In this document: positions 1 through 64,000 of the stretch, in pieces
Numbering within the stretch: position 1 is the first letter of the stretch
Layout of the letters: each line of letters opens with the position of its first letter
Made by a program: the position numbers and the translations under genes
The notes under the pieces: model-generated
Told to the model about the DNA's origin: nothing
The model's input: only the letters and a program-made list of their open reading frames with translations
Database searches by the model: none
NCBI RefSeq assembly: GCF_022637415.1
Contig: NZ_CP093340.1
Span: forward strand, 2,728,001-2,792,000
Direction: 5' to 3'
Source of the DNA: Luteimonas sp. S4-F44
GTDB lineage: Bacteria > Pseudomonadota > Gammaproteobacteria > Xanthomonadales > Xanthomonadaceae
DNA: 64,000 bases

Positions 1-654
1 GATCGAACGGGCCTCCTCCATGTCGGCCGCATTGCGGCAGAACGAGACCGCGATGAAGTCCACACCGATCTCGGCGGCGACCTGGATCAGCGCGCGGTCG
101 TGATCGGTCAGCGCACCGAGCGACAGGCCGCCGCCCTGCTTGTTGAGTCCCTTGCGGTTGGACAGCACGCCATCGTTGAGCACGGTGGTGACGATGCGCA
201 CGCCGTCGACGGCGGTCACCTGCAACTGCATCAGGCCATCGTCGAGCAGCAGCACATCGCCTGCCGCCACATCGCCGGGCAGGCCCAAATAGCTGACGCC
301 GACCTCGTCGACCGTGCCCAGGGGCGCGTCCGGATCGGCGACCAGGTCGAAGCGCGCGCCCGCGCGCAGCGTCACCTTTCCTTCGACGAACTTCTCGATA
401 CGGATCTTCGGACCCGGCAGGTCGGCCAGGATGCCGATCTCGACACCGGCGCGATCGGCCGCGGCGCGGACGGCCTCAGCGCGTACCTTCTGCGAGGCCG
501 GATCACCATGCGAAAAGTTGAGGCGGACGGCGTTGACGCCGGCGGCGATCAGCGCGTCGAGCACGCCCGGCGCGTCGGTGGCAGGGCCGAGCGTGGCGAG
601 GATGCGTGTGCGGCGCCGATGCGCCGGGACGGGAAGCAATTCGTTGGCAGTCAT
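1..654 (-). CDS. pyk: Pyruvate kinase, N-terminal part (gene runs off the window)
   Basis: Pyruvate kinase makes pyruvate and ATP from phosphoenolpyruvate and ADP, the last step of glycolysis, in the cytoplasm. Only the first 218 codons are in the window. The protein starts MTANELLPVPAHRRRTRILA and shows the family landmarks in order: RLNFSHG near residue 45, the LADLPGPKIR strand near 80, the B-domain insertion with SNRKGLNKQGG, and the return to the barrel with FIAVSFCRNAADM near the edge. The ATG at 654 is the start because it gives the usual short arm before the TRI(L/V)ATLGP motif. It follows pgk and the HAD gene on the same strand after about 130 bp, a lower-glycolysis block. The catalytic residues of the C-terminal half cannot be checked. 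Confidence 0.95.
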   Translation of the reverse strand, partial: MTANELLPVPAHRRRTRILATLGPATDAPGVLDALIAAGVNAVRLNFSHGDPASQKVRAEAVRAAADRAGVEIGILADLPGPKIRIEKFVEGKVTLRAGARFDLVADPDAPLGTVDEVGVSYLGLPGDVAAGDVLLLDDGLMQLQVTAVDGVRIVTTVLNDGVLSNRKGLNKQGGGLSLGALTDHDRALIQVAAEIGVDFIAVSFCRNAADMEEARSI

Positions 655-783
655 TCCGCGATCTTAGTGTCCACCGATGGTCAGGCGCGCGCTGGCGGGC
701 AACGCACCCGAGGCATCCCGGAACGGCATGCCGCCTGCGAGCTTACTTGGAAACGCTTGCAACGGCATGGCGGCCTCCTAGGA

Positions 784-1428
784 TCAGCCCACCGCCGCGA
801 CCAGCGCGGCCGGCGAGTCGACAACGAGGTCGGCGCCGGCCTGGCGCAATTCGTCGGCCGAGCCGAAGCCCCACAGCACGCCGATCGCGCGCATCCGGTG
901 CTGGCGCGCGCCCTCCATGTCCATGCGCCGGTCGCCGATCATCGTGCAGCGCGCGGCCGGGAGCGCCAGCCGCGACAGCGCTTCGGCGATCAGCTCGCGC
1001 TTGTAACGGCGCACGCCATCGTCGCTGGCGCCGACGATCGTCGAGAACGCATCGCCGAACGGCAACGCCTCGACGATCCGGCGCGCGAAGCGCTCGTTCT
1101 TCGAGGTCACCACCGCCAGCGTGCGGCCGCCTGCCCGCAGGGTCTCGATCGCGTCCGCCACACCGGGATAGACGCTGTGCTCGCGCCAGCCGACCGTGTC
1201 GTAGCGTTCGCGATAGATCGAGATTGCGCGGTCGACCCGGTCGGCATCCCCTCCGAACAGGGCATCGAAGCTGTCGCGCAGCGGCGGGCCAATCCACGGC
1301 AACAGCGTCTCGCGCGGCAGCGACGCATGTCCCAGGGTGTGCAGCGCATGGGCGATACCGCCCAGGATGCCGGGTTCGGAATCGATCAAGGTGCCATCGA
1401 GATCGAAGAACAGCGCATCGCCGCTCAC
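784..1428 (-). CDS. HAD-family hydrolase, phosphoglycolate phosphatase-like
   Basis: A 214-residue haloacid dehalogenase-type phosphatase. Motif I is [12 protein letters not shown] near residue 8 (both catalytic Asp present), motif II is VVTSKN with Thr/Ser, and motif IV is [11 protein letters not shown] with both metal Asp. A helical cap of type C1 lies between motifs I and II, as in phosphoglycolate and related phosphatases. The start is a GTG whose last two bases overlap the pgk stop (GTGA), so translation is probably coupled to pgk. The substrate cannot be told from sequence; position between pgk and pyk suggests clean-up of a phosphorylated three- or two-carbon by-product, which is inference. 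Confidence 0.85.
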
Positions 1429-2600
1429 GCCCCGCGCGCCTCCAGCGCCGCGACCGCCGGCAGCGTCTTGCCTTCGAGGAACTCCAGGAACGCACCGCCG
1501 CCGGTCGAGATATAGGACACGTCGTCGGCGATGCCGTACTTGTCGACCGCCGCCAGCGTGTCACCGCCACCGGCGATCGAGAACGCCTTCGAGGAGGCGA
1601 TCGCGCGCGCCAGCGCTTCGGTGCCGTGACCGAACGCGTCGAACTCGAACACGCCGACCGGGCCATTCCAGACCACGGTGCCGGCGTCGGCGATCATCGC
1701 CGCATAGCGCTTCGCGGTGTCCGGGCCGATGTCGAGAATCATGTCGCCGGCCTCCACCGCGTCCACGGCCTTGACCGTCGCCGGTGCATCGGCCGCGAAG
1801 GCGGGCGCCACCACGACATCGGTGGGCACCGGAATCTCGGCGCCGCGTGACTTGGCATCGGCCATGATCTGCTTCGCGGTCTCGATCAGATCGGTCTCGA
1901 CCAGCGACTTGCCCACGCCGTGTCCGAGCGCGGCGATGAAGGTGTTGGCGATGCCGCCGCCGACGATCAACTGGTCCACCTTGCCCACCAGCGACGACAG
2001 CAATTCGAGTTTGGTGGAGACCTTGCTGCCGGCCACGATCGCCAGCAATGGGCGCGCCGGCGCGTCGAGCGCCTTGGCCAACGCGTCGAGTTCGGCCATC
2101 AGCAGCGGGCCGCCAGCGGCCTGCGGTGCGAAGCGGATCACGCCGTGGGTGGAGGCCTGGGCGCGATGCGCGGTGCCGAACGCGTCCATGACGAAGACAT
2201 CGGCGAGCGCTGCGTACTTGCGTGCCAGCGCCTCGTCGTCGGCCTTCTCGCCGACGTTCATGCGGCAGTTCTCCAGCAGCACCAGTTGCCCGGGCGCGAC
2301 CTCGACGCCGTCGACCCAGTCGCGCACCAGCGGCACCTCGATGCCGAGCAGCTCGGACAGGCGCGCGGCGACCGGCGCCAACGAATCGGCCTCGCTCCAG
2401 CTGCCCTCCTTCGGCCGGCCCAGATGCGAGGTCACCATCACCGCCGCGTTCTGTGCCAGGGCCTGACGCAGCGTGGGCAGTGAGGCGAGGATGCGCTGAT
2501 CGGACGTGACCTTGCCGCCATCGACGGGGACGTTGAGGTCCTGCCGGATCAGCACACGCTTGCCGGAAAGGTCGAGGTCGGTCATGCGAACGATGGTCAT
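1425..2600 (-). CDS. pgk: Phosphoglycerate kinase
   Basis: Phosphoglycerate kinase, 391 residues, the normal bacterial length; transfers phosphate from 1,3-bisphosphoglycerate to ADP in glycolysis and the reverse in gluconeogenesis. Visible landmarks are [13 protein letters not shown] near residue 15, SHLGRP near 60, WNGPVGVFE near 320 and the GGGDTLAA nucleotide loop near 355. The start is taken as the ATG at 2600 ([13 protein letters not shown]), which matches the usual xanthomonad N-terminus as I recall it; an internal ATG at 2585 is possible. The reading frame stays open upstream through the leader, but that part is repeat sequence and not part of the family. No clear Shine-Dalgarno precedes the start. 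The 5' leader is unusual (see the 212-bp repeat). The downstream HAD gene overlaps the stop. Confidence 0.96.
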
Positions 2601-2737
2601 TGGGACTGGACTCACTTGAGAAGGAGAAAGAGGGTCGCGCCATGCCGTCCATGGCGCCGCATGACGGCTTCGGATGCACCTGCCCGGCCATCCTTGGCCG
2701 GGCGCTCGCCGCGCGGACTGCCGGAAAGGCAGTCCGC

Positions 2738-2812
2738 TCAGACCGGCTCGCCCTGCCGGATCAGCACACGCTTGCCGGAAAGGTCGAGGTCGGTCATGCG
2801 AACGATGGTCAT
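2738..2812 (-). other. Leader mini-ORF 1: duplicated first 20 codons of pgk, then stop
   Basis: A 24-codon reading frame starting at the ATG at 2812. It repeats the pgk N-terminus exactly ([20 protein letters not shown]), then reads GEPV and stops with TGA at 2738-2740. The 10-bp hairpin at 2713-2737 follows directly after the stop codon. Whether it is translated is unknown. It could be an upstream ORF acting on pgk expression, or simply a by-product of the tandem duplication. Confidence 0.6.
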
Positions 2813-2949
2813 TGGGACTGGACTCACTTGAGAAGGAGAAGGAGGGTCGCGCCATGCCGTCCATGGCGCCGCATGACGGCTTCGGATGCACCTGCCCGGC
2901 CATCCGTGGCCGGGCGCTCGCCGCGCGGACTGCCGGAAAGGCAGTCCGC

Positions 2950-3024
2950 TCAGACCGGCTCGCCCTGCCGGATCAGCACACGCTTGCCGGAAAGGTCGAG
3001 GTCGGTCATGCGAACGATGGTCAT
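2950..3024 (-). other. Leader mini-ORF 2: second duplicated pgk N-terminus
   Basis: The same 24-codon frame as the one 212 bp closer to pgk, starting at the ATG at 3024 and stopping at 2950. Its upstream sequence differs from the other two copies: the 25 or so bases before the start are only loosely similar to the matching stretch inside the repeat. This is therefore the outer edge of the duplication and perhaps the original leader of pgk. No convincing promoter is visible in the 146 bp between it and the upstream DUF3999 gene. Confidence 0.55.
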
Positions 3025-3173
3025 TGGATCTGCACTCGCTGAAAGGGGAAATTGGCGCGCGCGCCGGGCAGCTCGCACGGCACCTGCGGCATACCGGCAC
3101 CTGCACGCGGATGGCACACGACCCGGCATTGTCGGCGCAGCCGTCGTGGACAGGCAAACCCGGCGCGGCGACC

Positions 3174-4526
3174 TCAGGCGGCCTTGCGTCCGCGCAGCAG
3201 GCTCAGCGCGAAGCCACCCACGACGAGCACGCCGAGCAGCAGTACCCCCCACAGCATCCAGGTCTTCCAGTCGCGCGTGGGGGCCGCCGGCCGCAGCGCC
3301 GCCTCGCCGGCCAGCACCTTCATCGCACCGGGCACCGCATCCGCCGGGCGCCAGTCGGACCCGTGCTGGGCGCGCAGCGCAGCGAGCAGCGGCGCGACCG
3401 GCGCGTCGGTGCGCGCCGCGCGCGCGCTGCCGGCCTGCAACGCATAGGGCGCACGGCCCTCGGCGACGAACACCAGCGTCTCGGGCCGGTAGCCCAGACG
3501 CAGCGCAGGCGGTGCGCCGGGCGCCGCAGTGGCCGGTGTCAGCCGCCATTGGCGATCGCGGACAGGCGCCGACAGCGCCAACGGCGGCGACCGCCGCAGG
3601 TCCGCGCCGCTGCCGGCCTGGAACACCACATGATCGGCAGCCACCGTGCGCCAGGGCGCATCGTCGGCATCGCGTCGCTCGAGCGTCCAGCGTCCGGTGC
3701 CGTTGCCGGCGAGCGCGATCTCGATCCGCTCGACCGGGAAGCGACCGTCGCTGAGATAGACGAGCGCGCCGCGGTCGTCGGCGACCTGCGGCACCGGCAG
3801 ATCCCAGTGCCAGGCCACCGGCGCCTGCACCGGCGCCAGCTCGGCCTCGACCGCCTGCAACCGGAGCGGCGCCGCGGCCGCACCCACCGGCGTCAGTCGC
3901 AAGTAGCGCGCATGGACCGGCGTGGGCAGCGCGATGCGCCGCTCGACCAGCCGCTGCGCATCGCGCCGCAGGTCGAGCACACGCGCCTCATCGTGCACGT
4001 TGCGCCATTGGCGCAGATCGTCGGACGCCTCGATCCGGTAGGCCTGCTCGAACGGCGGCTGCGCCTCGTCCCAGCGCAGCGCGAGCGCGGCCACCGGCCC
4101 CTCGACCGCACTGGCATCGACCAGGAACGCGCCGGCGGCCTCGCCGCCCGATGTCCGCAACTGCACGCGCCGCAGGCTGCCGTCGGCGGCGATCTCGCTG
4201 ATCGCGGCGATGTCGCCGTCACGGCGGCCGGCGTCGGCGGGCAGCGGAAACCACGGCAGTTCGCGCTGTGTCGGCGTCGCCGGCGCCATCGCGGCATCGA
4301 CGAAGGCTGCAGGCACCGCGCGACCGTCGCCGTCGACCACGACCACGTCGCGCAGCGACGGCGACCAGACCTGGGCGTAGATCTCGGGCGTGAGCGTGAC
4401 GCGGTACGCGCTCGCCGACGGGTCCTCGAGCGTCAGCGGCCACTGCGCGGCGAAGTCCGCTTGCGCAGCGGCGACTGCGGATGCGCCGAGCAGGCAGACG
4501 GCGATGGCGGGACGGAATCGGATCAT
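3174..4526 (-). CDS. DUF3999 family envelope protein
   Basis: A 450-residue protein with a signal peptide (MIRFRPAIAVCLLGASAVAAAQA), a long beta-rich periplasmic part, and one membrane helix at the C-terminus (WMLWGVLLLGVLVVGGFAL) followed by a short RGRKAA tail. Composition and layout match the DUF3999 family, which has no assigned function. The start ATG overlaps the stop of the DUF2339 gene (ATGA at 4523-4526), so the two are translationally coupled; DUF2339 and DUF3999 proteins are commonly encoded together and probably act together in the envelope. The frame stays open far upstream inside the DUF2339 gene, but the signal peptide and coupling fix this start. Confidence 0.85.
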   Translation of the reverse strand: MIRFRPAIAVCLLGASAVAAAQADFAAQWPLTLEDPSASAYRVTLTPEIYAQVWSPSLRDVVVVDGDGRAVPAAFVDAAMAPATPTQRELPWFPLPADAGRRDGDIAAISEIAADGSLRRVQLRTSGGEAAGAFLVDASAVEGPVAALALRWDEAQPPFEQAYRIEASDDLRQWRNVHDEARVLDLRRDAQRLVERRIALPTPVHARYLRLTPVGAAAAPLRLQAVEAELAPVQAPVAWHWDLPVPQVADDRGALVYLSDGRFPVERIEIALAGNGTGRWTLERRDADDAPWRTVAADHVVFQAGSGADLRRSPPLALSAPVRDRQWRLTPATAAPGAPPALRLGYRPETLVFVAEGRAPYALQAGSARAARTDAPVAPLLAALRAQHGSDWRPADAVPGAMKVLAGEAALRPAAPTRDWKTWMLWGVLLLGVLVVGGFALSLLRGRKAA

Positions 4527-7255
4527 GCAGGCGCCTCCTCGCGGGGAACGACGGCGCGCGGCGGTGCCGGCGCGAAGAAGCCCACGACCGTGCACAGCAG
4601 GCCGTAGGCGATGAACGAGCCGATGCCCCACAGGTTGCCGAGGTGGCCGCGATCGACCAGCACCAGCTTGGCCAGCACCACCGCCATCAGCACCGCGCCG
4701 GCAAGCCACAGCGCGCGCTGGCCGCGGCGCGAGCCGATGATCCAGCCCAGCACGCCGAGAATGCTCCAGACCACCGTGAGGCTGGTCTGGGCCAGGCTGC
4801 TGCCCGCCAGGCGTGCATTCCACGGCGCACCGCCCCAGTGATGCGCCGCACGCAAGGTGATCACGGTGACCAGCACGAAGGCCAACAGCGACAGCACCGG
4901 GACGCGCGGCGCGCCCTGCGGCGCGGTGCCGTCCGGCGACCACAGCCAGCGGGCAAGCAGCAGCACCACGCCGAGTTGAGCGAGATCGAGCGGGTTGAGC
5001 AGCGCGATCCACGGCAGCGGTGCACTGTCGCCGGGGTTGCCCAGCGCGACCAACCACCACAACGCGAGCACGCCCAGCAACGCGCCGCGCAACGGCGTGC
5101 GTGTGGGATCGAACCGCTCGCCCAGCGGCTGCGCCAGCCACGGCCAGCGCCACAACGACAGCGCCGAGACGACCAGCCACGGCAAGGCGATGGCGACCGC
5201 GAACCAGCCGCCGGCCAGCCCGGCCACGCGGGCGACATGCCCCAGCAGCAGCGACAGCACCAGCGGCCACAGCAGCCACCACAGCAGCTGCGCAGCGCGC
5301 GCCAGGCGGTCCTCGCCCGCGCGCAGGCACACCAGGCCGCGGAAACCGAGTGCGGCGAACACCGCCCAGGCCGGTGCGCCGTAGCCGGCGAACGGCTGCA
5401 CATGCGTCTGCATCTGCCAGAACGCCAACGGCGCGGCGACCAGCAACGCGGCGAACAGCGTCGCGCCGAGCGCCGGGTCGGGTCGGCGGTGATGGACCTC
5501 GGCCGCGAGCCAGCCGGTGACCACCGCCAGCACCAGCAGGGCATCGGGCAGCGAGGCCGACGGCACGGCACGTCCGAGCTCCTGGATCCAGGCGCCCAGC
5601 CACCAGGCCAGCGCCCAGACATAGGCGATGCGGGCGACCGGCACGCGCCCGGCCTGTCGATAGGCGGCCGCGATCGCCAGGCCCGACAGCGCGATCAGCA
5701 GCGCGCCGACGAAACCGCCGTTGGCGAACATCGGAGCTACCGGGCGCGGCCAGGCGGTGATCCCGAGCGCATAGGCCACCGCTGCGGCCAGCTGCAGGCC
5801 CACGCCGGACAGCTGCGGCAGCAGGCGGCGCTGGCGCAGGCCCAGCCAGACCAGCCCGGCGCCTTCGAGCGCGAACACGCAGGCGGTCGCGCGGGCCGAC
5901 AGCGCCAGCGGCACGGCCAGCGTGGCGAAACCGACCGCGAGCAGCGCATAGGCCTGGCCGAGTACCGCTTCGCGGCTGCGGCGCAGCAGTGCCCAGGCCA
6001 GCGCGGCGTAGATCGCGGCCACGCCCAGCGCGCACAGCGCGAGCGCGAACGTGCGCCCCTGCAACAGGCCGGCCTGCAGCGAGAACGCGACCAACGGCGT
6101 GCCGAACACCAGGCAGCCGTCGACGATATCGCGCCGCGACGGCGGCCGACGCCGCGCGTAGAGCAGCGGGATCGCCAGGTAGAACGCGAAGAACAGCGCC
6201 AGGAACGGCTGGGTCGTGGCGAAATCGCCGGGGCTGTAGCGCAGCACGCCCCAGAGCGTGCCGATGCCGAAGGTGAAGGCGAAGCCCAGCAGGTTGAGCA
6301 CCCGCCATGCCCGGAACCAAGCGATTCCCAGGATCGCGGCATTGAGCACTGCGTAATACGCGAACAGCGCGACATGGCTGCCCCCGCCGCTCGACAGCCA
6401 GATCGGTGCGAGAAACCCGGCCAGCACCGCGAACACCGCCAGCGCGCGGGCGTTCTGCAGCACTGCCAGCACGCCGGCGCCGGCGACCAGCGCCACGCTG
6501 GCGGCGAACGCGATGCCGCCGGGCAGCATGCCAAACTGCTTGTAGGCGGCGAACACGACCAGCAGCAGGATGCCGATCATCCCGCCCTGCAGGCTCAATG
6601 CGAACGTGCGGTGGCTGTCGCGGCGGTGCCAGCCGAACGCCAGGCCGCCGATCGCCGCGGCCGCGACCGCGGCCAGCCGCAGCTCCACCGGCACCGACAG
6701 GTAGCCCTGGTCGCTGGCGTACTTGAGCAGTGCGGCGACGCCGGCGAACAGCACCAGCATGCCGATCTTCACCGGCACGTTGCCAGTGGTGAACCAGCTG
6801 CGCACCCAGCGCGCCGCGCGCGCCAACGGATCTGGCCCGGCCGGGGGCGGCATGGGACCAGCCGTCGGCTCGGACGCAGCGGCTGCGGGATCGGCATCGC
6901 GCCAGGCCGCGCGCGGCGGCGCCGGCGGCAACGGCGGTGGCACCGAGGCAGACCGCGGAGGCCAGGGATCGGCCAATGACGACGGCGCGTCGCGATCAGT
7001 GATCGGTCCGTCATCGCCACTGGGGCCAGAGGCGGCGTCGACCGCGCCGTCCTGCCAATCCCCCTCTGGCGCGGCGGCATCGACCGCCGCGTCCGGCACC
7101 GCGATCGCGCGGGCCTGCAGCGCCTCAATCTGTGATTCGAGCCCGGCCACCCGACGACGCAGGCTGAAGACCGTCACGATCGCGACGATCGACATGATCG
7201 GCGCCGCGACCAGCAGCGCGACCCCCAGAAAGAGCAATGCTTCCATGGCGCCCAT
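4523..7255 (-). CDS. DUF2339 polytopic membrane protein
   Basis: A 910-residue inner-membrane protein of the DUF2339 family. Residues 5-32 form a first membrane helix, followed by a short likely coiled stretch (RRRVAGLESQIEALQARA) and a low-complexity Pro/Ala/Asp linker to about residue 160. The rest is a near-continuous run of more than twenty hydrophobic helices. Function is unknown; the family is large and lacks recognisable catalytic motifs. The start is the ATG at 7255, with a second ATG three codons in (7246) equally possible. It sits between gap and the DUF3999 gene, inside an otherwise glycolytic block, and is coupled to DUF3999 by a 4-bp overlap. Confidence 0.88.
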   Translation of the reverse strand: MGAMEALLFLGVALLVAAPIMSIVAIVTVFSLRRRVAGLESQIEALQARAIAVPDAAVDAAAPEGDWQDGAVDAASGPSGDDGPITDRDAPSSLADPWPPRSASVPPPLPPAPPRAAWRDADPAAAASEPTAGPMPPPAGPDPLARAARWVRSWFTTGNVPVKIGMLVLFAGVAALLKYASDQGYLSVPVELRLAAVAAAAIGGLAFGWHRRDSHRTFALSLQGGMIGILLLVVFAAYKQFGMLPGGIAFAASVALVAGAGVLAVLQNARALAVFAVLAGFLAPIWLSSGGGSHVALFAYYAVLNAAILGIAWFRAWRVLNLLGFAFTFGIGTLWGVLRYSPGDFATTQPFLALFFAFYLAIPLLYARRRPPSRRDIVDGCLVFGTPLVAFSLQAGLLQGRTFALALCALGVAAIYAALAWALLRRSREAVLGQAYALLAVGFATLAVPLALSARATACVFALEGAGLVWLGLRQRRLLPQLSGVGLQLAAAVAYALGITAWPRPVAPMFANGGFVGALLIALSGLAIAAAYRQAGRVPVARIAYVWALAWWLGAWIQELGRAVPSASLPDALLVLAVVTGWLAAEVHHRRPDPALGATLFAALLVAAPLAFWQMQTHVQPFAGYGAPAWAVFAALGFRGLVCLRAGEDRLARAAQLLWWLLWPLVLSLLLGHVARVAGLAGGWFAVAIALPWLVVSALSLWRWPWLAQPLGERFDPTRTPLRGALLGVLALWWLVALGNPGDSAPLPWIALLNPLDLAQLGVVLLLARWLWSPDGTAPQGAPRVPVLSLLAFVLVTVITLRAAHHWGGAPWNARLAGSSLAQTSLTVVWSILGVLGWIIGSRRGQRALWLAGAVLMAVVLAKLVLVDRGHLGNLWGIGSFIAYGLLCTVVGFFAPAPPRAVVPREEAPA

Positions 7256-7309
7256 CCGTCCGCGCCAGACGGCGCGTCTGGGCGCACCTTACCCGGCCGG
7301 ACGCGAAAA

Positions 7310-7340
7310 CGAGAAGCCCCGCGCAAGGCGGGGCTCCGGG
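7310..7340 (-). terminator. Rho-independent terminator after gap
   Basis: An 8-bp GC stem (AGCCCCGC, 7315-7322, pairing with 7328-7335) with a 5-nt loop. On the minus strand it is followed by a T-rich stretch, TTCTCGTTTT. It lies about 30 bp after the gap stop codon, so gap is probably transcribed separately from the DUF2339 gene. Confidence 0.75.
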
Positions 7341-7364
7341 TCGCGCGTGGGCGTGCGGCGCGGC

Positions 7365-8462
<1,098 letters not shown>

Positions 8463-8523
8463 CTACCGCGAGCCCGGTTCGCGCGTGGCCCTGCGGCCCA
8501 AGCGCAGAACGCTTGCGATGGCG

Positions 8524-8537
8524 TTGATCGGGATCAA
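8524..8537. promoter_or_regulatory. FNR/Anr-type operator upstream of ompW
   Basis: TTGATCGGGATCAA is a perfect dyad and matches the FNR/Anr consensus TTGAT-N4-ATCAA at all ten fixed positions. It lies 58 bp before the ompW start, a fitting place for activation under low oxygen. The gap start is about 155 bp away in the other direction, so an effect on gap is less likely. Confidence 0.7.
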
Positions 8538-8595
8538 GGCGCACACCGGCCCAGCGGCAGAGACTGGCGCCAGTTCCCACGAAGAGACCGCCCCG

Positions 8596-9213
8596 ATGCG
8601 TCCGCTGTCCATTGCCCTGCTCGCCCTCGCCTGCGCTGTTCCCGCCCTCCCCGCCGCCGCCCAGTCGGCCGGCGAATGGACCGTCGCGATCGGCGCCCAC
8701 AACGTCAATCCCAAGTCCGACAACGGCGCGCTGGCCAACGGCACCCTGCCGCTGTCGATCGGCAGCAGCACCCGTCCCACAATCGCGGTCGAGTATTTCG
8801 TGCGCGACAACCTCGGCGTCGAAGTGTTGGCCGCCACCCCGTTCCGCCACGACATCAACATTGAAGGCCTCGGCCAGGTCGGCAGCACCAAGCACCTGCC
8901 GCCGACGGTGAGCCTGCAGTATCACTTCAACAGCGCCGGCGCGGTCTCGCCGCTGGTCGGCGTCGGCGTCAACTACACCACCTTTTTCGACGAAGACGCC
9001 CGCGGCGCACTGGCCGGTTCGCGTCTGGCGCTGAGCAACTCCTGGGGCCTGGCCGCGCATGTCGGCGTCGACTTCAAGGTCGGCAACGGTGCGATCCGCG
9101 TCGACGCACGCTGGATGGACATCGACAGCGACGTCCGCCTGGACGGCGCCAAGCTCGGCACCGCGAACATCGACCCGCTGGTCTACGGCGCGGCGTACGT
9201 GCTGAAGTTCTGA
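8596..9213 (+). CDS. ompW: OmpW family outer membrane protein
   Basis: A 205-residue protein with a signal peptide ending ALPAAAQS. The mature part has the eight-stranded OmpW barrel pattern: KSDNG near the first loop, the conserved TIAVEYFVRDNLGVEVLAATPF hairpin region, LPPTVSLQYHF, a GVGVNYTTFF strand and the C-terminal GAAYVLKF ending in Phe, as expected for a barrel assembly signal. OmpW proteins form a narrow hydrophobic channel in the outer membrane. The start chosen is the ATG at 8596, directly before the signal peptide; an upstream in-frame ATG at 8485 would place the FNR box inside the gene. Expression is probably controlled by FNR/Anr through that box. Confidence 0.92.
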   Translation: MRPLSIALLALACAVPALPAAAQSAGEWTVAIGAHNVNPKSDNGALANGTLPLSIGSSTRPTIAVEYFVRDNLGVEVLAATPFRHDINIEGLGQVGSTKHLPPTVSLQYHFNSAGAVSPLVGVGVNYTTFFDEDARGALAGSRLALSNSWGLAAHVGVDFKVGNGAIRVDARWMDIDSDVRLDGAKLGTANIDPLVYGAAYVLKF

Positions 9214-9232
9214 TCCATCGAGTTCGACGGGC

Positions 9233-9263
9233 GGCGCATCCGATACAATGGATCGGATGCGCC
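9233..9263. repeat. Perfect 12-bp inverted repeat spanning the nuclease start codons
   Basis: Arms GGCGCATCCGAT (9233-9244) and ATCGGATGCGCC (9252-9263) are perfectly complementary with a 7-nt loop. The first candidate start codon of the nuclease (9248) lies in the loop, and the second (9257) inside the right arm. There is no T run after it, so it is not a standard terminator for ompW. In RNA it could hide the nuclease start. Confidence 0.7.
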
Positions 9264-10066
9264 GTTTCGTTCTGTCGTCCTGTCTGCTCGCCCTCGCGGC
9301 GGCCTCGCCGTCCGCATTCGCCTGGGGCCAACTCGGCCACCGGCTGGTCGCCCAGCTCGCCGAGCGCGACCTCACCCCGCAGGCGCGGGCGCAGGTCGAT
9401 GCGCTGCTCGCGGGCGAACCCGACCCGACCCTGGGCGGCATTGCCTCCTGGGCCGACGCCCTGCGTGAGCACGACCCGGCCCTGGGCCGCCGCTCGGCGA
9501 AATGGCATTACGTCAACATCGGCGAGGGGGCCTGCCGCTACCAGGCGACACGCGACTGCCCAAACGGTGATTGCGTGGTCGAGGCGATCGTCGCCCAGAC
9601 CGCGATCCTGGCCGATACCACGCGCCCGCGCGCAGAGCGCGTCACCGCGCTGAAATTCGTCGTGCACTTTGTCGGTGATGCGCACCAGCCGATGCACGCC
9701 GCCTACGCCCACGACAAGGGCGGCAACACCCACCAGATCAACCACCGCGGACGCGGCACCAACCTGCACGCGTTCTGGGACAGCGGCATGCTCAACAGCG
9801 CCGGGCGCCGCGATACCGACTGGCTGACGCACCTGACGACGCTGCCGCCGCCTGCCCCCGCTGCACGCGTTCTGCCACCGCCCGCGCAGGACTGGGCCGA
9901 AACCGCCTGCCGCATCGCAGTCGCACCCGGCGTATATCCCGCGCGCGGCCGGCTCGGCCAGGACTATGTGAGCGCCCACCTGCCGACTGTCGAGCAGCAG
10001 CTGCGCGACGCCGGTGCACGGCTGGGGACGCTGCTCAATGCCGCGCTGGCGCCTGCGGCGCCCTGA
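9248..10066 (+). CDS. Secreted S1/P1-type nuclease
   Basis: A zinc-dependent nuclease of the S1/P1 family (272 residues), secreted by a signal peptide ending SAFA. After cleavage the mature N-terminus would be Trp (WGQLGHRLVAQLA), which in this family is itself a zinc ligand. Other ligand motifs follow: WADALR with Asp near residue 75, WHYVNI, the FVVHFVGDAHQPMH block with His/Asp/His, and NLHAFWDSG. These residues form the three-zinc site that cuts single-stranded DNA and RNA and removes 3'-phosphates. Either the ATG at 9248 or the one at 9257 may be used; both sit inside an inverted repeat. Likely role: nutrient (phosphate and nucleoside) recovery outside the cytoplasm. Confidence 0.9.
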   Translation: MDRMRRFVLSSCLLALAAASPSAFAWGQLGHRLVAQLAERDLTPQARAQVDALLAGEPDPTLGGIASWADALREHDPALGRRSAKWHYVNIGEGACRYQATRDCPNGDCVVEAIVAQTAILADTTRPRAERVTALKFVVHFVGDAHQPMHAAYAHDKGGNTHQINHRGRGTNLHAFWDSGMLNSAGRRDTDWLTHLTTLPPPAPAARVLPPPAQDWAETACRIAVAPGVYPARGRLGQDYVSAHLPTVEQQLRDAGARLGTLLNAALAPAAP

Positions 10067-10133
10067 ATCGCGCGCGAACCTTCTCGCCACAGCGGGGTCC
10101 TACACTGGTCTGGCCCGCACGCAGGAGCTGTTC

Positions 10134-10997
10134 ATGCCGCCCGAGGTCACCCCGTTCTTCCACGTCGGCAGCAGCACGTGGAGCTACGTCGTCCGCGATC
10201 CGGCATCGCGTGCGGCCGCGATCATCGATCCGGTACTCGACTTCGACGCCGCCTCGGCGAGGACGGACACGGTGTCGGCCGCCCACCTGCTCGACCACGT
10301 GCGCAGCCGCGACCTCGATGTGCGGTGGATCCTGGAAACCCATGCCCATGCCGATCATCTCTCGGCGGGCGATTGGCTGCGCCGACAACTGCCCGGCGCG
10401 CGCCTGGCGATCGGCGAGGGTATCCGCACAGTGCAGAAGGCCTTCCGTCCGATCTTCAATCTCGGCGAGCATTTTCCAGTGGACGGGTCGCAGTTCGACC
10501 AGTTGTTCGCACCCGATGCTGCGTTCGCGATCGGCGAGGTGGCAGCGCAGGTCATCCCGGTGCCCGGACACACTAGCGACAGCAATGCCTATCTGATCGG
10601 CGACGCGCTGTTCACCGGCGACTCGCTGTTCATGCCCGACGGCGGCACCGCACGGTGCGATTTTCCCGGTGGCGACGCGGCGATGCTGTATCGTTCGATC
10701 CAACGGCTGTTCGCCCTCCCCGACACCACCCGCGTGTTCGTCTGCCACGACTACGGACCGGGCGGTCGCCCGGTGGCGTGCGAGACGACGATCGGCTGCC
10801 AGCGACGCGAGAACATCCACGTGCGTGACGGTATCGACGAGGCGACGTTCGTGGCGATGCGCACCGCGCGCGACGCGACCCTGGCGATGCCCGCGCTGCT
10901 GCTGCCGGCGGTGCAGACCAATCTGCGCGCGGGGGCCCTGCCTGAGCCCGAAGCCAACGGCGTGCGCTATCTCAAGCTACCGATCGACACGTTGTAG
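10134..10997 (+). CDS. MBL-fold hydrolase, ETHE1/persulfide dioxygenase-like
   Basis: A 287-residue metallo-beta-lactamase fold protein. The metal motif is THAHADH near residue 70, followed by PVPGHT, TGDSLFMPD and VCHDYGPGG, which places it with the glyoxalase II/ETHE1 group, where one iron oxidises glutathione persulfide to sulfite. The C-terminal region with CETTIGCQRREN and LPAVQTNLRAG is typical of the bacterial 'beta-lactamase hydrolase-like' branch. The ATG at 10134 has a clear AGGAG eight bases upstream; the frame is open further upstream but overlaps the nuclease gene. Sulfur oxidation is the likely role; a generic thioester hydrolase is the alternative. Confidence 0.85.
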   Translation: MPPEVTPFFHVGSSTWSYVVRDPASRAAAIIDPVLDFDAASARTDTVSAAHLLDHVRSRDLDVRWILETHAHADHLSAGDWLRRQLPGARLAIGEGIRTVQKAFRPIFNLGEHFPVDGSQFDQLFAPDAAFAIGEVAAQVIPVPGHTSDSNAYLIGDALFTGDSLFMPDGGTARCDFPGGDAAMLYRSIQRLFALPDTTRVFVCHDYGPGGRPVACETTIGCQRRENIHVRDGIDEATFVAMRTARDATLAMPALLLPAVQTNLRAGALPEPEANGVRYLKLPIDTL

Positions 10998-11036
10998 CCA
11001 GGCGCCAAGGCCATGCTTTACCGACCACCGCACCCT

Positions 11037-11060
11037 CGTTATTCTCGTTCGAACATAACG
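11037..11060. promoter_or_regulatory. ModE-type molybdate operator
   Basis: CGTTAT-N12-ATAACG, perfectly symmetric outer arms. As I recall it, the E. coli modA operator has the same arms and the same 12-bp spacing. It ends one base before the first ATG of the small gene that leads the modABC block, so a bound repressor would block transcription of the whole cluster. No modE gene is in the window. Confidence 0.65.
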
Positions 11061-11061
11061 A

Positions 11062-11586
11062 ATGGACCCGATGATGCCCCTGCTCTGCCACCTGCTGCCG
11101 GCCTTGCTGCTGACGCTGCCGCTGTGCGCCGGCGCCCAGGACATGGCCACGGATGCAGCGGCCGGACGGGCGTCCCCGCCCGCGGCCGTCGCCTCGCCGC
11201 AGGTGGTCTCGCTCGATGAGGCGGCGCGTGCGACGCTGCAACGCCACGACCTCACGTTCGACGACCACGGCACCGCGCGCCGCTGCGAGGGCGTGTCGCT
11301 GGCTGCGATGCTGCAGGCCAGCGGCGCGATGCCGGTCACACCGTTGCGTGGCGGAGACCTGACGCGCTACGTACTGGTGAGCGCACGCGACGGCTACCGT
11401 GCGCTGTTCTCGCTGGCCGAGCTTGACCCGACGCTCGGTGGCCGCATGGTCCTGCTGGCCGACCGCTGTGATGACCGGCCGCTGGAGGCGACGCAAGGTC
11501 CGCTGCGGCTGGTGGTCGCCGGCGACACGCGCGCGGCACGCAGCGTGCGCCAGGTCGAGCACATCGTCGTGGTCGCCGCCCCCTGA
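11062..11586 (+). CDS. Secreted molybdopterin-oxidoreductase-like protein leading the mod operon
   Basis: A small exported protein (up to 174 residues) with a signal peptide ending LCAGAQ. The mature part resembles the cofactor-binding fold of sulfite-oxidase-type molybdopterin proteins: GVSLAAMLQ near residue 75, GGDLTRYVLVSARDGYRALFSLAELDP, a VLLADR strand and GPLRLVVAGD...RSVRQVEHI. It is far shorter than a full oxidoreductase and has no obvious cofactor Cys, so catalysis is doubtful. ATG codons at 11062, 11071 and 11074 are all possible; the operator ends at 11060, so one of the later two is likelier. It precedes modA by 21 bp and lies behind the ModE-type site, which ties it to molybdenum use. 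Confidence 0.75.
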   Translation: MDPMMPLLCHLLPALLLTLPLCAGAQDMATDAAAGRASPPAAVASPQVVSLDEAARATLQRHDLTFDDHGTARRCEGVSLAAMLQASGAMPVTPLRGGDLTRYVLVSARDGYRALFSLAELDPTLGGRMVLLADRCDDRPLEATQGPLRLVVAGDTRAARSVRQVEHIVVVAAP

Positions 11587-11607
11587 TCCCGAACCGGACC
11601 CCTTGCG

Positions 11608-12393
11608 ATGCTCCCCTCCTTCTCCCGTCATCTCCGCGCCTGGCTGCTGCCGGCCTTGCTCCTGTTCGCGGCCGTGCCCACGTCCGCGCAGACGCCGCTG
11701 ACGGTGTTCGCGGCCGCCAGCCTCAAGGAATCGCTCGATGCCGCCGCCACCCAGTACACGCGCGAGACCGGCCAGCCGGTGCGGGTGTCGTACGCGGCCA
11801 GTTCGGCATTGGCGCGCCAGATCGCCCAGCGCGCGCCGGCTGACGTGTTCGTCTCCGCCGACCTGGATTGGATGAACTGGCTGGACGAGCGCGGGCTGAT
11901 CGACGCCGGATCGCGGCGCAACCTGCTGGGCAACCAGCTGGTGCTGGTCGCGCCAGCCGGCAGCGCCGCGCAGCCGTTCGCGCTGGACGCGCGCAGCGAC
12001 CTGCTGCCGCTGCTGGGCGCGCGCGGCCGCTTGTCGCTGGCGCTCACCGCCAGCGTGCCGGCCGGCAAGTACGCCAAGGCCGCGTTCGACTCCTTCGGTA
12101 CCTGGGACGCACTGCGCCCGCGCGTCGCCGAGTCCGATAGCGTGCGCGCGGCCCTCGCCCTGGTCGCCCGCGGCGAAGCGCCGCTGGGCGTGGTCTACGC
12201 GAGTGACGCGCGCGCCGAGCCGCGGGTCAAAGTGCTGGCGACGTTTCCGGCCGACAGCCATCCGCAGATCGTCTATCCGGTCGCGCGCGTGGCGGGCAGT
12301 GCGCAGCCGCGCCAGGCCGACGCGTTCGTGCACTGGCTCGACGGCGACGCCGCGGCGGAGATCTTCCGTCGCCACGGCTTCACGATCCGCTGA
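11608..12393 (+). CDS. modA: Molybdate ABC transporter, periplasmic binding protein
   Basis: The periplasmic molybdate receptor of the ModABC importer, 261 residues. A signal peptide ends TSAQT; the mature protein starts with the family hallmark [14 protein letters not shown] and continues with [11 protein letters not shown] and [14 protein letters not shown], the segments that hold the oxyanion-binding Ser and Ala residues. The C-terminal part includes [17 protein letters not shown]. It is followed by modB after 8 bp. The ModE-type operator upstream predicts repression when molybdate is plentiful. Confidence 0.95.
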
Positions 12394-12401
12394 GCCGCAC
12401 G

Positions 12402-13109
12402 ATGGCGTCGACCGCCTGGTCCAGCTTTTCGCCCGACGAACTGGTCGCGATCGGGCTGAGCCTCAAGGTCGCGACCGCGGCTGCGCTCGGCAGCCTGCCG
12501 GTCGGCATCGCGATCGCCTGGCTACTGGCGCGCCGGCGCTTCCCAGGCAAGGCGCTGCTCGACGCCCTGGTGCATCTGCCGCTGGTGCTGCCGCCGGTCG
12601 TGGTGGGGTACGCGCTGCTGGTGATGCTCGGCGGCAACGGCCCGGTCGGCCTGTGGCTCGAAGACACCGTCGGCATCAGCGTCGCATTCCGCTGGACCGG
12701 CGCCGCACTCGCCAGCGCGCTGATGGGCTTTCCGCTGATGGTGCGCACGATCCGCCTGTCGATCGAGAACGTTGACCGCCGGCTCGAGCAGGCGGCGGCG
12801 ACGCTCGGCGCAGGCCCGTGGCGCGTGTTCCTGACGATCACGCTGCCGCTGGCCTGGCCGGGCGTGGTGGCCGGCGCGGTGCTCGCCTTCGCCAAGGCGC
12901 TGGGCGAGTTCGGGGCGACGATCACCTTCGTCTCCAACATCCCCGGCGAAACCCAGACCATGTCCTCGGCGATCTACGGCCTGCTGCAGGTGCCCGGCGG
13001 CGAAGCCGGCATCTGGCGACTGGCGCTGGTCGCGGTCGCGATCTCGCTGGCGGCGCTGCTGGCCTCCGAATGGCTGATCCGCCGCCAGCGCGGAGGCCGC
13101 GACGCATGA
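12402..13109 (+). CDS. modB: Molybdate ABC transporter, permease
   Basis: Inner-membrane permease, 235 residues, with five to six membrane helices. The ABC-interaction (EAA-type) loop is visible as EQAAATLGAGPWRVFLTITL near residue 135, followed by PLAWPGVVAGAVLAFAKALGEFGATITF, a strong ModB signature. The stop overlaps the modC start (ATGA at 13106-13109), so the two subunits are translated in a coupled way. Confidence 0.95.
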   Translation: MASTAWSSFSPDELVAIGLSLKVATAAALGSLPVGIAIAWLLARRRFPGKALLDALVHLPLVLPPVVVGYALLVMLGGNGPVGLWLEDTVGISVAFRWTGAALASALMGFPLMVRTIRLSIENVDRRLEQAAATLGAGPWRVFLTITLPLAWPGVVAGAVLAFAKALGEFGATITFVSNIPGETQTMSSAIYGLLQVPGGEAGIWRLALVAVAISLAALLASEWLIRRQRGGRDA

Positions 13110-13771
13110 GCCTGGCGATCGACATCCAGCTGCGTCTGGGCCACTTCGCGCGCGCGGTGCGCATCGACGCCGATCAACGCGTGGTCGCACTGACCGGGCC
13201 TTCCGGCGCGGGCAAGACCAGCGTGCTCAACGCGATCGCCGGCCTGGTGCGCCCGCACACCGGCCGTATCGAGATCGACGGCCGCGTGCTGTTCGACAGC
13301 GCACGCCGGATCGACCTGCCGGCGCATCGGCGACGCGTGGGCTACGTGTTCCAGGACGCCCGGCTGTTCCCGCACCTGGACGTCCATCGCAACCTGCGCT
13401 ACGGACGCCACACGGGCCCGCAGACCATCACGCTCGATGACGTGGTCGAGCTGCTCGGCATCGGTCACCTGCTCGCGCGACGTCCGGCACATCTGTCGGG
13501 CGGTGAGGCACAACGCGTTGCGATCGGGCGCGCACTGCTCTCGCAGCCGGCGGTGCTGCTGTTCGACGAGCCGCTGTCGGCACTCGACCAGGCACGCCGG
13601 GAGGAGCTGATTCCCTGGCTGCAGCGCGTGCGCGACGAAGTCCGGCTGCCGATGCTCTACGTCAGTCATCACCCCGACGAAGTCAGGCGGCTGGCGGATA
13701 CCGTGCATGTGCTCGACGCACCGGTCGCATCGGCGACGCGCAGCGAGGGCCGACCGCTCTCGCATCGATGA
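13106..13771 (+). CDS. modC: Molybdate ABC transporter, ATP-binding protein (short form)
   Basis: ATPase of the molybdate importer, 221 residues. Walker A is GPSGAGKT near residue 32, the Q-loop is VGYVFQDARLFPHL, the ABC signature LSGGEAQRVAIGRAL, Walker B VLLFDEPLSALD and the H-loop YVSHHPDE. The usual ModC is about 350 residues and carries a C-terminal TOBE/Mop domain that senses molybdate; here the protein ends about ten residues after the nucleotide domain would be expected to close. The start overlaps the modB stop by 4 bp. Confidence 0.93.
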   Translation: MSLAIDIQLRLGHFARAVRIDADQRVVALTGPSGAGKTSVLNAIAGLVRPHTGRIEIDGRVLFDSARRIDLPAHRRRVGYVFQDARLFPHLDVHRNLRYGRHTGPQTITLDDVVELLGIGHLLARRPAHLSGGEAQRVAIGRALLSQPAVLLFDEPLSALDQARREELIPWLQRVRDEVRLPMLYVSHHPDEVRRLADTVHVLDAPVASATRSEGRPLSHR

Positions 13772-13838
13772 CCTTCGGCACTGCGTGCCGTCGCCCTGGA
13801 TCGCCATTCTGCCGCTCCCGCATCTCGTGTCGGCCTCC

Positions 13839-15320
13839 ATGGTCCAGTCGCGCACTCCGTCGCTGCTTCATCGTCCCCTCGTCGTCCTCCTCCTCGCAGT
13901 GGCCGCCGGCCTGCTGCTGCGCTCGGCCATCGGGCCCGAACCCAATGCCTGGCTGATCTGGTTCGCCCCCGTGCCCACGCTGTGGCTCGCGCTGTCGCTG
14001 CGGCGCCGCGGGTGGGCGCACGCGGCGGTCCTGACCGCCACGCTGGTCGCGGCCACGACCTATGCAAGCTATCTGCGCATGCTGATGCCAGCCCCGTTCG
14101 CGGCGCTGGCCGTGTGCGGGTTCGCGGCAGGCTGGTGGCTGGCGATCATGCTGGCGCGACGGATCGTGCTGCGCTTCGCCCGCTGGTGGACCGTGCTGGC
14201 CTACCCGTTGGCCTGGGCCGCCATCGACCTGGCCATGGGCCGATTGCTGCCCGACGGCCAGTGGGGCGGCGCCGCCTACAGCCAGAGCGAGTGGCTGCCG
14301 ATGCTGCAGACGACCGCGTTGGGCGGCACACCGGCCCTGTTGTTCGTCCTCTGCCTGCCCGCGTCCGGGCTGGCCCTGCTGCTCGCAACGTCCTGGCCGT
14401 TTCGACAGCGCCTGCTCGCCGTCGCAGTGGCCGCGATCGTGCCGCTGGCGGCGTTCGGCTACGGCAGCGCGCGACTGCAAGCCGCTCCGGAAAGCAACGG
14501 CCACCTGCGCATCGGCCTGGCATCGATCGACGACCTCGTGCTGCCGCGCATGCCCGAGGCCGTCGCCAACGAAGTCCGCGCAGGCTACGCCCACCTGGTC
14601 GCCCAGTTGGCCGACGACGGCGCCGAGTTGATCGTGCTGCCGGAAAAGGCCGCGATCCTGACACCGGCGGCCGCAACGACTTGGCAGCGCGACTTCGCCG
14701 CGCTCGCCCGTCAGCACGGCGTGTGGCTCGAAGTGGGCGTCGGGATCGACGACGGCCGCGCGCCGCGCAACCAGGCCTGGCTGTTCGACCCCGAGGGGCG
14801 GCTGCGCCAGGACTACGAGAAGCTGCGACTGGCGCCGCCCGAACGTCGCCAGGGCTACCGCCACGGCAGCGAGATCGCGGTGCAGGAGATCGACGGTCTG
14901 CGAACCGGCCTTGCGATCTGCAAGGACATGCACTTCGCCAGCGTCGGCCGCCGCTATGGTCGCGATGCGGTGGGGCTGATGCTGGTGCCGGCCTGGGACT
15001 TCGACTACGTCGACGCCTGGATGGGGGCGCGCATGACCCTGGTGCGCGGCGTGGAGAACGGCTACGCCGTCGTGCGCCCCGCGCGGGAGGGCCTGATGAG
15101 CGTCAGCGACGGCTGGGGCCGGCTCGTCGCCGAAGCGCCGAGTGCGCCGCTGCCCGGCGCCCGACTCCTGGCCGAGTTGCCACGCGCCTCACCCGGCATG
15201 ACGCCCTACGCGCGGGTCGGCGACCTGTTCGGCCTGCTCTGCCTGCTCGCCACAACGGCGCTGGTGCTGGCGACATGGCGCCGCGGTCACGTCTCCCCGA
15301 CGGCGCGCCGCACACACTGA
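13839..15320 (+). CDS. Apolipoprotein N-acyltransferase-like protein
   Basis: A 493-residue membrane protein with an N-terminal set of about six to eight hydrophobic helices and a C-terminal nitrilase-type domain, the architecture of Lnt. The catalytic triad can be seen as Glu in VLPEKAAI, Lys in YEKLRL and Cys in AICKDMHF, and a last membrane helix (LLCLLATTALVLATW) closes the protein. Lnt adds the third acyl chain to lipoproteins. The sequence is divergent and the genome may hold a second, standard lnt, so this may be a specialised paralogue. The ATG at 13839 is chosen as the last one before the first helix; the frame is open upstream into modC. Confidence 0.8.
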   Translation: MVQSRTPSLLHRPLVVLLLAVAAGLLLRSAIGPEPNAWLIWFAPVPTLWLALSLRRRGWAHAAVLTATLVAATTYASYLRMLMPAPFAALAVCGFAAGWWLAIMLARRIVLRFARWWTVLAYPLAWAAIDLAMGRLLPDGQWGGAAYSQSEWLPMLQTTALGGTPALLFVLCLPASGLALLLATSWPFRQRLLAVAVAAIVPLAAFGYGSARLQAAPESNGHLRIGLASIDDLVLPRMPEAVANEVRAGYAHLVAQLADDGAELIVLPEKAAILTPAAATTWQRDFAALARQHGVWLEVGVGIDDGRAPRNQAWLFDPEGRLRQDYEKLRLAPPERRQGYRHGSEIAVQEIDGLRTGLAICKDMHFASVGRRYGRDAVGLMLVPAWDFDYVDAWMGARMTLVRGVENGYAVVRPAREGLMSVSDGWGRLVAEAPSAPLPGARLLAELPRASPGMTPYARVGDLFGLLCLLATTALVLATWRRGHVSPTARRTH

Positions 15321-15344
15321 GTACCCCGCGCCGAGGCATCGCCG

Positions 15345-15902
15345 ATGCGTCGTCCACGCAAGCAATCGGTCCCGGTCGAACACACCCGCCGCTTCCTGGA
15401 GCCGGGACCGGTCGTACTGTTGTCGACCGCCCACCGCGGCGAGCGCGGGATCATGACGCTGGGCTGGCACATGATGCTGGGCTACGACATGGTGGGCACC
15501 TACGTCTGGCAGGCCAACCGCAGCCACGCGCTGGCCAAGCGCAGCCGCGAATGCGTCATCAACCTGCCCACCGACGCGTTGCTCGACACCGTCGTGGGCA
15601 TTGGCAACTGCAGCGGCCGCGAGGGCGACAAGTTCGAACGCTTCGGCCTGACCGCACAGGCAGCGACCGACGTCGGGGCGCCGTTGATCGCCGAATGCCA
15701 TGCCAACTTCGAGTGCCGGCTGCACGAGACGCGGATCACCGCCGACTATCCGCTATTCGTCTGGCGCGTGGTCCGCGCCCACGTCGCGCCGCGGCCGGTG
15801 TGGCCGCGGACCGTGCATTATCGGGGCGATGGCCGCTTCATGATCGCCGGCCGGACGCGCTCGCGGCGCGCGCTGTTCCGGCCGGACATGCTCGACAACT
15901 GA
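15345..15902 (+). CDS. Flavin reductase-like protein
   Basis: A 185-residue protein of the flavin reductase-like (FMN-binding split-barrel) family. Recognisable parts are PGPVVLLSTAHRGERGIMTLGWHMMLG near residue 20, the YVWQANRSHAL and ECVINLPTDALLDTV strands, GNCSGREGDKFERFGLT and APLIAECHANFECRLHETR. The family reduces FMN or binds it for a partner oxygenase. It follows the Lnt-like gene by 24 bp on the same strand; no oxygenase is nearby, so the partner is unknown. Confidence 0.85.
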   Translation: MRRPRKQSVPVEHTRRFLEPGPVVLLSTAHRGERGIMTLGWHMMLGYDMVGTYVWQANRSHALAKRSRECVINLPTDALLDTVVGIGNCSGREGDKFERFGLTAQAATDVGAPLIAECHANFECRLHETRITADYPLFVWRVVRAHVAPRPVWPRTVHYRGDGRFMIAGRTRSRRALFRPDMLDN

Positions 15903-15971
15903 CGGCGCTGTCGCGCGCCGCGAGCGCCACGGCGTTCGGTGCGGGCGCCCGCCCTACGCGCGGGCGGGTCT

Positions 15972-18167
15972 TCAGAAGCTATAGGTGAAGGTCAGCTGGC
16001 CGTTGCGCTTGTCGCCATAGGCGCCATAGCCGCTGATCTGCGCGTAGTACAGCTTGTTCAACAGGTTATTGGCGTTGAGCTGCACGCTGAACTGCGGTGC
16101 CAGTCGATAGCGCACGAAGGCGTTGACCAGCGCGTAGCTGGACTGCTCGAAACGGCCATAGGCCGGCACCGGATAGTAGATGCCGTTCTGCCAGTTCACG
16201 CCCCCACCGAGCGTCAGTTCCGGCGCGCTGCGCGGGGTATAGCTCGTGAACGCCTTGATCGTGGACTGCGGCAGGCGCGTATTGATGTCCACGCCGTCGG
16301 CGTCCTTGGCCACGTAGCGCGAGGCACCGAAGGTCGCATTCCAGCCCGGCGCGAGCTCGCCGTTGAGCTCGAACTCGAAGCCGCGGCTGACCGTGCCGCG
16401 TGCAGCGACGGATGCAGTCTCTCCTGCCGATCCACCGGGAATCGGCACATTGGTCGACTGCGCCACGTTATCCTGCTCGATGCGGAACACCGCGAGCGAG
16501 GCATTGAGGCGATTGTCGAACCAGGCGCCCTTGACGCCGACCTCGTAGCTCTTGCCGTCGACCGGGTCGAGATAGCGGTTGTTGATGTCGCGCGCAACCT
16601 GCGGCTGGAAGATTTCGGTGTAGCTGGCGTAGGTCGACCAGGTATCGTCGATATCGAACACTAGGCCGGCGTACGGCGTCACCGCGTCGTGCTTGCGGTC
16701 GGCGCCCTCGCCTTCGCTCTCCCATTCGGTGTAACGCGCACCCACGATGAGCTTGAGCGGATCGGCCAGCGACAGGCGCGTCGCTGCGTAACCGGCCCTC
16801 TGGGTGATCGTGCCCTGGCTCTGCAACGGCAGCACCGCGGTCCAGTCGGGCTGGGAGATATCGCCAGTCCAGCCGAGATAGCTGTCGAACGGGTCCCAAG
16901 GCAGGCTGTTGCCGAGCGCGTCCTTGCCGCCGACCTGGTAATCGCCGTAGTTGGCGTACTCACGCTTGTTGTAGCTCACGCCGGCCATGAACTGGTGTTC
17001 GCGGCCGAACGCCTGGAACGGCCCGTCCACGTAGCCGTCCAGACCGTCGACCTTGCGGTGGGTGTTGTAGAAGCCCGCCGATGGCGAGATGCCCGTGCCG
17101 GTGACGGGGTCAAAGTTCGACGCACCCGTCGCCCAGTCGTTGTAGGCCGGGTAGAACAGCTTGTCGTCGGCGTCGGTCTTGTCGTGGGTCGCGCCGACCT
17201 TGAACTTCCAGCCATTGGCGAAGGCGTGCTGGAGCGTCGCGAACGCGCGCTTGCTGGTGGTGTCCCAGTAGGTCCAGTCGGGCGAAGGATTGAACGTGAC
17301 CGGGTAGCCGGTCGAGCTGCCGTCGGAGAAGACCATCGGGAACCCGCCCCAGGTCGCCCCGTCGGCGCGCTTGTGCTGATAGTCGTAGCCCACGCTGAGC
17401 TGGGTGTCGGGCGTCAGGTCGGCATCGATCACCACATAGCCCAGTTGCTTGCGCTGGCTATAGCGCTCCATCTGGGCATCGGTCTCGAGATAGCTGCCGA
17501 TCGCCCGGGCGCGCACCGTGCCACTGGCGTTGAGCGGCGTGGTCACGTCGACGGTCGTGCGATTGCGACCCCACTCGCCGATGTTGAGCGACACGCTGCC
17601 CGTCAGTTCGGCGCTGTCGGCATGCTTGCGGACCAGGTTGACCGAGGCCGAGGGATTGCCCGCACCGCTGAGCAGGCCGGTCGCCCCGCGCACGATCTCG
17701 ACACGGTCGTACAGCGCCAGGTCGAGCCCCGAGTCGCCGTAACTCCAGTTTTGCACCATCTGCGTCGGCAGCCCGTCGAACTGATAGCTGTCGATGTAGA
17801 ACCCGCGCGCATAGAACTCGGTGCGCTCGCTGTCGGACTGCGTGCTGCTGACGCCGGTGGTGTTGGCCAGCACGTCGATGATGTCGTCGAGGTTCTGATC
17901 GGCGATGCGCTCGTGACTGATGATGCTGACCGACTGTGGGATCTCGCGCGCGGTCAGGTCGAAGCGGGTACCGGCGGATGTCCGACGGACCGAGTAGCCC
18001 TCGGCGCGTTCGCCCTTGACCTGCAGACCGTCAAGGGTGGTGACCCGGTCGGCGGCATCGTCGGCGATCGCACCCGACGCGAAGCCCAGGGAGGACAGCG
18101 CGACCAGGGTCGCACAGGCGAGCGGTGCCCGCCGGACGGGGGGGACATGCAGAGGACGACGGCGCAT
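15972..18167 (-). CDS. TonB-dependent siderophore receptor
   Basis: A 731-residue outer-membrane receptor for ferric siderophores. A signal peptide ends at about ASGAIADD; a TonB-box-like segment (TTLDGLQVKGER) is followed by the plug: IPQSVSIISHERIADQNL, DIIDVLANTTGV, the FYARGFYIDSYQFDGLP motif and VEIVRGATGLLSGAGNPSASVNLVRK. The rest is the 22-strand barrel and the protein ends FTYSF with a terminal Phe. The plug motifs are those of the FhuE/FpvA group. A Fur-box-like sequence lies about 60 bp upstream. No siderophore genes are in the window, so it may serve a foreign siderophore. Confidence 0.93.
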   Translation of the reverse strand: MRRRPLHVPPVRRAPLACATLVALSSLGFASGAIADDAADRVTTLDGLQVKGERAEGYSVRRTSAGTRFDLTAREIPQSVSIISHERIADQNLDDIIDVLANTTGVSSTQSDSERTEFYARGFYIDSYQFDGLPTQMVQNWSYGDSGLDLALYDRVEIVRGATGLLSGAGNPSASVNLVRKHADSAELTGSVSLNIGEWGRNRTTVDVTTPLNASGTVRARAIGSYLETDAQMERYSQRKQLGYVVIDADLTPDTQLSVGYDYQHKRADGATWGGFPMVFSDGSSTGYPVTFNPSPDWTYWDTTSKRAFATLQHAFANGWKFKVGATHDKTDADDKLFYPAYNDWATGASNFDPVTGTGISPSAGFYNTHRKVDGLDGYVDGPFQAFGREHQFMAGVSYNKREYANYGDYQVGGKDALGNSLPWDPFDSYLGWTGDISQPDWTAVLPLQSQGTITQRAGYAATRLSLADPLKLIVGARYTEWESEGEGADRKHDAVTPYAGLVFDIDDTWSTYASYTEIFQPQVARDINNRYLDPVDGKSYEVGVKGAWFDNRLNASLAVFRIEQDNVAQSTNVPIPGGSAGETASVAARGTVSRGFEFELNGELAPGWNATFGASRYVAKDADGVDINTRLPQSTIKAFTSYTPRSAPELTLGGGVNWQNGIYYPVPAYGRFEQSSYALVNAFVRYRLAPQFSVQLNANNLLNKLYYAQISGYGAYGDKRNGQLTFTYSF

Positions 18168-18229
18168 GGGGATCTTCTAGTGATGGTGGGAGGGGCACCG
18201 CGCGACACAGCCGCATCGCGCTGATACGC

Positions 18230-18250
18230 GAATGCTAACGATTCTCAATC
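18230..18250 (-). promoter_or_regulatory. Fur-box-like sequence upstream of the siderophore receptor
   Basis: On the minus strand the sequence reads GATTGAGAATCGTTAGCATTC, a close relative of the repeated GATAAT hexamers of Fur boxes. It is one of the few AT-rich patches in the area and lies 63 bp before the receptor start, as expected for iron repression. Confidence 0.55.
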
Positions 18251-18261
18251 AATCCTGCCAC

Positions 18262-18330
18262 CCGAAACCGGGGGCAGCGTGCAATTTCCGATGCCGTTTG
18301 CTCGAAATTGCACGCTGACCCCGGTTTTGG
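18262..18330. repeat. REP-like inverted repeat A
   Basis: Two 28-bp arms (18262-18289 and 18303-18330) that pair with about three mismatches around a 13-nt loop. The core is AAATTGCACGCTG-ACCCCGGTTT. The same core occurs at 19860-19952 and 57329-57437, so this is a dispersed family of short palindromes between genes. Confidence 0.8.
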
Positions 18331-18381
18331 ATGGCATGCCCACGACGACGCCTGCACATCGGCTGGTCGATAACGCCGCCC

Positions 18382-18843
18382 ATGTTCATCCGCGCCTGGC
18401 TCGCCTTGCTCCTGTTGTCGCTGACCGCCTGCGACAGCTACCCGCGCGATGCCCAGGGCAGCACCGAGCGTGCGCGCCAGACCATGCGCGTCGGCGTCAG
18501 TCACGATCCGCCGTTCGTGGCGCTGCGTGCCGGTCGGGCCCCGACCGGGAGTGAAGTCGAACTCGTCCAGGCCTTCGCGCGCGACCGCGGCTACACGATC
18601 GAGTGGGTCGAGGGTGGTCACGACCCGTTGATGACCGCCCTGCTCGGCCACCGGCTGCATCTGGTCGCCGGCGGGCACGGCGAGGATTCGCCCTGGACGG
18701 ATGTCGGCTGGTCGCGTGCGTTCGTGCTGCGCGCCCCGGACGGCGGCTTCGCCCGACGCCGGCTGGCGTTGCCACCTGCCGAGAATGCCTGGCAGCTGTC
18801 GATCGACCGCTATCTGCACGCCCGCGAACGGACGCTGCGATGA
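18382..18843 (+). CDS. Lipoprotein with a partial family-3 solute-binding domain
   Basis: A 153-residue predicted lipoprotein. The lipobox is LLSLTAC near residue 17. The mature part starts like a family-3 ABC solute-binding protein (MRVGVSHDPPFVALRAG, SEVELVQAFARDRGYTIEWVEGG, DPLMTALLGHRLHLVAGG) but ends after roughly the first lobe; such proteins normally have two lobes and over 220 residues. It may bind a ligand in another way or be a degraded receptor. The stop overlaps the start of the cation transporter (ATGA at 18840-18843), so the pair is coupled. The ATG at 18382 is chosen for the signal peptide. Confidence 0.75.
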   Translation: MFIRAWLALLLLSLTACDSYPRDAQGSTERARQTMRVGVSHDPPFVALRAGRAPTGSEVELVQAFARDRGYTIEWVEGGHDPLMTALLGHRLHLVAGGHGEDSPWTDVGWSRAFVLRAPDGGFARRRLALPPAENAWQLSIDRYLHARERTLR

Positions 18844-19826
18844 GCGCCGGCGCCAACCGTCCGCACCCGCCACCCGCCGAACGCGCACCGGACCCGCTCG
18901 GGCCGGCGCAGCAGCGCGAGCTCCAGCGCGCCGCCCTCCTGTGCTGGTGGTCGCTCGGACTACTGAGCGCAGTGTCGGGGATGATGTACGTCGCGATGGG
19001 CGGCTCGAAGGCGATGCAGACCGCGTTGGTCGAGGACCTGCTGAGCCTGTTGCCGCCGGCCGCGTTTTTGATCGCACTGCGCTTTCGCGCCCGAGGCGTC
19101 GACCGCACCTATATCAATGGCCGCGAACGCGCGTTCGACATCACCTTCCTCGCGTCTTCGGTCGCGCTGACCGGCATGGGCGCCCTGCTGGTGCTCGACG
19201 GCCTGCATGTGCTGATCACGCGGGCGCATCCCGTTGTCGGCACCGTGCTCATCGGCGACACCGTGGTCTGGCAGGGCTGGTTGATGATCGCCGCACTGGC
19301 GGTCTCGGCCATCCCGCCGGTGATCCTGGGCCGCATGAAGCTCAAGGTGGCACTCGCACTGTCGTCCAAGCCGCTCTACACCGACGCCGATATGAACAAG
19401 GCCGATTGGATGACCGCGCTCGCGGGGATCGCCGGCGTACTCGGCATCGGCTTGGGCCTGTGGTGGGCGGACGCCGCGGCGGCGATCTTCATCGCCATCG
19501 AGGTACTGCGCGACGGCGTACGCAACCTGCGCAACGCCGTGCGCGACATGCACGACGCCCGCCCACAGCGCGCCGACCGCAGCGATGACGACCCCTTGCC
19601 CGCGCAGGTTGACGAGGCGGTCCGCGCACTCGAGGGCGTGCGCGCCTGCCGCGTGCGCTTCCACGAAGAAGGCCTGCGGCTGTCGGGCGTGGTGTTCGTG
19701 GAGACCGATGACGGCACCCTCGATGCGGCGACAGCGCAGGCCGTGCGCGAGACCGCCCGCGCCGTCCACTGGCGGATCGATGACGTCACCGCGACCGCCG
19801 CGCCCCCGCGCACGCCATCCGCCTGA
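18840..19826 (+). CDS. Cation diffusion facilitator-like transporter
   Basis: A 328-residue inner-membrane protein with about five to six helices (first near residues 30-50) and a cytoplasmic C-terminal domain of roughly 80 residues (PAQVDEAVRALEGVRACRVRFHEEGLRLSGVVFVE), the layout of cation diffusion facilitators. The usual transport-site pairs of Asp/His in helices 2 and 5 are not standard: helix 2 reads ALVEDLLSLLPP and helix 5 KADWMTALAGI. The metal or substrate may therefore differ from zinc. It is coupled to the upstream lipoprotein by a 4-bp overlap. Confidence 0.8.
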   Translation: MSAGANRPHPPPAERAPDPLGPAQQRELQRAALLCWWSLGLLSAVSGMMYVAMGGSKAMQTALVEDLLSLLPPAAFLIALRFRARGVDRTYINGRERAFDITFLASSVALTGMGALLVLDGLHVLITRAHPVVGTVLIGDTVVWQGWLMIAALAVSAIPPVILGRMKLKVALALSSKPLYTDADMNKADWMTALAGIAGVLGIGLGLWWADAAAAIFIAIEVLRDGVRNLRNAVRDMHDARPQRADRSDDDPLPAQVDEAVRALEGVRACRVRFHEEGLRLSGVVFVETDDGTLDAATAQAVRETARAVHWRIDDVTATAAPPRTPSA

Positions 19827-19859
19827 CCTGCCCTGCCACGAGCCCACCCAGAACAGGGG

Positions 19860-19952
19860 CCCAGAACCGGGGTCAGAGTGCAATTTCGAGCGCCATCGCC
19901 CAGCGCAGCCCACTGAATCCAAGGAATCAAGCACGCTGACCCGGTTTCTGGG
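19860..19952. repeat. REP-like inverted repeat B
   Basis: Arms CCCAGAACCGGGGTCAGAGT... (22 bp, 19860-19881) and its near-complement (19931-19952) with a 49-bp spacer. It shares its arms with the element at 18262-18330 and lies just after the transporter gene. No coding sequence is visible in the spacer. Confidence 0.75.
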
Positions 19953-20014
19953 ACGCGTGATCACGCGGCGCGCTTGCCTGCGCGCCCACCCGCGCGTCCG
20001 GTAGGCTTGCCGGC

Positions 20015-21991
20015 ATGACGTCCCATCTCCACGACCTCGACGCCGCCGTCGCCCGCATCCGCGCCCATGTCGACGGCCCGCTCCACATCGGCGCCCCGCT
20101 GGGCCTGGGCAAGCCGCACCGCCTGCTCAACGCGCTGTACGCCGCGGCGGTGGCGGACCCGTCGCGCCCGCTTACCCTGTACACCGCCCTGTCGCTCGAT
20201 CCACCATCGGGCGGCGCTGACCTGCAGGGTCGCTTCCTCGGTCCCTTCGCGCAGCGCCATTTCGGCGAGGACTTCGTCCGGCTCGACTACGTGCGGGCAC
20301 TGCGTCACGACGCCCTGCCGCCGCATATCAACGTCGAAGAGTTCTACCTGCAGTCCGGCGCGATGCTGGGCTCCACCCAGGTCCAACGTCGTTACGCCAG
20401 CCTGAACTACACCCACGTGGCCCGCGCGCTCGTCGACCGCGGCGTCAACGTGGTGGTGCAGAAGGTCGCGGCCAACGAGGACGGCAGCCGGCTGTCGCTG
20501 TCGTCGAACACCGACCTGACTTTCGACACGATCGACGCGCTTGTCCAGGCCGGCCACCCGCGGCCGCTGCTGGTGGCCGAGATCGACCCCGACCTGCCGT
20601 GGCTCGGCGGGACGGCCGCGGTCGACACCGGCTTCTTCGACCTCGTCGTGACCCCGCCACCGCCGTATCCGCGCCTGTTCGGCCTGCCGCGGCAGCCGGT
20701 CTCCGATGCGGACTACGCGATCGGGTTCTACGCCAGCGCCCTGGTCCGCGACGGCGGCACGCTGCAGATCGGCATCGGCGCGCTGGCCGACGCGTTGTGC
20801 CACGCGCTGGCGTTGCGCCACATCGACAACGCCGCCTACCGCCGGGTGCTGCACGCGCTCGACCCCGACCTGATCACGCATCCGACCGTCGTCGCCTGCG
20901 GTGGACTCGACCCGTTCGAAACCGGCCTGTACGGCTGCAGCGAAATGATCAACGAGGGCTTCAAGCGCCTGGTCGAGGTCGGTGTGATCCGCCGCAAGGT
21001 GGTCGACAAGGCCGCATTGATGCGGCGGGCCAACGACGGCACCGCCAGCGCGCTGGACCGGGAGCTGATCGAGCGCGACGGCGAATTCCTGCATGGCGCG
21101 TTCTACCTCGGCTCACCTGATTTCTATGCCTGGCTGCGCGGACTCGACGAGGACACCCGGCGCGGCATCGGCATGAAGCGCGTGGGCGAGGTCAACGAGC
21201 TCTATGGGCTCGATGAAGGGCTCGAACGCCTGCAGCGCCGCGACGCGCGCTTTTTCAACAGCTGCATGATGGCGACCGCGCTCGGCGCCGCGGTGTCCGA
21301 CGCGCTCGACGACGGCCGCGTGGTCTCGGGTGTCGGCGGGCAGTACAACTTCGTGGCGATGGCACATGCGCTGCCCGATGCGCGCTCGGCGCTGATGTTC
21401 CGCGCCACGCGCGAGACCGGCGGCCGACACGAATCGAATATCCGCTGGAATTACGGGCACACGACGATTCCCCGACACCTGCGCGACCTCTACATCACCG
21501 AGTACGGCATCGCCGACGTGCGCGGCGCGACCGACGAGGACTGCGTGCGGGCGATGGTGCGCGTGGCCGATGCCGACCACCAGCCCGCGCTGCTCGAACG
21601 CGCCCGCGCGGCCGGCAAGCTCGATCCTCGCTTCGTCCGGCCTTCGGCCTGGGGCCGCAACAGCGCCGCGCACCTGCGCGACGCGCTGGCACCGTTCCGC
21701 CGCGACGGCACGCTGCCGGCCTATCCGCTGGGCAGCGACTTCGACGCCGTCGAACAGCGCCTGTTGCCAGCCTTGTCTTGGCTCAAATCGGCCTCCGCGA
21801 CCCGTGCGGGCAAGCTGCGCACCGTGCTCGCGGCGCTACGTGAGGGCCGCACCGACGACACCGCCGCGCTGCAACGCATGGCACTCGACGCGCCCCGCGG
21901 GCTACAGGAACGCCTACTCGCGCGTCTACTGGCACTGGGACTTAGCAAGACGGCGGCGGCCGACACCGCGGCCCCCTCACCGGACGCCTGA
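20015..21991 (+). CDS. Acetyl-CoA hydrolase/transferase family protein
   Basis: A 658-residue protein whose central and C-terminal parts match the acetyl-CoA hydrolase/CoA-transferase family. Recognisable stretches are FDLVVTPPPPYPR near residue 215, GTLQIGIGALADALCHAL near 250, GLYGCSEMINEGFKRL near 308, FFNSCMMATALGAAVSD near 415, and VSGVGGQYNFVAMAHAL near 445. The final catalytic-domain motif EYGIADVRG near 500 is intact. It is longer than the common 430-500-residue enzymes because of a roughly 130-residue C-terminal extension ending in Ala/Leu-rich helices. Likely reactions are CoA transfer between carboxylic acids or acetyl-CoA hydrolysis; the acids are not predictable. Confidence 0.85.
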   Translation: MTSHLHDLDAAVARIRAHVDGPLHIGAPLGLGKPHRLLNALYAAAVADPSRPLTLYTALSLDPPSGGADLQGRFLGPFAQRHFGEDFVRLDYVRALRHDALPPHINVEEFYLQSGAMLGSTQVQRRYASLNYTHVARALVDRGVNVVVQKVAANEDGSRLSLSSNTDLTFDTIDALVQAGHPRPLLVAEIDPDLPWLGGTAAVDTGFFDLVVTPPPPYPRLFGLPRQPVSDADYAIGFYASALVRDGGTLQIGIGALADALCHALALRHIDNAAYRRVLHALDPDLITHPTVVACGGLDPFETGLYGCSEMINEGFKRLVEVGVIRRKVVDKAALMRRANDGTASALDRELIERDGEFLHGAFYLGSPDFYAWLRGLDEDTRRGIGMKRVGEVNELYGLDEGLERLQRRDARFFNSCMMATALGAAVSDALDDGRVVSGVGGQYNFVAMAHALPDARSALMFRATRETGGRHESNIRWNYGHTTIPRHLRDLYITEYGIADVRGATDEDCVRAMVRVADADHQPALLERARAAGKLDPRFVRPSAWGRNSAAHLRDALAPFRRDGTLPAYPLGSDFDAVEQRLLPALSWLKSASATRAGKLRTVLAALREGRTDDTAALQRMALDAPRGLQERLLARLLALGLSKTAAADTAAPSPDA

Positions 21992-22185
21992 CCGGCCCGG
22001 ACGAGCCTGCATACATCGGATGGAAGCCGCGCCGGCGTGCAGGCGTCCGGCGCCGCACACGCCGATGGCCCGCCGTTTCGGCCACGCTGGGAAAGGGCTA
22101 TGACGCCGCGCACGCACCCCGCCAGCCATTGCAATGCCGCGCATCGCCACCATCATGACCCTAGCCTCCCTGCCCTGCCGATGCC

Positions 22186-22533
22186 ATGACCACGCGAGCC
22201 GACCACCTGCGCGATGCCCTCGCCGCCCTGCAGCCCAGCCATCTGGAGGTGCACGACGAGAGCCACATGCACAGCCGCGGACTTGAGACGCACTACAAGG
22301 CGGTGATCGTCAGCGCGGCATTCACGGGCAAGCGCGCGATCCAGCGCCACCAGCTCGTCTACCGCACGCTGAGCGAGCAGATGCAACGCATCCACGCACT
22401 GGCGTTGCACACCTTCACGCCCGAGGAGTGGGCGACCGAGGCCCAGGTACCCGATTCGCCGACCTGCCGTGGCGGCAGCAAGCACGACCTGAAGAACGCC
22501 CCCGCGCCCGAGGCGCCCTCACGCACCGCGTAG
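22186..22533 (+). CDS. bolA: BolA family protein
   Basis: A 115-residue BolA-type protein. The family core is LQPSHLEVHDESHMHSRG at residue 14, followed by HYKAVIVSAAFTGKRAIQRHQLVYRTL with the conserved positively charged helix and the His that helps hold an Fe-S cluster with a monothiol glutaredoxin. BolA proteins act in iron-sulfur trafficking and, in some species, as DNA-binding regulators of morphology and biofilm genes. The C-terminal 30 residues are a Pro/Ala-rich tail outside the family core. Convergent with transketolase across a shared terminator. Confidence 0.92.
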   Translation: MTTRADHLRDALAALQPSHLEVHDESHMHSRGLETHYKAVIVSAAFTGKRAIQRHQLVYRTLSEQMQRIHALALHTFTPEEWATEAQVPDSPTCRGGSKHDLKNAPAPEAPSRTA

Positions 22534-22550
22534 GGTCAAAATCGGGTTCC

Positions 22551-22586
22551 ACACAAGAAGGCCCGCTTGCGCGGGCCTTCTTGTGT
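22551..22586. terminator. Bidirectional terminator between bolA and tkt
   Basis: A perfect 16-bp stem (22551-22566 with 22571-22586) and a TTGC loop. The outer part reads ACACAAGAAG on one side and CTTCTTGTGT on the other, so both directions have a T-containing tail. It closes bolA on the plus strand and tkt on the minus strand. Confidence 0.9.
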
Positions 22587-22603
22587 CGGGGTGGTCGCGG
22601 CGA

Positions 22604-24592
22604 TCAGAGCGCCTTGGCCGCCTCGACGATCTTCTCGACGGTGATGCCGAAGTAGGGATAGAGCTTGTCGGCCGGGGCCGAGGCGCCGAAGCGGTCGATG
22701 CCGATGACCGCGCCGTCAAGCCCGACATAGGCACGCCAGAAGCCGGTGACGCCGGCTTCGATCGCGACACGGCGACGCACTGCATTGGGCAGCACCGATT
22801 CGCGATAGGCCGCATCCTGGCGCTCGAACACGTCGGTCGAGGGCATCGACACCACGCGCACGCCATCGCCGAGCTGCGCGGCGGCCTCCATCGCCAGGCC
22901 GACCTCCGAGCCCGTCGCGATCAGGATCAGCTCCGGCGTGCCGGCGGCGTCCTTGAGCACGTAGCCGCCCCGTGCGATGGCAGCGACCTGCGCCGCGTCG
23001 CGCGCCTGGTGCGGCAGGTTCTGGCGCGAGAACACCAGGCAGCTGGGGCCGTCGCTGCGCAGCACCGCCGACTTCCAGGCCACCGCCGACTCGACCGCGT
23101 CGCAGGGGCGCCAGACGTCGTTGTTGGGGATGTAGCGCAGGCTCGCCAGATGCTCGACCGGCTGGTGCGTCGGGCCGTCCTCGCCCAGGCCGATCGAATC
23201 GTGGGTGTAGACGTGGATCGCGTGCGCCGGGATCAGCGCGCTCATGCGCACCGCATTGCGGGCGTAATCGCTGAACACCAGGAAGGTCGCATCAAACGGC
23301 ACGAAGCCGCCGTGCAGCGCCAGGCCGTTGGCGATCGCGCTCATGCCGAACTCGCGCACGCCGTAGTAGACGTAGTTCGCATCGGCATCGTGGCTGGCCG
23401 CGGTCTTGCAGCCCTTCCACAGTGTCAGGTTCGAGTGCGCGAGGTCGGCCGAGCCGCCGACGAGCTCGGGCAGCAGCGGCGCGAATGCCTCGATCGTCAT
23501 CTGCGAGGCCTTGCGCGAGGCGATCGTCGGGCCATCGGCCTGCAGCTTGGCGACGAACGCGTCCGCGGCCTCGGCGAAATCGGCCGGCAGCTCACCGCGC
23601 GTCCGGCGCAGCAACTCGGCGGCCAGTTCCGGATGTGCGGCCTGGTAGGCCTCGAAGCGGCGGTTCCAGGCGTCCTCGCGGGCCTGGCCGGCCGTCGTCG
23701 CGCGCCAGGCGTCACGGATCGCCTCCGGGATCTCGAACGGACCATGCGTCCAGCCGAGTGCGGCGCGCGTGGCGTCGGACTCTTCCTTGCCCAGCGGCGC
23801 GCCGTGCGAGGATTCCTTGCCGCCGCGGTTCGGCGAACCGAAGCCGATCGTCGTGCGGCAGCACACCAGCACCGGCCGGTCGTCCTGCGCGACGGCCTCG
23901 CCGATCGCGCGCGAGATCGCCGCAGCGTCGTGACCGTCGACATCGCGGATCACGCGCCAGCCGTAGGCCTCGAAGCGCGCCGGGGTGTCATCGGTGAACC
24001 AGCCGGCGGTGTTGCCGTCGATCGAAATGCGGTTGTCATCCCAGAACGCGACCAGCTTGCCCAGGCCCAGGGTGCCGGCCAGCGATGCGGCCTCGTGCGA
24101 AATGCCTTCCATCAGGCAGCCGTCGCCCAGGAACACCCAGGTGCGGTGGTCGACGATGTCGAAACCGTCGCGATTGAACTGCTGGGCGAGCAGCCGCTCG
24201 GCGAGCGCGAAGCCGACCGCATTGGCGAAGCCCTGCCCCAGCGGCCCGGTGGTCGTCTCCACGCCCGGCGTCTCGTAGCGCTCGGGGTGGCCGGCGGTAC
24301 GGCTGTGCAACTGCCGGAAGTGCTTCAGCTCCTCAATCGGCAGGTCATAGCCCGACAGGTGCAGCAGCGCGTACTGCAGCATCGAGCCGTGGCCGTTGGA
24401 CAGCACGAAGCGGTCGCGGTCGATCCAGTGCGGATTGCCCGGGTTGTGGCTGAGGTGGTCATTCCACAGCACCTCGGCGATGTCGGCCATGCCCATCGGC
24501 ATGCCGGGGTGGCCCGACTTGGCGGCATCGACCGCGTCGATGGCGAGAAAGCGGATGGCGTTGGCGAGTTCGCGACGGGTCGGCGTGGTCAT
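22604..24592 (-). CDS. tkt: Transketolase
   Basis: Transketolase, 662 residues, normal length; moves two-carbon ketol units between sugar phosphates with thiamine diphosphate. Visible motifs are [11 protein letters not shown] near residue 25, the substrate loop HSRTAGHPE, the thiamine diphosphate motif [17 protein letters not shown] near 155 with the [11 protein letters not shown] end, the central [16 protein letters not shown] and [18 protein letters not shown] with the catalytic His residues. The ATG at 24592 gives the family N-terminus ([19 protein letters not shown]). It converges on bolA across a terminator. Its separation from gap and pgk by about 14 kb suggests that the intervening genes were inserted into a once compact block. 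Confidence 0.97.
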
Positions 24593-24691
24593 GGGCTCGG
24601 GAGCAGCGGACGGAAGCGCCCATTGTCCCATGCCCGCCGCTCCGCTGCCGGCCCGCGCAGACCGCGCCGCGGCCAGGCTGTCGGCCGGGGC

Positions 24692-26110
24692 TCAGCCCGC
24701 CCGCTGCCGCGCCTCGCCATCACCGTGCACGTGGTGCACGTGCAGTTGGCCATCGGCGCCGGTCCCGAGGTCGTCGTGGTCGTGCGCGGCCTCGCTGCGC
24801 CCGATCACGACCGAGGCCACCATGTCGCCGCCGATGTTGACCGTGGTCCGGCACATGTCCAGAAACCGGTCCACGCCCAGGATCAGTGCGATGCCTTCGG
24901 CCGGGATGCCGAACGTCACCAGGATCGTGGCGATCACCGGCAGCGAACCGCCCGGCACGCTGGCCGCGCCGATGCCGCCCATAACGCACATCACCAGAAT
25001 CATCAACTGCTGGACCAGCGTCAGTTCCACCCCGAACAACTGCGCCAGGAACAGCACGGTCACGCCCTCGTAGAGCGCAGTGCCGTTCATGTTGACAGTT
25101 GCGCCGAGCGTGCACACGAATCGCGCCACCCGGCGCGGCACGCCCAGGTTCTCCTCGGCGGTCTTGAGGGAGGTGGGCAGTGTCGCCGCGCTCGAGGAGG
25201 TCGAAAACGCGGTCAGCAACGCTGGCTGCGCCCCGCGGAAGACCTCCAGCGGCGAACGCCGGCCCAGCAGCGCGATCAGCAGCGGATAGACGACGAAGAA
25301 ATGCACGCCCAGCGCCGCGGCCGCAGTGCCGACGAAGCGCCCGAGCTGCAGCATCAGATCCAGGCCCATCCGCGCCGACAGCGTGAACAACAGCGCGGCC
25401 ACCGCGTACGGCGCCAGGCGGATCACCCAGTCGATAAGCTTCAGGCTGATGTCGTACACGCCCTGGACCGCCGACACGAAGCTGCGCGTGCCCGGCGAAT
25501 CGACCACGGCGGCCGCGATGCCGAACAGCAGCGCGAAGCACATCACCGCGATCAGGTCGGTGTTGGCCGCGGCCGCGATCGGGTTGCGCGGCACCATGTT
25601 GAGCAGCATCTCGATCACGCCGATCGGCTTGTGCTCGCCGGCGACGACGCCCGCGGCCGACGAATTGGCCAGCGCGGCGTCCAGCAGCGCCCGGTCGATC
25701 CCCACGCCCGGCTGCAGCAGATGGGTCATCGCCAGGCCGATCAGCACCGCGATGAAGGTGGTGCCGAACACCCAGGCCAGGGTCTTGCCGCCCAGGCGCC
25801 CCAATGCACGCGGATCGCCGATCTCCACCACACCCAGGATCAGCGCCGAGAACACCAGCGGCACGACCAGCATGAACAACAGCCGCAGGAACAGCTGGCC
25901 GACTGGCTCGGTGAGATTGACGATCAGCCCCTGGACCCACGGCTGGAACGCCGGCACGGGCTGGCCGTCGGCGCCGGGCACCAGCCACAGTCCGTTGGCG
26001 ACCGCATAACTGCTCAGCAGGTTGATCGACAGTCCGGCGATCGCGCCGATCGCGAATCCGATCAGCATCTTGGTGTGCAGCGCCATGCCGCGCCCGTTCG
26101 ATGAGGTCAT
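24692..26110 (-). CDS. Dicarboxylate/amino acid:cation symporter
   Basis: A 472-residue sodium/proton-coupled symporter of the DctA/GltP (DAACS) family. About eight helices and the two re-entrant hairpins are visible; the tip of the first hairpin is [14 protein letters not shown] near residue 295, followed by the [11 protein letters not shown] motif in helix 7, then [12 protein letters not shown] and the helix-8 motif [16 protein letters not shown] that binds the substrate carboxylate and amino or second acid group. Acidic amino acids or C4-dicarboxylates are the likely cargo. The C-terminal tail is rich in His and Asp ([20 protein letters not shown]), which is unusual. The ATG at 26110 is used; 26086 is possible. 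Confidence 0.9.
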
Positions 26111-26189
26111 CCGCCCGTCCCGTGCAAAACGGGGGAGCTTAGCAAAGCGCCTTGATGGCCCCCGGCCTGGCAGCCGGTATCCTAGACGG

Positions 26190-28052
26190 ATGTTCCCGCT
26201 TCCCGACTCCGGCGCGTCCCCCGCACACACGCCGGCTCAAGACGCACTCGGCGTGCTCCAGCGCGTGTTCGGCCACGCCGCGTTCCGCGGCGAACAGGCG
26301 GCGATCGTCGAACACGTCGCTGCCGGCTTCGATGCCCTGGTACTGATGCCCACCGGCGGCGGCAAGTCGATGTGCTACCAGGTCCCCGCCTTACTGCGAG
26401 ACGGCGTGGGCATCGTCGTCTCGCCGCTGATCGCACTGATGCAGGACCAGGTCGATGCGCTGCTGCAGTCGGGCGTACGTGCGGCCTACCTCAACTCCAC
26501 GCTCGACGCCGAGACCGCACAGCGGGTCGAGCGCGAACTGCTGGCCGGCGAGCTCGACCTGCTCTACGTCGCGCCCGAGCGCCTGCTCACCCCGCGCTTC
26601 CTGTCGCTGCTCGACCGCGCCCCGCTGGCGCTGTTCGCGATCGACGAGGCGCATTGCGTCTCGCAATGGGGGCACGATTTCAGGCGCGAGTACCGCGAAC
26701 TGACGATCCTGCACGAACGCTGGCCGCAGGTGCCGCGGATCGCGCTGACCGCGACTGCCGATCCGCCGACCCAGCGCGAGATCGCCGAGCGCCTGCAACT
26801 CGAGGATGCGCGCCGGTTCGTCAGTTCGTTCGACCGCCCGAATATCCGTTACACCGTCGTGCAGAAGGACAACGCCAAGCGCCAGTTGCTCGACTTTCTG
26901 CAGGCCCATCGCGGCCAGGCCGGGATCGTCTACTGCCTGTCGCGGCGCAAGGTCGAAGAGACGGCCGAGTACCTGGCCGGCCAGGGCATCGACGCGGTGC
27001 CCTACCACGCCGGCATGGACGCGTCGCTGCGCGCGGCCAACCAGCGCCGCTTTCTGCGCAGCGAGGGCGTGGTGGTCGTGGCGACGATCGCCTTCGGCAT
27101 GGGCATCGACAAACCCGACGTGCGCTTCGTTGCGCATACCGACCTGCCCAAGTCGATCGAAGGCTACTACCAGGAGACCGGCCGCGCCGGCCGCGACGGC
27201 GAGCCCGCCGAAGCCTGGATGTGCTACGGCCTGGGCGACCTGGTGCTGCTGCGGCAAATGATCGAACAGTCCGATGCCGGTGACGAGCGCAAGCGCCTGG
27301 AACACCGCAAGCTCGATGCGCTGGTCGGCTACTGCGAAACCATGCGCTGCCGGCGCCAGGTACTGCTGGCGAACTTCGGCGAGGATTACGCCGGCACCGG
27401 CGAAGGCCGGGCCTGCGGCAACTGCGACAACTGCCTCGATCCGCCGGCCGCCTGGGACGCGACCGTCGCCGCGCAGAAGGCACTGAGCTGTGTGTACCGC
27501 AGCGGCCAGCGCTTCGGCGCCGCGCACATCGTCGACATCCTGCGCGGCAGCGACAACGAGCGCATCCGCCAGTTCGGCCACGCCCAGCTCAGTACCTACG
27601 GCGTGGGCAGCGACCTCGACGCCCGCGCCTGGAAGGCGGTGCTGCGCCAGCTCGTTGCCCACGGCCTGCTCGAGGTCGATGCCGAAGGCTACGGCGGTCT
27701 GCGCCTGACCGAGGCCAGCCGCGCGGTGCTCAAGGGCGCCGAAAGGGTGATGCTGCGCAAACCCACCGCCGCCCGCGAGCGCGGACGTACCGTGCGTGCG
27801 GTGGCGACGGCCGACATCGAACTGGCGCCCGTCGACCGACCGCTGTACGAGGCCCTGCGCGCACTGCGCGCCAAGCTCGCCCGCGAGCAGAACGTGCCGG
27901 CCTACGTGATCTTCCACGATGCCACGCTGCGCGAGATCGCGCGCCAGCGGCCACTGACGCTGGGTCAGCTCGGCGGCATTGGCGGGGTCGGCGCAGGCAA
28001 GCTCGAGCGCTACGGCGACGCCGTGCTCGAGACCGTGCACGAAGCCGGCTGA
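26190..28052 (+). CDS. recQ: ATP-dependent DNA helicase RecQ
   Basis: RecQ helicase, 620 residues, complete. Motif I is [11 protein letters not shown] near residue 55, motif II is [19 protein letters not shown] near 155, and motif VI lies in [15 protein letters not shown] near 330. The zinc-binding module is seen as CETMRCRR and CGNCDNC near 380-415, followed by the winged helix and a C-terminal HRDC domain ([21 protein letters not shown], then [16 protein letters not shown]). It unwinds DNA 3' to 5' in recombination and fork repair. The ATG at 26190 is chosen to match the family N-terminus; it is divergent from the symporter gene with a spacer of 79 bp. Confidence 0.96.
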
Positions 28053-28134
28053 CGCCCCCCTGCCCCGTGACCGCCGGGCCGCAGGCACCGCCATGCGGCG
28101 CGCAGTTCGCGACGCCGCCCTGTCGCGCGCTGCT

Positions 28135-29559
28135 CTACGGCGAAGCGGTCACGACGCAGCTGAAGCCCAATTCCAGCTGTCCGCCCACCGGTAGCGTCGG
28201 GACAACCAGGCCAGCGTTCTGCAAGGCACCGATCGTCGGCGATGCCGGACAGACGGCGCCGCCGCTCGCGCTGCACGAGACGACGGCCGCGCTGCAGTCC
28301 AGGCCGGCCACGGCGGGATCGCGAATCACCGCACCGCTGCCGTCCACGCCGTCGAGATGCGCGACTCTCAGGGTGAACGCGACATCACCGCCCACCGGTA
28401 CGTTCGTCGCCGATGCGGTCTTCTCGATCGACAGGTCGAGATCGTCGTCGAGCAGGGTCCACGTGGCCTGGGCGACCGCAGCTGCGCCACACGACTGGGT
28501 GGAACTGAGCAGGTAGTCGTCGGGACTCGGCTGCAAGGTCAGTTGTACAGTCCGGTTGCCGTCGATGATGGCATTGCCCAACGCCGTGAGGCCGAGCGGC
28601 TGCGCGACATTGCCCTCGTAGGTGCCGGCCGGGATGAAAACGCTGAACGTATTGGTGCCGCTGGGGGTGGTGAAATCCGTCCCCAGCACGGCGGTGCCGC
28701 CGGTGACCGAGACCAGGATGTTCAAGTCGTCGTCGAGGGTGCCGACGACGCGCAACTCCGGCAGGCCGGCGCTGGTCCCTTCCACGGTCTGGAACCCATT
28801 GCCAGTCAGCTCGATGAAGGGCTTGAGATAGACCTGAATGTCGTCGAGGAAGTTGCCCATCGCCGCCCCGCCCGACAGCGCTTCGAAGCCGATGTTGGTG
28901 ACGCCGCCTGTCCCGTTGTAGGCGAAGCTGCCGTTGTAGTCGCGCCACCCGTTGGGCCCGAGTACGGACGTCGCGGTGCCCTGCGATACCTGGAGCACGC
29001 CACCGCTGCCATTGTTGGTGGTCCCCACCTGCACGATCGGCGCGGTGCCGAGCAGAAAGGCCATCCGGTCCTGGGTGGTGGCACTGCTGCGTCCGCGATG
29101 ACTGAACTGCCAGCGCACCACGTCACCGGGGACCAGGCAGACGTTCTGCGCGATACGCGACAACTGTTCCGCATTGAGCTCGGCCAGCTGCGAGCCAGTG
29201 CGTGCATTCACCGTCAGTCCGCCATTGGTCCGCGGCGTGCGCCATATCTCGAGGATGCGTGCCTGTTGGCCGGCGACGAAGCCGGTCGGCACCACGCAGC
29301 CGCCCACGTTCTCCTGGGCCCAAGGGCCATGGCTCGTCGTCCAGCCGGGGACGAACTGCTCGCCGATGTAGACACGGCACCCTGCAGTCTGCAGGTTCGG
29401 CTCTTCGAAGCTCAGATTGATGAAGCTGCGCTGCACCGAATTCACGCCCACCTGGGCAGACGCCTGCGGCATGGCGATGGCGGCGATCGCGGCCGCCAGG
29501 GCGGCACCCAGCAGGGAGCCGCGGCGCGGCGCGGAAACAACGGAGTGGCGATCTTTCAT
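28135..29559 (-). CDS. Secreted protein with Calx-beta-like and DUF11-like regions (third gene of the surface operon)
   Basis: A 474-residue exported protein of unknown function. The signal peptide ends PQASA; residues 30-240 form a beta-rich domain (INLSFEEPNL, GEQFVPGWTT, RILEIWRT, GGVTNIGFEALSGG, MGNFLDDIQVYLKPFIEL) like those in surface proteins with a 'fails to clump' or carbohydrate-type beta sandwich. Residues 250-380 resemble a Calx-beta unit (VEGTSAGLPELRVVGTLDDDLNILVSV). The end is a DUF11-like segment (DLDLSIEKTASATNVPVGGDVAFTLRVAHLDG) with several Cys. The ATG at 29559 has AAGGG eight bases before it; 29577 is possible. The gene follows the barrel gene by 44 bp, so it is probably made with it. 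Confidence 0.75.
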   Translation of the reverse strand: MKDRHSVVSAPRRGSLLGAALAAAIAAIAMPQASAQVGVNSVQRSFINLSFEEPNLQTAGCRVYIGEQFVPGWTTSHGPWAQENVGGCVVPTGFVAGQQARILEIWRTPRTNGGLTVNARTGSQLAELNAEQLSRIAQNVCLVPGDVVRWQFSHRGRSSATTQDRMAFLLGTAPIVQVGTTNNGSGGVLQVSQGTATSVLGPNGWRDYNGSFAYNGTGGVTNIGFEALSGGAAMGNFLDDIQVYLKPFIELTGNGFQTVEGTSAGLPELRVVGTLDDDLNILVSVTGGTAVLGTDFTTPSGTNTFSVFIPAGTYEGNVAQPLGLTALGNAIIDGNRTVQLTLQPSPDDYLLSSTQSCGAAAVAQATWTLLDDDLDLSIEKTASATNVPVGGDVAFTLRVAHLDGVDGSGAVIRDPAVAGLDCSAAVVSCSASGGAVCPASPTIGALQNAGLVVPTLPVGGQLELGFSCVVTASP

Positions 29560-29603
29560 AGTCGAACCCTTGCTCATCGGTGCGGGCAGCCAGCGCTGCG
29601 TCC

Positions 29604-32600
29604 TTAGTAGCTACCCACGAAGTTGACGAACCAGCCCCGATGGTCGTAATCGAAATCGGTGAGGTCGTCGGTGAAGTCGGTGAAGTTGTAGCCGGCGCCG
29701 ATGCGGAAGTTCCGACCGATGTCGCGATCGAGGCCGGCCATCCAACCCTTGCGCGCGCCGCCATCCTTGACGTCCAGCCAGCGGTATTCCGCCATCGCGT
29801 GCCAGCGCTCGATCAGTTCGTAACGGACCTGACCCGCGGCGAACGTGGTGGCCGAATCGAACCAGGCGCCAGTGCCGCGGCCGAAGCGCACGTCGCCCTC
29901 GCGCCGCGCCAGCTTGCCGGCGAACTCCCAGTGATGATCGAGTCGGTACACGCCCTCCAGCGACAGCACCTGCGTCCGCTGATCGTACTGCGCGCCGCCG
30001 AGTTGGCCCAGCGTCGCCAGGTCGTAGAGATAGGTGTAGCGACCGAACAGGCCCCAGCGCGTGCTGTTCCACGGGCGGTAGGCGAAACCGAGATTGCTCT
30101 CGATGAACTTGGCGCTGGCGAACGGATTCAGATCGTCCTGGGTGTCGGCGTAGTTGAAGCGTGCGGCAATGCGCCAACTCTCGTTGAGCTTGTGGGTCAG
30201 GCGATGGGTGGTGACCCATTGGGTGATCCGCTCGGCACCGGTGTCCTCACGCCACTCCAGCTTGCTCTGCCAACTGGTGTCGCCGGAGGTCCGCCCGCCG
30301 CTCAAGCTCACTGCGCGCCGGTCGACCTGGCCGCCGTCGCTGTTGGTCAGTTCGCCGTCGCTCAGGGTGAAGCCGAGGTTCCAGCCGTAGGCCGGGAAGA
30401 AATCCATGCCGTAGGTATGGGCCAGGCCGCTCTCGCGCCGGCTCTTGAGGAACTGGCTTTCGTTGAAAAGGTTGACCTGGTTGGACAGACGCCAGCGCTG
30501 GCCGAGCGTCCAGCCGTTCTGCGCATTGGGGTTGAACAGCGGATCGTAGTCGCTGCGGTCGGTCGAGTAGGTGTAGGCGCCATAGAAGCTGTGCTGCGGC
30601 GACAGCCGATATTCGGCATCCACGCGCGCGGCATCGCCGCGATCGCCCGTGGTCAGTTCGGCCCCCACGGTGGAGAGATTGGCGAAGTTGTAGCGCCCGC
30701 CGAGCGTGAACGCATCATTGTCCGCGTAGCGGCCGCTGTCGTCGTCCAGGGTCAACTGCGCGGTGCCGTAGACATCCAGCGCAGTGCCGAACCGGCGGGT
30801 GTAGCGCAACGCACCGAGCAGGCCTGCGGCGTCGAAGAAGGCGCGCGACTCCTCGACCCGACGCAATTCGAACGCGAGCGCATCGGCCTCGCCGATCCGC
30901 CACTCGGCATTGGCCTGGGCCTGCGTGAGGGCGTCGGCATTGCGTTCGGCACGGCTGAAGCGCGCATAGACGCCGACGTTGGCACCGAACTGGCCCAGCA
31001 CCTCGGCCCCGTACTCCTCGATCTGCGCACCGGTATCGAAGCGCGAGATCGAATAGCCGGCGTCGACCTGACGCCACCACGCCCCCGCGCTCCACGGCTG
31101 CTCACTCCAGCCGAGCTCCTGGAAATTCGCGCGGGCCTCCACTGCGGTCGCCTCGCCTTCCCGGGATCCGCCGGGATTGAGCCGGCTGAAGCTCAGGCCG
31201 CCGTTGTCGGAGAAGAACACCGGTGCGCTCGTCGATTCGGTCCGGCTGTGCTCGAGCTTGAGATAGGTGCCCTTGCCGGCCTGAAGCGTGACGTCGGCCG
31301 ACATCAGCGAGTAGTCCTCGCCGGCACGATTCTCGTCGACGTAGGTCAGGCCGACACCGAGGTGGTCGCCGAACCAGTGCTTACCGCGCACACCGGCGGC
31401 GATCTCGTCGGCGTTGAAATCGTTGGGCACCCACTCGTAATCCACGAGCAGCCGCTGCTCAAGACCGTCGAGCGGCGCATCGCGGGTCAGCGTGGGCATG
31501 TTCTGCCGCGTGATCTGCGCCAGCGCCCGGGTCAGCAGGATGCGGCCCTGGAGTTCGTCGATCTCGTAGTCGGCGCCGCGCAACAGCACCACCCGCTGCT
31601 CGACACGGCCGGTGGTCCGGTCGCGCACTTCCAGCACCACCTGGTCGGAGCCGGGCAGCACGTCAGTGTGGCGCAGGTAGTACAGGCTGCCGCCGGTGCC
31701 GATGAACTCGCTGTGGCCGGGGGCGGTCTGCGCTTCGGACGCGAACGTCCGGAGCTGGCTCACCGGATCGCCCCAGGCATTGGCACCGCGCGAACGCCAG
31801 TTCAGCGCCGCGCCGTAGAGCGAGCGCACGTACTGGCCGTACTCGGTGCCGGTCAGGCCGGTGCTGAAGTTGCCCCACAGTGCCTCGTTCTTGTCCCACT
31901 CGGCGCGCAGGTAGAAGCGGCCCATGGTGTCGACATCGCGCCAGACGCTCGAGTCGTCGCCGTAGGTCGGGTAGTACAGATCCGGATCGAGACGACGGAA
32001 GACGTCCTGCGGATCGGCGGACGTAAAGCCGTCGAACAGGTCCTCCAGCGGGCGATTCTGGGTGTCGGCCTGCGCCGTGATCAGGTACTTGCCCTGGGCC
32101 TTCGCCTTCAGATAGAAGGCCAGGCGCCCGTCGCTGAGGATGTCGTCCTCGCGGCCCGCCATGGCCAGCGAACGTCCAGGCCCGCTGGCCTTGTTCTGAT
32201 ACACCGTGACGTCGGCCAGGCCCACGCCGAAGAAGTAGCGGCCGCTGACGTCAACCTCCAGCGCCCGTTGCAGCGGCGCCTCGCCCTCCGGCGCTTCGAG
32301 GGTGATCTCGAACCGGTGATGGCCGATCGGCATCAGGTACTCGGCGACGAACTTGCGCTCCAGATCGACGGGATAGTTCTCGCCGTTGATGCGCAGGCCA
32401 TAGCCGGCGGGCAGGTTGCGGCCCTGTACGCGCACCCGCGATCCATAGATCGGGATGTTCTGCTGGCGCAGTCCGTTGTCGGCGAACACGTCGTCGATCA
32501 GCGCCTGGTTGCGCGCCTGCTCGATGCCCAGCGCCGTGCCGAGCGAGCGCTCGACCCCGTCGCGCAGCCGCTGGATGCCCCGCTCGGCCTCGTCGGGGCG

Positions 32601-33278
32601 CACCAGTTGCAGCTTTCGAGGCGAGGTCTCGTCGAAGTTGCCCGCCGCATCGTAGGCGCGCAGGACATAGACCAGTTCGTCTCCGGTCCGCAGCGACAGG
32701 CCCGCCGGCAACGCGCCATCCCACTCGCTCTGCGAGACCGCTTCGACCGGCAACCCGAAGCGGGCGACCGGCTCGACCAGATCGGCATCGTTGCCGCGAT
32801 AGAGCGTCAACTCGTATCGCTCGACAAACGACACATAGTTACTGCGGACAAAGAACTTGACCGGCTCGACAATCCGCCCGGCATCGAAGGCCACCATCGC
32901 CGGAGCCGACACCGTCAACTCGGGCGCCCCCAGGCTCGGGTCCTCGGTGGCCCAGACCACGCCGCCCCCGGGCAGCTGGGCGGAGAACGCGCCACGGACG
33001 GTCGCACGGCCAGGTTCGTCCAGAGCGACGGACACCCGGCGGTCGGGCTGCAGCGCCTCGGACGACGAGCGTGCGTCGGTGCCGACGCTCACCGGCTGGT
33101 CGAAGCTGCGGGTGCGTACCCGGAACACCAGGTCGCCGGCCTCGGTGGTGCAGGCACCGTCGTCGCAGTCCATCGTCGGATCGGTCGCGGGTTCCGCGGC
33201 CCGGGGCTGGCCCAGCACGGCGGAACTCATGCCCGCCAGGATGCCGATCAAGGCGGTATCAAGCAGTTTCATCTTCAT
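29604..33278 (-). CDS. Large outer-membrane barrel protein (second gene of the surface operon)
   Basis: A 1224-residue protein with a signal peptide (MKMKLLDTALIGILAGMSSAVLG). Residues 25-390 look soluble and beta-rich, with Ig-like stretches (ELTVSAPAMVAFDAG, SRVRVQGRNLPAGYGLRINGENYPVDLE, HHRFEITLEAPEGEAPL). From about residue 400 the alternating pattern of aromatic and polar residues is that of a large barrel (RFYLRAEWDKNEALWGNF, YGAYTYSTDRSDYDPLF, WGLFGRYTYLYDL), and it ends GWFVNFVGSY with a terminal aromatic residue. There is no TonB plug that I can recognise. The frame has a GTG at 33296 overlapping the upstream stop (GTGA), but the ATG at 33278 with GAGGA upstream is likelier. It probably exports, anchors or modifies the giant repeat protein. 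Confidence 0.75.
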   Translation of the reverse strand: MKMKLLDTALIGILAGMSSAVLGQPRAAEPATDPTMDCDDGACTTEAGDLVFRVRTRSFDQPVSVGTDARSSSEALQPDRRVSVALDEPGRATVRGAFSAQLPGGGVVWATEDPSLGAPELTVSAPAMVAFDAGRIVEPVKFFVRSNYVSFVERYELTLYRGNDADLVEPVARFGLPVEAVSQSEWDGALPAGLSLRTGDELVYVLRAYDAAGNFDETSPRKLQLVRPDEAERGIQRLRDGVERSLGTALGIEQARNQALIDDVFADNGLRQQNIPIYGSRVRVQGRNLPAGYGLRINGENYPVDLERKFVAEYLMPIGHHRFEITLEAPEGEAPLQRALEVDVSGRYFFGVGLADVTVYQNKASGPGRSLAMAGREDDILSDGRLAFYLKAKAQGKYLITAQADTQNRPLEDLFDGFTSADPQDVFRRLDPDLYYPTYGDDSSVWRDVDTMGRFYLRAEWDKNEALWGNFSTGLTGTEYGQYVRSLYGAALNWRSRGANAWGDPVSQLRTFASEAQTAPGHSEFIGTGGSLYYLRHTDVLPGSDQVVLEVRDRTTGRVEQRVVLLRGADYEIDELQGRILLTRALAQITRQNMPTLTRDAPLDGLEQRLLVDYEWVPNDFNADEIAAGVRGKHWFGDHLGVGLTYVDENRAGEDYSLMSADVTLQAGKGTYLKLEHSRTESTSAPVFFSDNGGLSFSRLNPGGSREGEATAVEARANFQELGWSEQPWSAGAWWRQVDAGYSISRFDTGAQIEEYGAEVLGQFGANVGVYARFSRAERNADALTQAQANAEWRIGEADALAFELRRVEESRAFFDAAGLLGALRYTRRFGTALDVYGTAQLTLDDDSGRYADNDAFTLGGRYNFANLSTVGAELTTGDRGDAARVDAEYRLSPQHSFYGAYTYSTDRSDYDPLFNPNAQNGWTLGQRWRLSNQVNLFNESQFLKSRRESGLAHTYGMDFFPAYGWNLGFTLSDGELTNSDGGQVDRRAVSLSGGRTSGDTSWQSKLEWREDTGAERITQWVTTHRLTHKLNESWRIAARFNYADTQDDLNPFASAKFIESNLGFAYRPWNSTRWGLFGRYTYLYDLATLGQLGGAQYDQRTQVLSLEGVYRLDHHWEFAGKLARREGDVRFGRGTGAWFDSATTFAAGQVRYELIERWHAMAEYRWLDVKDGGARKGWMAGLDRDIGRNFRIGAGYNFTDFTDDLTDFDYDHRGWFVNFVGSY

Positions 33279-33292
33279 GATCCGGCGATTCC

Positions 33293-36200
33293 TCACTTGC
33301 GCTCTTCATCGACAGGCGCGGTCGGATCGGCGCTGGATTCCACGCGGACCTTCTGCCTGGTCTCCTCACGCAACCGCGCTGCCAGCGCCTGTTGCACTGC
33401 AGTCGCACGGCGCAGTCCCAGTGTCCCGTTGTAGGCGTGCGATCCGCGCACATCGGTGTGACCGACGAGCACCACCACGCCGCCGCCGAGCGCGTCCAGG
33501 CGCCGGGCGACCTCGTCCAGCAGTGCACCGAACTCCGGCTTGACCTCAGCGCGATCGGTATCGAACAGGACGGTTCCCAACAACGCGCCCCGGGCATCGA
33601 CACCGGCTACCAGCGCGTGCTGGTCGTCCACCACCGTGCGCAGCGCAACCGACAGACCCGCCCGCGCTTCCGGACCGACCTGTGCCTGCAGGGCATCGCG
33701 CACCGCCGCCGCACGGGCGAATGCCAGTGCTTCTTCGCCACCCTCGGCGACGATGGAGACGTCACCGCCGCCGTAGCGTTCGACCTGCTCGGCCATGCGC
33801 TCGATCGCCGGCAACCACATCGCACCGACCTCCGCGCTGCCCGGCGCGAAGATGACTTCGCCCAGTTCCAGATCGACCCGCTGCCCGCCGCCCGGCAGTT
33901 GCTCGACCGGCAGACGCACGCCGAAATCGAACCGGACCGGCAGGCCGGGCGTGACACGCCGCACCAGCGGGTTCGCGGTGGTGAATTCGGTGCCCGGCGG
34001 CAATGTGGCCGGATCGACCTTCAGGATGAAGTTGCGGCCATGGCGCCAGTCCCCGCCCTGCACATCGGCCAGGTGATAGCGGCCGTACTGATCCGTTTCG
34101 ATCAACAGCCCCTCCACCGACGCGATCCGCACACCAGGAATACCGCGCTCGTCGATGCCGTGGTTCTCGACGATGTAGGCCACTTCGTAGCCGTTCTCGA
34201 CCGCCGACACATGACGCGTCACCACCGGCTCGGCGGCATTGAGCCCCTTCGCCGCCTCGCCGTCGCGCTCCACCCGGGTCGACCCGTCGGCCGCCATTCG
34301 CACGGTGACGCCCTGCCCGCTGACCAGAACGAAGTCGTCGGTGAAGTCGGGCGCGCTCAGACGCTGGCGGATGATCACCCGATGGGCCTCGGCCGGATCG
34401 CCCACGGACTGCCGCGCCGAGATCGCACCGATCTCGATGCCGTGGAGTAGCGGCGCGCTGGCATCGGCGAGCGGCTGCGGGCCGTTGCCTCGGTCGATCG
34501 TCGTGGAGCCGGCGACGTACAGGTCGGACGCGAAGCCGCCCTGCACCCGTACCTCGGACAGATCCGCGCGGTCCTGCCACCCGTCACCGTCGCGATCGTC
34601 GAACACGGTGCCGAAGACCAGGCTGTCGTCGAGCAAGGGGTCTGACTCCAGCGACACCTGGGCAGTCGCCACATTGGACACCGGCGTCCCGGTCGTATCG
34701 ACCGCTACCGCTTCATTGACGTGCACGCCCTGTCGCACGCCTGCCCCGACCCGCAGCAGATACACCACGGTCGCGCGCTCACCGACGGCGATGTCGATGC
34801 CGCCGATGCGCAGCGGGTGCTGGCCGGTCAGAGTGAAGGCGCCATCGCGATCGGCGACCGCCATCGACCCTTCGACGTAGCTGAAGCCCGCAGGCGGCGT
34901 GTCCACGATGATGCCGTCGGTCACGTTCACCGTGCCCACGTTCTCCACCGTCACGGTGTAGCGCACCAGGTCGCCGATCTTCACATTCCGGCTGCCGACG
35001 GCCTTGCTGATGCGCAACTGCGCCTTGTCGGACACCTCATGGCGGGTCTGGCAAGTGGCGCACTCGGGCTCCGGACCACCGCCTTCGCTCATATAGCCAC
35101 CGAACACCCGGTTCTCCACCGCGCCGATCGCATCGGCGGTCACCGTGGCCGGATAGACGAAGGTGTAGGTGCCCGGCACGGTACCGGCGGGCAGCATGCA
35201 GACCACATTGCCGACCTCGGCAAGGCAGCCCGCCGGCAGCACGCCCACCGCCAGGCCCTGCCCGGGGGTGTCGGACAACCGCATATCCGCGAGCGTGGCC
35301 GAATTCGCGACGTCCACGGTCAGCGTGTACTCGATGACATCGCCGACCTGCACCTGCTGCGCCTCGCCGGGCGTAGCGTGCTTGGCAATGCGCACGCGCG
35401 GCTCTGCCAGCGGATGCTCGGTGCTGCATGCGCCGCACACTGGAGGAGGTCCGCCCTCGCCGGTGCCGCCGCTGGCGGTCACGACGTTGCCGACGGTTCC
35501 GGTGGCGGCGCTGTCCACGGTGGCTGTGTACGTCAGCGCATAGCGGCCCGGGAGCGTGCCGACCGGCAAGGTGCAGGTCAGCGCGCCCGTGCAGGTGAAC
35601 GCACCGGCGTCGGTCACTTCGCCGAAGGTCAGACCGGTGCCGAGCGTATCGGTCAGTGTGAGCGTGTCGAGGGTGGCGGAGTTGGCGACGACCGCGGTCA
35701 GCGTGTAGACGAGCACATCGCCTGCGCGCACTTCCGTACCATTCCCTGGCTCGGAGGTCTTGGTGACCTCGATTGTCGGCTGCTCGACTTCATGCTCGGT
35801 CTGGCAGGTGGTGCACACCGGTTCCGGGCCGTTACTGCCCGGCGGGATGCTCGCCACCACGACGTTGCTCAGGGTGCCGGTCGCATCCGCGTTGACGGTC
35901 GCGGTGTAGGTCAGCGTGTAGATGCCAGGCAGCGTGCCCGCCGGCAATGTGCAGGTCAGTGCACCGGTGCAGGCGAAGGCACCCGCATCGGTGACCGCAC
36001 CGAAGGTCAAGCCTGCCCCAAGCGTATCGCTCAGGGTCAGCACTTCGGTCGTCGCCGAGTTCGCGACCGTCGCGGTCAGGATGTAAGTCAGCGTGTCGCC
36101 AGGCGACACCTCGCTCCCGGAAGCCGGGTTGGAGCTCTTGCTCACCGTGATCGACGTCGCGACGACCGGATGTTCGGTCTCGCAGGTCGTGCACACCGGC

Positions 36201-39200
36201 TCGGGGTCATTGCCGCCAGGCGGCGTGGTCGCCACGACGGCGTTGCCGACGCTGCCGGTCGCATCCGCGTTGACGGTCGCGGTGTAGGTCAGCGTGTAGG
36301 CGCCCGGCAAGGTGCCGGCTGGCAACGTGCAGGTCAGTGCGCCAGTGCAGGCAAATGCGCCCGCGTCGGTCACGACACCGAAGGTCAAGCCTGCCCCAAG
36401 CGTATCGCTCAGCGTCAGCACTTCAGTCGTCGCCGAATTCGCGACCGTCGCGGTCAGCGTGTAGGTCAGCGTGTCGCCGGGCGAGACCTCGCTACCCGTC
36501 GCCGGATTGGAGCTCTTGCTCACCGTGATCGCAGTCGCGACGACCGGATGCTCGGTCTCGCAGGTCGTGCAGATCGGCTCGGGGTCATTGCCGCCAGGCG
36601 GCGTAGTCGCCACGACAACGTTGCCAACGCTACCCGTCGCGTTGGCGTCCACCGTGGCGGTGTAGGTCAGCGTGTAGATGCCAGGCAGCGTGCCCGCCGG
36701 CAATGTGCAGGTCAGTGCACCGGTGCAGGCGAAGGCACCCGCATCGGTGACCGCACCGAAGGTCAAGCCTGCCCCAAGCGTATCGCTCAGGGTCAGCACT
36801 TCGGTCGTCGCCGAGTTCGCGACCGTCGCGGTCAGGCTGTAAGTCAGCGTGTCGCCAGGCGACACCTCGCTCCCGGAAGCCGGGTTGGAGCTCTTGCTCA
36901 CCGTGATCGACGTCGCGACGACCGGATGTTCGGTCTCGCAGGTCGTGCACACCGGCTCGGGATCGTTGCCACCCGGCGGGTTGGTTGCCACGACGACGTT
37001 GCCGACGCTGCCGGTTGCATCCGCATTGACGGTCGCGGTGTAGGTCAGCGTGTAGGCGCCCGGCAAGGTGCCGGCTGGCAACGTGCAGGTCAGTGCGCCA
37101 GTGCAGGCAAATGCGCCCGCGTCGGTCACGACACCGAAGGTCAGTCCCGCACCGAGCGTATCGGCGAGCGTCAGCACTTCGGTCGTGGCCGAATTGGCAA
37201 CCGTCGCGGTCAGCGTGTAGGTCAGCGTGTCGCCAGGCGACACTTCGCTGCCCGAGGCCGGATTGGAGCTCTTGCTCACGGTGATCGACGTCGCGACGAC
37301 CGGGTGTTCGGTCTCGCAGGTGGTGCACACCGGCGGCGGATCGTTCCCGCCAGGCGGGTTGGTCGCAGTCACAACATTGCCCACGCTGCCCGTCGCATCC
37401 GCATTGACGGTCGCGGTGTAGGTCAGCGTGTAGCTGCCCGGCAGCGTGCCGGCCGGCAGCGTGCAGGTCAGTGCGCCGGTGCAGGCGAAGGCACCCGCAT
37501 CGGTGACCGCACCGAAGGTCAAGCCTGCCCCAAGCGTATCGCTGAGGGTCAGCACTTCCGTCGTGGCCGAGTTCGCGACCGTCGCGGTCAGCGTGTAGGT
37601 CAGCGTGTCGCCAGGCGACACCTCGCTGCCGGAAGCTGGGTTCGAGCTCTTGCTCACCGTGATCGACGTCGCGACGACCGGATGTTCGGTCTCGCAGGTC
37701 GTGCACACCGGTTCGGGGTCATTACCGCCCGGCGGGGTGGTCGCCACAACAACGTTGCCGACCGTCCCGGTCGCATCCGCATTGACGGTCGCGGTGTAGG
37801 TCAGCGTATACGTGCCCGGCAGCGTGCCCGCCGGCAAGGTGCAGCTCAGTGCACCGGTGCAGGCAAACGCACCCGCATCGGTGACCGACCCGAAGGTCAG
37901 ACCGGTGCCGAGGGTATCGGCGAGGGTCAGCACTTCAGTCGTCGCCGAATTCGCAATCGTCGCGGTCAGCGTGTAGGCCAGCGTGTCGCCAGGCGACACT
38001 TCGCTACCCGAGGCCGGGTTCGAGTTCTTGCTCACGGTGATCGACGTGGCAACGACCGGATGTTCGGTCTCACAGGTCGTGCACACCGGTTCCGGATCGT
38101 TGCCGCCCGGCGGCGTGCTGGCCACTACGACATTGCCGACGCTGCCGGTCGCGTCCGCATTGACGGTCGCGGTGTAGGTCAGCGTGTAGGTCCCCGGCAA
38201 GGTGCCGGCCGGCAGTGTGCAGGTCAGTGCGCCGGTACAAGCAAAGGCACCCGCATCGGCCACGGCACCGAAGGTCAGTCCCGCACCGAGCGTATCGGCG
38301 AGCGTCAGCACTTCAGTCGTGGCCGAATTGGCAACCGTCGCGGTCAGCGTGTAGGCCAGCGTGTCGCCAGGCGACACTTCGCTGCCCGACGCCGGGTTCG
38401 AGGTCTTGCTCACCGTGATCGACGTCGCGACGACCGGGTGCTCGGTCTCGCAGGTCGTGCAGACCGGCGGCGGATCGCTACCGCCTGGCGGCGTGGTCGC
38501 CGTCACGACGTTGCCCACGCTACCCGTCGCGTTGGCGTCCACCGTGGCGGTGTAGGTCAGCGTGTAGCTGCCCGGCAAGGTGCCGGCTGGCAGCGTGCAG
38601 CTCAGTGCACCGGTGCAGGCGAAGGCACCCGCATCGGTGACTGCACCGAAGGTCAGGCCCGTGCCCAGCGTATCGCTCAGCGTCAACACTTCGGTCGTCG
38701 CCGAATTCGCGACCGTCGCGGTCAGGATGTAGGTCAGCGTGTCGCCAGGCGACACTTCGCTGCCCGACGCCGGGTTCGAGGTCTTGCTCACCGTGATCGA
38801 CGTCGCGACGACCGGGTGCTCGGTCTCGCAGGTCGTGCAGACCGGCGGCGGATCGCTACCGCCTGGCGGCGTGGTCGCCGTCACGACGTTGCCGACACTA
38901 CCCGTCGCATCCGCATTGACGGTGGCGGTGTAGGTCAGCGTGTACGTGCCCGGCAACGTGCCAGCCGGCAGCGTGCAGCTCAGCGCGCCCGTGCAGGCAA
39001 ACGCGCCCGCATCGGTGACCGCGCCGAAGGTCAGACCTGCACCGAGCGTATCGCTCAGCGTCAGCACTTCGGTCGTGGCCGAGTTCGCGACCGTCGCCGT
39101 CAGCGTGTAGGTCAGCGTGTCGCCAGGCGACACTTCGCTACCCGACGCCGGGTTGGAACTCTTGCTCACCGTGATCGACGTCGCGACGACCGGATGCTCG

Positions 39201-41665
39201 GTCTCGCAGGTGGTGCACACCGGCGGCGGATCGCTACCGCCCGGCGGCGTGGTCGCCGTCACGATGTTGCCGACACTACCCGTCGCATCCGCGTTGACCG
39301 TGGCGGTGTAGGTCAGCGTGTAGCTGCCCGGCAGCGTACCGGCAGGCAAGGTGCAGCTCAGCGCGCCCGTACAGGCGAACGCACCGGCGTCGGTGACCGC
39401 ACCGAAAGTCAGGCCGGTACCCAGCGTATCGCTCAGCGTTAACACTTCGGTCGTCGCCGAATTCGCGACCGTCGCGATCAGGATGTAGGTCAGCGTGTCG
39501 CCAGGCGACACCTCGCTGCCGGAAGCTGGGTTCGAGCTCTTGCTCACCGTGATCGACGTGGCAACGACCGGATGCTCGGTCTCACAGGTCGTGCACACCG
39601 GTTCCGGATCGTTGCCGCCCGGCGGGTTGGTGGCAACGACAACGTTCCCAACGCTGCCCGTTGCCGAGGCATCCACCGTGGCCGTATAGGTCAGCGTGTA
39701 GGTGCCCGGCAAAGTCCCGGCCGGCAGCGTGCAACTCAGTGCGCCGGTACAGGCAAACGCACCCGCATCGGTCACGGCACCGAAGGTCAGTCCCGCACCG
39801 AGCGTATCGGCGAGCGTCAGCACTTCCGTTGTGGCCGAGTTCGCGACCGTCGCGGTCAGCGTGTAGGTCAGCGTGTCGCCAGGCGACACCTCGCTGCCGG
39901 AAGCTGGGTTCGAGCTCTTGCTCACCGTGATCGACGTCGCGACGACCGGATGTTCGGTCTCGCAGGTCGTGCAGACCGGCTCGGGATCGTTGCCGCCCGG
40001 CGGCGTGGTCGCCATGACGACATTGCCGACGCTGCCGGTCGCATCCGCATTGACGGTCGCGGTGTAGGTCAGCGTGTAGATGCCCGGCAGCGTGCCCGCC
40101 GGCAATGTGCAGGTCAGTGCTCCAGAGCAGGCAAATGCACCCGCATCGGTGACCGCACCGAAGGTCAGACCGGTGCCGAGCGTGTCGGCGAGGGTCAGCA
40201 GTTCGGTCGTCGCCGAGTTGGCGATCGTCGCCGTCACCATGTAGGTCAGCGTGTCGCCAGGCGACACCTCGCTACCCGACGCCGGGTCGGAACTCTTGCT
40301 CACCGTGATCGCAGTCGCGACGACCGGATGCTCGGTCTCGCAGGTCGTGCACACCGGCTCGGGATCATTGCCGCCCGGCGGGGTCGTCGCCACAACAACG
40401 TTCCCAACGCTGCCCGTTGCCGAGGCATCCACCGTGGCCGTATAGGTCAGCGTGTAGGTGCCCGGCAGCGTACCGGCCGGCAAGGTGCAGGTCAGTGCGC
40501 CGGTGCAGGCAAACGCACCCGCGTCGGTCACCGACCCGAAGGTCAGACCGGTGCCGAGCGTGTCGGCGAGGGTCAGCAGTTCGGTCGTCGCCGAGTTGGC
40601 GATCGTCGCCGTCACCATGTAGGTCAGCGTGTCGCCAGGCGACACCTCGCTGCCGGAAGCTGGGTTCGAGCTCTTGCTCACCGTGATCGACGTCGCGACG
40701 ACCGGATGCTCGGTCTCGCAGGTGGTGCACACCGGCTCCGGGTCATTACCGCCCGGCGGGTTGGTCGCAGTCACGACGTTGCCGACACTGCCGGTCGCAT
40801 CCGCATTGACGGTGGCGGTGTAGGTCAGCGTGTACGTGCCCGGCAAGGTGCCCGCGGGCAGCGTGCAGCTCAGCGCGCCGGTACAGGCGAAGGCACCCGC
40901 GTCGGTCACGGCACCGAAGGTCAGGCCGGTACCCAGCGTATCGCTCAGCGTCAACACTTCGGTCGTCGCCGAATTCGCGACCGTCGCGGTCAGGATGTAG
41001 GTCAGCGTGTCGCCAGGCGACACCTCGCTGCCCGACGCCGGGTTCGAGGTCTTCGCCACCGTCACGACCGAGGCCAACGGATGCTCGGTGGCGCAGCTTG
41101 TGCATGTCGGCGAAGGGGACTGCGGATCATCAGGATCGCCACCGCCCGTGGCGACCACCGCATTCCCGACCGATGTCTGCGCATCCGCGTCGACGGTGGC
41201 GGTGTAGACGACGCTGTAGTCGCCCGGCGCCGCCCCGGCCGGCAGGGTGAAGGTGCGGGCGTTGCCGCTACCGCTTTCAACGAAGCCGCCGGCGCTGGTC
41301 ACTGCGCCGAAGATCAGCCCGGCGCTGAGCGTGTCGTTCAACACGACGTCGGACTGGGTGGCGGCTTCGGTCACCCTCACGTTCAGCGTGTAGCTGATGA
41401 CCTGCCCCACGACCACGGTCGAACCGGCGGCGGGATCGGCGCTCTTGACGACCTCAACGATCGGGCGCGCCGCGGTGACCGTTGCGCTTGCCGTGTTGTT
41501 GGCAAGCTCGATGTCGTTCGTACCCGGCGGCGCGGAGACGGTCGCGACATTGGTCACGGACGTCGACTGGGCGAACGCCGCAGACGCTCCCGCCAATCCC
41601 AGAAGACACGCCAGTACCGTACCGCCGGCGGCCGCTGCGGCCGCCCGGATGTTGTTCAACAGCAT
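33293..41665 (-). CDS. Giant DUF11-repeat surface protein with C-terminal OmpA-like domains
   Basis: A secreted protein of 2790 residues. Order: signal peptide ending ASAAFAQ; one divergent DUF11-type domain; fourteen near-identical 126-residue units (about residues 194-1956) with [34 protein letters not shown] and [11 protein letters not shown]; two divergent units; one plain DUF11 domain ([26 protein letters not shown]); a region with a carboxypeptidase-regulatory-like fold ([22 protein letters not shown]); a degenerate OmpA-like domain ([12 protein letters not shown]); and a standard one at the end ([26 protein letters not shown]). OmpA domains bind peptidoglycan, so the C-terminus is probably periplasmic and the repeats form a stalk. 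The ATG at 41665 has GGGGGA before it; a GTG at 41788 also opens the frame. The stop overlaps the barrel gene. Confidence 0.88.
   Translation of the reverse strand: [2790 protein letters not shown]
35798..41086 (-). repeat. Fourteen tandem 378-bp coding repeats
   Basis: Fourteen consecutive units, each 378 bp (126 codons), inside the giant gene; the matching VSPGDT position recurs every 378 bp from about 41020 down to about 36106 without any indel in between. The first unit is one codon shorter at its edge. Variation between units is limited to alternative short blocks, such as NDPEP or NDPPP or SDPPP before CTTC and VVVATT or VVTATN, which appear in mixed combinations as expected from gene conversion. 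The array ends in two divergent copies below 35798. Confidence 0.97.
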
Positions 41666-41835
41666 CCCGCAATCCCCCGAAAAACCTGCCATGGCCCGAG
41701 ATCGACGGACCCGCATTTCCTGAATGACGATCCGGCCGCGCGACAACGCGCTCCATTGAGCTCGTCGTTCAGAAAGAAACTTCCCCACTGCGTGTGATGC
41801 CGCGCGCCTGACGAACCATTGGCGGGCGGGACGGC

Positions 41836-41865
41836 ATTCTATGCATGCAAAAAATTAGACGTCAA
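41836..41865 (-). promoter_or_regulatory. Sigma70-type promoter of the surface operon
   Basis: On the minus strand TTGACG (41865-41860), an 18-bp AT-rich spacer and TAGAAT (41841-41836): five of six consensus bases in each hexamer, a strong match for this GC-rich genome. Transcription would start near 41829, giving a leader of about 160 nt before the ATG at 41665. Confidence 0.65.
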
Positions 41866-42551
41866 TCACAGATTTTCTGAGTCACACTGTGTTAGCTGAC
41901 GAGAGAATTGGTGAGAAAAATGACCCGCATTCATCATTCTCAGGTCGCGTCGCTGAAGCCGAGATTTGGCGTATTCACCTCCCCTGTGAGCGTTGTCCAT
42001 CCAACGCAGTACCAGGAAAAAGTGGCGATCTGTGCCTGGCTTTTCCGCCACGGCGCCTGCGTTGACGTCCAGACCGCATGCGATTCGCGCTCGACTGAAC
42101 AACGAGACGTCGGTGGCTAGAATTCGGCGAACCCGTCTTCGGCCTGCAGCCACATTGGATTCGACGCCCGCGCACGCCAGAGCGCCTGCAGGTGGGCTGC
42201 CAAACCTACGCACCGGCAGCGGCCGGGCTCTGCGGCTTGTCGCCGTCCTGCCCGGGCCTTTGCGCCCGACACCGTGATCTAGAGGCTGCACCCGAACAAG
42301 AGCGTCACTGCGGGCGGCACCAAGGCTGGCAACGGGCCGGACTCACTGCGGGCGCTGCTGTTGTTCGAATGCGTGCAATTTTTGCGCACCGAGGTTGTGC
42401 GCACTCGATCGCGCCAGGGATCGCCGAGACGAGCCCGGCCCCCTGCCCCGGGTCAGACTCGACGAACGATCCAGGTTCCCGCGGTCGCACAGGACCGGCA
42501 CCATCCGGTCCCCGACCGTCGCCTCATCGCGTCAGCCTTGCAGCGCCGCCA
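41866..42551. other. Intergenic region without a recognisable gene
   Basis: About 690 bp between the promoter of the surface operon and the response regulator gene. The part near 41866-42010 is clearly richer in A and T than its surroundings. Open frames on both strands (such as 41908-42120 plus and 41866-42291 minus) show no family features, no usual codon pattern and Arg-rich translations, so I do not call them. No RNA gene or clear terminator is seen. Confidence 0.6.
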
Positions 42552-43277
42552 TTACCAGGTCAGCACATACCCCACACCGCGCACCGAGCGCAGGGGCAGC
42601 GCCATCCCGGTGCTTTCCTGGCATTTGCGCCGCAGCCGATAGACCAGCATCTCGAGCCGGTGCGGATCGAACTCGTGCACGTCGTCGGCAAGCCCGGCGA
42701 TCAGATCCTCGCGTCGAACCGGCTGTCCCGGGGAGCCGGCGAGCCGGCGCATGACTTGCTGCTCGGCGAGCGTGAGTTCGACCGCGCGACCGTCGGGCAG
42801 CAGGATGTTCCAGCCGCGTTCGTCGAGCCGCCAGCCGGTCTCACCACTGCCCTCATCACCCGCCTCACCGCCTTCGCTGCCGTCGGAAGGGACGACGCGG
42901 CGCGAGAGGTTGCGCAGCGTGGCGATCAACGCGCTGGCCTCGACCGGTTTGGTCAGATAGGCATCGACACCGGATTCCAGGCCACGCAGCCGGTCGTTGT
43001 TGGAGACGTAGCCGGTTAGCATCACCAGCCCGATCGTAGGCGCGGCCTCGCGGAGATGGCGGGCGATCGCGAAGCCGTCCTCATCCGGCAGGCCGACATC
43101 GAGCAGCACCAGGTCGTAGCGGCTGGCCACCAGATCGCGATACAGCGCCAGCGCGCCGGGCATGCCGGTCGCCTCGAACCCAGCCGCACGCAGCAAGGGC
43201 ACCAGGATCTCGTCACGCAGTTCGTCGTCATCCTCGACCACCGCGACTCTGACACGCTCAACCGCCGCCCCGTTCAC
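42552..43277 (-). CDS. OmpR-family response regulator, no adjacent kinase
   Basis: A 241-residue DNA-binding response regulator. The receiver has the acidic pair VVEDDDE, the phosphorylation Asp in DLVLLDVGLPDEDG near residue 55, the Thr in VMLTGYVSNND and the Lys in YLTKPVE. After a Gly/Glu/Ser linker (SEGGEAGDEGSGE) comes the winged helix: LTLAEQQVMRRLAGSPGQPVRREDLI, YRLRRKC and LPLRSVRGVGYVLTW. No sensor kinase gene lies next to it. The start is taken as the GTG at 43277; the ATG at 43322 adds 15 residues and is the main alternative. It lies directly upstream of the surface operon on the same strand, so control of that operon is possible but not shown. Confidence 0.85.
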   Translation of the reverse strand: MNGAAVERVRVAVVEDDDELRDEILVPLLRAAGFEATGMPGALALYRDLVASRYDLVLLDVGLPDEDGFAIARHLREAAPTIGLVMLTGYVSNNDRLRGLESGVDAYLTKPVEASALIATLRNLSRRVVPSDGSEGGEAGDEGSGETGWRLDERGWNILLPDGRAVELTLAEQQVMRRLAGSPGQPVRREDLIAGLADDVHEFDPHRLEMLVYRLRRKCQESTGMALPLRSVRGVGYVLTW

Positions 43278-43368
43278 GCCATGTATCCCATTCCGAAGCG
43301 GGCGCCTCTCCCCGCGGGTCATGCGACAACGATAGCAAAACCCCGGTGAGCGCTGATCCCGGTTACCG

Positions 43369-47811
<4,443 letters not shown>

Positions 47812-47965
47812 CGTCGCGCGGACGACCGGACGGGGGCGAGGACGGCGGGAGCCCACGATATGCGACTGCCGCAGGCCAGCTTCAACGATGCTTCGACCCG
47901 CGTTCAGACCACAGCCTGCACCAGGCCCCGGCCCACCGCGTTACCCTTTCCGCTCGCCTTCCATC

Positions 47966-48124
47966 ATGGCCCGGGGCATGTCCAAGCAACGCTCAGATGT
48001 CCTTTTCGCCCTGCGTGAGCTCGCCTTCGGCAAGACCATGCTCGACGGCACCGCAAAGGTGCTGGCTTGGGCCGTGCTGCTGTGCGTGCTCGCTGGGCTG
48101 ATGGTCTCGGCGCTGCTGCGCTGA
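47966..48124 (+). CDS. Possible small single-span membrane protein
   Basis: A 52-residue frame (MARGMSKQRSDVLFALREL...) with a polar N-terminal part and one strongly hydrophobic helix, VLAWAVLLCVLAGLMVSALL, ending in Arg. A second ATG at 47978 gives 48 residues. No Shine-Dalgarno stands out. It lies between the divergent lhr gene and tRNA-Lys. The clean charge-then-helix design argues for a real small membrane protein, but no family is recognised. Confidence 0.4.
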   Translation: MARGMSKQRSDVLFALRELAFGKTMLDGTAKVLAWAVLLCVLAGLMVSALLR

Positions 48125-48206
48125 GGCCGCGGCGCGCTGCACCTCGTCTGGGCGACACGCGCACGCGCACGTGCGTCACTGCACGCGTGATGGATGGTCT
48201 TGAGGA

Positions 48207-48282
48207 TGGTGGGTCGTGATGGATTCGAACCATCGACCAGCGGATTAAAAGTCCGATGCTCTACCGACTGAGCTAACGACCC
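48207..48282 (-). tRNA. tRNA-Lys (anticodon UUU)
   Basis: A complete 76-nt tRNA including the encoded CCA end. The acceptor arms GGGTCGT and ACGACCC pair fully; the D arm reads TAGCTCAGTCGGTAGAGCA, the anticodon arm CGGACTTTTAATCCG with anticodon TTT, and the T arm GATGGTTCGAATCCATC. As in Pseudomonas, it follows the tol-pal-queE-queC block, where it is a known integration site; no integrated element is visible here. Confidence 0.97.
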
Positions 48283-48433
48283 ATCGACGGGCGGCGTACC
48301 ACCCGGTCAGCACCTCCTGGCCACCAGGGGGCGGAGGATGCCTGCCGCCCTGTGGCGGCACCGGCACAGATGCCGGCGGCGCATTGTACCGGACAGGAGC
48401 CGCCGTCTGCAGCGGTGCGCCACCAAGCGTGCT

Positions 48434-48607
48434 CTAGGCGTGCGGGCCGCCGACGAGCTCACGCCCCTGTTCGGTCAGGTCGATGTCGCCATCCTCGGCC
48501 AGCACCGCATAGCCGGCACGCACGGCCCAGTCGGTCTCGGCCTCGGTGATCGGCGTGGTGGCGTCGATATCGCGCAGGATCCGCAACTGGTCGTCGGTCA
48601 GGGGCAT
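48434..48607 (-). CDS. Small conserved-looking hypothetical protein
   Basis: A 57-residue acidic protein, MPLTDDQLRILRDIDATTPI..., with two predicted short helices and a repeated pattern resembling a small winged-helix fragment (TEAETDWAVRAGYAVLAEDGDIDLTEQGREL). The phrase 'LTEQGREL' is typical of the end of helix-turn-helix or 'DUF' wing segments. No function can be named. The start at 48607 is chosen because the longer frame (to 48709) upstream looks non-coding. It lies between queC and tRNA-Lys on the same strand as both. Confidence 0.55.
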   Translation of the reverse strand: MPLTDDQLRILRDIDATTPITEAETDWAVRAGYAVLAEDGDIDLTEQGRELVGGPHA

Positions 48608-48802
48608 CGGAGGTGTCCGCGTGTGGAATCCATGCCCACGGTACGCACGCGCTGTGACAGGCACGTCGCGGTGCGCGTCCCAGAACGCGCTAGCGGCGGT
48701 GTGCCTCATCTACATCGCGCACGCATCGGCGATGCCCGCATGCACTCAGCGGGTGGGAGGGACGCCGCCGACAATCCAGTCGGCGGCCGCGAGCGCGCCG
48801 GC

Positions 48803-49483
48803 TCAGCCGGCGACGGTCGGCACGTAGTGCGTCGGATCGGGCGCACCCGCAGCGGCGAAGCCATCGGCGCGCAGGCGGCAGGCATCGCAATGGCCGCAGG
48901 CACGGCCCTGCGCGTCGGCGCGGTAACACGACACGGTCAGCCCGAAATCCACGCCCAGGCGCAGGCCCTCGCGGACGATGTCGGCCTTGCTCATGTGCTG
49001 CAGCGGCGCGTGGACGCGGATGCCGGCGCCTTCGACGCCGGCCTTGGTCGCCAGGTTCGCCAGTCGCTCAAATGCGGCGACGAACTCCGGTCGGCAGTCC
49101 GGATAGCCCGAGTAGTCGACCGCATTGACACCGCAGAACAGGTCGGCCGCGCCGATCACCTCCGCCCAGCCCAGGGCCAGCGACAGCATGATCGTATTGC
49201 GGGCCGGCACGTAGGTGATCGGAATGCCGGCACTGCCGGCCTCGGGAACCTCGATATCGTCGGTCAGCGCCGAGCCGCCGAACGCGCGCAGATCGACGTC
49301 GACGGTCTTGTGCGCGACCGCGCCCAGGGCCGTGGCGACGCGCACAGCGGCGTCGAGCTCGGAGGTATGCCGCTGCCCGTAGCGCACGCTCAGCGCATGG
49401 ACCGCGAAGCCCTGCTCTCGGGCGATGGCGACGACGGCGGCGGAATCCATGCCTCCGGACAACAGGACGACGGCGTTCTTCAT
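48803..49483 (-). CDS. queC: 7-cyano-7-deazaguanine synthase
   Basis: QueC turns carboxy-deazaguanine into preQ0 with ammonia and ATP, the third step of queuosine synthesis. The PP-loop [10 protein letters not shown] is at the N-terminus, then [30 protein letters not shown] and the zinc-binding Cys set near the end ([20 protein letters not shown]). About 226 residues, normal length. The ATG at 49483 matches the family N-terminus ([11 protein letters not shown]); an in-frame ATG at 49504 adds seven residues. It follows queE by about 76 to 97 bp on the same strand. Confidence 0.95.
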
Positions 49484-49579
49484 GGCGTTTGTTTCGTGTT
49501 TCATATGAATCGAAGGCTAGCGCATCGGGCGTACCGCGGCTGCGGATCGCCAATGCCCCATCACGATGAAGGGCGTCGG

Positions 49580-50260
49580 CTACCGCCCCGGCTCGTCGTT
49601 CCACAGCAGCTTGTGCAACTGCATCTGGAACTTGACCGGCAGGCGGTCGGCCACGATCCAGTCGGCGAGATCGCGGGCGGAGATTTCGCCCTTGCTTGGC
49701 GAGAACAGCACATCGCAGCGCTGATGCAGGCCCCGTTCCAGGACGAGATCGCGGGCCCATTCGTAGTCAGCGCGCGAGCAGATCACGCACTTGATCTGGT
49801 CGTGCGCGGTCAGCAGCGCGAGGTTGTCCCACAGGTTGCGGTGGGCCTCGCCCGAGCCCGGCGTCTTGATGTCGACGACGCGGCTCACGCGCGGGTCGAC
49901 TTCGGACACATCGAGCGCGCCCGAGGTCTCGAGCGAGACCTGGTAACCGGCATCGCACAGGCGCTGGAGCAGTCCGATACAGCGTTTCTGCGCCAGTGGT
50001 TCGCCGCCAGTCACGCAGACGTGGCGTACGCCCTGCCGGGCGACTTCGTCGAGGATCGCGTCGATCGTCCACCATTCGCCGCCGTGGAAGGCATACGCGG
50101 TGTCGCAATAGCCGCAACGCAGCGGGCAGCCGGTCAGACGGACGAACACCGTGGGCCAGCCCGCGTCGCGGGCCTCGCCCTGCAACGACAGGAAGATCTC
50201 GGTGAGCTTGAGCCGGTCGGCCGCGGATGCGGCGACCGCATCGGGCGCGACGGCGGTCAT
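49580..50260 (-). CDS. queE: 7-carboxy-7-deazaguanine synthase (radical SAM)
   Basis: QueE rearranges the pterin ring to carboxy-deazaguanine using S-adenosylmethionine. The iron-sulfur motif is GCPLRCGYCDTAY near residue 45 (CxxxCxxC), preceded by FLSLQGEARDAGWPTVFVRLTG, and the SAM-binding HVCVTGGEPLAQ follows near 83. About 226 residues, complete. The ATG at 50260 gives the family start; upstream frame is open through the cpoB end. It stands 5 bp after cpoB and is probably transcribed with the Tol-Pal operon, then queC. Confidence 0.95.
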   Translation of the reverse strand: MTAVAPDAVAASAADRLKLTEIFLSLQGEARDAGWPTVFVRLTGCPLRCGYCDTAYAFHGGEWWTIDAILDEVARQGVRHVCVTGGEPLAQKRCIGLLQRLCDAGYQVSLETSGALDVSEVDPRVSRVVDIKTPGSGEAHRNLWDNLALLTAHDQIKCVICSRADYEWARDLVLERGLHQRCDVLFSPSKGEISARDLADWIVADRLPVKFQMQLHKLLWNDEPGR

Positions 50261-50264
50261 CGGA

Positions 50265-51113
50265 TCAGCGCAGGCGCGAGAGCTGGATCGCGCGCAACCG
50301 GTCGGCTGCCGTGCGGGCCGCATCGGTGCCCGGATACTGTGTGCCGACCTCGGCCAGCGTGGCCTCGGCCGCGTCCAGATTCTTCAGCCCGTACTGCGAC
50401 AGGCCGACCTTAAGCAGGGCGCCTGGCGCCTTGTCGCTGGTCGGATAGCGCTGCAGCAGCGCGCGGAACTGTTCTTCGGCCAAGGCGTAGTTCTGGGTGA
50501 CGTAATAGCTCTCGCCCAGCCAGTACAGCGCGTTGGGCGCGTAGGTGCCCTGCGGGTGCTGGGCCAGGAAGCCCTGGAACAACGTGGCCGATTCGGCGTA
50601 GTCGCCGTTGCGCAGCGCGGCGAACGCCTGCTCGTAGGCGCCGCGCTCGTCGGCCGGCGCCTGGGCCGTGGCCGGTGCGGCGGCAGGCGGCGGCGTGAGC
50701 GCACCTTGCGCCCCCGTCCCCGTCGCCGGGGCCGGTGCGGACCCGACGGCCCCGCGTCCAAGTTCGGGCAGTTCCATGCCGCCGGCACCGCCGGCGCCAC
50801 CCGCTTCGCCACCCGTGCCTTCGAGCCGGTTGAGCCGGCCGTCGATATCCAGGTACTGGCTGCGGTTGCTGTTCTTGAGCTGTTCGTTCTGCTGCTGCAG
50901 CTCCTCGACCTGCGAACGCAGGGCGACGAGTTCCTGCCGCAGCTGATTGACCTGGTTGAGCAGGTCCATGTTCGCGCTGGTATCTCCCGAGCGGGCCTCG
51001 AGCGCGGCGACGCGGTCGGCCAGGCTCGCGCGCTGCGCGGACGCGGGCGCGGCGACCACGAGGGTCGCCGCGAACGCAACTGGGAGCACCAGCCATTGAC
51101 GCATCGAAGGCAT
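50265..51113 (-). CDS. cpoB: Tol-Pal system protein CpoB (YbgF)
   Basis: A 282-residue periplasmic protein. The signal peptide ends APASAQ. Residues 28-90 form a coiled coil with heptads (LADRVAALEARS, LLNQVNQLRQELVALRSQVEELQQQNEQLKNS), which trimerises in the family. A Gly/Ala/Pro linker follows and then TPR repeats (AYEQAFAALRNGDYAESATLFQGFL, ALYWLGESYYVTQNYALAEEQF). CpoB links peptidoglycan synthesis by PBP1b with outer-membrane constriction during division. The start ATG overlaps the pal stop (ATGA), so it is coupled to pal. Confidence 0.93.
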   Translation of the reverse strand: MPSMRQWLVLPVAFAATLVVAAPASAQRASLADRVAALEARSGDTSANMDLLNQVNQLRQELVALRSQVEELQQQNEQLKNSNRSQYLDIDGRLNRLEGTGGEAGGAGGAGGMELPELGRGAVGSAPAPATGTGAQGALTPPPAAAPATAQAPADERGAYEQAFAALRNGDYAESATLFQGFLAQHPQGTYAPNALYWLGESYYVTQNYALAEEQFRALLQRYPTSDKAPGALLKVGLSQYGLKNLDAAEATLAEVGTQYPGTDAARTAADRLRAIQLSRLR

Positions 51114-51625
51114 CAGCGGGCGGTGTAGATGATCTCGACGCGACGATTGCGGGCCCAGCAATCTTCGTTCGACTCGGTGCACACCGGACGCTCTTCGCCG
51201 TAGCTCACGACGGCCAACTGGGCGGCCGAACCACCGTTGGCCTGCAGCGCCGAGGACACGCCATTGCCGCGGCGCTCGCCCAGGCCCTGGTTGTACTCGC
51301 GGCTACCGCGCTCATCGGCGTGGCCTTCGAGCGAGATGCGCGCCGAGCTGCGGTCGCGCAGGTACTTGGCGTGGCAGCTGACGATGGCCTGGAACTCCGG
51401 ACGCAGCGAGTCCTGATCCAGATCGAAGTAGACCACGCGCTGGCGCAGGCAGGCATCGCTGTCCAGATCGGCCGGCGTGTAGGCACCCGCGGTCGACGGG
51501 GTCGGCGCGACCGTGCCGGTGGACGGACCGGTGTCGACCGGCGCTTCTTCCTTCACCTTTTTGGAACACGCGACGGCGGCGGTGCAAAGCAGCGCTGCCA
51601 GCATCACACGGGTGGTCGTCTTCAT
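51113..51625 (-). CDS. pal: Peptidoglycan-associated lipoprotein
   Basis: Pal, 170 residues, an outer-membrane lipoprotein that binds peptidoglycan and TolB. Lipobox TAAVAC near residue 20, a short Pro/Thr linker, then the OmpA-like domain: VVYFDLDQDSLRPEF, SLEGHADERGSREYNQGLGERR (peptidoglycan-binding Asp and Arg present) and RNRRVEIIY. A Cys pair (VCTESNEDCWARN) near the end is worth noting. The next gene cpoB overlaps by 4 bp. Confidence 0.96.
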   Translation of the reverse strand: MKTTTRVMLAALLCTAAVACSKKVKEEAPVDTGPSTGTVAPTPSTAGAYTPADLDSDACLRQRVVYFDLDQDSLRPEFQAIVSCHAKYLRDRSSARISLEGHADERGSREYNQGLGERRGNGVSSALQANGGSAAQLAVVSYGEERPVCTESNEDCWARNRRVEIIYTAR

Positions 51626-51691
51626 CTCGTCGATCCTTGGTTATGTCGAATCAGGGCAGTGAGTATTGTTATGAAGGACGTGCAGGCAGCG

Positions 51692-53014
51692 TCAGCGCTG
51701 TTCCCGAAACGGACCCCATGCCGGTTCGCGCACATCACCATCGGCGAGGACGAGGCGCTGGCGTACCCGGCCGTCCGAAGAGACCGCATACAGCACACCC
51801 CTACGCCCCTCGCGCGCCGCGTACAGGACCATGCTGGCGTTCGGAGCGAAACTCGGCGATTCGTCGAGCGACCCGGGCGACAGCGTGGACCAGCGGGGCG
51901 ACCCCAGGCTGCGATCCAGCAGTGCAATACGGTACACGTTGCCCGATCCTTGCGCCACGACGATTTTCTTGCCATCGAAGGAGACCGACGGGTCGGCGTT
52001 GTAGCTGCCCTCGAAGGTCACCCGGGTGGCGTTGCCGCCGCTCGCCGGCGCCTGATAAACCTGCGGCCGGCCGCCCCGGTCGGAGATGAAGTACAGGCTG
52101 GCGCCATCGGGCGACCAGACCGGCGAGGTGTCGATCGCGAAGTGGTCGGTCACCTGAGTCAGCGCCTTGCTGCCCAGGTCCATGACGTAGATCTCGGGGT
52201 TGCCGCTGCGCGAGAGCGACAGCGCCAGACGCCGGCCGTCGGGCGAGAACGCCGGCGCGCCGTTGATGCCGCGGAAGCTGGACACCAGTTCGCGGCCACC
52301 GGTGGAGATGTCCTGGATGTAGATCGCCGAATTGCCGCGCTCGAAGCTCACGTAGGCGATGCGGCGGCCGTCCGGGCTCCAGGCCGGCGAGAGCAGCGGC
52401 TCGTTGGAGCGCACCACGGTCTGCGGGTTGTGGCCATCGGAATCGGCGACAACCAGCGCATAGCGGGCATCCTGCCCCAGCCCGGTCTGGGTCACGTAGG
52501 CGATCCGGGTCCAGAACGCGCCGCGCACGCCGGTGATTTTTTCGTAGATCGCGTCGGCCATCTGATGGGCGACATCGCGCATCGCGTTGGCGCGTGCGGT
52601 CATCGCCAGGCCGAGCATGCGCTCCTGCTTGGCGACGTCGAACAGCTCGTACTCGACCCGGTAGCCACCGCCGCCGGCGTCGACGACCCGGCCCACGACC
52701 AGGAAGTCCTGACGCAGCGCTCGCCAGGTCGGGTACTGGACCTCGCTGCCGCGGGTCGGACGCTCGACGATGTCGCGGTCGGGCAGCGTGCGGAACTGCC
52801 CGGAGCGGTCGAGGTCGGCGCGGATCACCGCGGCCACGTCGGTGTCGGGGGCGGTGCCGCTGCCCTGGTAGGGCATCGGGACGACCGCGATCGGCATCGC
52901 CTGCGCGCTGCCGCCGGTGATGTCGATCTCCAGGCCCTGCTGCTGCGCGCTTGCCATCATCGGCAGGGCGAGCGCGAACAGGACGATCAGACAACGGATC
53001 AGGATGGGTTTCAT
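51692..53014 (-). CDS. tolB: Tol-Pal system protein TolB
   Basis: Periplasmic TolB, 440 residues. Signal peptide ends MMASAQ; an N-terminal alpha/beta domain ([24 protein letters not shown]) is followed by a six-bladed propeller with the PD40 repeats [33 protein letters not shown] and [16 protein letters not shown]. TolB links Pal to TolA. The ATG at 53014 is the family start; the frame stays open upstream. About 80 bp upstream lies the broken tolA-like gene. Confidence 0.96.
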
Positions 53015-53094
53015 CGGCCTACCGGACATGGGAATGAGAAGAGACCCGCGCAGCTTGGCCGCTGCACGGCGCAACAAGATGAATCCGGGCGCAA

Positions 53095-53470
53095 TCATGG
53101 CGCGCCGGCGGTGAAGGTGATGATGAGCTCACGCTCGAACACCCGCTCGAAGCCCGGGTACGGCAATGGGGAGGCCCAGTACACCGCCTCGAGCAAGGAT
53201 TGCCGGGCGCCCGCATCGAAACCGCACTCGAGCGCGGGCTCGACCGACACCACCTCACCGCCGGGCAACTGATGGACCAGACCCCTGGCAGCGCACATCG
53301 CCGGCGATGTCGGGCTTGCACCACTGGCTCTGCACGGCCTGATGCAGCGCCATCCGATAGCGGGCCTCGAGCCCGTCGCCGGCCCGGCTGGTCCCCGGTG
53401 TCGCCAAGCCGCACACTGCCAGCACGCCTCCTGCGAATGCCGCCTTAGCCGTGGAGGCCGCACCTGGCAT
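53095..53470 (-). pseudogene. Frameshifted secreted paralogue of the TolA C-terminal domain
   Basis: Two frames that join into a protein of about 125 residues. The first (from the ATG at 53470) has a signal peptide and GLEARYRMALHQAVQSQW..., the second has HQLPGGEVVSVEPALECGFDAG and [22 protein letters not shown]. Together they align end to end with the TolA C-terminus (GLAAKYAAAIQEAVRRNW, TQLPGGEVISVEFDPSCPYD, PLPYAGFESVFNRRLNFNF) with no length change. The break is at a run of four G on the minus strand (53284-53287); removing one G restores RCQGLVHQLPGGE. The gene starts 2 bp after the tolA stop. It may be a pseudogene, a sequencing error or a slippage site. Confidence 0.8.
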
Positions 53471-53472
53471 CG

Positions 53473-54477
53473 TCAGTCCTGCGCGGTGAAGTTGAAGTTG
53501 AGCCGGCGGTTGAAGACCGATTCGAAGCCGGCGTACGGCAGCGGCTCGGCGGCGCGCACCGCGGCCTCGACCGATCGCCGGCCCTGGGCGTCGTACGGGC
53601 ACGACGGATCGAATTCGACGCTGATCACCTCGCCGCCCGGCAACTGAGTGATGTACAGGCGACAGCGCTGGCCCAACTGGATATTGTCGGGGCGGCGCCA
53701 GTTGCGGCGCACGGCCTCCTGGATGGCTGCCGCGTACTTGGCGGCCAGGCCGCTGTCGCCGTCGGGACGGCCGGGCGGCGGGCTCGCCGCCGACGACGCC
53801 GCGGACGCGGCCGCACGCTCGGCCGCCTGACGCGCCTCGCGGTCGGCGATCTGCTTGAGCCGCTGTTCGGCCAGGCTCGCCTCGCGCTGGGCTTTCTCGC
53901 GCTCTGCGCGCAGCTTCTCCAGCTCCTGGCGGGCGAGCCGGCGCTTCTCTTCGGCTTCCTGCTGCTTCTGCTGCTCGGCCAGCTCGATCTGCGCCTGCCG
54001 GCGCTTCTCTTCTTGCTCTCGTTCACGCGCCTCGGCAGCCTGCGCCTCTCGACGCACGGCGTCCTGGGACACGGTGTCGGGCTTGGGCACAACCTCCTGC
54101 GGCGCCGGCTGGCGACGCTCGACCGCATCCTCGGGACGCGGTTCGGGCAGCGGCTGCGGCGGTGCGGCGACCGGTTCGGGCTCCGGCTCGGGCAGCGGCT
54201 CGACCACCGGCTCGGGCGTGGGGGCTGGCACCGGTTCCGGCGCGGGTTCGGGTACGGGCTCGGCGACCGGCTCGGGGCGGCTGGCGAGCGCGCGCCGGTC
54301 GGCCGCGCTCAGCGCGTTGGGGTCGATGACGTCAGCCGAGACCGGCGAGCCGGCGGCCGAGGTCGGGCGCGACGACGCGCTCCACAGCGCGCCGAGCAGG
54401 ATCAGCCCGAACAGCAGCACGTGGACCAGGATCGCCAGTCCGACTGCGATCGCGTCGTCGGTGCGCGATTCACGCAT
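53473..54477 (-). CDS. tolA: Cell envelope protein TolA
   Basis: TolA, 334 residues, spans the periplasm from the inner membrane. N-terminal helix IAVGLAILVHVLLFGLILLGAL, then a long Pro/Glu-rich stretch (residues 65-125), a charged helical segment (residues 140-225, many EKRR and REAQ repeats) and the globular domain from about 245 (GLAAKYAAAIQEAVRRNWRRP to FNFTAQD). It transmits force from TolQR to TolB-Pal. Its start codon directly abuts the tolR stop. The frameshifted copy of its last domain follows at once. Confidence 0.94.
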   Translation of the reverse strand: MRESRTDDAIAVGLAILVHVLLFGLILLGALWSASSRPTSAAGSPVSADVIDPNALSAADRRALASRPEPVAEPVPEPAPEPVPAPTPEPVVEPLPEPEPEPVAAPPQPLPEPRPEDAVERRQPAPQEVVPKPDTVSQDAVRREAQAAEAREREQEEKRRQAQIELAEQQKQQEAEEKRRLARQELEKLRAEREKAQREASLAEQRLKQIADREARQAAERAAASAASSAASPPPGRPDGDSGLAAKYAAAIQEAVRRNWRRPDNIQLGQRCRLYITQLPGGEVISVEFDPSCPYDAQGRRSVEAAVRAAEPLPYAGFESVFNRRLNFNFTAQD

Positions 54478-54915
<438 letters not shown>

Positions 54916-54966
54916 GGCGAGGTCCGGGTTCGTGGACGGTCCAGCGACCGCCCGGCGCGGCTGGGA

Positions 54967-55764
54967 TCAGTCGGCGCCGGTCTGACGTTCGAGGATCGAG
55001 GAGAACTCGTCGGAGAAGGCCTCGTAGCGCGTGGCGATGCGCTCGACCTTGGTCGCAAAGCGGTTGTAGGCCCACACCGCCGGGATCGCTGCGAACAGGC
55101 CCATCGCGGTCGCGATCAGCGCCTCGGAGATGCCGGGCGCGACGGTGGCGATGGTCGCCTCCTTGACGCTGGCCAGGCCGTGGAACGAGATCATGATGCC
55201 CCACACCGTGCCCAGCAGACCGACGTACGGCGCGATCGAGCCGACGTTGGCGAGAAACTCCAGGTTGCGCTCCAGGCCGTCGAGCTCGCGGGCACCGGCC
55301 ACGCGCATGCCGCGCTGCGCACCCTCGAGTTGTGTGCGGCTGTCGATGCCACGGCGCTGGCGCTGGCGCGAATACTCGCGATAGCCGGCCTCGAAGATTG
55401 CCTCCAGGCCTTCAATCTCACGGCTGCGTTCGGTCGCCGAACTGTAGAGCTTGCCGATCTCGGCGCCCGACCAGAAGCGCTCCTCGAAACGGTCGGCCTC
55501 CTTCTCGGCGCGGTCGAGCATGCGCTTTTTGCGGAAGATGATGACCCACGAGGAGATCGACGCCAGCAACAGCAGCAGCATCACCAGCTGGACCGGGATC
55601 GAGGCATGCAGGATCAGGTCGAGGATGCTCAGGTCATTGGGCAGCGGCGCGGTCGCGGCGGCAGCCGCACCGGTGTTCACCAGATCGGTGGCGCCGGCGG
55701 CAGCCTCCTCGGGCAGGGCCTGCACCTGGGTGGCGGACTGCAACAGCACGGGCATAGGGCTCAT
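54967..55764 (-). CDS. tolQ: Tol-Pal system protein TolQ
   Basis: TolQ, 265 residues, inner-membrane motor subunit with three helices: ASIPVQLVMLLLLLASISSWVIIF near residue 55, the pair GSIAPYVGLLGTVWGIMISF near 175 and ISEALIATAMGLFAAIPAVWAYN near 215. The N-terminus carries an Ala-rich extension of about 40 residues. The start at 55764 has GGAG nine bases upstream, in the end of ybgC; the two genes are 6 bp apart. Confidence 0.95.
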   Translation of the reverse strand: MSPMPVLLQSATQVQALPEEAAAGATDLVNTGAAAAATAPLPNDLSILDLILHASIPVQLVMLLLLLASISSWVIIFRKKRMLDRAEKEADRFEERFWSGAEIGKLYSSATERSREIEGLEAIFEAGYREYSRQRQRRGIDSRTQLEGAQRGMRVAGARELDGLERNLEFLANVGSIAPYVGLLGTVWGIMISFHGLASVKEATIATVAPGISEALIATAMGLFAAIPAVWAYNRFATKVERIATRYEAFSDEFSSILERQTGAD

Positions 55765-55770
55765 CCAGGA

Positions 55771-56220
55771 TTACTCCGCTGACGTTTCGAGTGACTTGAG
55801 TTGGGTGTACAGCGCATCGGGCAGCGCGCGCGGGCGGAAGTCGGCCGTTCCCAGCGCGGCCACGCGCACCTCGGCGTCGACCAGCAGCACGCCGTTCCGG
55901 CGGATCCGCTGGACGAACACCGCGCTCGCGCGTCGGCACTCACGCAGCACCACCTCGACCTCCAGCGCATCGTCCAGACGCGCGGGACTGCGGAAATCGA
56001 TCCGCATCGCGCGCACCGCGAACAACGTGCCGTGCGCCTCCTGCAGCGAGGTCTGGCCATGACCGTGGGCACGTAACCACTCGCTGCGTGCGCGTTCCAT
56101 GAAGGCGACGTACTGCGCGTGATAGACGACACCGCCAGCGTCGGTATCTTCCCAGTAGACGCGTGTCGGCCAACTGAATGCAGGCGAACCGGAATCGGGC
56201 ATTGGAGAGGGGGAAGTCAT
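55771..56220 (-). CDS. ybgC: Acyl-CoA thioesterase YbgC
   Basis: A 149-residue hot-dog fold thioesterase of the Tol-Pal-associated YbgC family. The catalytic motif is VYWEDTDAGGVVYHAQYVAFMERAR near residue 22, with the Asp that hydrolyses acyl-CoA. RIDFRSPARLDDALEVEVVL and RASAVFVQRI follow. The first 18 residues are Ser/Pro-rich. The start at 56220 is chosen next to the family core; the frame is open upstream to 56289. The gene leads the Tol-Pal operon. Confidence 0.9.
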   Translation of the reverse strand: MTSPSPMPDSGSPAFSWPTRVYWEDTDAGGVVYHAQYVAFMERARSEWLRAHGHGQTSLQEAHGTLFAVRAMRIDFRSPARLDDALEVEVVLRECRRASAVFVQRIRRNGVLLVDAEVRVAALGTADFRPRALPDALYTQLKSLETSAE

Positions 56221-56263
56221 CGGGTCGGCTGACGGTTGGTGGCGTGGGATGGGGCGCGGGCAC

Positions 56264-57301
56264 TCAGAACAAGGCTCCGGATTCCCCATTGCCTAATGCG
56301 GGTTCCCTGGGCTTGAGCCCCAGATGCAGGTACGCCTTGCGGGTCGCCATGCGACCACGCGCGGTGCGCACCAGAAAGCCCTGCTGGATCAGGTAGGGTT
56401 CGATCACGTCCTCGAGGGTGCCGCGTTCCTCGCTGAGCGCGGCGGCCATCGACTCGACGCCGACCGGACCGCCGTCGAAGTTCTCGATGATCAGCTGCAG
56501 CAGGCGCCGGTCGAGCTCGTCGAAGCCCTCCGGATCGACTTTGAGCATCTGCATCGCGGCATGCGCGACGGCGTGATCGATGCGACCGCCGGCGCGGACC
56601 TGGGCGTAGTCGCGCACCCGCCGCAGCAGGCGGTTGGCGATGCGCGGAGTGCCGCGCGCGCGCCGCGCGATCTCGGCCGCGCCTTCCGGCTCGCAGGCCA
56701 TGCCCAGGATCTGCGCCGAACGCCGGACGATGCGGGTCAGCTCCTCGGTGCTGTAGAACTCGAGGCGCTGGACGATGCCGAAGCGATCGCGCAGCGGGGC
56801 GGTCAGCAGCCCGGCGCGGGTGGTCGCGCCGATCAGCGTGAACGGCGGCAGGTCGATCTTGATCGAGCGCGCAGCCGGCCCCTCGCCGATCATGATGTCG
56901 AGCTGGAAGTCCTCCATCGCCGGATACAGGACTTCCTCCACGACCGGCGACAGGCGGTGGATCTCGTCGATGAAGAGCACATCGTGCGGCTGCAGGTTGG
57001 TCAGTAACGCGGCCAGGTCGCCGGCCTTCTCGATCACCGGGCCCGAGGTCACGCGCAGCGCCACGCCCAGTTCATTGGCGATCACATGGCTGAGCGTGGT
57101 CTTGCCCAGCCCGGGCGGTCCGAACACCAGCACATGGTCCAGCGCCTCGCGGCGCTGCCGGGCCGCCTCGATGTAGATCGCCAACTGCTCGCGGACCGGC
57201 TGCTGGCCGAGATAGTCGTCCAACCGCTGCGGCCGGATGCTCGCCTCGACGGCATCATCCTCACGGGTGGCGTCGGCGGCGATGATGCGATCCTGAGTCA
57301 T
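56264..57301 (-). CDS. ruvB: Holliday junction branch migration helicase RuvB
   Basis: RuvB, 345 residues, hexameric motor that drives branch migration with RuvA. Walker [20 protein letters not shown] near residue 58, Walker [16 protein letters not shown], sensor 1 [12 protein letters not shown], arginine finger region [15 protein letters not shown], and the C-terminal winged helix ([19 protein letters not shown]). The ATG at 57301 (MTQDRI) is preferred over 57322. It is separated from ruvA by about 4.6 kb with three unrelated genes between. Confidence 0.96.
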
Positions 57302-57328
57302 CCCGGCATGATCGCACGCCATCCCCCC

Positions 57329-57437
57329 GAACCAGAACCCGGGTCAGAGTGCATTGCCTCGCACGCCGGCTCGCCGGGGGTTTTCAACCGGGGCAGCGTC
57401 CATTTCCTGGAAAAAAACGCTCTGGCCCCGGTTTTGG
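57329..57437. repeat. REP-like inverted repeat C
   Basis: Contains GAACCAGAACCCGGGTCAG near 57329 and, further on, AACCGGGGCAGCGT (from 57386) facing its imperfect complement ending at 57435. The same core as the elements at 18262 and 19860. It fills the gap between ruvB and the luciferase-like gene. Confidence 0.7.
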
Positions 57438-57439
57438 GG

Positions 57440-58423
57440 TTAGCGGCGCATGGCCTCGGCGGCCAGGGCGAAGCTGTGGCGGCGGGCGTTGTGGTCGAAG
57501 ATGTTGGCGGTGAGCATCAACTCGTCGGGACGGTGCCGGGCGACGAACTCGGCGATGCCGTCGCGCACGTCGGCCGGATCGCCGACCACCGAACAGGCCA
57601 GGGCCTGGGCGACCATGGCCTTCTCCGCCGGGTTCCAGAACCCCTCGATATCATCGATCGGCGGAGGAATCAGGCCCGGCATGCCGCGACGCAGGCGCAC
57701 GAAACTCTGCTGCTGGGTGGTGAACAGCCGCTGGGCCTCGGCGCGCGTGTCGGCGGCGACAACGTTGAGCGCGAGCATCGCATGCGGCTGCTGCAGCCGC
57801 TTCGACGGGCGGAAGTCCCGGTGGTAGAGCGCCAGCGCCTCGGTCATCGCGGCCGGTGCGAAGTGCGAGGCGAACGCATACGGCAGGCCGAGGGAGGCGG
57901 CCAGCTGCGCACCGAACAGGCTCGAGCCGAGGATCCAAACCGGCACATCCAGGCCGGCGCCGGGCACGGCCTGGACCGGCTGACCAGGCTTGGCGGGCTC
58001 GAAGTAGCGCAGCAACTCCATGACGTCTGACGGAAACGCGTCGGCGCCCGCGTAATAGCGCCGCAGCGCCTGGGTGGTCGCCTGGTCGGTGCCCGGCGCG
58101 CGGCCCAGGCCGAGGTCGATGCGTCCGGGGTAGAGCGAAGCCAGTGTGCCGAACTGCTCGGCGACCTGCAGCGGCGCATGGTTGGGCAGCATCACACCGC
58201 CGGCGCCGACCCGGATCGTCGTGGTGCCGCCGGCGATATGGCCGATCAGCACCGCGGTCGCGGCGCTGGCGATGCCCGGCATATTGTGATGCTCGGCCAG
58301 CCAGTAGCGGCGGTAGCCCAGCGCCTCGGCGTGGCGGGCGAGGTCGAGCGAGCGGGCGAACGAGTCGGCAGGCGTCGAACCTTCGGTGACGGGCGCGAGG
58401 TCGAGAACGGAGTACGGAATCAT
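57440..58423 (-). CDS. Luciferase-like flavin-dependent oxidoreductase
   Basis: A 327-residue FMN-dependent enzyme of the bacterial luciferase-like family. Landmarks: [14 protein letters not shown] at the N-terminus, [24 protein letters not shown] near residue 40, [40 protein letters not shown] near 110 and [23 protein letters not shown] near 165. This is the group often named after MsnO8/YhbW, single-component-like members with unknown substrates. The ATG at 58423 fits the family start. Neighbours give no hint of the substrate. Confidence 0.88.
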
Positions 58424-58596
58424 CAGTGGGCCTGGAGGGGGCATGTCCAGCGAGATGGGGCCGCCGTCGGAGAACTCCATCCGGGCCGGTGGAACGCTGC
58501 CGTGCGGTTACCGTTACGACGCGCGGCGCCAGCCCCGGCCCGCGTGCGGACGTCCACCGACGGCGGTGCGCGCCCGGATTCGGCCGCAAACTGCGG

Positions 58597-59886
58597 TCAG
58601 CCAACCATCACCACGCGATTGCGGCCGCCAGCCTTGGCCAGATAGAGGCGGCGGTCGGCCTCGGCCAGCAGCCGGTGCAGGTCGTCGTCGGTCGACGCGG
58701 CGCACACGCCGATGCTGACGGTCATCCGCAGATCGCCGCCGCGCACCGGCACCCGCAGGTCCTCGACGCTGCCGCGCAGGCGCTCGAAGTACGCGGCCAG
58801 CGCGTCGGCATCGAGCCCGGGCACCAGCAGGCAGAACTCCTCGCCGCCGAAGCGCGCGATCAGGTCCTGCGTGCGGGCATGCGCCGACAGCGTGGTCGCC
58901 AGCGCACGCAGCGCATGGTCGCCGGTCTCGTGCCCCCAGCTGTCGTTGATGTGCTTGAAGTGGTCGACATCGAGGATCGCCATCGCCACCGAACTGCCGC
59001 CGTCCTGCAGGTCAGGCAGTTGTTGTTCGGCGCGCTCGAGAAAACAGCGCCGGTTGGGCAGGCCGGTGAGGAAATCGCGCGTCGCCAGGTCCTGCAGGCT
59101 GCCGATGAGTTCGAGCTGGTCGACGTTCTGCGAGACGCGGCAGAAGAACTCCTCGCGCGAGTAAGGCTTGCGCAGGAAATCGTTGGCGCCGTTCTTGAGG
59201 AAACGCGCGACCAGGTCGGCATCCTCGCAGCCCGATACGCCGATCACCGCGACCCGGTCGCGGGCGCGCAGCGCGCGCAGGCGCCGCGTGACTTCCACGC
59301 CCTGCATGCCCGGCATTTCCTCGTCGATCAAGGCCAGGCGGATCGTCGGGTCGGCTTCGAGTGCGCGCAGGGCGGCATCGCCCTCGGCGGCCTGCACCAC
59401 CCGGTAACCGAACATTTCCAGCAACCAGGCGGTGCGCTCGCGCGCGGAGGCCGAATCGTCGACCACCAGCGCCGAGATCCGCCGATTGCGCTCGAGCCGT
59501 TGCACCAGCCAGACGATGTAGTCCAGGCTGCCCGGCGTGCTCTTGAGCACGAAGTCGATCACCTGCCGGCGCAACAGCCGGTCGCGCAGCTCCCGGTCGT
59601 AGACGCCGCTCACGACGACCGTCGCCAGGCCCCGGGCCAGGAAGAAATCGACCACCGAGTCGCGATCGCCGTCGGCCAGCACCAGCCCGGTCAACACCAG
59701 AAACCAGTCGTCGTGCGCGTCGAGCGCCCGCTTGGCCTCAGCCAGCGAGCCGGCGACGGTCACCGGCAGTTCGAGCCGGCTCTCGATGGTGCCGGCGACG
59801 GCCTGGGTGTAGGCACGCGAGTTCTCCACCAGCAGCACGCGCTGCGGCAGGGGCGAGGTCGGGATCCTGGGCAGGAGCGCGTGCAT
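58597..59886 (-). CDS. Diguanylate cyclase with two receiver domains
   Basis: A 429-residue signalling protein. Receiver 1 (residues 15-125) has VLLVENSRA but its acceptor position reads LVLTGLVLADGD, where the usual Asp is replaced, so it is probably not phosphorylated. Receiver 2 (residues 138-260) is intact: LVVDDSASARE, LALIDEEMPGM with the Asp, VIGVSG and LRKPY with the Lys. The GGDEF domain follows (residues 262-429) with active-site RFGGEEF and an inhibitory site RTQD five residues before it. It makes cyclic di-GMP on a phosphorylation signal to receiver 2. No kinase is adjacent. The start is the ATG at 59886. Confidence 0.93.
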   Translation of the reverse strand: MHALLPRIPTSPLPQRVLLVENSRAYTQAVAGTIESRLELPVTVAGSLAEAKRALDAHDDWFLVLTGLVLADGDRDSVVDFFLARGLATVVVSGVYDRELRDRLLRRQVIDFVLKSTPGSLDYIVWLVQRLERNRRISALVVDDSASARERTAWLLEMFGYRVVQAAEGDAALRALEADPTIRLALIDEEMPGMQGVEVTRRLRALRARDRVAVIGVSGCEDADLVARFLKNGANDFLRKPYSREEFFCRVSQNVDQLELIGSLQDLATRDFLTGLPNRRCFLERAEQQLPDLQDGGSSVAMAILDVDHFKHINDSWGHETGDHALRALATTLSAHARTQDLIARFGGEEFCLLVPGLDADALAAYFERLRGSVEDLRVPVRGGDLRMTVSIGVCAASTDDDLHRLLAEADRRLYLAKAGGRNRVVMVG

Positions 59887-59987
59887 GCGGTTCGGCGTCC
59901 GGCGGTACTCGCCCAACTTATCGACCTCCGGTGCGCCGCCTGAACGCGACACAACGTCGCACCCGCCCGGCGGGCGCGGGATCCCGG

Positions 59988-61922
59988 TTAGATCTGCACC
60001 TGCGATCCGAGCTCGACCAGGCGGTTGCCGGGGATGCGGAAGAAGCCGGTAGCCGGTGCCGCGTTGCGATGCATCAGCGCGAACAGCTTGTCGCGCCACA
60101 CCGGCATGCCCCGCCGCGGCGTGGCGACCACGGTCTCGCGGCTGGTGAAGTAGGTGGTGTCCATCGGGTCGATCACGATGCCGCCCTCGATATCTCCGCA
60201 CCGCATCAGCGCCATCGGCACGTCCGGCGTTTCCATGAAGCCGAAGCGCAGTGTGACGCGATGGAAATCGTCACCGACATGCTCGATCCGCATCCGCCGC
60301 GATGGCGACGCGTAGGGCACGGCGAGGGTCTCGACAGTCAGGAACACATTGCGCTCGTGCAGCACCTTGTTGTGCTTGAGGTTGTGCATCAGCGCCTGCG
60401 GCACGACGCCACGATCGGCGGTCAGGAACACTGCGGTGCCTGGCACCCGGACCGGCGGGGCGAGCATCAGGCCCGGCAGGAAGGTGTCCAGGCGGATGCC
60501 CTCCTTCTGGATCTCGTCGCGCAGCAACTGGCGGCCGCGCCGCCAGGTCCTGAGCAGCGTGAACAGCGTGATGCCCAGCACCAGCGGAAACCAAGCGCCC
60601 TGCAGCACCTTGGCGCCGTTGGCGATCACGAAGGCGATATCGACCAGGATGAACACCGCACACGAGGGCAGCACCCAGCGCCGCCAGCGCGGCCACAGCG
60701 CGCGCGCCACCACGATCAGCAGCAGCGTGTCGATGAGCATCGTCAGCGAGACCGAGATGCCGTAGGCGGCCGCGAGCGCCGACGAGGTCTGGAACGTGAG
60801 CACCAGCGCGATCACCACCACCGCCATCGCCCAGTTCACACCGGGGATGTAGATCTGGCCGATGGTGTCGCTGGAGGTATGGCGCACATGCATGCGCGGG
60901 ATATAGCCCAGCTGCATCGCCTGCCGCGCAACCGAAAAGCCGCCGGTGATCACCGCCTGGGACGCGATCACCGTCGCCGCGGTCGCCATCACGATCATCG
61001 GCCAGCGCGCCCACTCAGGCACACCGACGTAGAACGGATTGCGGATCGCCGCCGGGTCCTCCAGCACCAGCGCGCCCTGCCCCAGGTAATTGAGCATCAG
61101 CGCCGGCAACACGAAGAAGTACCAGGCGTAGCGGATCGGCCGCGCACCGAAGTGGCCCATGTCGGTGTAGATCGCCTCACCGCCGGTCACCGCCAGCACC
61201 ACCGCGCCGAGGATGAACACCCCGCCCCAGCTGTGCTCGACGAAGAACCGCCCCGCCCACCACGGATTGAGCGCGTGCAGCACCTCGGGCGCGTGCAGGA
61301 TGTTGAGCACGCCCAGCATCGCGAGCGACGCGAACCACAGCGCCATGATCGGGCCGAACACCCGCCCTACCTTGGTGGTGCCAAAGCGCTGGGTCGCGAA
61401 CAGGATGCCGAGCACGAGCACGGTGATCGGAATGATCCACGCGTGCAGGCCCGGGGCCACGACCTCCAGGCCCTCGACTGCCGACAGCACCGAGATCGCC
61501 GGTGTGATGACGCCATCGCTGAAGAACAGCGAGGCGCCGAAGACGCCGAGGATGCCGACCAGATACGCAGACTTCCCGCCCTTGGCGAGGCAGCGCTGGG
61601 CCAGCGCCATCAGCGCCATGATGCCGCCCTCGCCGTCGTTGTCGGCGCGCAGGATGATGGTGACGTACTTGTAGGTCACCACGATCGTCAGCGACCAGAA
61701 GATCATCGATAGCACGCCGAGCACGGTGTCGTGATCGGCCACCAAGCCGTAATGCGACGAGAACGCCTCACGCAGGGTGTACAGCGGGCTGGTGCCGATG
61801 TCGCCGAACACGACGCCGATCGCACCGGCGACCAGCCCCGCCAGGCCGATCTGGCCATGGGTCTGGCCGTGGCCGGGCGGACTGCGCGGATCGGGCGCCG
61901 CCTGGCGCGTGGACTGGGTCAT
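59988..61922 (-). CDS. kup: Low-affinity potassium transporter Kup
   Basis: Kup, 644 residues, proton-coupled K+ importer with about twelve helices in the first 430 residues ([19 protein letters not shown] near residue 38, [35 protein letters not shown] near 75, [18 protein letters not shown] near 245) and a cytoplasmic C-terminal part of about 200 residues. The ATG at 61922 is used; the frame is open to 61955. It lies between ruvA and the cyclase gene and reaches to 30 bp from the end of ruvA. Confidence 0.95.
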
Positions 61923-61951
61923 GACGTGGAGGGCCCCTGACGGGCGGAGGG

Positions 61952-62542
61952 TCAACGAAGCGCGGACTGTAGCGCTTTGCGGATGATGATTTCGGCCGCA
62001 TCGCCATCACGCGCCGCGGCCTTCGCCATCTTGGCCGCCTCGGCCGGTTTGTAGCCCAGTTGCTGCAGGGCGACGGTCGCCTCCGACAGCGGATCGGCGG
62101 GCCCGACGCGTCCGTCCATCGCCCCACCCGCGCCGCCGAGGTCAGCGACGCGATCGCGAAGTTCGACGACGATCCGTTCGGCGGTTTTCTTGCCGATGCC
62201 CGGAATCCGGGTCAACGCGGTGACGTCGCCGGCCTGCACCAGTTGCGCGAACGCATCGACGCTGACCCCCGACAGCACCGCCAGCGCGATCTTGGCGCCG
62301 ATGCCGCTGACCTTCTGCACGTCGCGAAACAGCCGGCGCTCGGACTCGTGCAGGAAGCCGTACAGCGAGACGGTGTCCTCCTTGTGCGCGTAGTGCGTGA
62401 ACAGCGCGACCTCGCGCCCCACCTCGGGCAGGTCGTAGAACGTGCTCATCGGGGCTTCGAGCTCATACCCCACCCCGCCGACGTCGACGACCAGCCAGGG
62501 GGGCGCCTTGTGCACGAGTTTGCCGCGCAGTCTTCCGATCAT
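61952..62542 (-). CDS. ruvA: Holliday junction binding protein RuvA
   Basis: RuvA, 196 residues. N-terminal barrel [27 protein letters not shown], two helix-hairpin-helix motifs ([15 protein letters not shown] and [18 protein letters not shown]) and a C-terminal three-helix domain that contacts RuvB ([18 protein letters not shown]). It binds the four-way junction as a tetramer. Directly follows ruvC by 67 bp. Confidence 0.97.
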
Positions 62543-62609
62543 CGGGCACCTCCGGCCGCAGGCCGGTCGTGGAACTTGGAGAGGGGGACGGACAGGGCCG
62601 CGGTGTTGC

Positions 62610-63131
62610 TCATTTCCTGCTCCAGGCCTGGCGCGCGTCGAGTCCCAGCCGGCCAGCGGTCGCGCGCACGTGCGCATGGGTGATCGCCACCGCCAGCGCA
62701 TCGGCGGCGTCGGCCTGCAACTTACCGGTCAGCCCGAGCATCAACCCGACCATGTGCTGGACCTGGCCTTTTTCGGCACTGCCGCGGCCGACGACCGCGA
62801 GCTTGATCTCGCTGGCCGCGTACTCGTGGACCGGCAAGTCGCGCAGCACGACCGCACCGATCGCAGCCCCGCGCGCCTGACCGAGCTTGAGTGCCGAGTC
62901 GGGATTGCGCGACATGAACACCCGTTCGATCGCGACCTCGTCGGGCCGGTGCAGCTCGACCAACTCGCCCAGCCCCACCAGCAGCCGGCGCAGCCGCGCC
63001 GGAAAATCGCCGGCCGACAGCAACGACAGCGGCGCGTGATGCACATGCGTGACGCGACCGGCCGCATCGACGTCGATGATGCCCACGCCCGTGCGCTGCG
63101 AGCCGGGATCGATACCGAGGATGCGGGTCAT
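62610..63131 (-). CDS. ruvC: Holliday junction resolvase RuvC
   Basis: RuvC, 173 residues, cuts Holliday junctions as a dimer. The RNase H-like active site is visible: Asp in [12 protein letters not shown] near residue 8, Glu in VAIERVF near 68, and the Asp residues in [13 protein letters not shown] near 140. The ATG at 63131 gives the family start. It follows yebC by 22 bp. Confidence 0.96.
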
Positions 63132-63153
63132 CGGGCGACGGACACCGGCGCCC

Positions 63154-63885
63154 TCAGGCGCCGTCCAGTGATGCCTGGTCCACGTTCGAGTACACGTCCT
63201 GCACGTCGTCGAGATCCTCGAGCAGATCCAGCAGCTTGCGGACCTGCTGCGCGGTGTCGGCATCGACCGCGACGTCGTTGTCGGCGCGGAACGTCAGTTC
63301 TGCGTGCTCGGGCGCCAGGCCCGCGGCGATCATCGCCTCGCGCACCGCGGCGAAATCCTCGGGCGCGGTGACCACGTCGATCGCACCGTCCTCGGGATAG
63401 ACCACCACGTCGTCGGCCCCGGCCTCGATCGCAACCTCGGTGATCCGCTCCTCATCAGCGCCGGCGTCGTAGCTCAACACGCCCAGGCGCTTGAACATGA
63501 AGGCCACCGAGCCATCGGTGCCGAGGTTGCCGCCGCACTTGCCGAACGCATGGCGCACGTCGGCCACGGTGCGGACCTTGTTGTCGGTCAATGCATCGAC
63601 GATCACCGCCACCCCGCCCGGCGCGTAACCCTCATAACGGATCTCCTCGTACTCGATCCCTTCCAGCTCACCGGTCGCCTTCTTGATCGCGCGCTCGACC
63701 ACGTCCTTGGACATGTTCTGCGCCATGCCCTTGTCGATGGCGGCGCGCAGGCGCGGATTGTTGGCCGGATCGCCGCCGCCGGCACGGGCGGCGACGCCGA
63801 TCTCGCGGATGATCTTGGTGAAGATCTTGCCGCGCTTGGCGTCGGTCGCGTTCTTGCGGGCCTCGATCGAAGGTCCTCGTCCCAT
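63154..63885 (-). CDS. yebC: YebC/PmpR-type protein
   Basis: A 243-residue protein of the YebC/TACO1 family: [62 protein letters not shown] and [18 protein letters not shown] core (here [18 protein letters not shown]). Members act as translation factors that help ribosomes through proline stretches, and were earlier described as transcription regulators. Heads the yebC-ruvC-ruvA run. Confidence 0.95.
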
Positions 63886-63917
63886 GGTCGTTCTTTTCAG
63901 GCGTCGAAGGCGCGATT

Positions 63918-64000
63918 TTAGCGCGCGAAGCGCCCTTCGCGCAGGAACGCGGCGGTCTGGGCCACCGCCTGCGCAGAGAACAGCAGGCCGCTGTGGCTGG
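63918..64000 (-). CDS. C-terminal end of an unidentified protein, perhaps alpha/beta hydrolase
   Basis: Only the last 26 or so codons are present; the stop is TAA at 63918-63920. The visible end reads [27 protein letters not shown] His before 'SGLLFS' and a final 'AAFLREGRF' helix are usual at the end of alpha/beta hydrolases, where the His would be catalytic, but the piece is too short to be sure. Confidence 0.5.

Follow-up and report, generated by a model that had tools for sequence, protein, structure and literature searches.

The window analysed here, 64,000 nucleotides of the Luteimonas sp. S4-F44 genome, carries on its minus strand, in 5′ to 3′ order, a putative promoter and genes A, B and C, and all three genes were confirmed in the sequence. 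All features given coordinates below lie on this strand. Gene A (33293..41665) encodes a giant DUF11-repeat stalk protein with an OmpA end, 2,790 residues long from an ATG at 41665, its likely start; the stop lies at 33293, and the longest frame, from a GTG at 41788, would give 2,831 residues. Gene B (29604..33296) encodes the barrel protein, with 1,230 residues from a GTG that shares a 4-base GTGA overlap with the stop of gene A, or 1,224 residues from an ATG at 33278, which leaves a 14-base gap. Gene C (28135..29577) encodes a secreted three-domain protein of 480 residues or, from an alternative ATG at 29559, of 474 residues with a 44-base gap to gene B. A sequence-only reading had proposed the three proteins in their 2,790-, 1,224- and 474-residue forms, with a 4-bp overlap or near overlap and a 44-bp gap, and both proteins and spacing are borne out; DUF11, OmpA and the DUF11-like end of C all score above the Pfam cut-offs. 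It had also claimed a strong sigma70-type promoter. A sigma-70-like site (TTGACG-18-TAGAAT, 41836..41865) does match 10 of 12 consensus positions upstream of gene A, although it can be graded as a consensus match and not as a strong promoter. The 1 kb around it holds two promoter-like sites, one per strand, against a mean of 0.1 after shuffling.

Domains of the three proteins

Protein A matches DUF11 and DUF7927 in Pfam far above the cut-offs (344.8 bits for PF01345 against 24.6). Just after the signal peptide, whose cleavage site was placed by eye, there is an orphan hairpin (41459..41572) that corresponds to the final 37-38 residues of a full DUF11 repeat and is proposed as a donor. It is followed by 17 DUF11/DUF7927 units (35024..41467, split by a regular expression) of 133, 125 and 15 times 126 residues, typically with four cysteines each; the 2,831-residue frame has 68 cysteines in total. 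Sequence comparison then places an anchor module, similar to SdrD_B and carboxypeptidase-regulatory-like domains, at 33908..34630, the only part common to 11 compared A proteins. An OmpA-like domain (PF00691, 33377..33568; 33.4 bits, cut-off 27.2) comes last, with a weaker OmpA-like stretch visible ahead of it. The earlier proposal that the OmpA end anchors the stalk to peptidoglycan may apply here but cannot be a general rule, because the A proteins of Vibrio end after the SdrD-like module without OmpA, and in other lineages OmpA or LysM is carried on B instead. OmpA is therefore ruled out as the universal anchor of A; it is the SdrD-like module that is universal.

The AlphaFold2 model of protein B (pTM 0.69) comprises Ig-like domains and one very large barrel, so the earlier prediction of a barrel stands. 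The N-terminal region (model residues 70-300; 32292..32984) is called Ig-like from the strand pattern of the model and is proposed to be periplasmic; the barrel region covers model residues 316-1195 (29607..32246). DSSP assigns 45 strands of at least 7 residues beyond residue 306, some of which probably belong to a plug, and we estimate about 40 strands for the predicted barrel. The largest barrel quoted in the accessible part of PMC13067283 has 36 strands. A width sufficient for folded Ig domains depends on this model, whose pTM of 0.69 is a point against the surface system proposed below. No Pfam or NCBIfam family reaches its cut-off on the barrel, where Pfam barrel models match below threshold only, and no PDB sequence matches B. 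Eight diverse B proteins matched 13 Pfam families at E-values up to 1, with no usher, TonB-receptor or plug, DUF560, SprA, autotransporter, POTRA or TpsB model among them; a YadA-anchor match (E 0.14) occurred in one of the eight. Database names of B in the records listed are mostly "hypothetical" or "TonB-dependent receptor". We reject the latter name, given that these Pfam matches include no plug or receptor family.

Protein C is predicted to have three domains: a jelly roll like those of CBM4, CBM16 and CBM61, proposed to bind glycans (28822..29436), a Calx-beta-like domain (28438..28827), and a DUF11 domain without its last hairpin (C_D, 28135..28443), proposed as an acceptor. From the predicted fold of its head, C is probably a sugar-binding protein. 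PF01345 scores 26.7 bits on C (cut-off 24.6) and covers profile positions 1-72 of 114, a coverage that partly reflects divergence, so that the tiling and the comparison with relatives described below are better evidence of truncation. In that comparison the truncated DUF11 always comes at the very end of the chain, behind N-terminal parts that differ from protein to protein, although the 30 loci were retrieved with the truncated domain of C itself, which favours truncated relatives. Modelled alone, this domain reaches a pLDDT above 90; such confidence suggests that it may not need a donor.

The A-B pair and its distribution

In the Lysobacteraceae, the C-terminus of an A protein lies directly upstream, on the same strand, of 122 of 124 B genes (fragments and weak B matches excluded), with a median gap of 29 bp, which argues that the arrangement is not due to chance. 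Among 398 Pseudomonadota genomes, B is present in 49 of the 51 carrying the A anchor module. A and B are thus a genuine pair across genomes. In one count of B genomes, eight internal matches (G092, G126) were excluded and G074, holding a B fragment, was scored as lacking B. A survey of upstream frames drew on 77 of 80 loci. The DNA upstream was long enough in 74 of them, and in 62 there was an abutting frame of more than 500 residues, although at least two of these frames (L104, L107) resemble chance frames. In some lineages A and B are fused, in the order passenger then C-terminal barrel.

The distribution of C is different. Among 297 genomes of the family, C is found in 81 and a strong B in 103. 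Of 98 loci that lie outside the family or at its edge, one yielded a truncated-DUF11 gene and two yielded a C head, both in front of A-type sequence; this search used a Lysobacteraceae-type DUF11 profile that is insensitive to distant forms. The same genome that contains the window has a second A-B copy, and no truncated-DUF11 gene occurs within 10 kb downstream of it. A and B are a two-gene core and C is optional, and since C is optional the earlier "three-gene system" does not hold.

A literature search over titles and abstract openings, with most subscription papers and bioRxiv outside its scope, found nothing on the A-B pair. In the accessible part of PMC12282271, DUF11 is mentioned solely as a domain that accompanies DUF1194. 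The earlier statement that no named secretion system has this makeup agrees with our result: within the searches made, the pair matches no named system. Type 5 secretion has a similar two-gene passenger and barrel form, and its order of passenger then C-terminal barrel is also that of the A-B fusions; however, B has no autotransporter, POTRA or TpsB match, the stalk is Cys-rich, and a C-terminal anchor module is kept on A. Type 11 secretion (Slam/DUF560) likewise pairs a dedicated barrel with a surface protein, but B lacks a DUF560 match.

The hairpin of A and the truncated domain of C

The N-terminal hairpin of mature A and the terminal domain of C tile one complete DUF11 repeat. Assigning the hairpin to one or the other domain is a matter of convention; either way, A has one hairpin extra and C is one short. 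Among 52 loci, which are related and not independent, a truncated-DUF11 gene lies downstream in 25 of 28 with a hairpin-bearing A and in 5 of 24 without. Near B, 51 of 52 truncated-DUF11 frames are on the B strand. In addition, one natural protein of Pelagibacterium joins a C head, a complete DUF11 domain and the A anchor module. The idea that C accepts a donor strand from A is consistent at the sequence level with all three, the tiling, the association and the natural fusion, and these also favour the earlier suggestion of a tip or partner.

From 76 chosen A-B loci, 70 were retrieved and 19 dropped because the start of A could not be read. In 10 of these the contig did not reach the 5′ end, 2 contained stretches of N, and 7 had frames lacking a clear signal peptide. 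Hairpins were called in 38 of the remaining 51 by eye and in 27 by an objective score; the 13 starts without a hairpin by eye include the second A-B copy mentioned above. The calls by eye preceded scoring of the downstream genes, with some loci already seen earlier, and the objective score came after them, its start-position rule being chosen then. One locus (L313), retained as a no-hairpin case, is doubtful. Two genera speak against docking. In g35, 10 of 11 loci lack a truncated-DUF11 gene nearby and also a hairpin by the objective score, although 7 of those 10 starts are hairpins by eye; in g65, the gene is present at all three loci but the score calls no hairpin at any of them, and all three are hairpins by eye.

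Chaining of C-type proteins among themselves in the Lysobacteraceae is unsupported: a loose N-terminal motif was present in 4 of 42, none of the four hairpin-like by eye (the regular-expression windows for A starts and background frames were similar, not identical). In fused lineages, small neighbouring proteins seem to combine a truncated domain with a spare hairpin. For DUF11 together with donor strands, the literature search yielded PMC11952670 alone, whose accessible part describes a varying number of DUF11 domains in an anchor protein and has donor strands only in its reference list.

A candidate surface system and its rivals

We consider it fairly probable that the locus encodes an undescribed outer-membrane surface system, in which a barrel-held stalk docks a lectin-like tip at its free N-terminus by strand complementation. 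B would be inserted in the outer membrane as a very large barrel, with its Ig-like domains beneath. A would leave the cytoplasm through Sec. The conserved SdrD-like module at its C-terminal end would remain at B, and an OmpA domain, where A has one, would hold on to peptidoglycan. Disulfides probably stiffen the DUF11 stalk, which would run outward through or beside the barrel and place the N-terminus farthest from the cell, where the spare hairpin would complete the terminal DUF11 domain of C. Because that domain lacks exactly the hairpin that A has to spare, C may cap the stalk tip as a sugar-binding subunit, much as pilus subunits of chaperone-usher systems are joined by donor strands. In contrast to those pili, the fold here is DUF11, the donor is a two-strand hairpin and one giant chain, instead of a polymer, makes up the stalk; B has no usher match, and no chaperone gene is named at 7 annotated plasmid loci. 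A further point against the scheme is that almost none of the A-B loci searched beyond the family has C. The surface location of the system, the route of the stalk across the barrel, the docking of C, its ligand and a role in adhesion are all inferred. On the whole, the earlier interpretation is partly supported, in its A-B pair, barrel and tip or partner, but not in its three-gene system or in OmpA as a general anchor.

Alternatively, B could be a translocon and A a periplasm-to-surface scaffold, with the truncated DUF11 serving as an export signal read by B or A. In type 9 secretion, a system of Bacteroidota, cargo proteins carry a C-terminal domain as sorting signal, and the truncation of C could be a sorting signal instead of an acceptor. 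The varied N-termini ahead of the truncated domain, the strand bias of its genes near B and an alignment of B along SprA over 615 residues fit such a role. However, B has no sequence match to SprA and no SprA model among its Pfam or NCBIfam matches, and its hosts found here are Pseudomonadota. This explanation also leaves unaccounted for the start of A being the missing hairpin, the hairpin association and the fusion of C head to A anchor; B is widespread with A where truncated-DUF11 genes are absent, and no motor or energy genes were seen in the loci inspected. We judge it unlikely.

A contact system like TraA/TraB of Myxococcus, in which A would be a Cys-rich recognition stalk and B its barrel anchor, acting in cell-cell adhesion or outer-membrane exchange, seems less likely again. 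In the accessible parts of the sources, traA and traB share a 4-base overlap, TraA has a lectin-like head, as C is predicted to have, and a Cys-rich repeat stalk (PMC3325183), and TraB is a barrel with OmpA (PMC12045341); A has its many cysteines. But the NCBIfam TraB model scores 31.4 bits on the B of L081 (cut-off 700), on the OmpA stretch only, and we reject homology of B to TraB on that ground. The 20 matches of A in NCBIfam include neither a TraA repeat model nor its sorting tag, and the predicted barrel of B is far larger.

That A is a periplasmic tether joining B to peptidoglycan, with C working elsewhere, we hold to be very improbable: OmpA on A, or OmpA or LysM on B, would suit it, but A-holding frames in single-contig genomes range from 713 to 6,222 residues, more than a tether spanning the periplasm ought to require, Vibrio A lacks OmpA, and C has a CBM-like head. 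Least credible is B as a TonB-dependent receptor or nutrient porin for glycans captured by A or C, for although database names, the CBM-like C and the ABC-transporter genes that four of the 7 annotated plasmid loci (L088-L091) have no more than 12 kb from B point that way, these ABC genes are of different kinds at different loci and the Pfam matches of B contain no such receptor.

Returning to the stalk docked with its tip, a bolder version would make it a new class of organelle in Alpha-, Beta- and Gammaproteobacteria, with a giant disulfide-rich DUF11 chain threaded folded through a barrel of about 40 strands, exchangeable hairpin-docked sugar-binding tips and possibly DUF11 pili in fused lineages, whose small neighbouring proteins could polymerise head to tail. 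We offer this tentatively and regard it as rather doubtful. If the main reading is right, many environmental Pseudomonadota and some plasmids would carry an unnamed route for displaying long fibres, and DUF11 would be another fold that joins secreted proteins by strand complementation. A sequence rule would then predict which secreted protein docks on which stalk, and the way in which so large a chain gets across the outer membrane would become a question.

Pairing of the stalk and barrel genes

The sequence-only reading had placed three linked minus-strand genes within 28135-41865, and they are present as claimed, with starts and gaps that agree with the sequence. The gene for the giant DUF11-repeat stalk with an OmpA end (A) starts at ATG 41665, with a sigma-70-like site at 41865-41836 on the same strand. 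The outer-membrane barrel gene (B) starts at GTG 33296, overlapping the A stop by 4 bases, or alternatively at ATG 33278. The gene for the secreted protein (C) starts at ATG 29577, or at 29559, which gives a 44-base gap. The big plus-strand frames facing A and B are apparently by-products of high GC. A response-regulator-like gene (42552-43556, minus strand, named by eye) lies upstream of A, and similar genes also flank A in two other loci (L069 and L073). From translations judged by eye, a Tol-Pal cluster lies at 51113-56289 (minus strand), with queuosine genes close by.

A and B are a pair. Of 297 Lysobacteraceae genomes, 96 have a strong A C-terminus (E up to 1e-25) and 103 a strong B (E up to 1e-50); 95 genomes have the two together (Fisher p 6e-67). 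A lies directly upstream on the same strand at 122 of the 124 Lysobacteraceae B matches taken from the list, with a median gap of 29 bp. A giant ORF also adjoins B in all eight plasmid relatives fetched (28-65% identity; hosts Croceibacterium, Vibrio, Eleftheria, Sinorhizobium, Sulfitobacter, Pelagibacterium, Nitratireductor and Loktanella). In named genomes, by length alone, an ORF of >500 aa adjoins B at 62 of 74 usable loci; those without one include several Nitratireductor and Chelativorans B genes. Across 398 Pseudomonadota genomes, the B profile matches 60 and the SdrD_B-like anchor module near the A C-terminus 51, with 49 in common. Among the 24 strongest B matches compared, the module lies at most 2 kb upstream of B or in one frame with it in 23; G581 has both in the same frame and G521 the reversed order.

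A Luteimonas sp. RC10 protein is 99% identical to the window B. The B on a Croceibacterium plasmid (L084) was likely acquired by horizontal transfer, given its 65% identity to the window B versus 28-31% for the other fetched alphaproteobacterial plasmid copies. B is split across two frames in one close relative (L067, 7926-11617, genome G010), with C and a long A frame on either side, and C is split across two frames in another (L058, G001). One genome (G340:C1) carries five A-type C-termini at separate positions, in frames of 713-2,125 aa.

The end module of A and its fusions to B

OmpA is at the end of A in the window and at the B N-terminus in Eleftheria and L081; a Microbulbifer protein has LysM on B in its place, and the Vibrio A terminates after the SdrD-like module, the sole part common to the 11 A proteins compared. 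Since the placement of OmpA and LysM varies and this module alone is shared, we infer that it is likely the contact of A with B and that peptidoglycan binding is an add-on.

Relatives matching chiefly the B central region have frames mostly of ~1,100-2,400 aa. In all ten fetched (L231-L240), the module with its DUF11 precedes the barrel within one frame; a signal peptide was seen by eye in nine, the start of L233 being beyond the fetched stretch. L083 is a further A-B fusion, and in L246 a nearly complete module is joined to a full-length B. The fusion order places the A C-terminus beside the B N-terminus.

The A hairpin and the truncated DUF11 of C

At 28 of 30 loci, the terminal DUF11 of C-type proteins, compared with a 137-residue DUF11 profile built from complete internal repeats, ends at position 95-101, 1-6 residues ahead of the stop codon; the 30 were matches to C's own truncated domain, a choice favouring truncated relatives. 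The two exceptions belong to genomes absent from the Lysobacteraceae list of B matches: L184 has complete repeats, and the last domain of L185 reaches position 120. On one complete repeat, C aligns to residues 3-100 and the A start, gap-free, to residues 100-137. The first aligned Ala of A is, by eye, the last residue of the signal peptide, so mature A begins at about repeat residue 101, with the last hairpin of a DUF11 repeat.

For 70 of the 76 planned loci, the sequences retrieved were the start of A and as much as 10 kb on the downstream side of B. The hairpin is present in 38 of 51 readable A starts by eye and in 27 of 51 by a shuffled-score test, which scored none of the 13 starts judged hairpin-less by eye; the single significant match among these 13 (L311) is to the start of a domain. 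Truncated-DUF11 genes occur downstream at 29 of 39 by-eye hairpin loci (window included) versus 1 of 13 others (p 3e-5), and by the objective score at 25 of 28 versus 5 of 24 (p 6e-7). Individual genera are mixed: at 3/3 loci, genus g65 has the gene but lacks a scored hairpin, and g35 has neither at 10 of 11. By eye, hairpins are seen in seven of those ten g35 starts and all three g65 starts, often longer and with an extra Cys-containing insert. Four genomes (G000, G214, G269 and G301) have a pair of A-B loci that differ in type, and in all four the truncated-DUF11 gene is at the hairpin copy. The window genome has a second copy (L064, G000:C1:3083115-3088201), with B 77% identical; the A of this copy begins without a hairpin, and the 10 kb that follow contain no truncated-DUF11 gene. 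The proposed tip proteins themselves uncommonly carry the loose N-terminal motif (4/42).

In the proposed mechanism, B would hold the stalk through the end module of A, the free N-terminus of the stalk would offer the hairpin, and C, without that hairpin, would cap the stalk as a lectin-like tip. Docking is the least certain part of this reading. Chaperone-usher pili have the same polarity as proposed here; the differences would be another fold and no polymer.

Single-chain forms and known systems

A search of 98 A-B loci outside or at the edge of Lysobacteraceae with the Lysobacteraceae-type profile yielded two with a C head ahead of A-type sequence. Pelagibacterium xiamenense (L151) encodes a 704-aa protein immediately ahead of a further A-type gene and B. 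This protein matches the C profile over the CBM and Calx-beta part (E 6e-111), which is followed by a DUF11 complete with hairpin (by eye) and the A anchor module (E 3e-132); the junction coincides with the start of C's own truncated DUF11. The fusion, a short A-type gene and B form a three-gene run (4857-8941) in this alphaproteobacterium. In Chelativorans salis (L128, 3515-8034), a C head and then a frame carrying DUF11 plus an A-type end are both ahead of B (by eye); the two successive frames are perhaps one interrupted gene. These two loci place the C head at the N-terminal side of an A-type chain, matching the prediction of the docking idea. A truncated-DUF11 end was found at one further locus of the 98 (L249, two ORFs).

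By eye, a hairpin-like segment begins most fused A-B proteins and several small neighbour proteins. Small secreted-looking proteins lie next to fused genes in L235, L236, L239 and L240; of four tested, three have a C-terminal DUF11 match that breaks off at profile position 78-85 (of 114), and the one in L239 gave no DUF11 match. Some of these small proteins combine a hairpin-like start with a truncated DUF11 end and so might polymerise.

A-B resembles TraAB in its Cys-rich stalk, gene overlap and OmpA (PMC3325183, PMC12045341), but the model match is confined to OmpA. Judged by titles and abstract openings, the literature searched describes no such system. The A-B pair fits none of the named systems against which it was tested.
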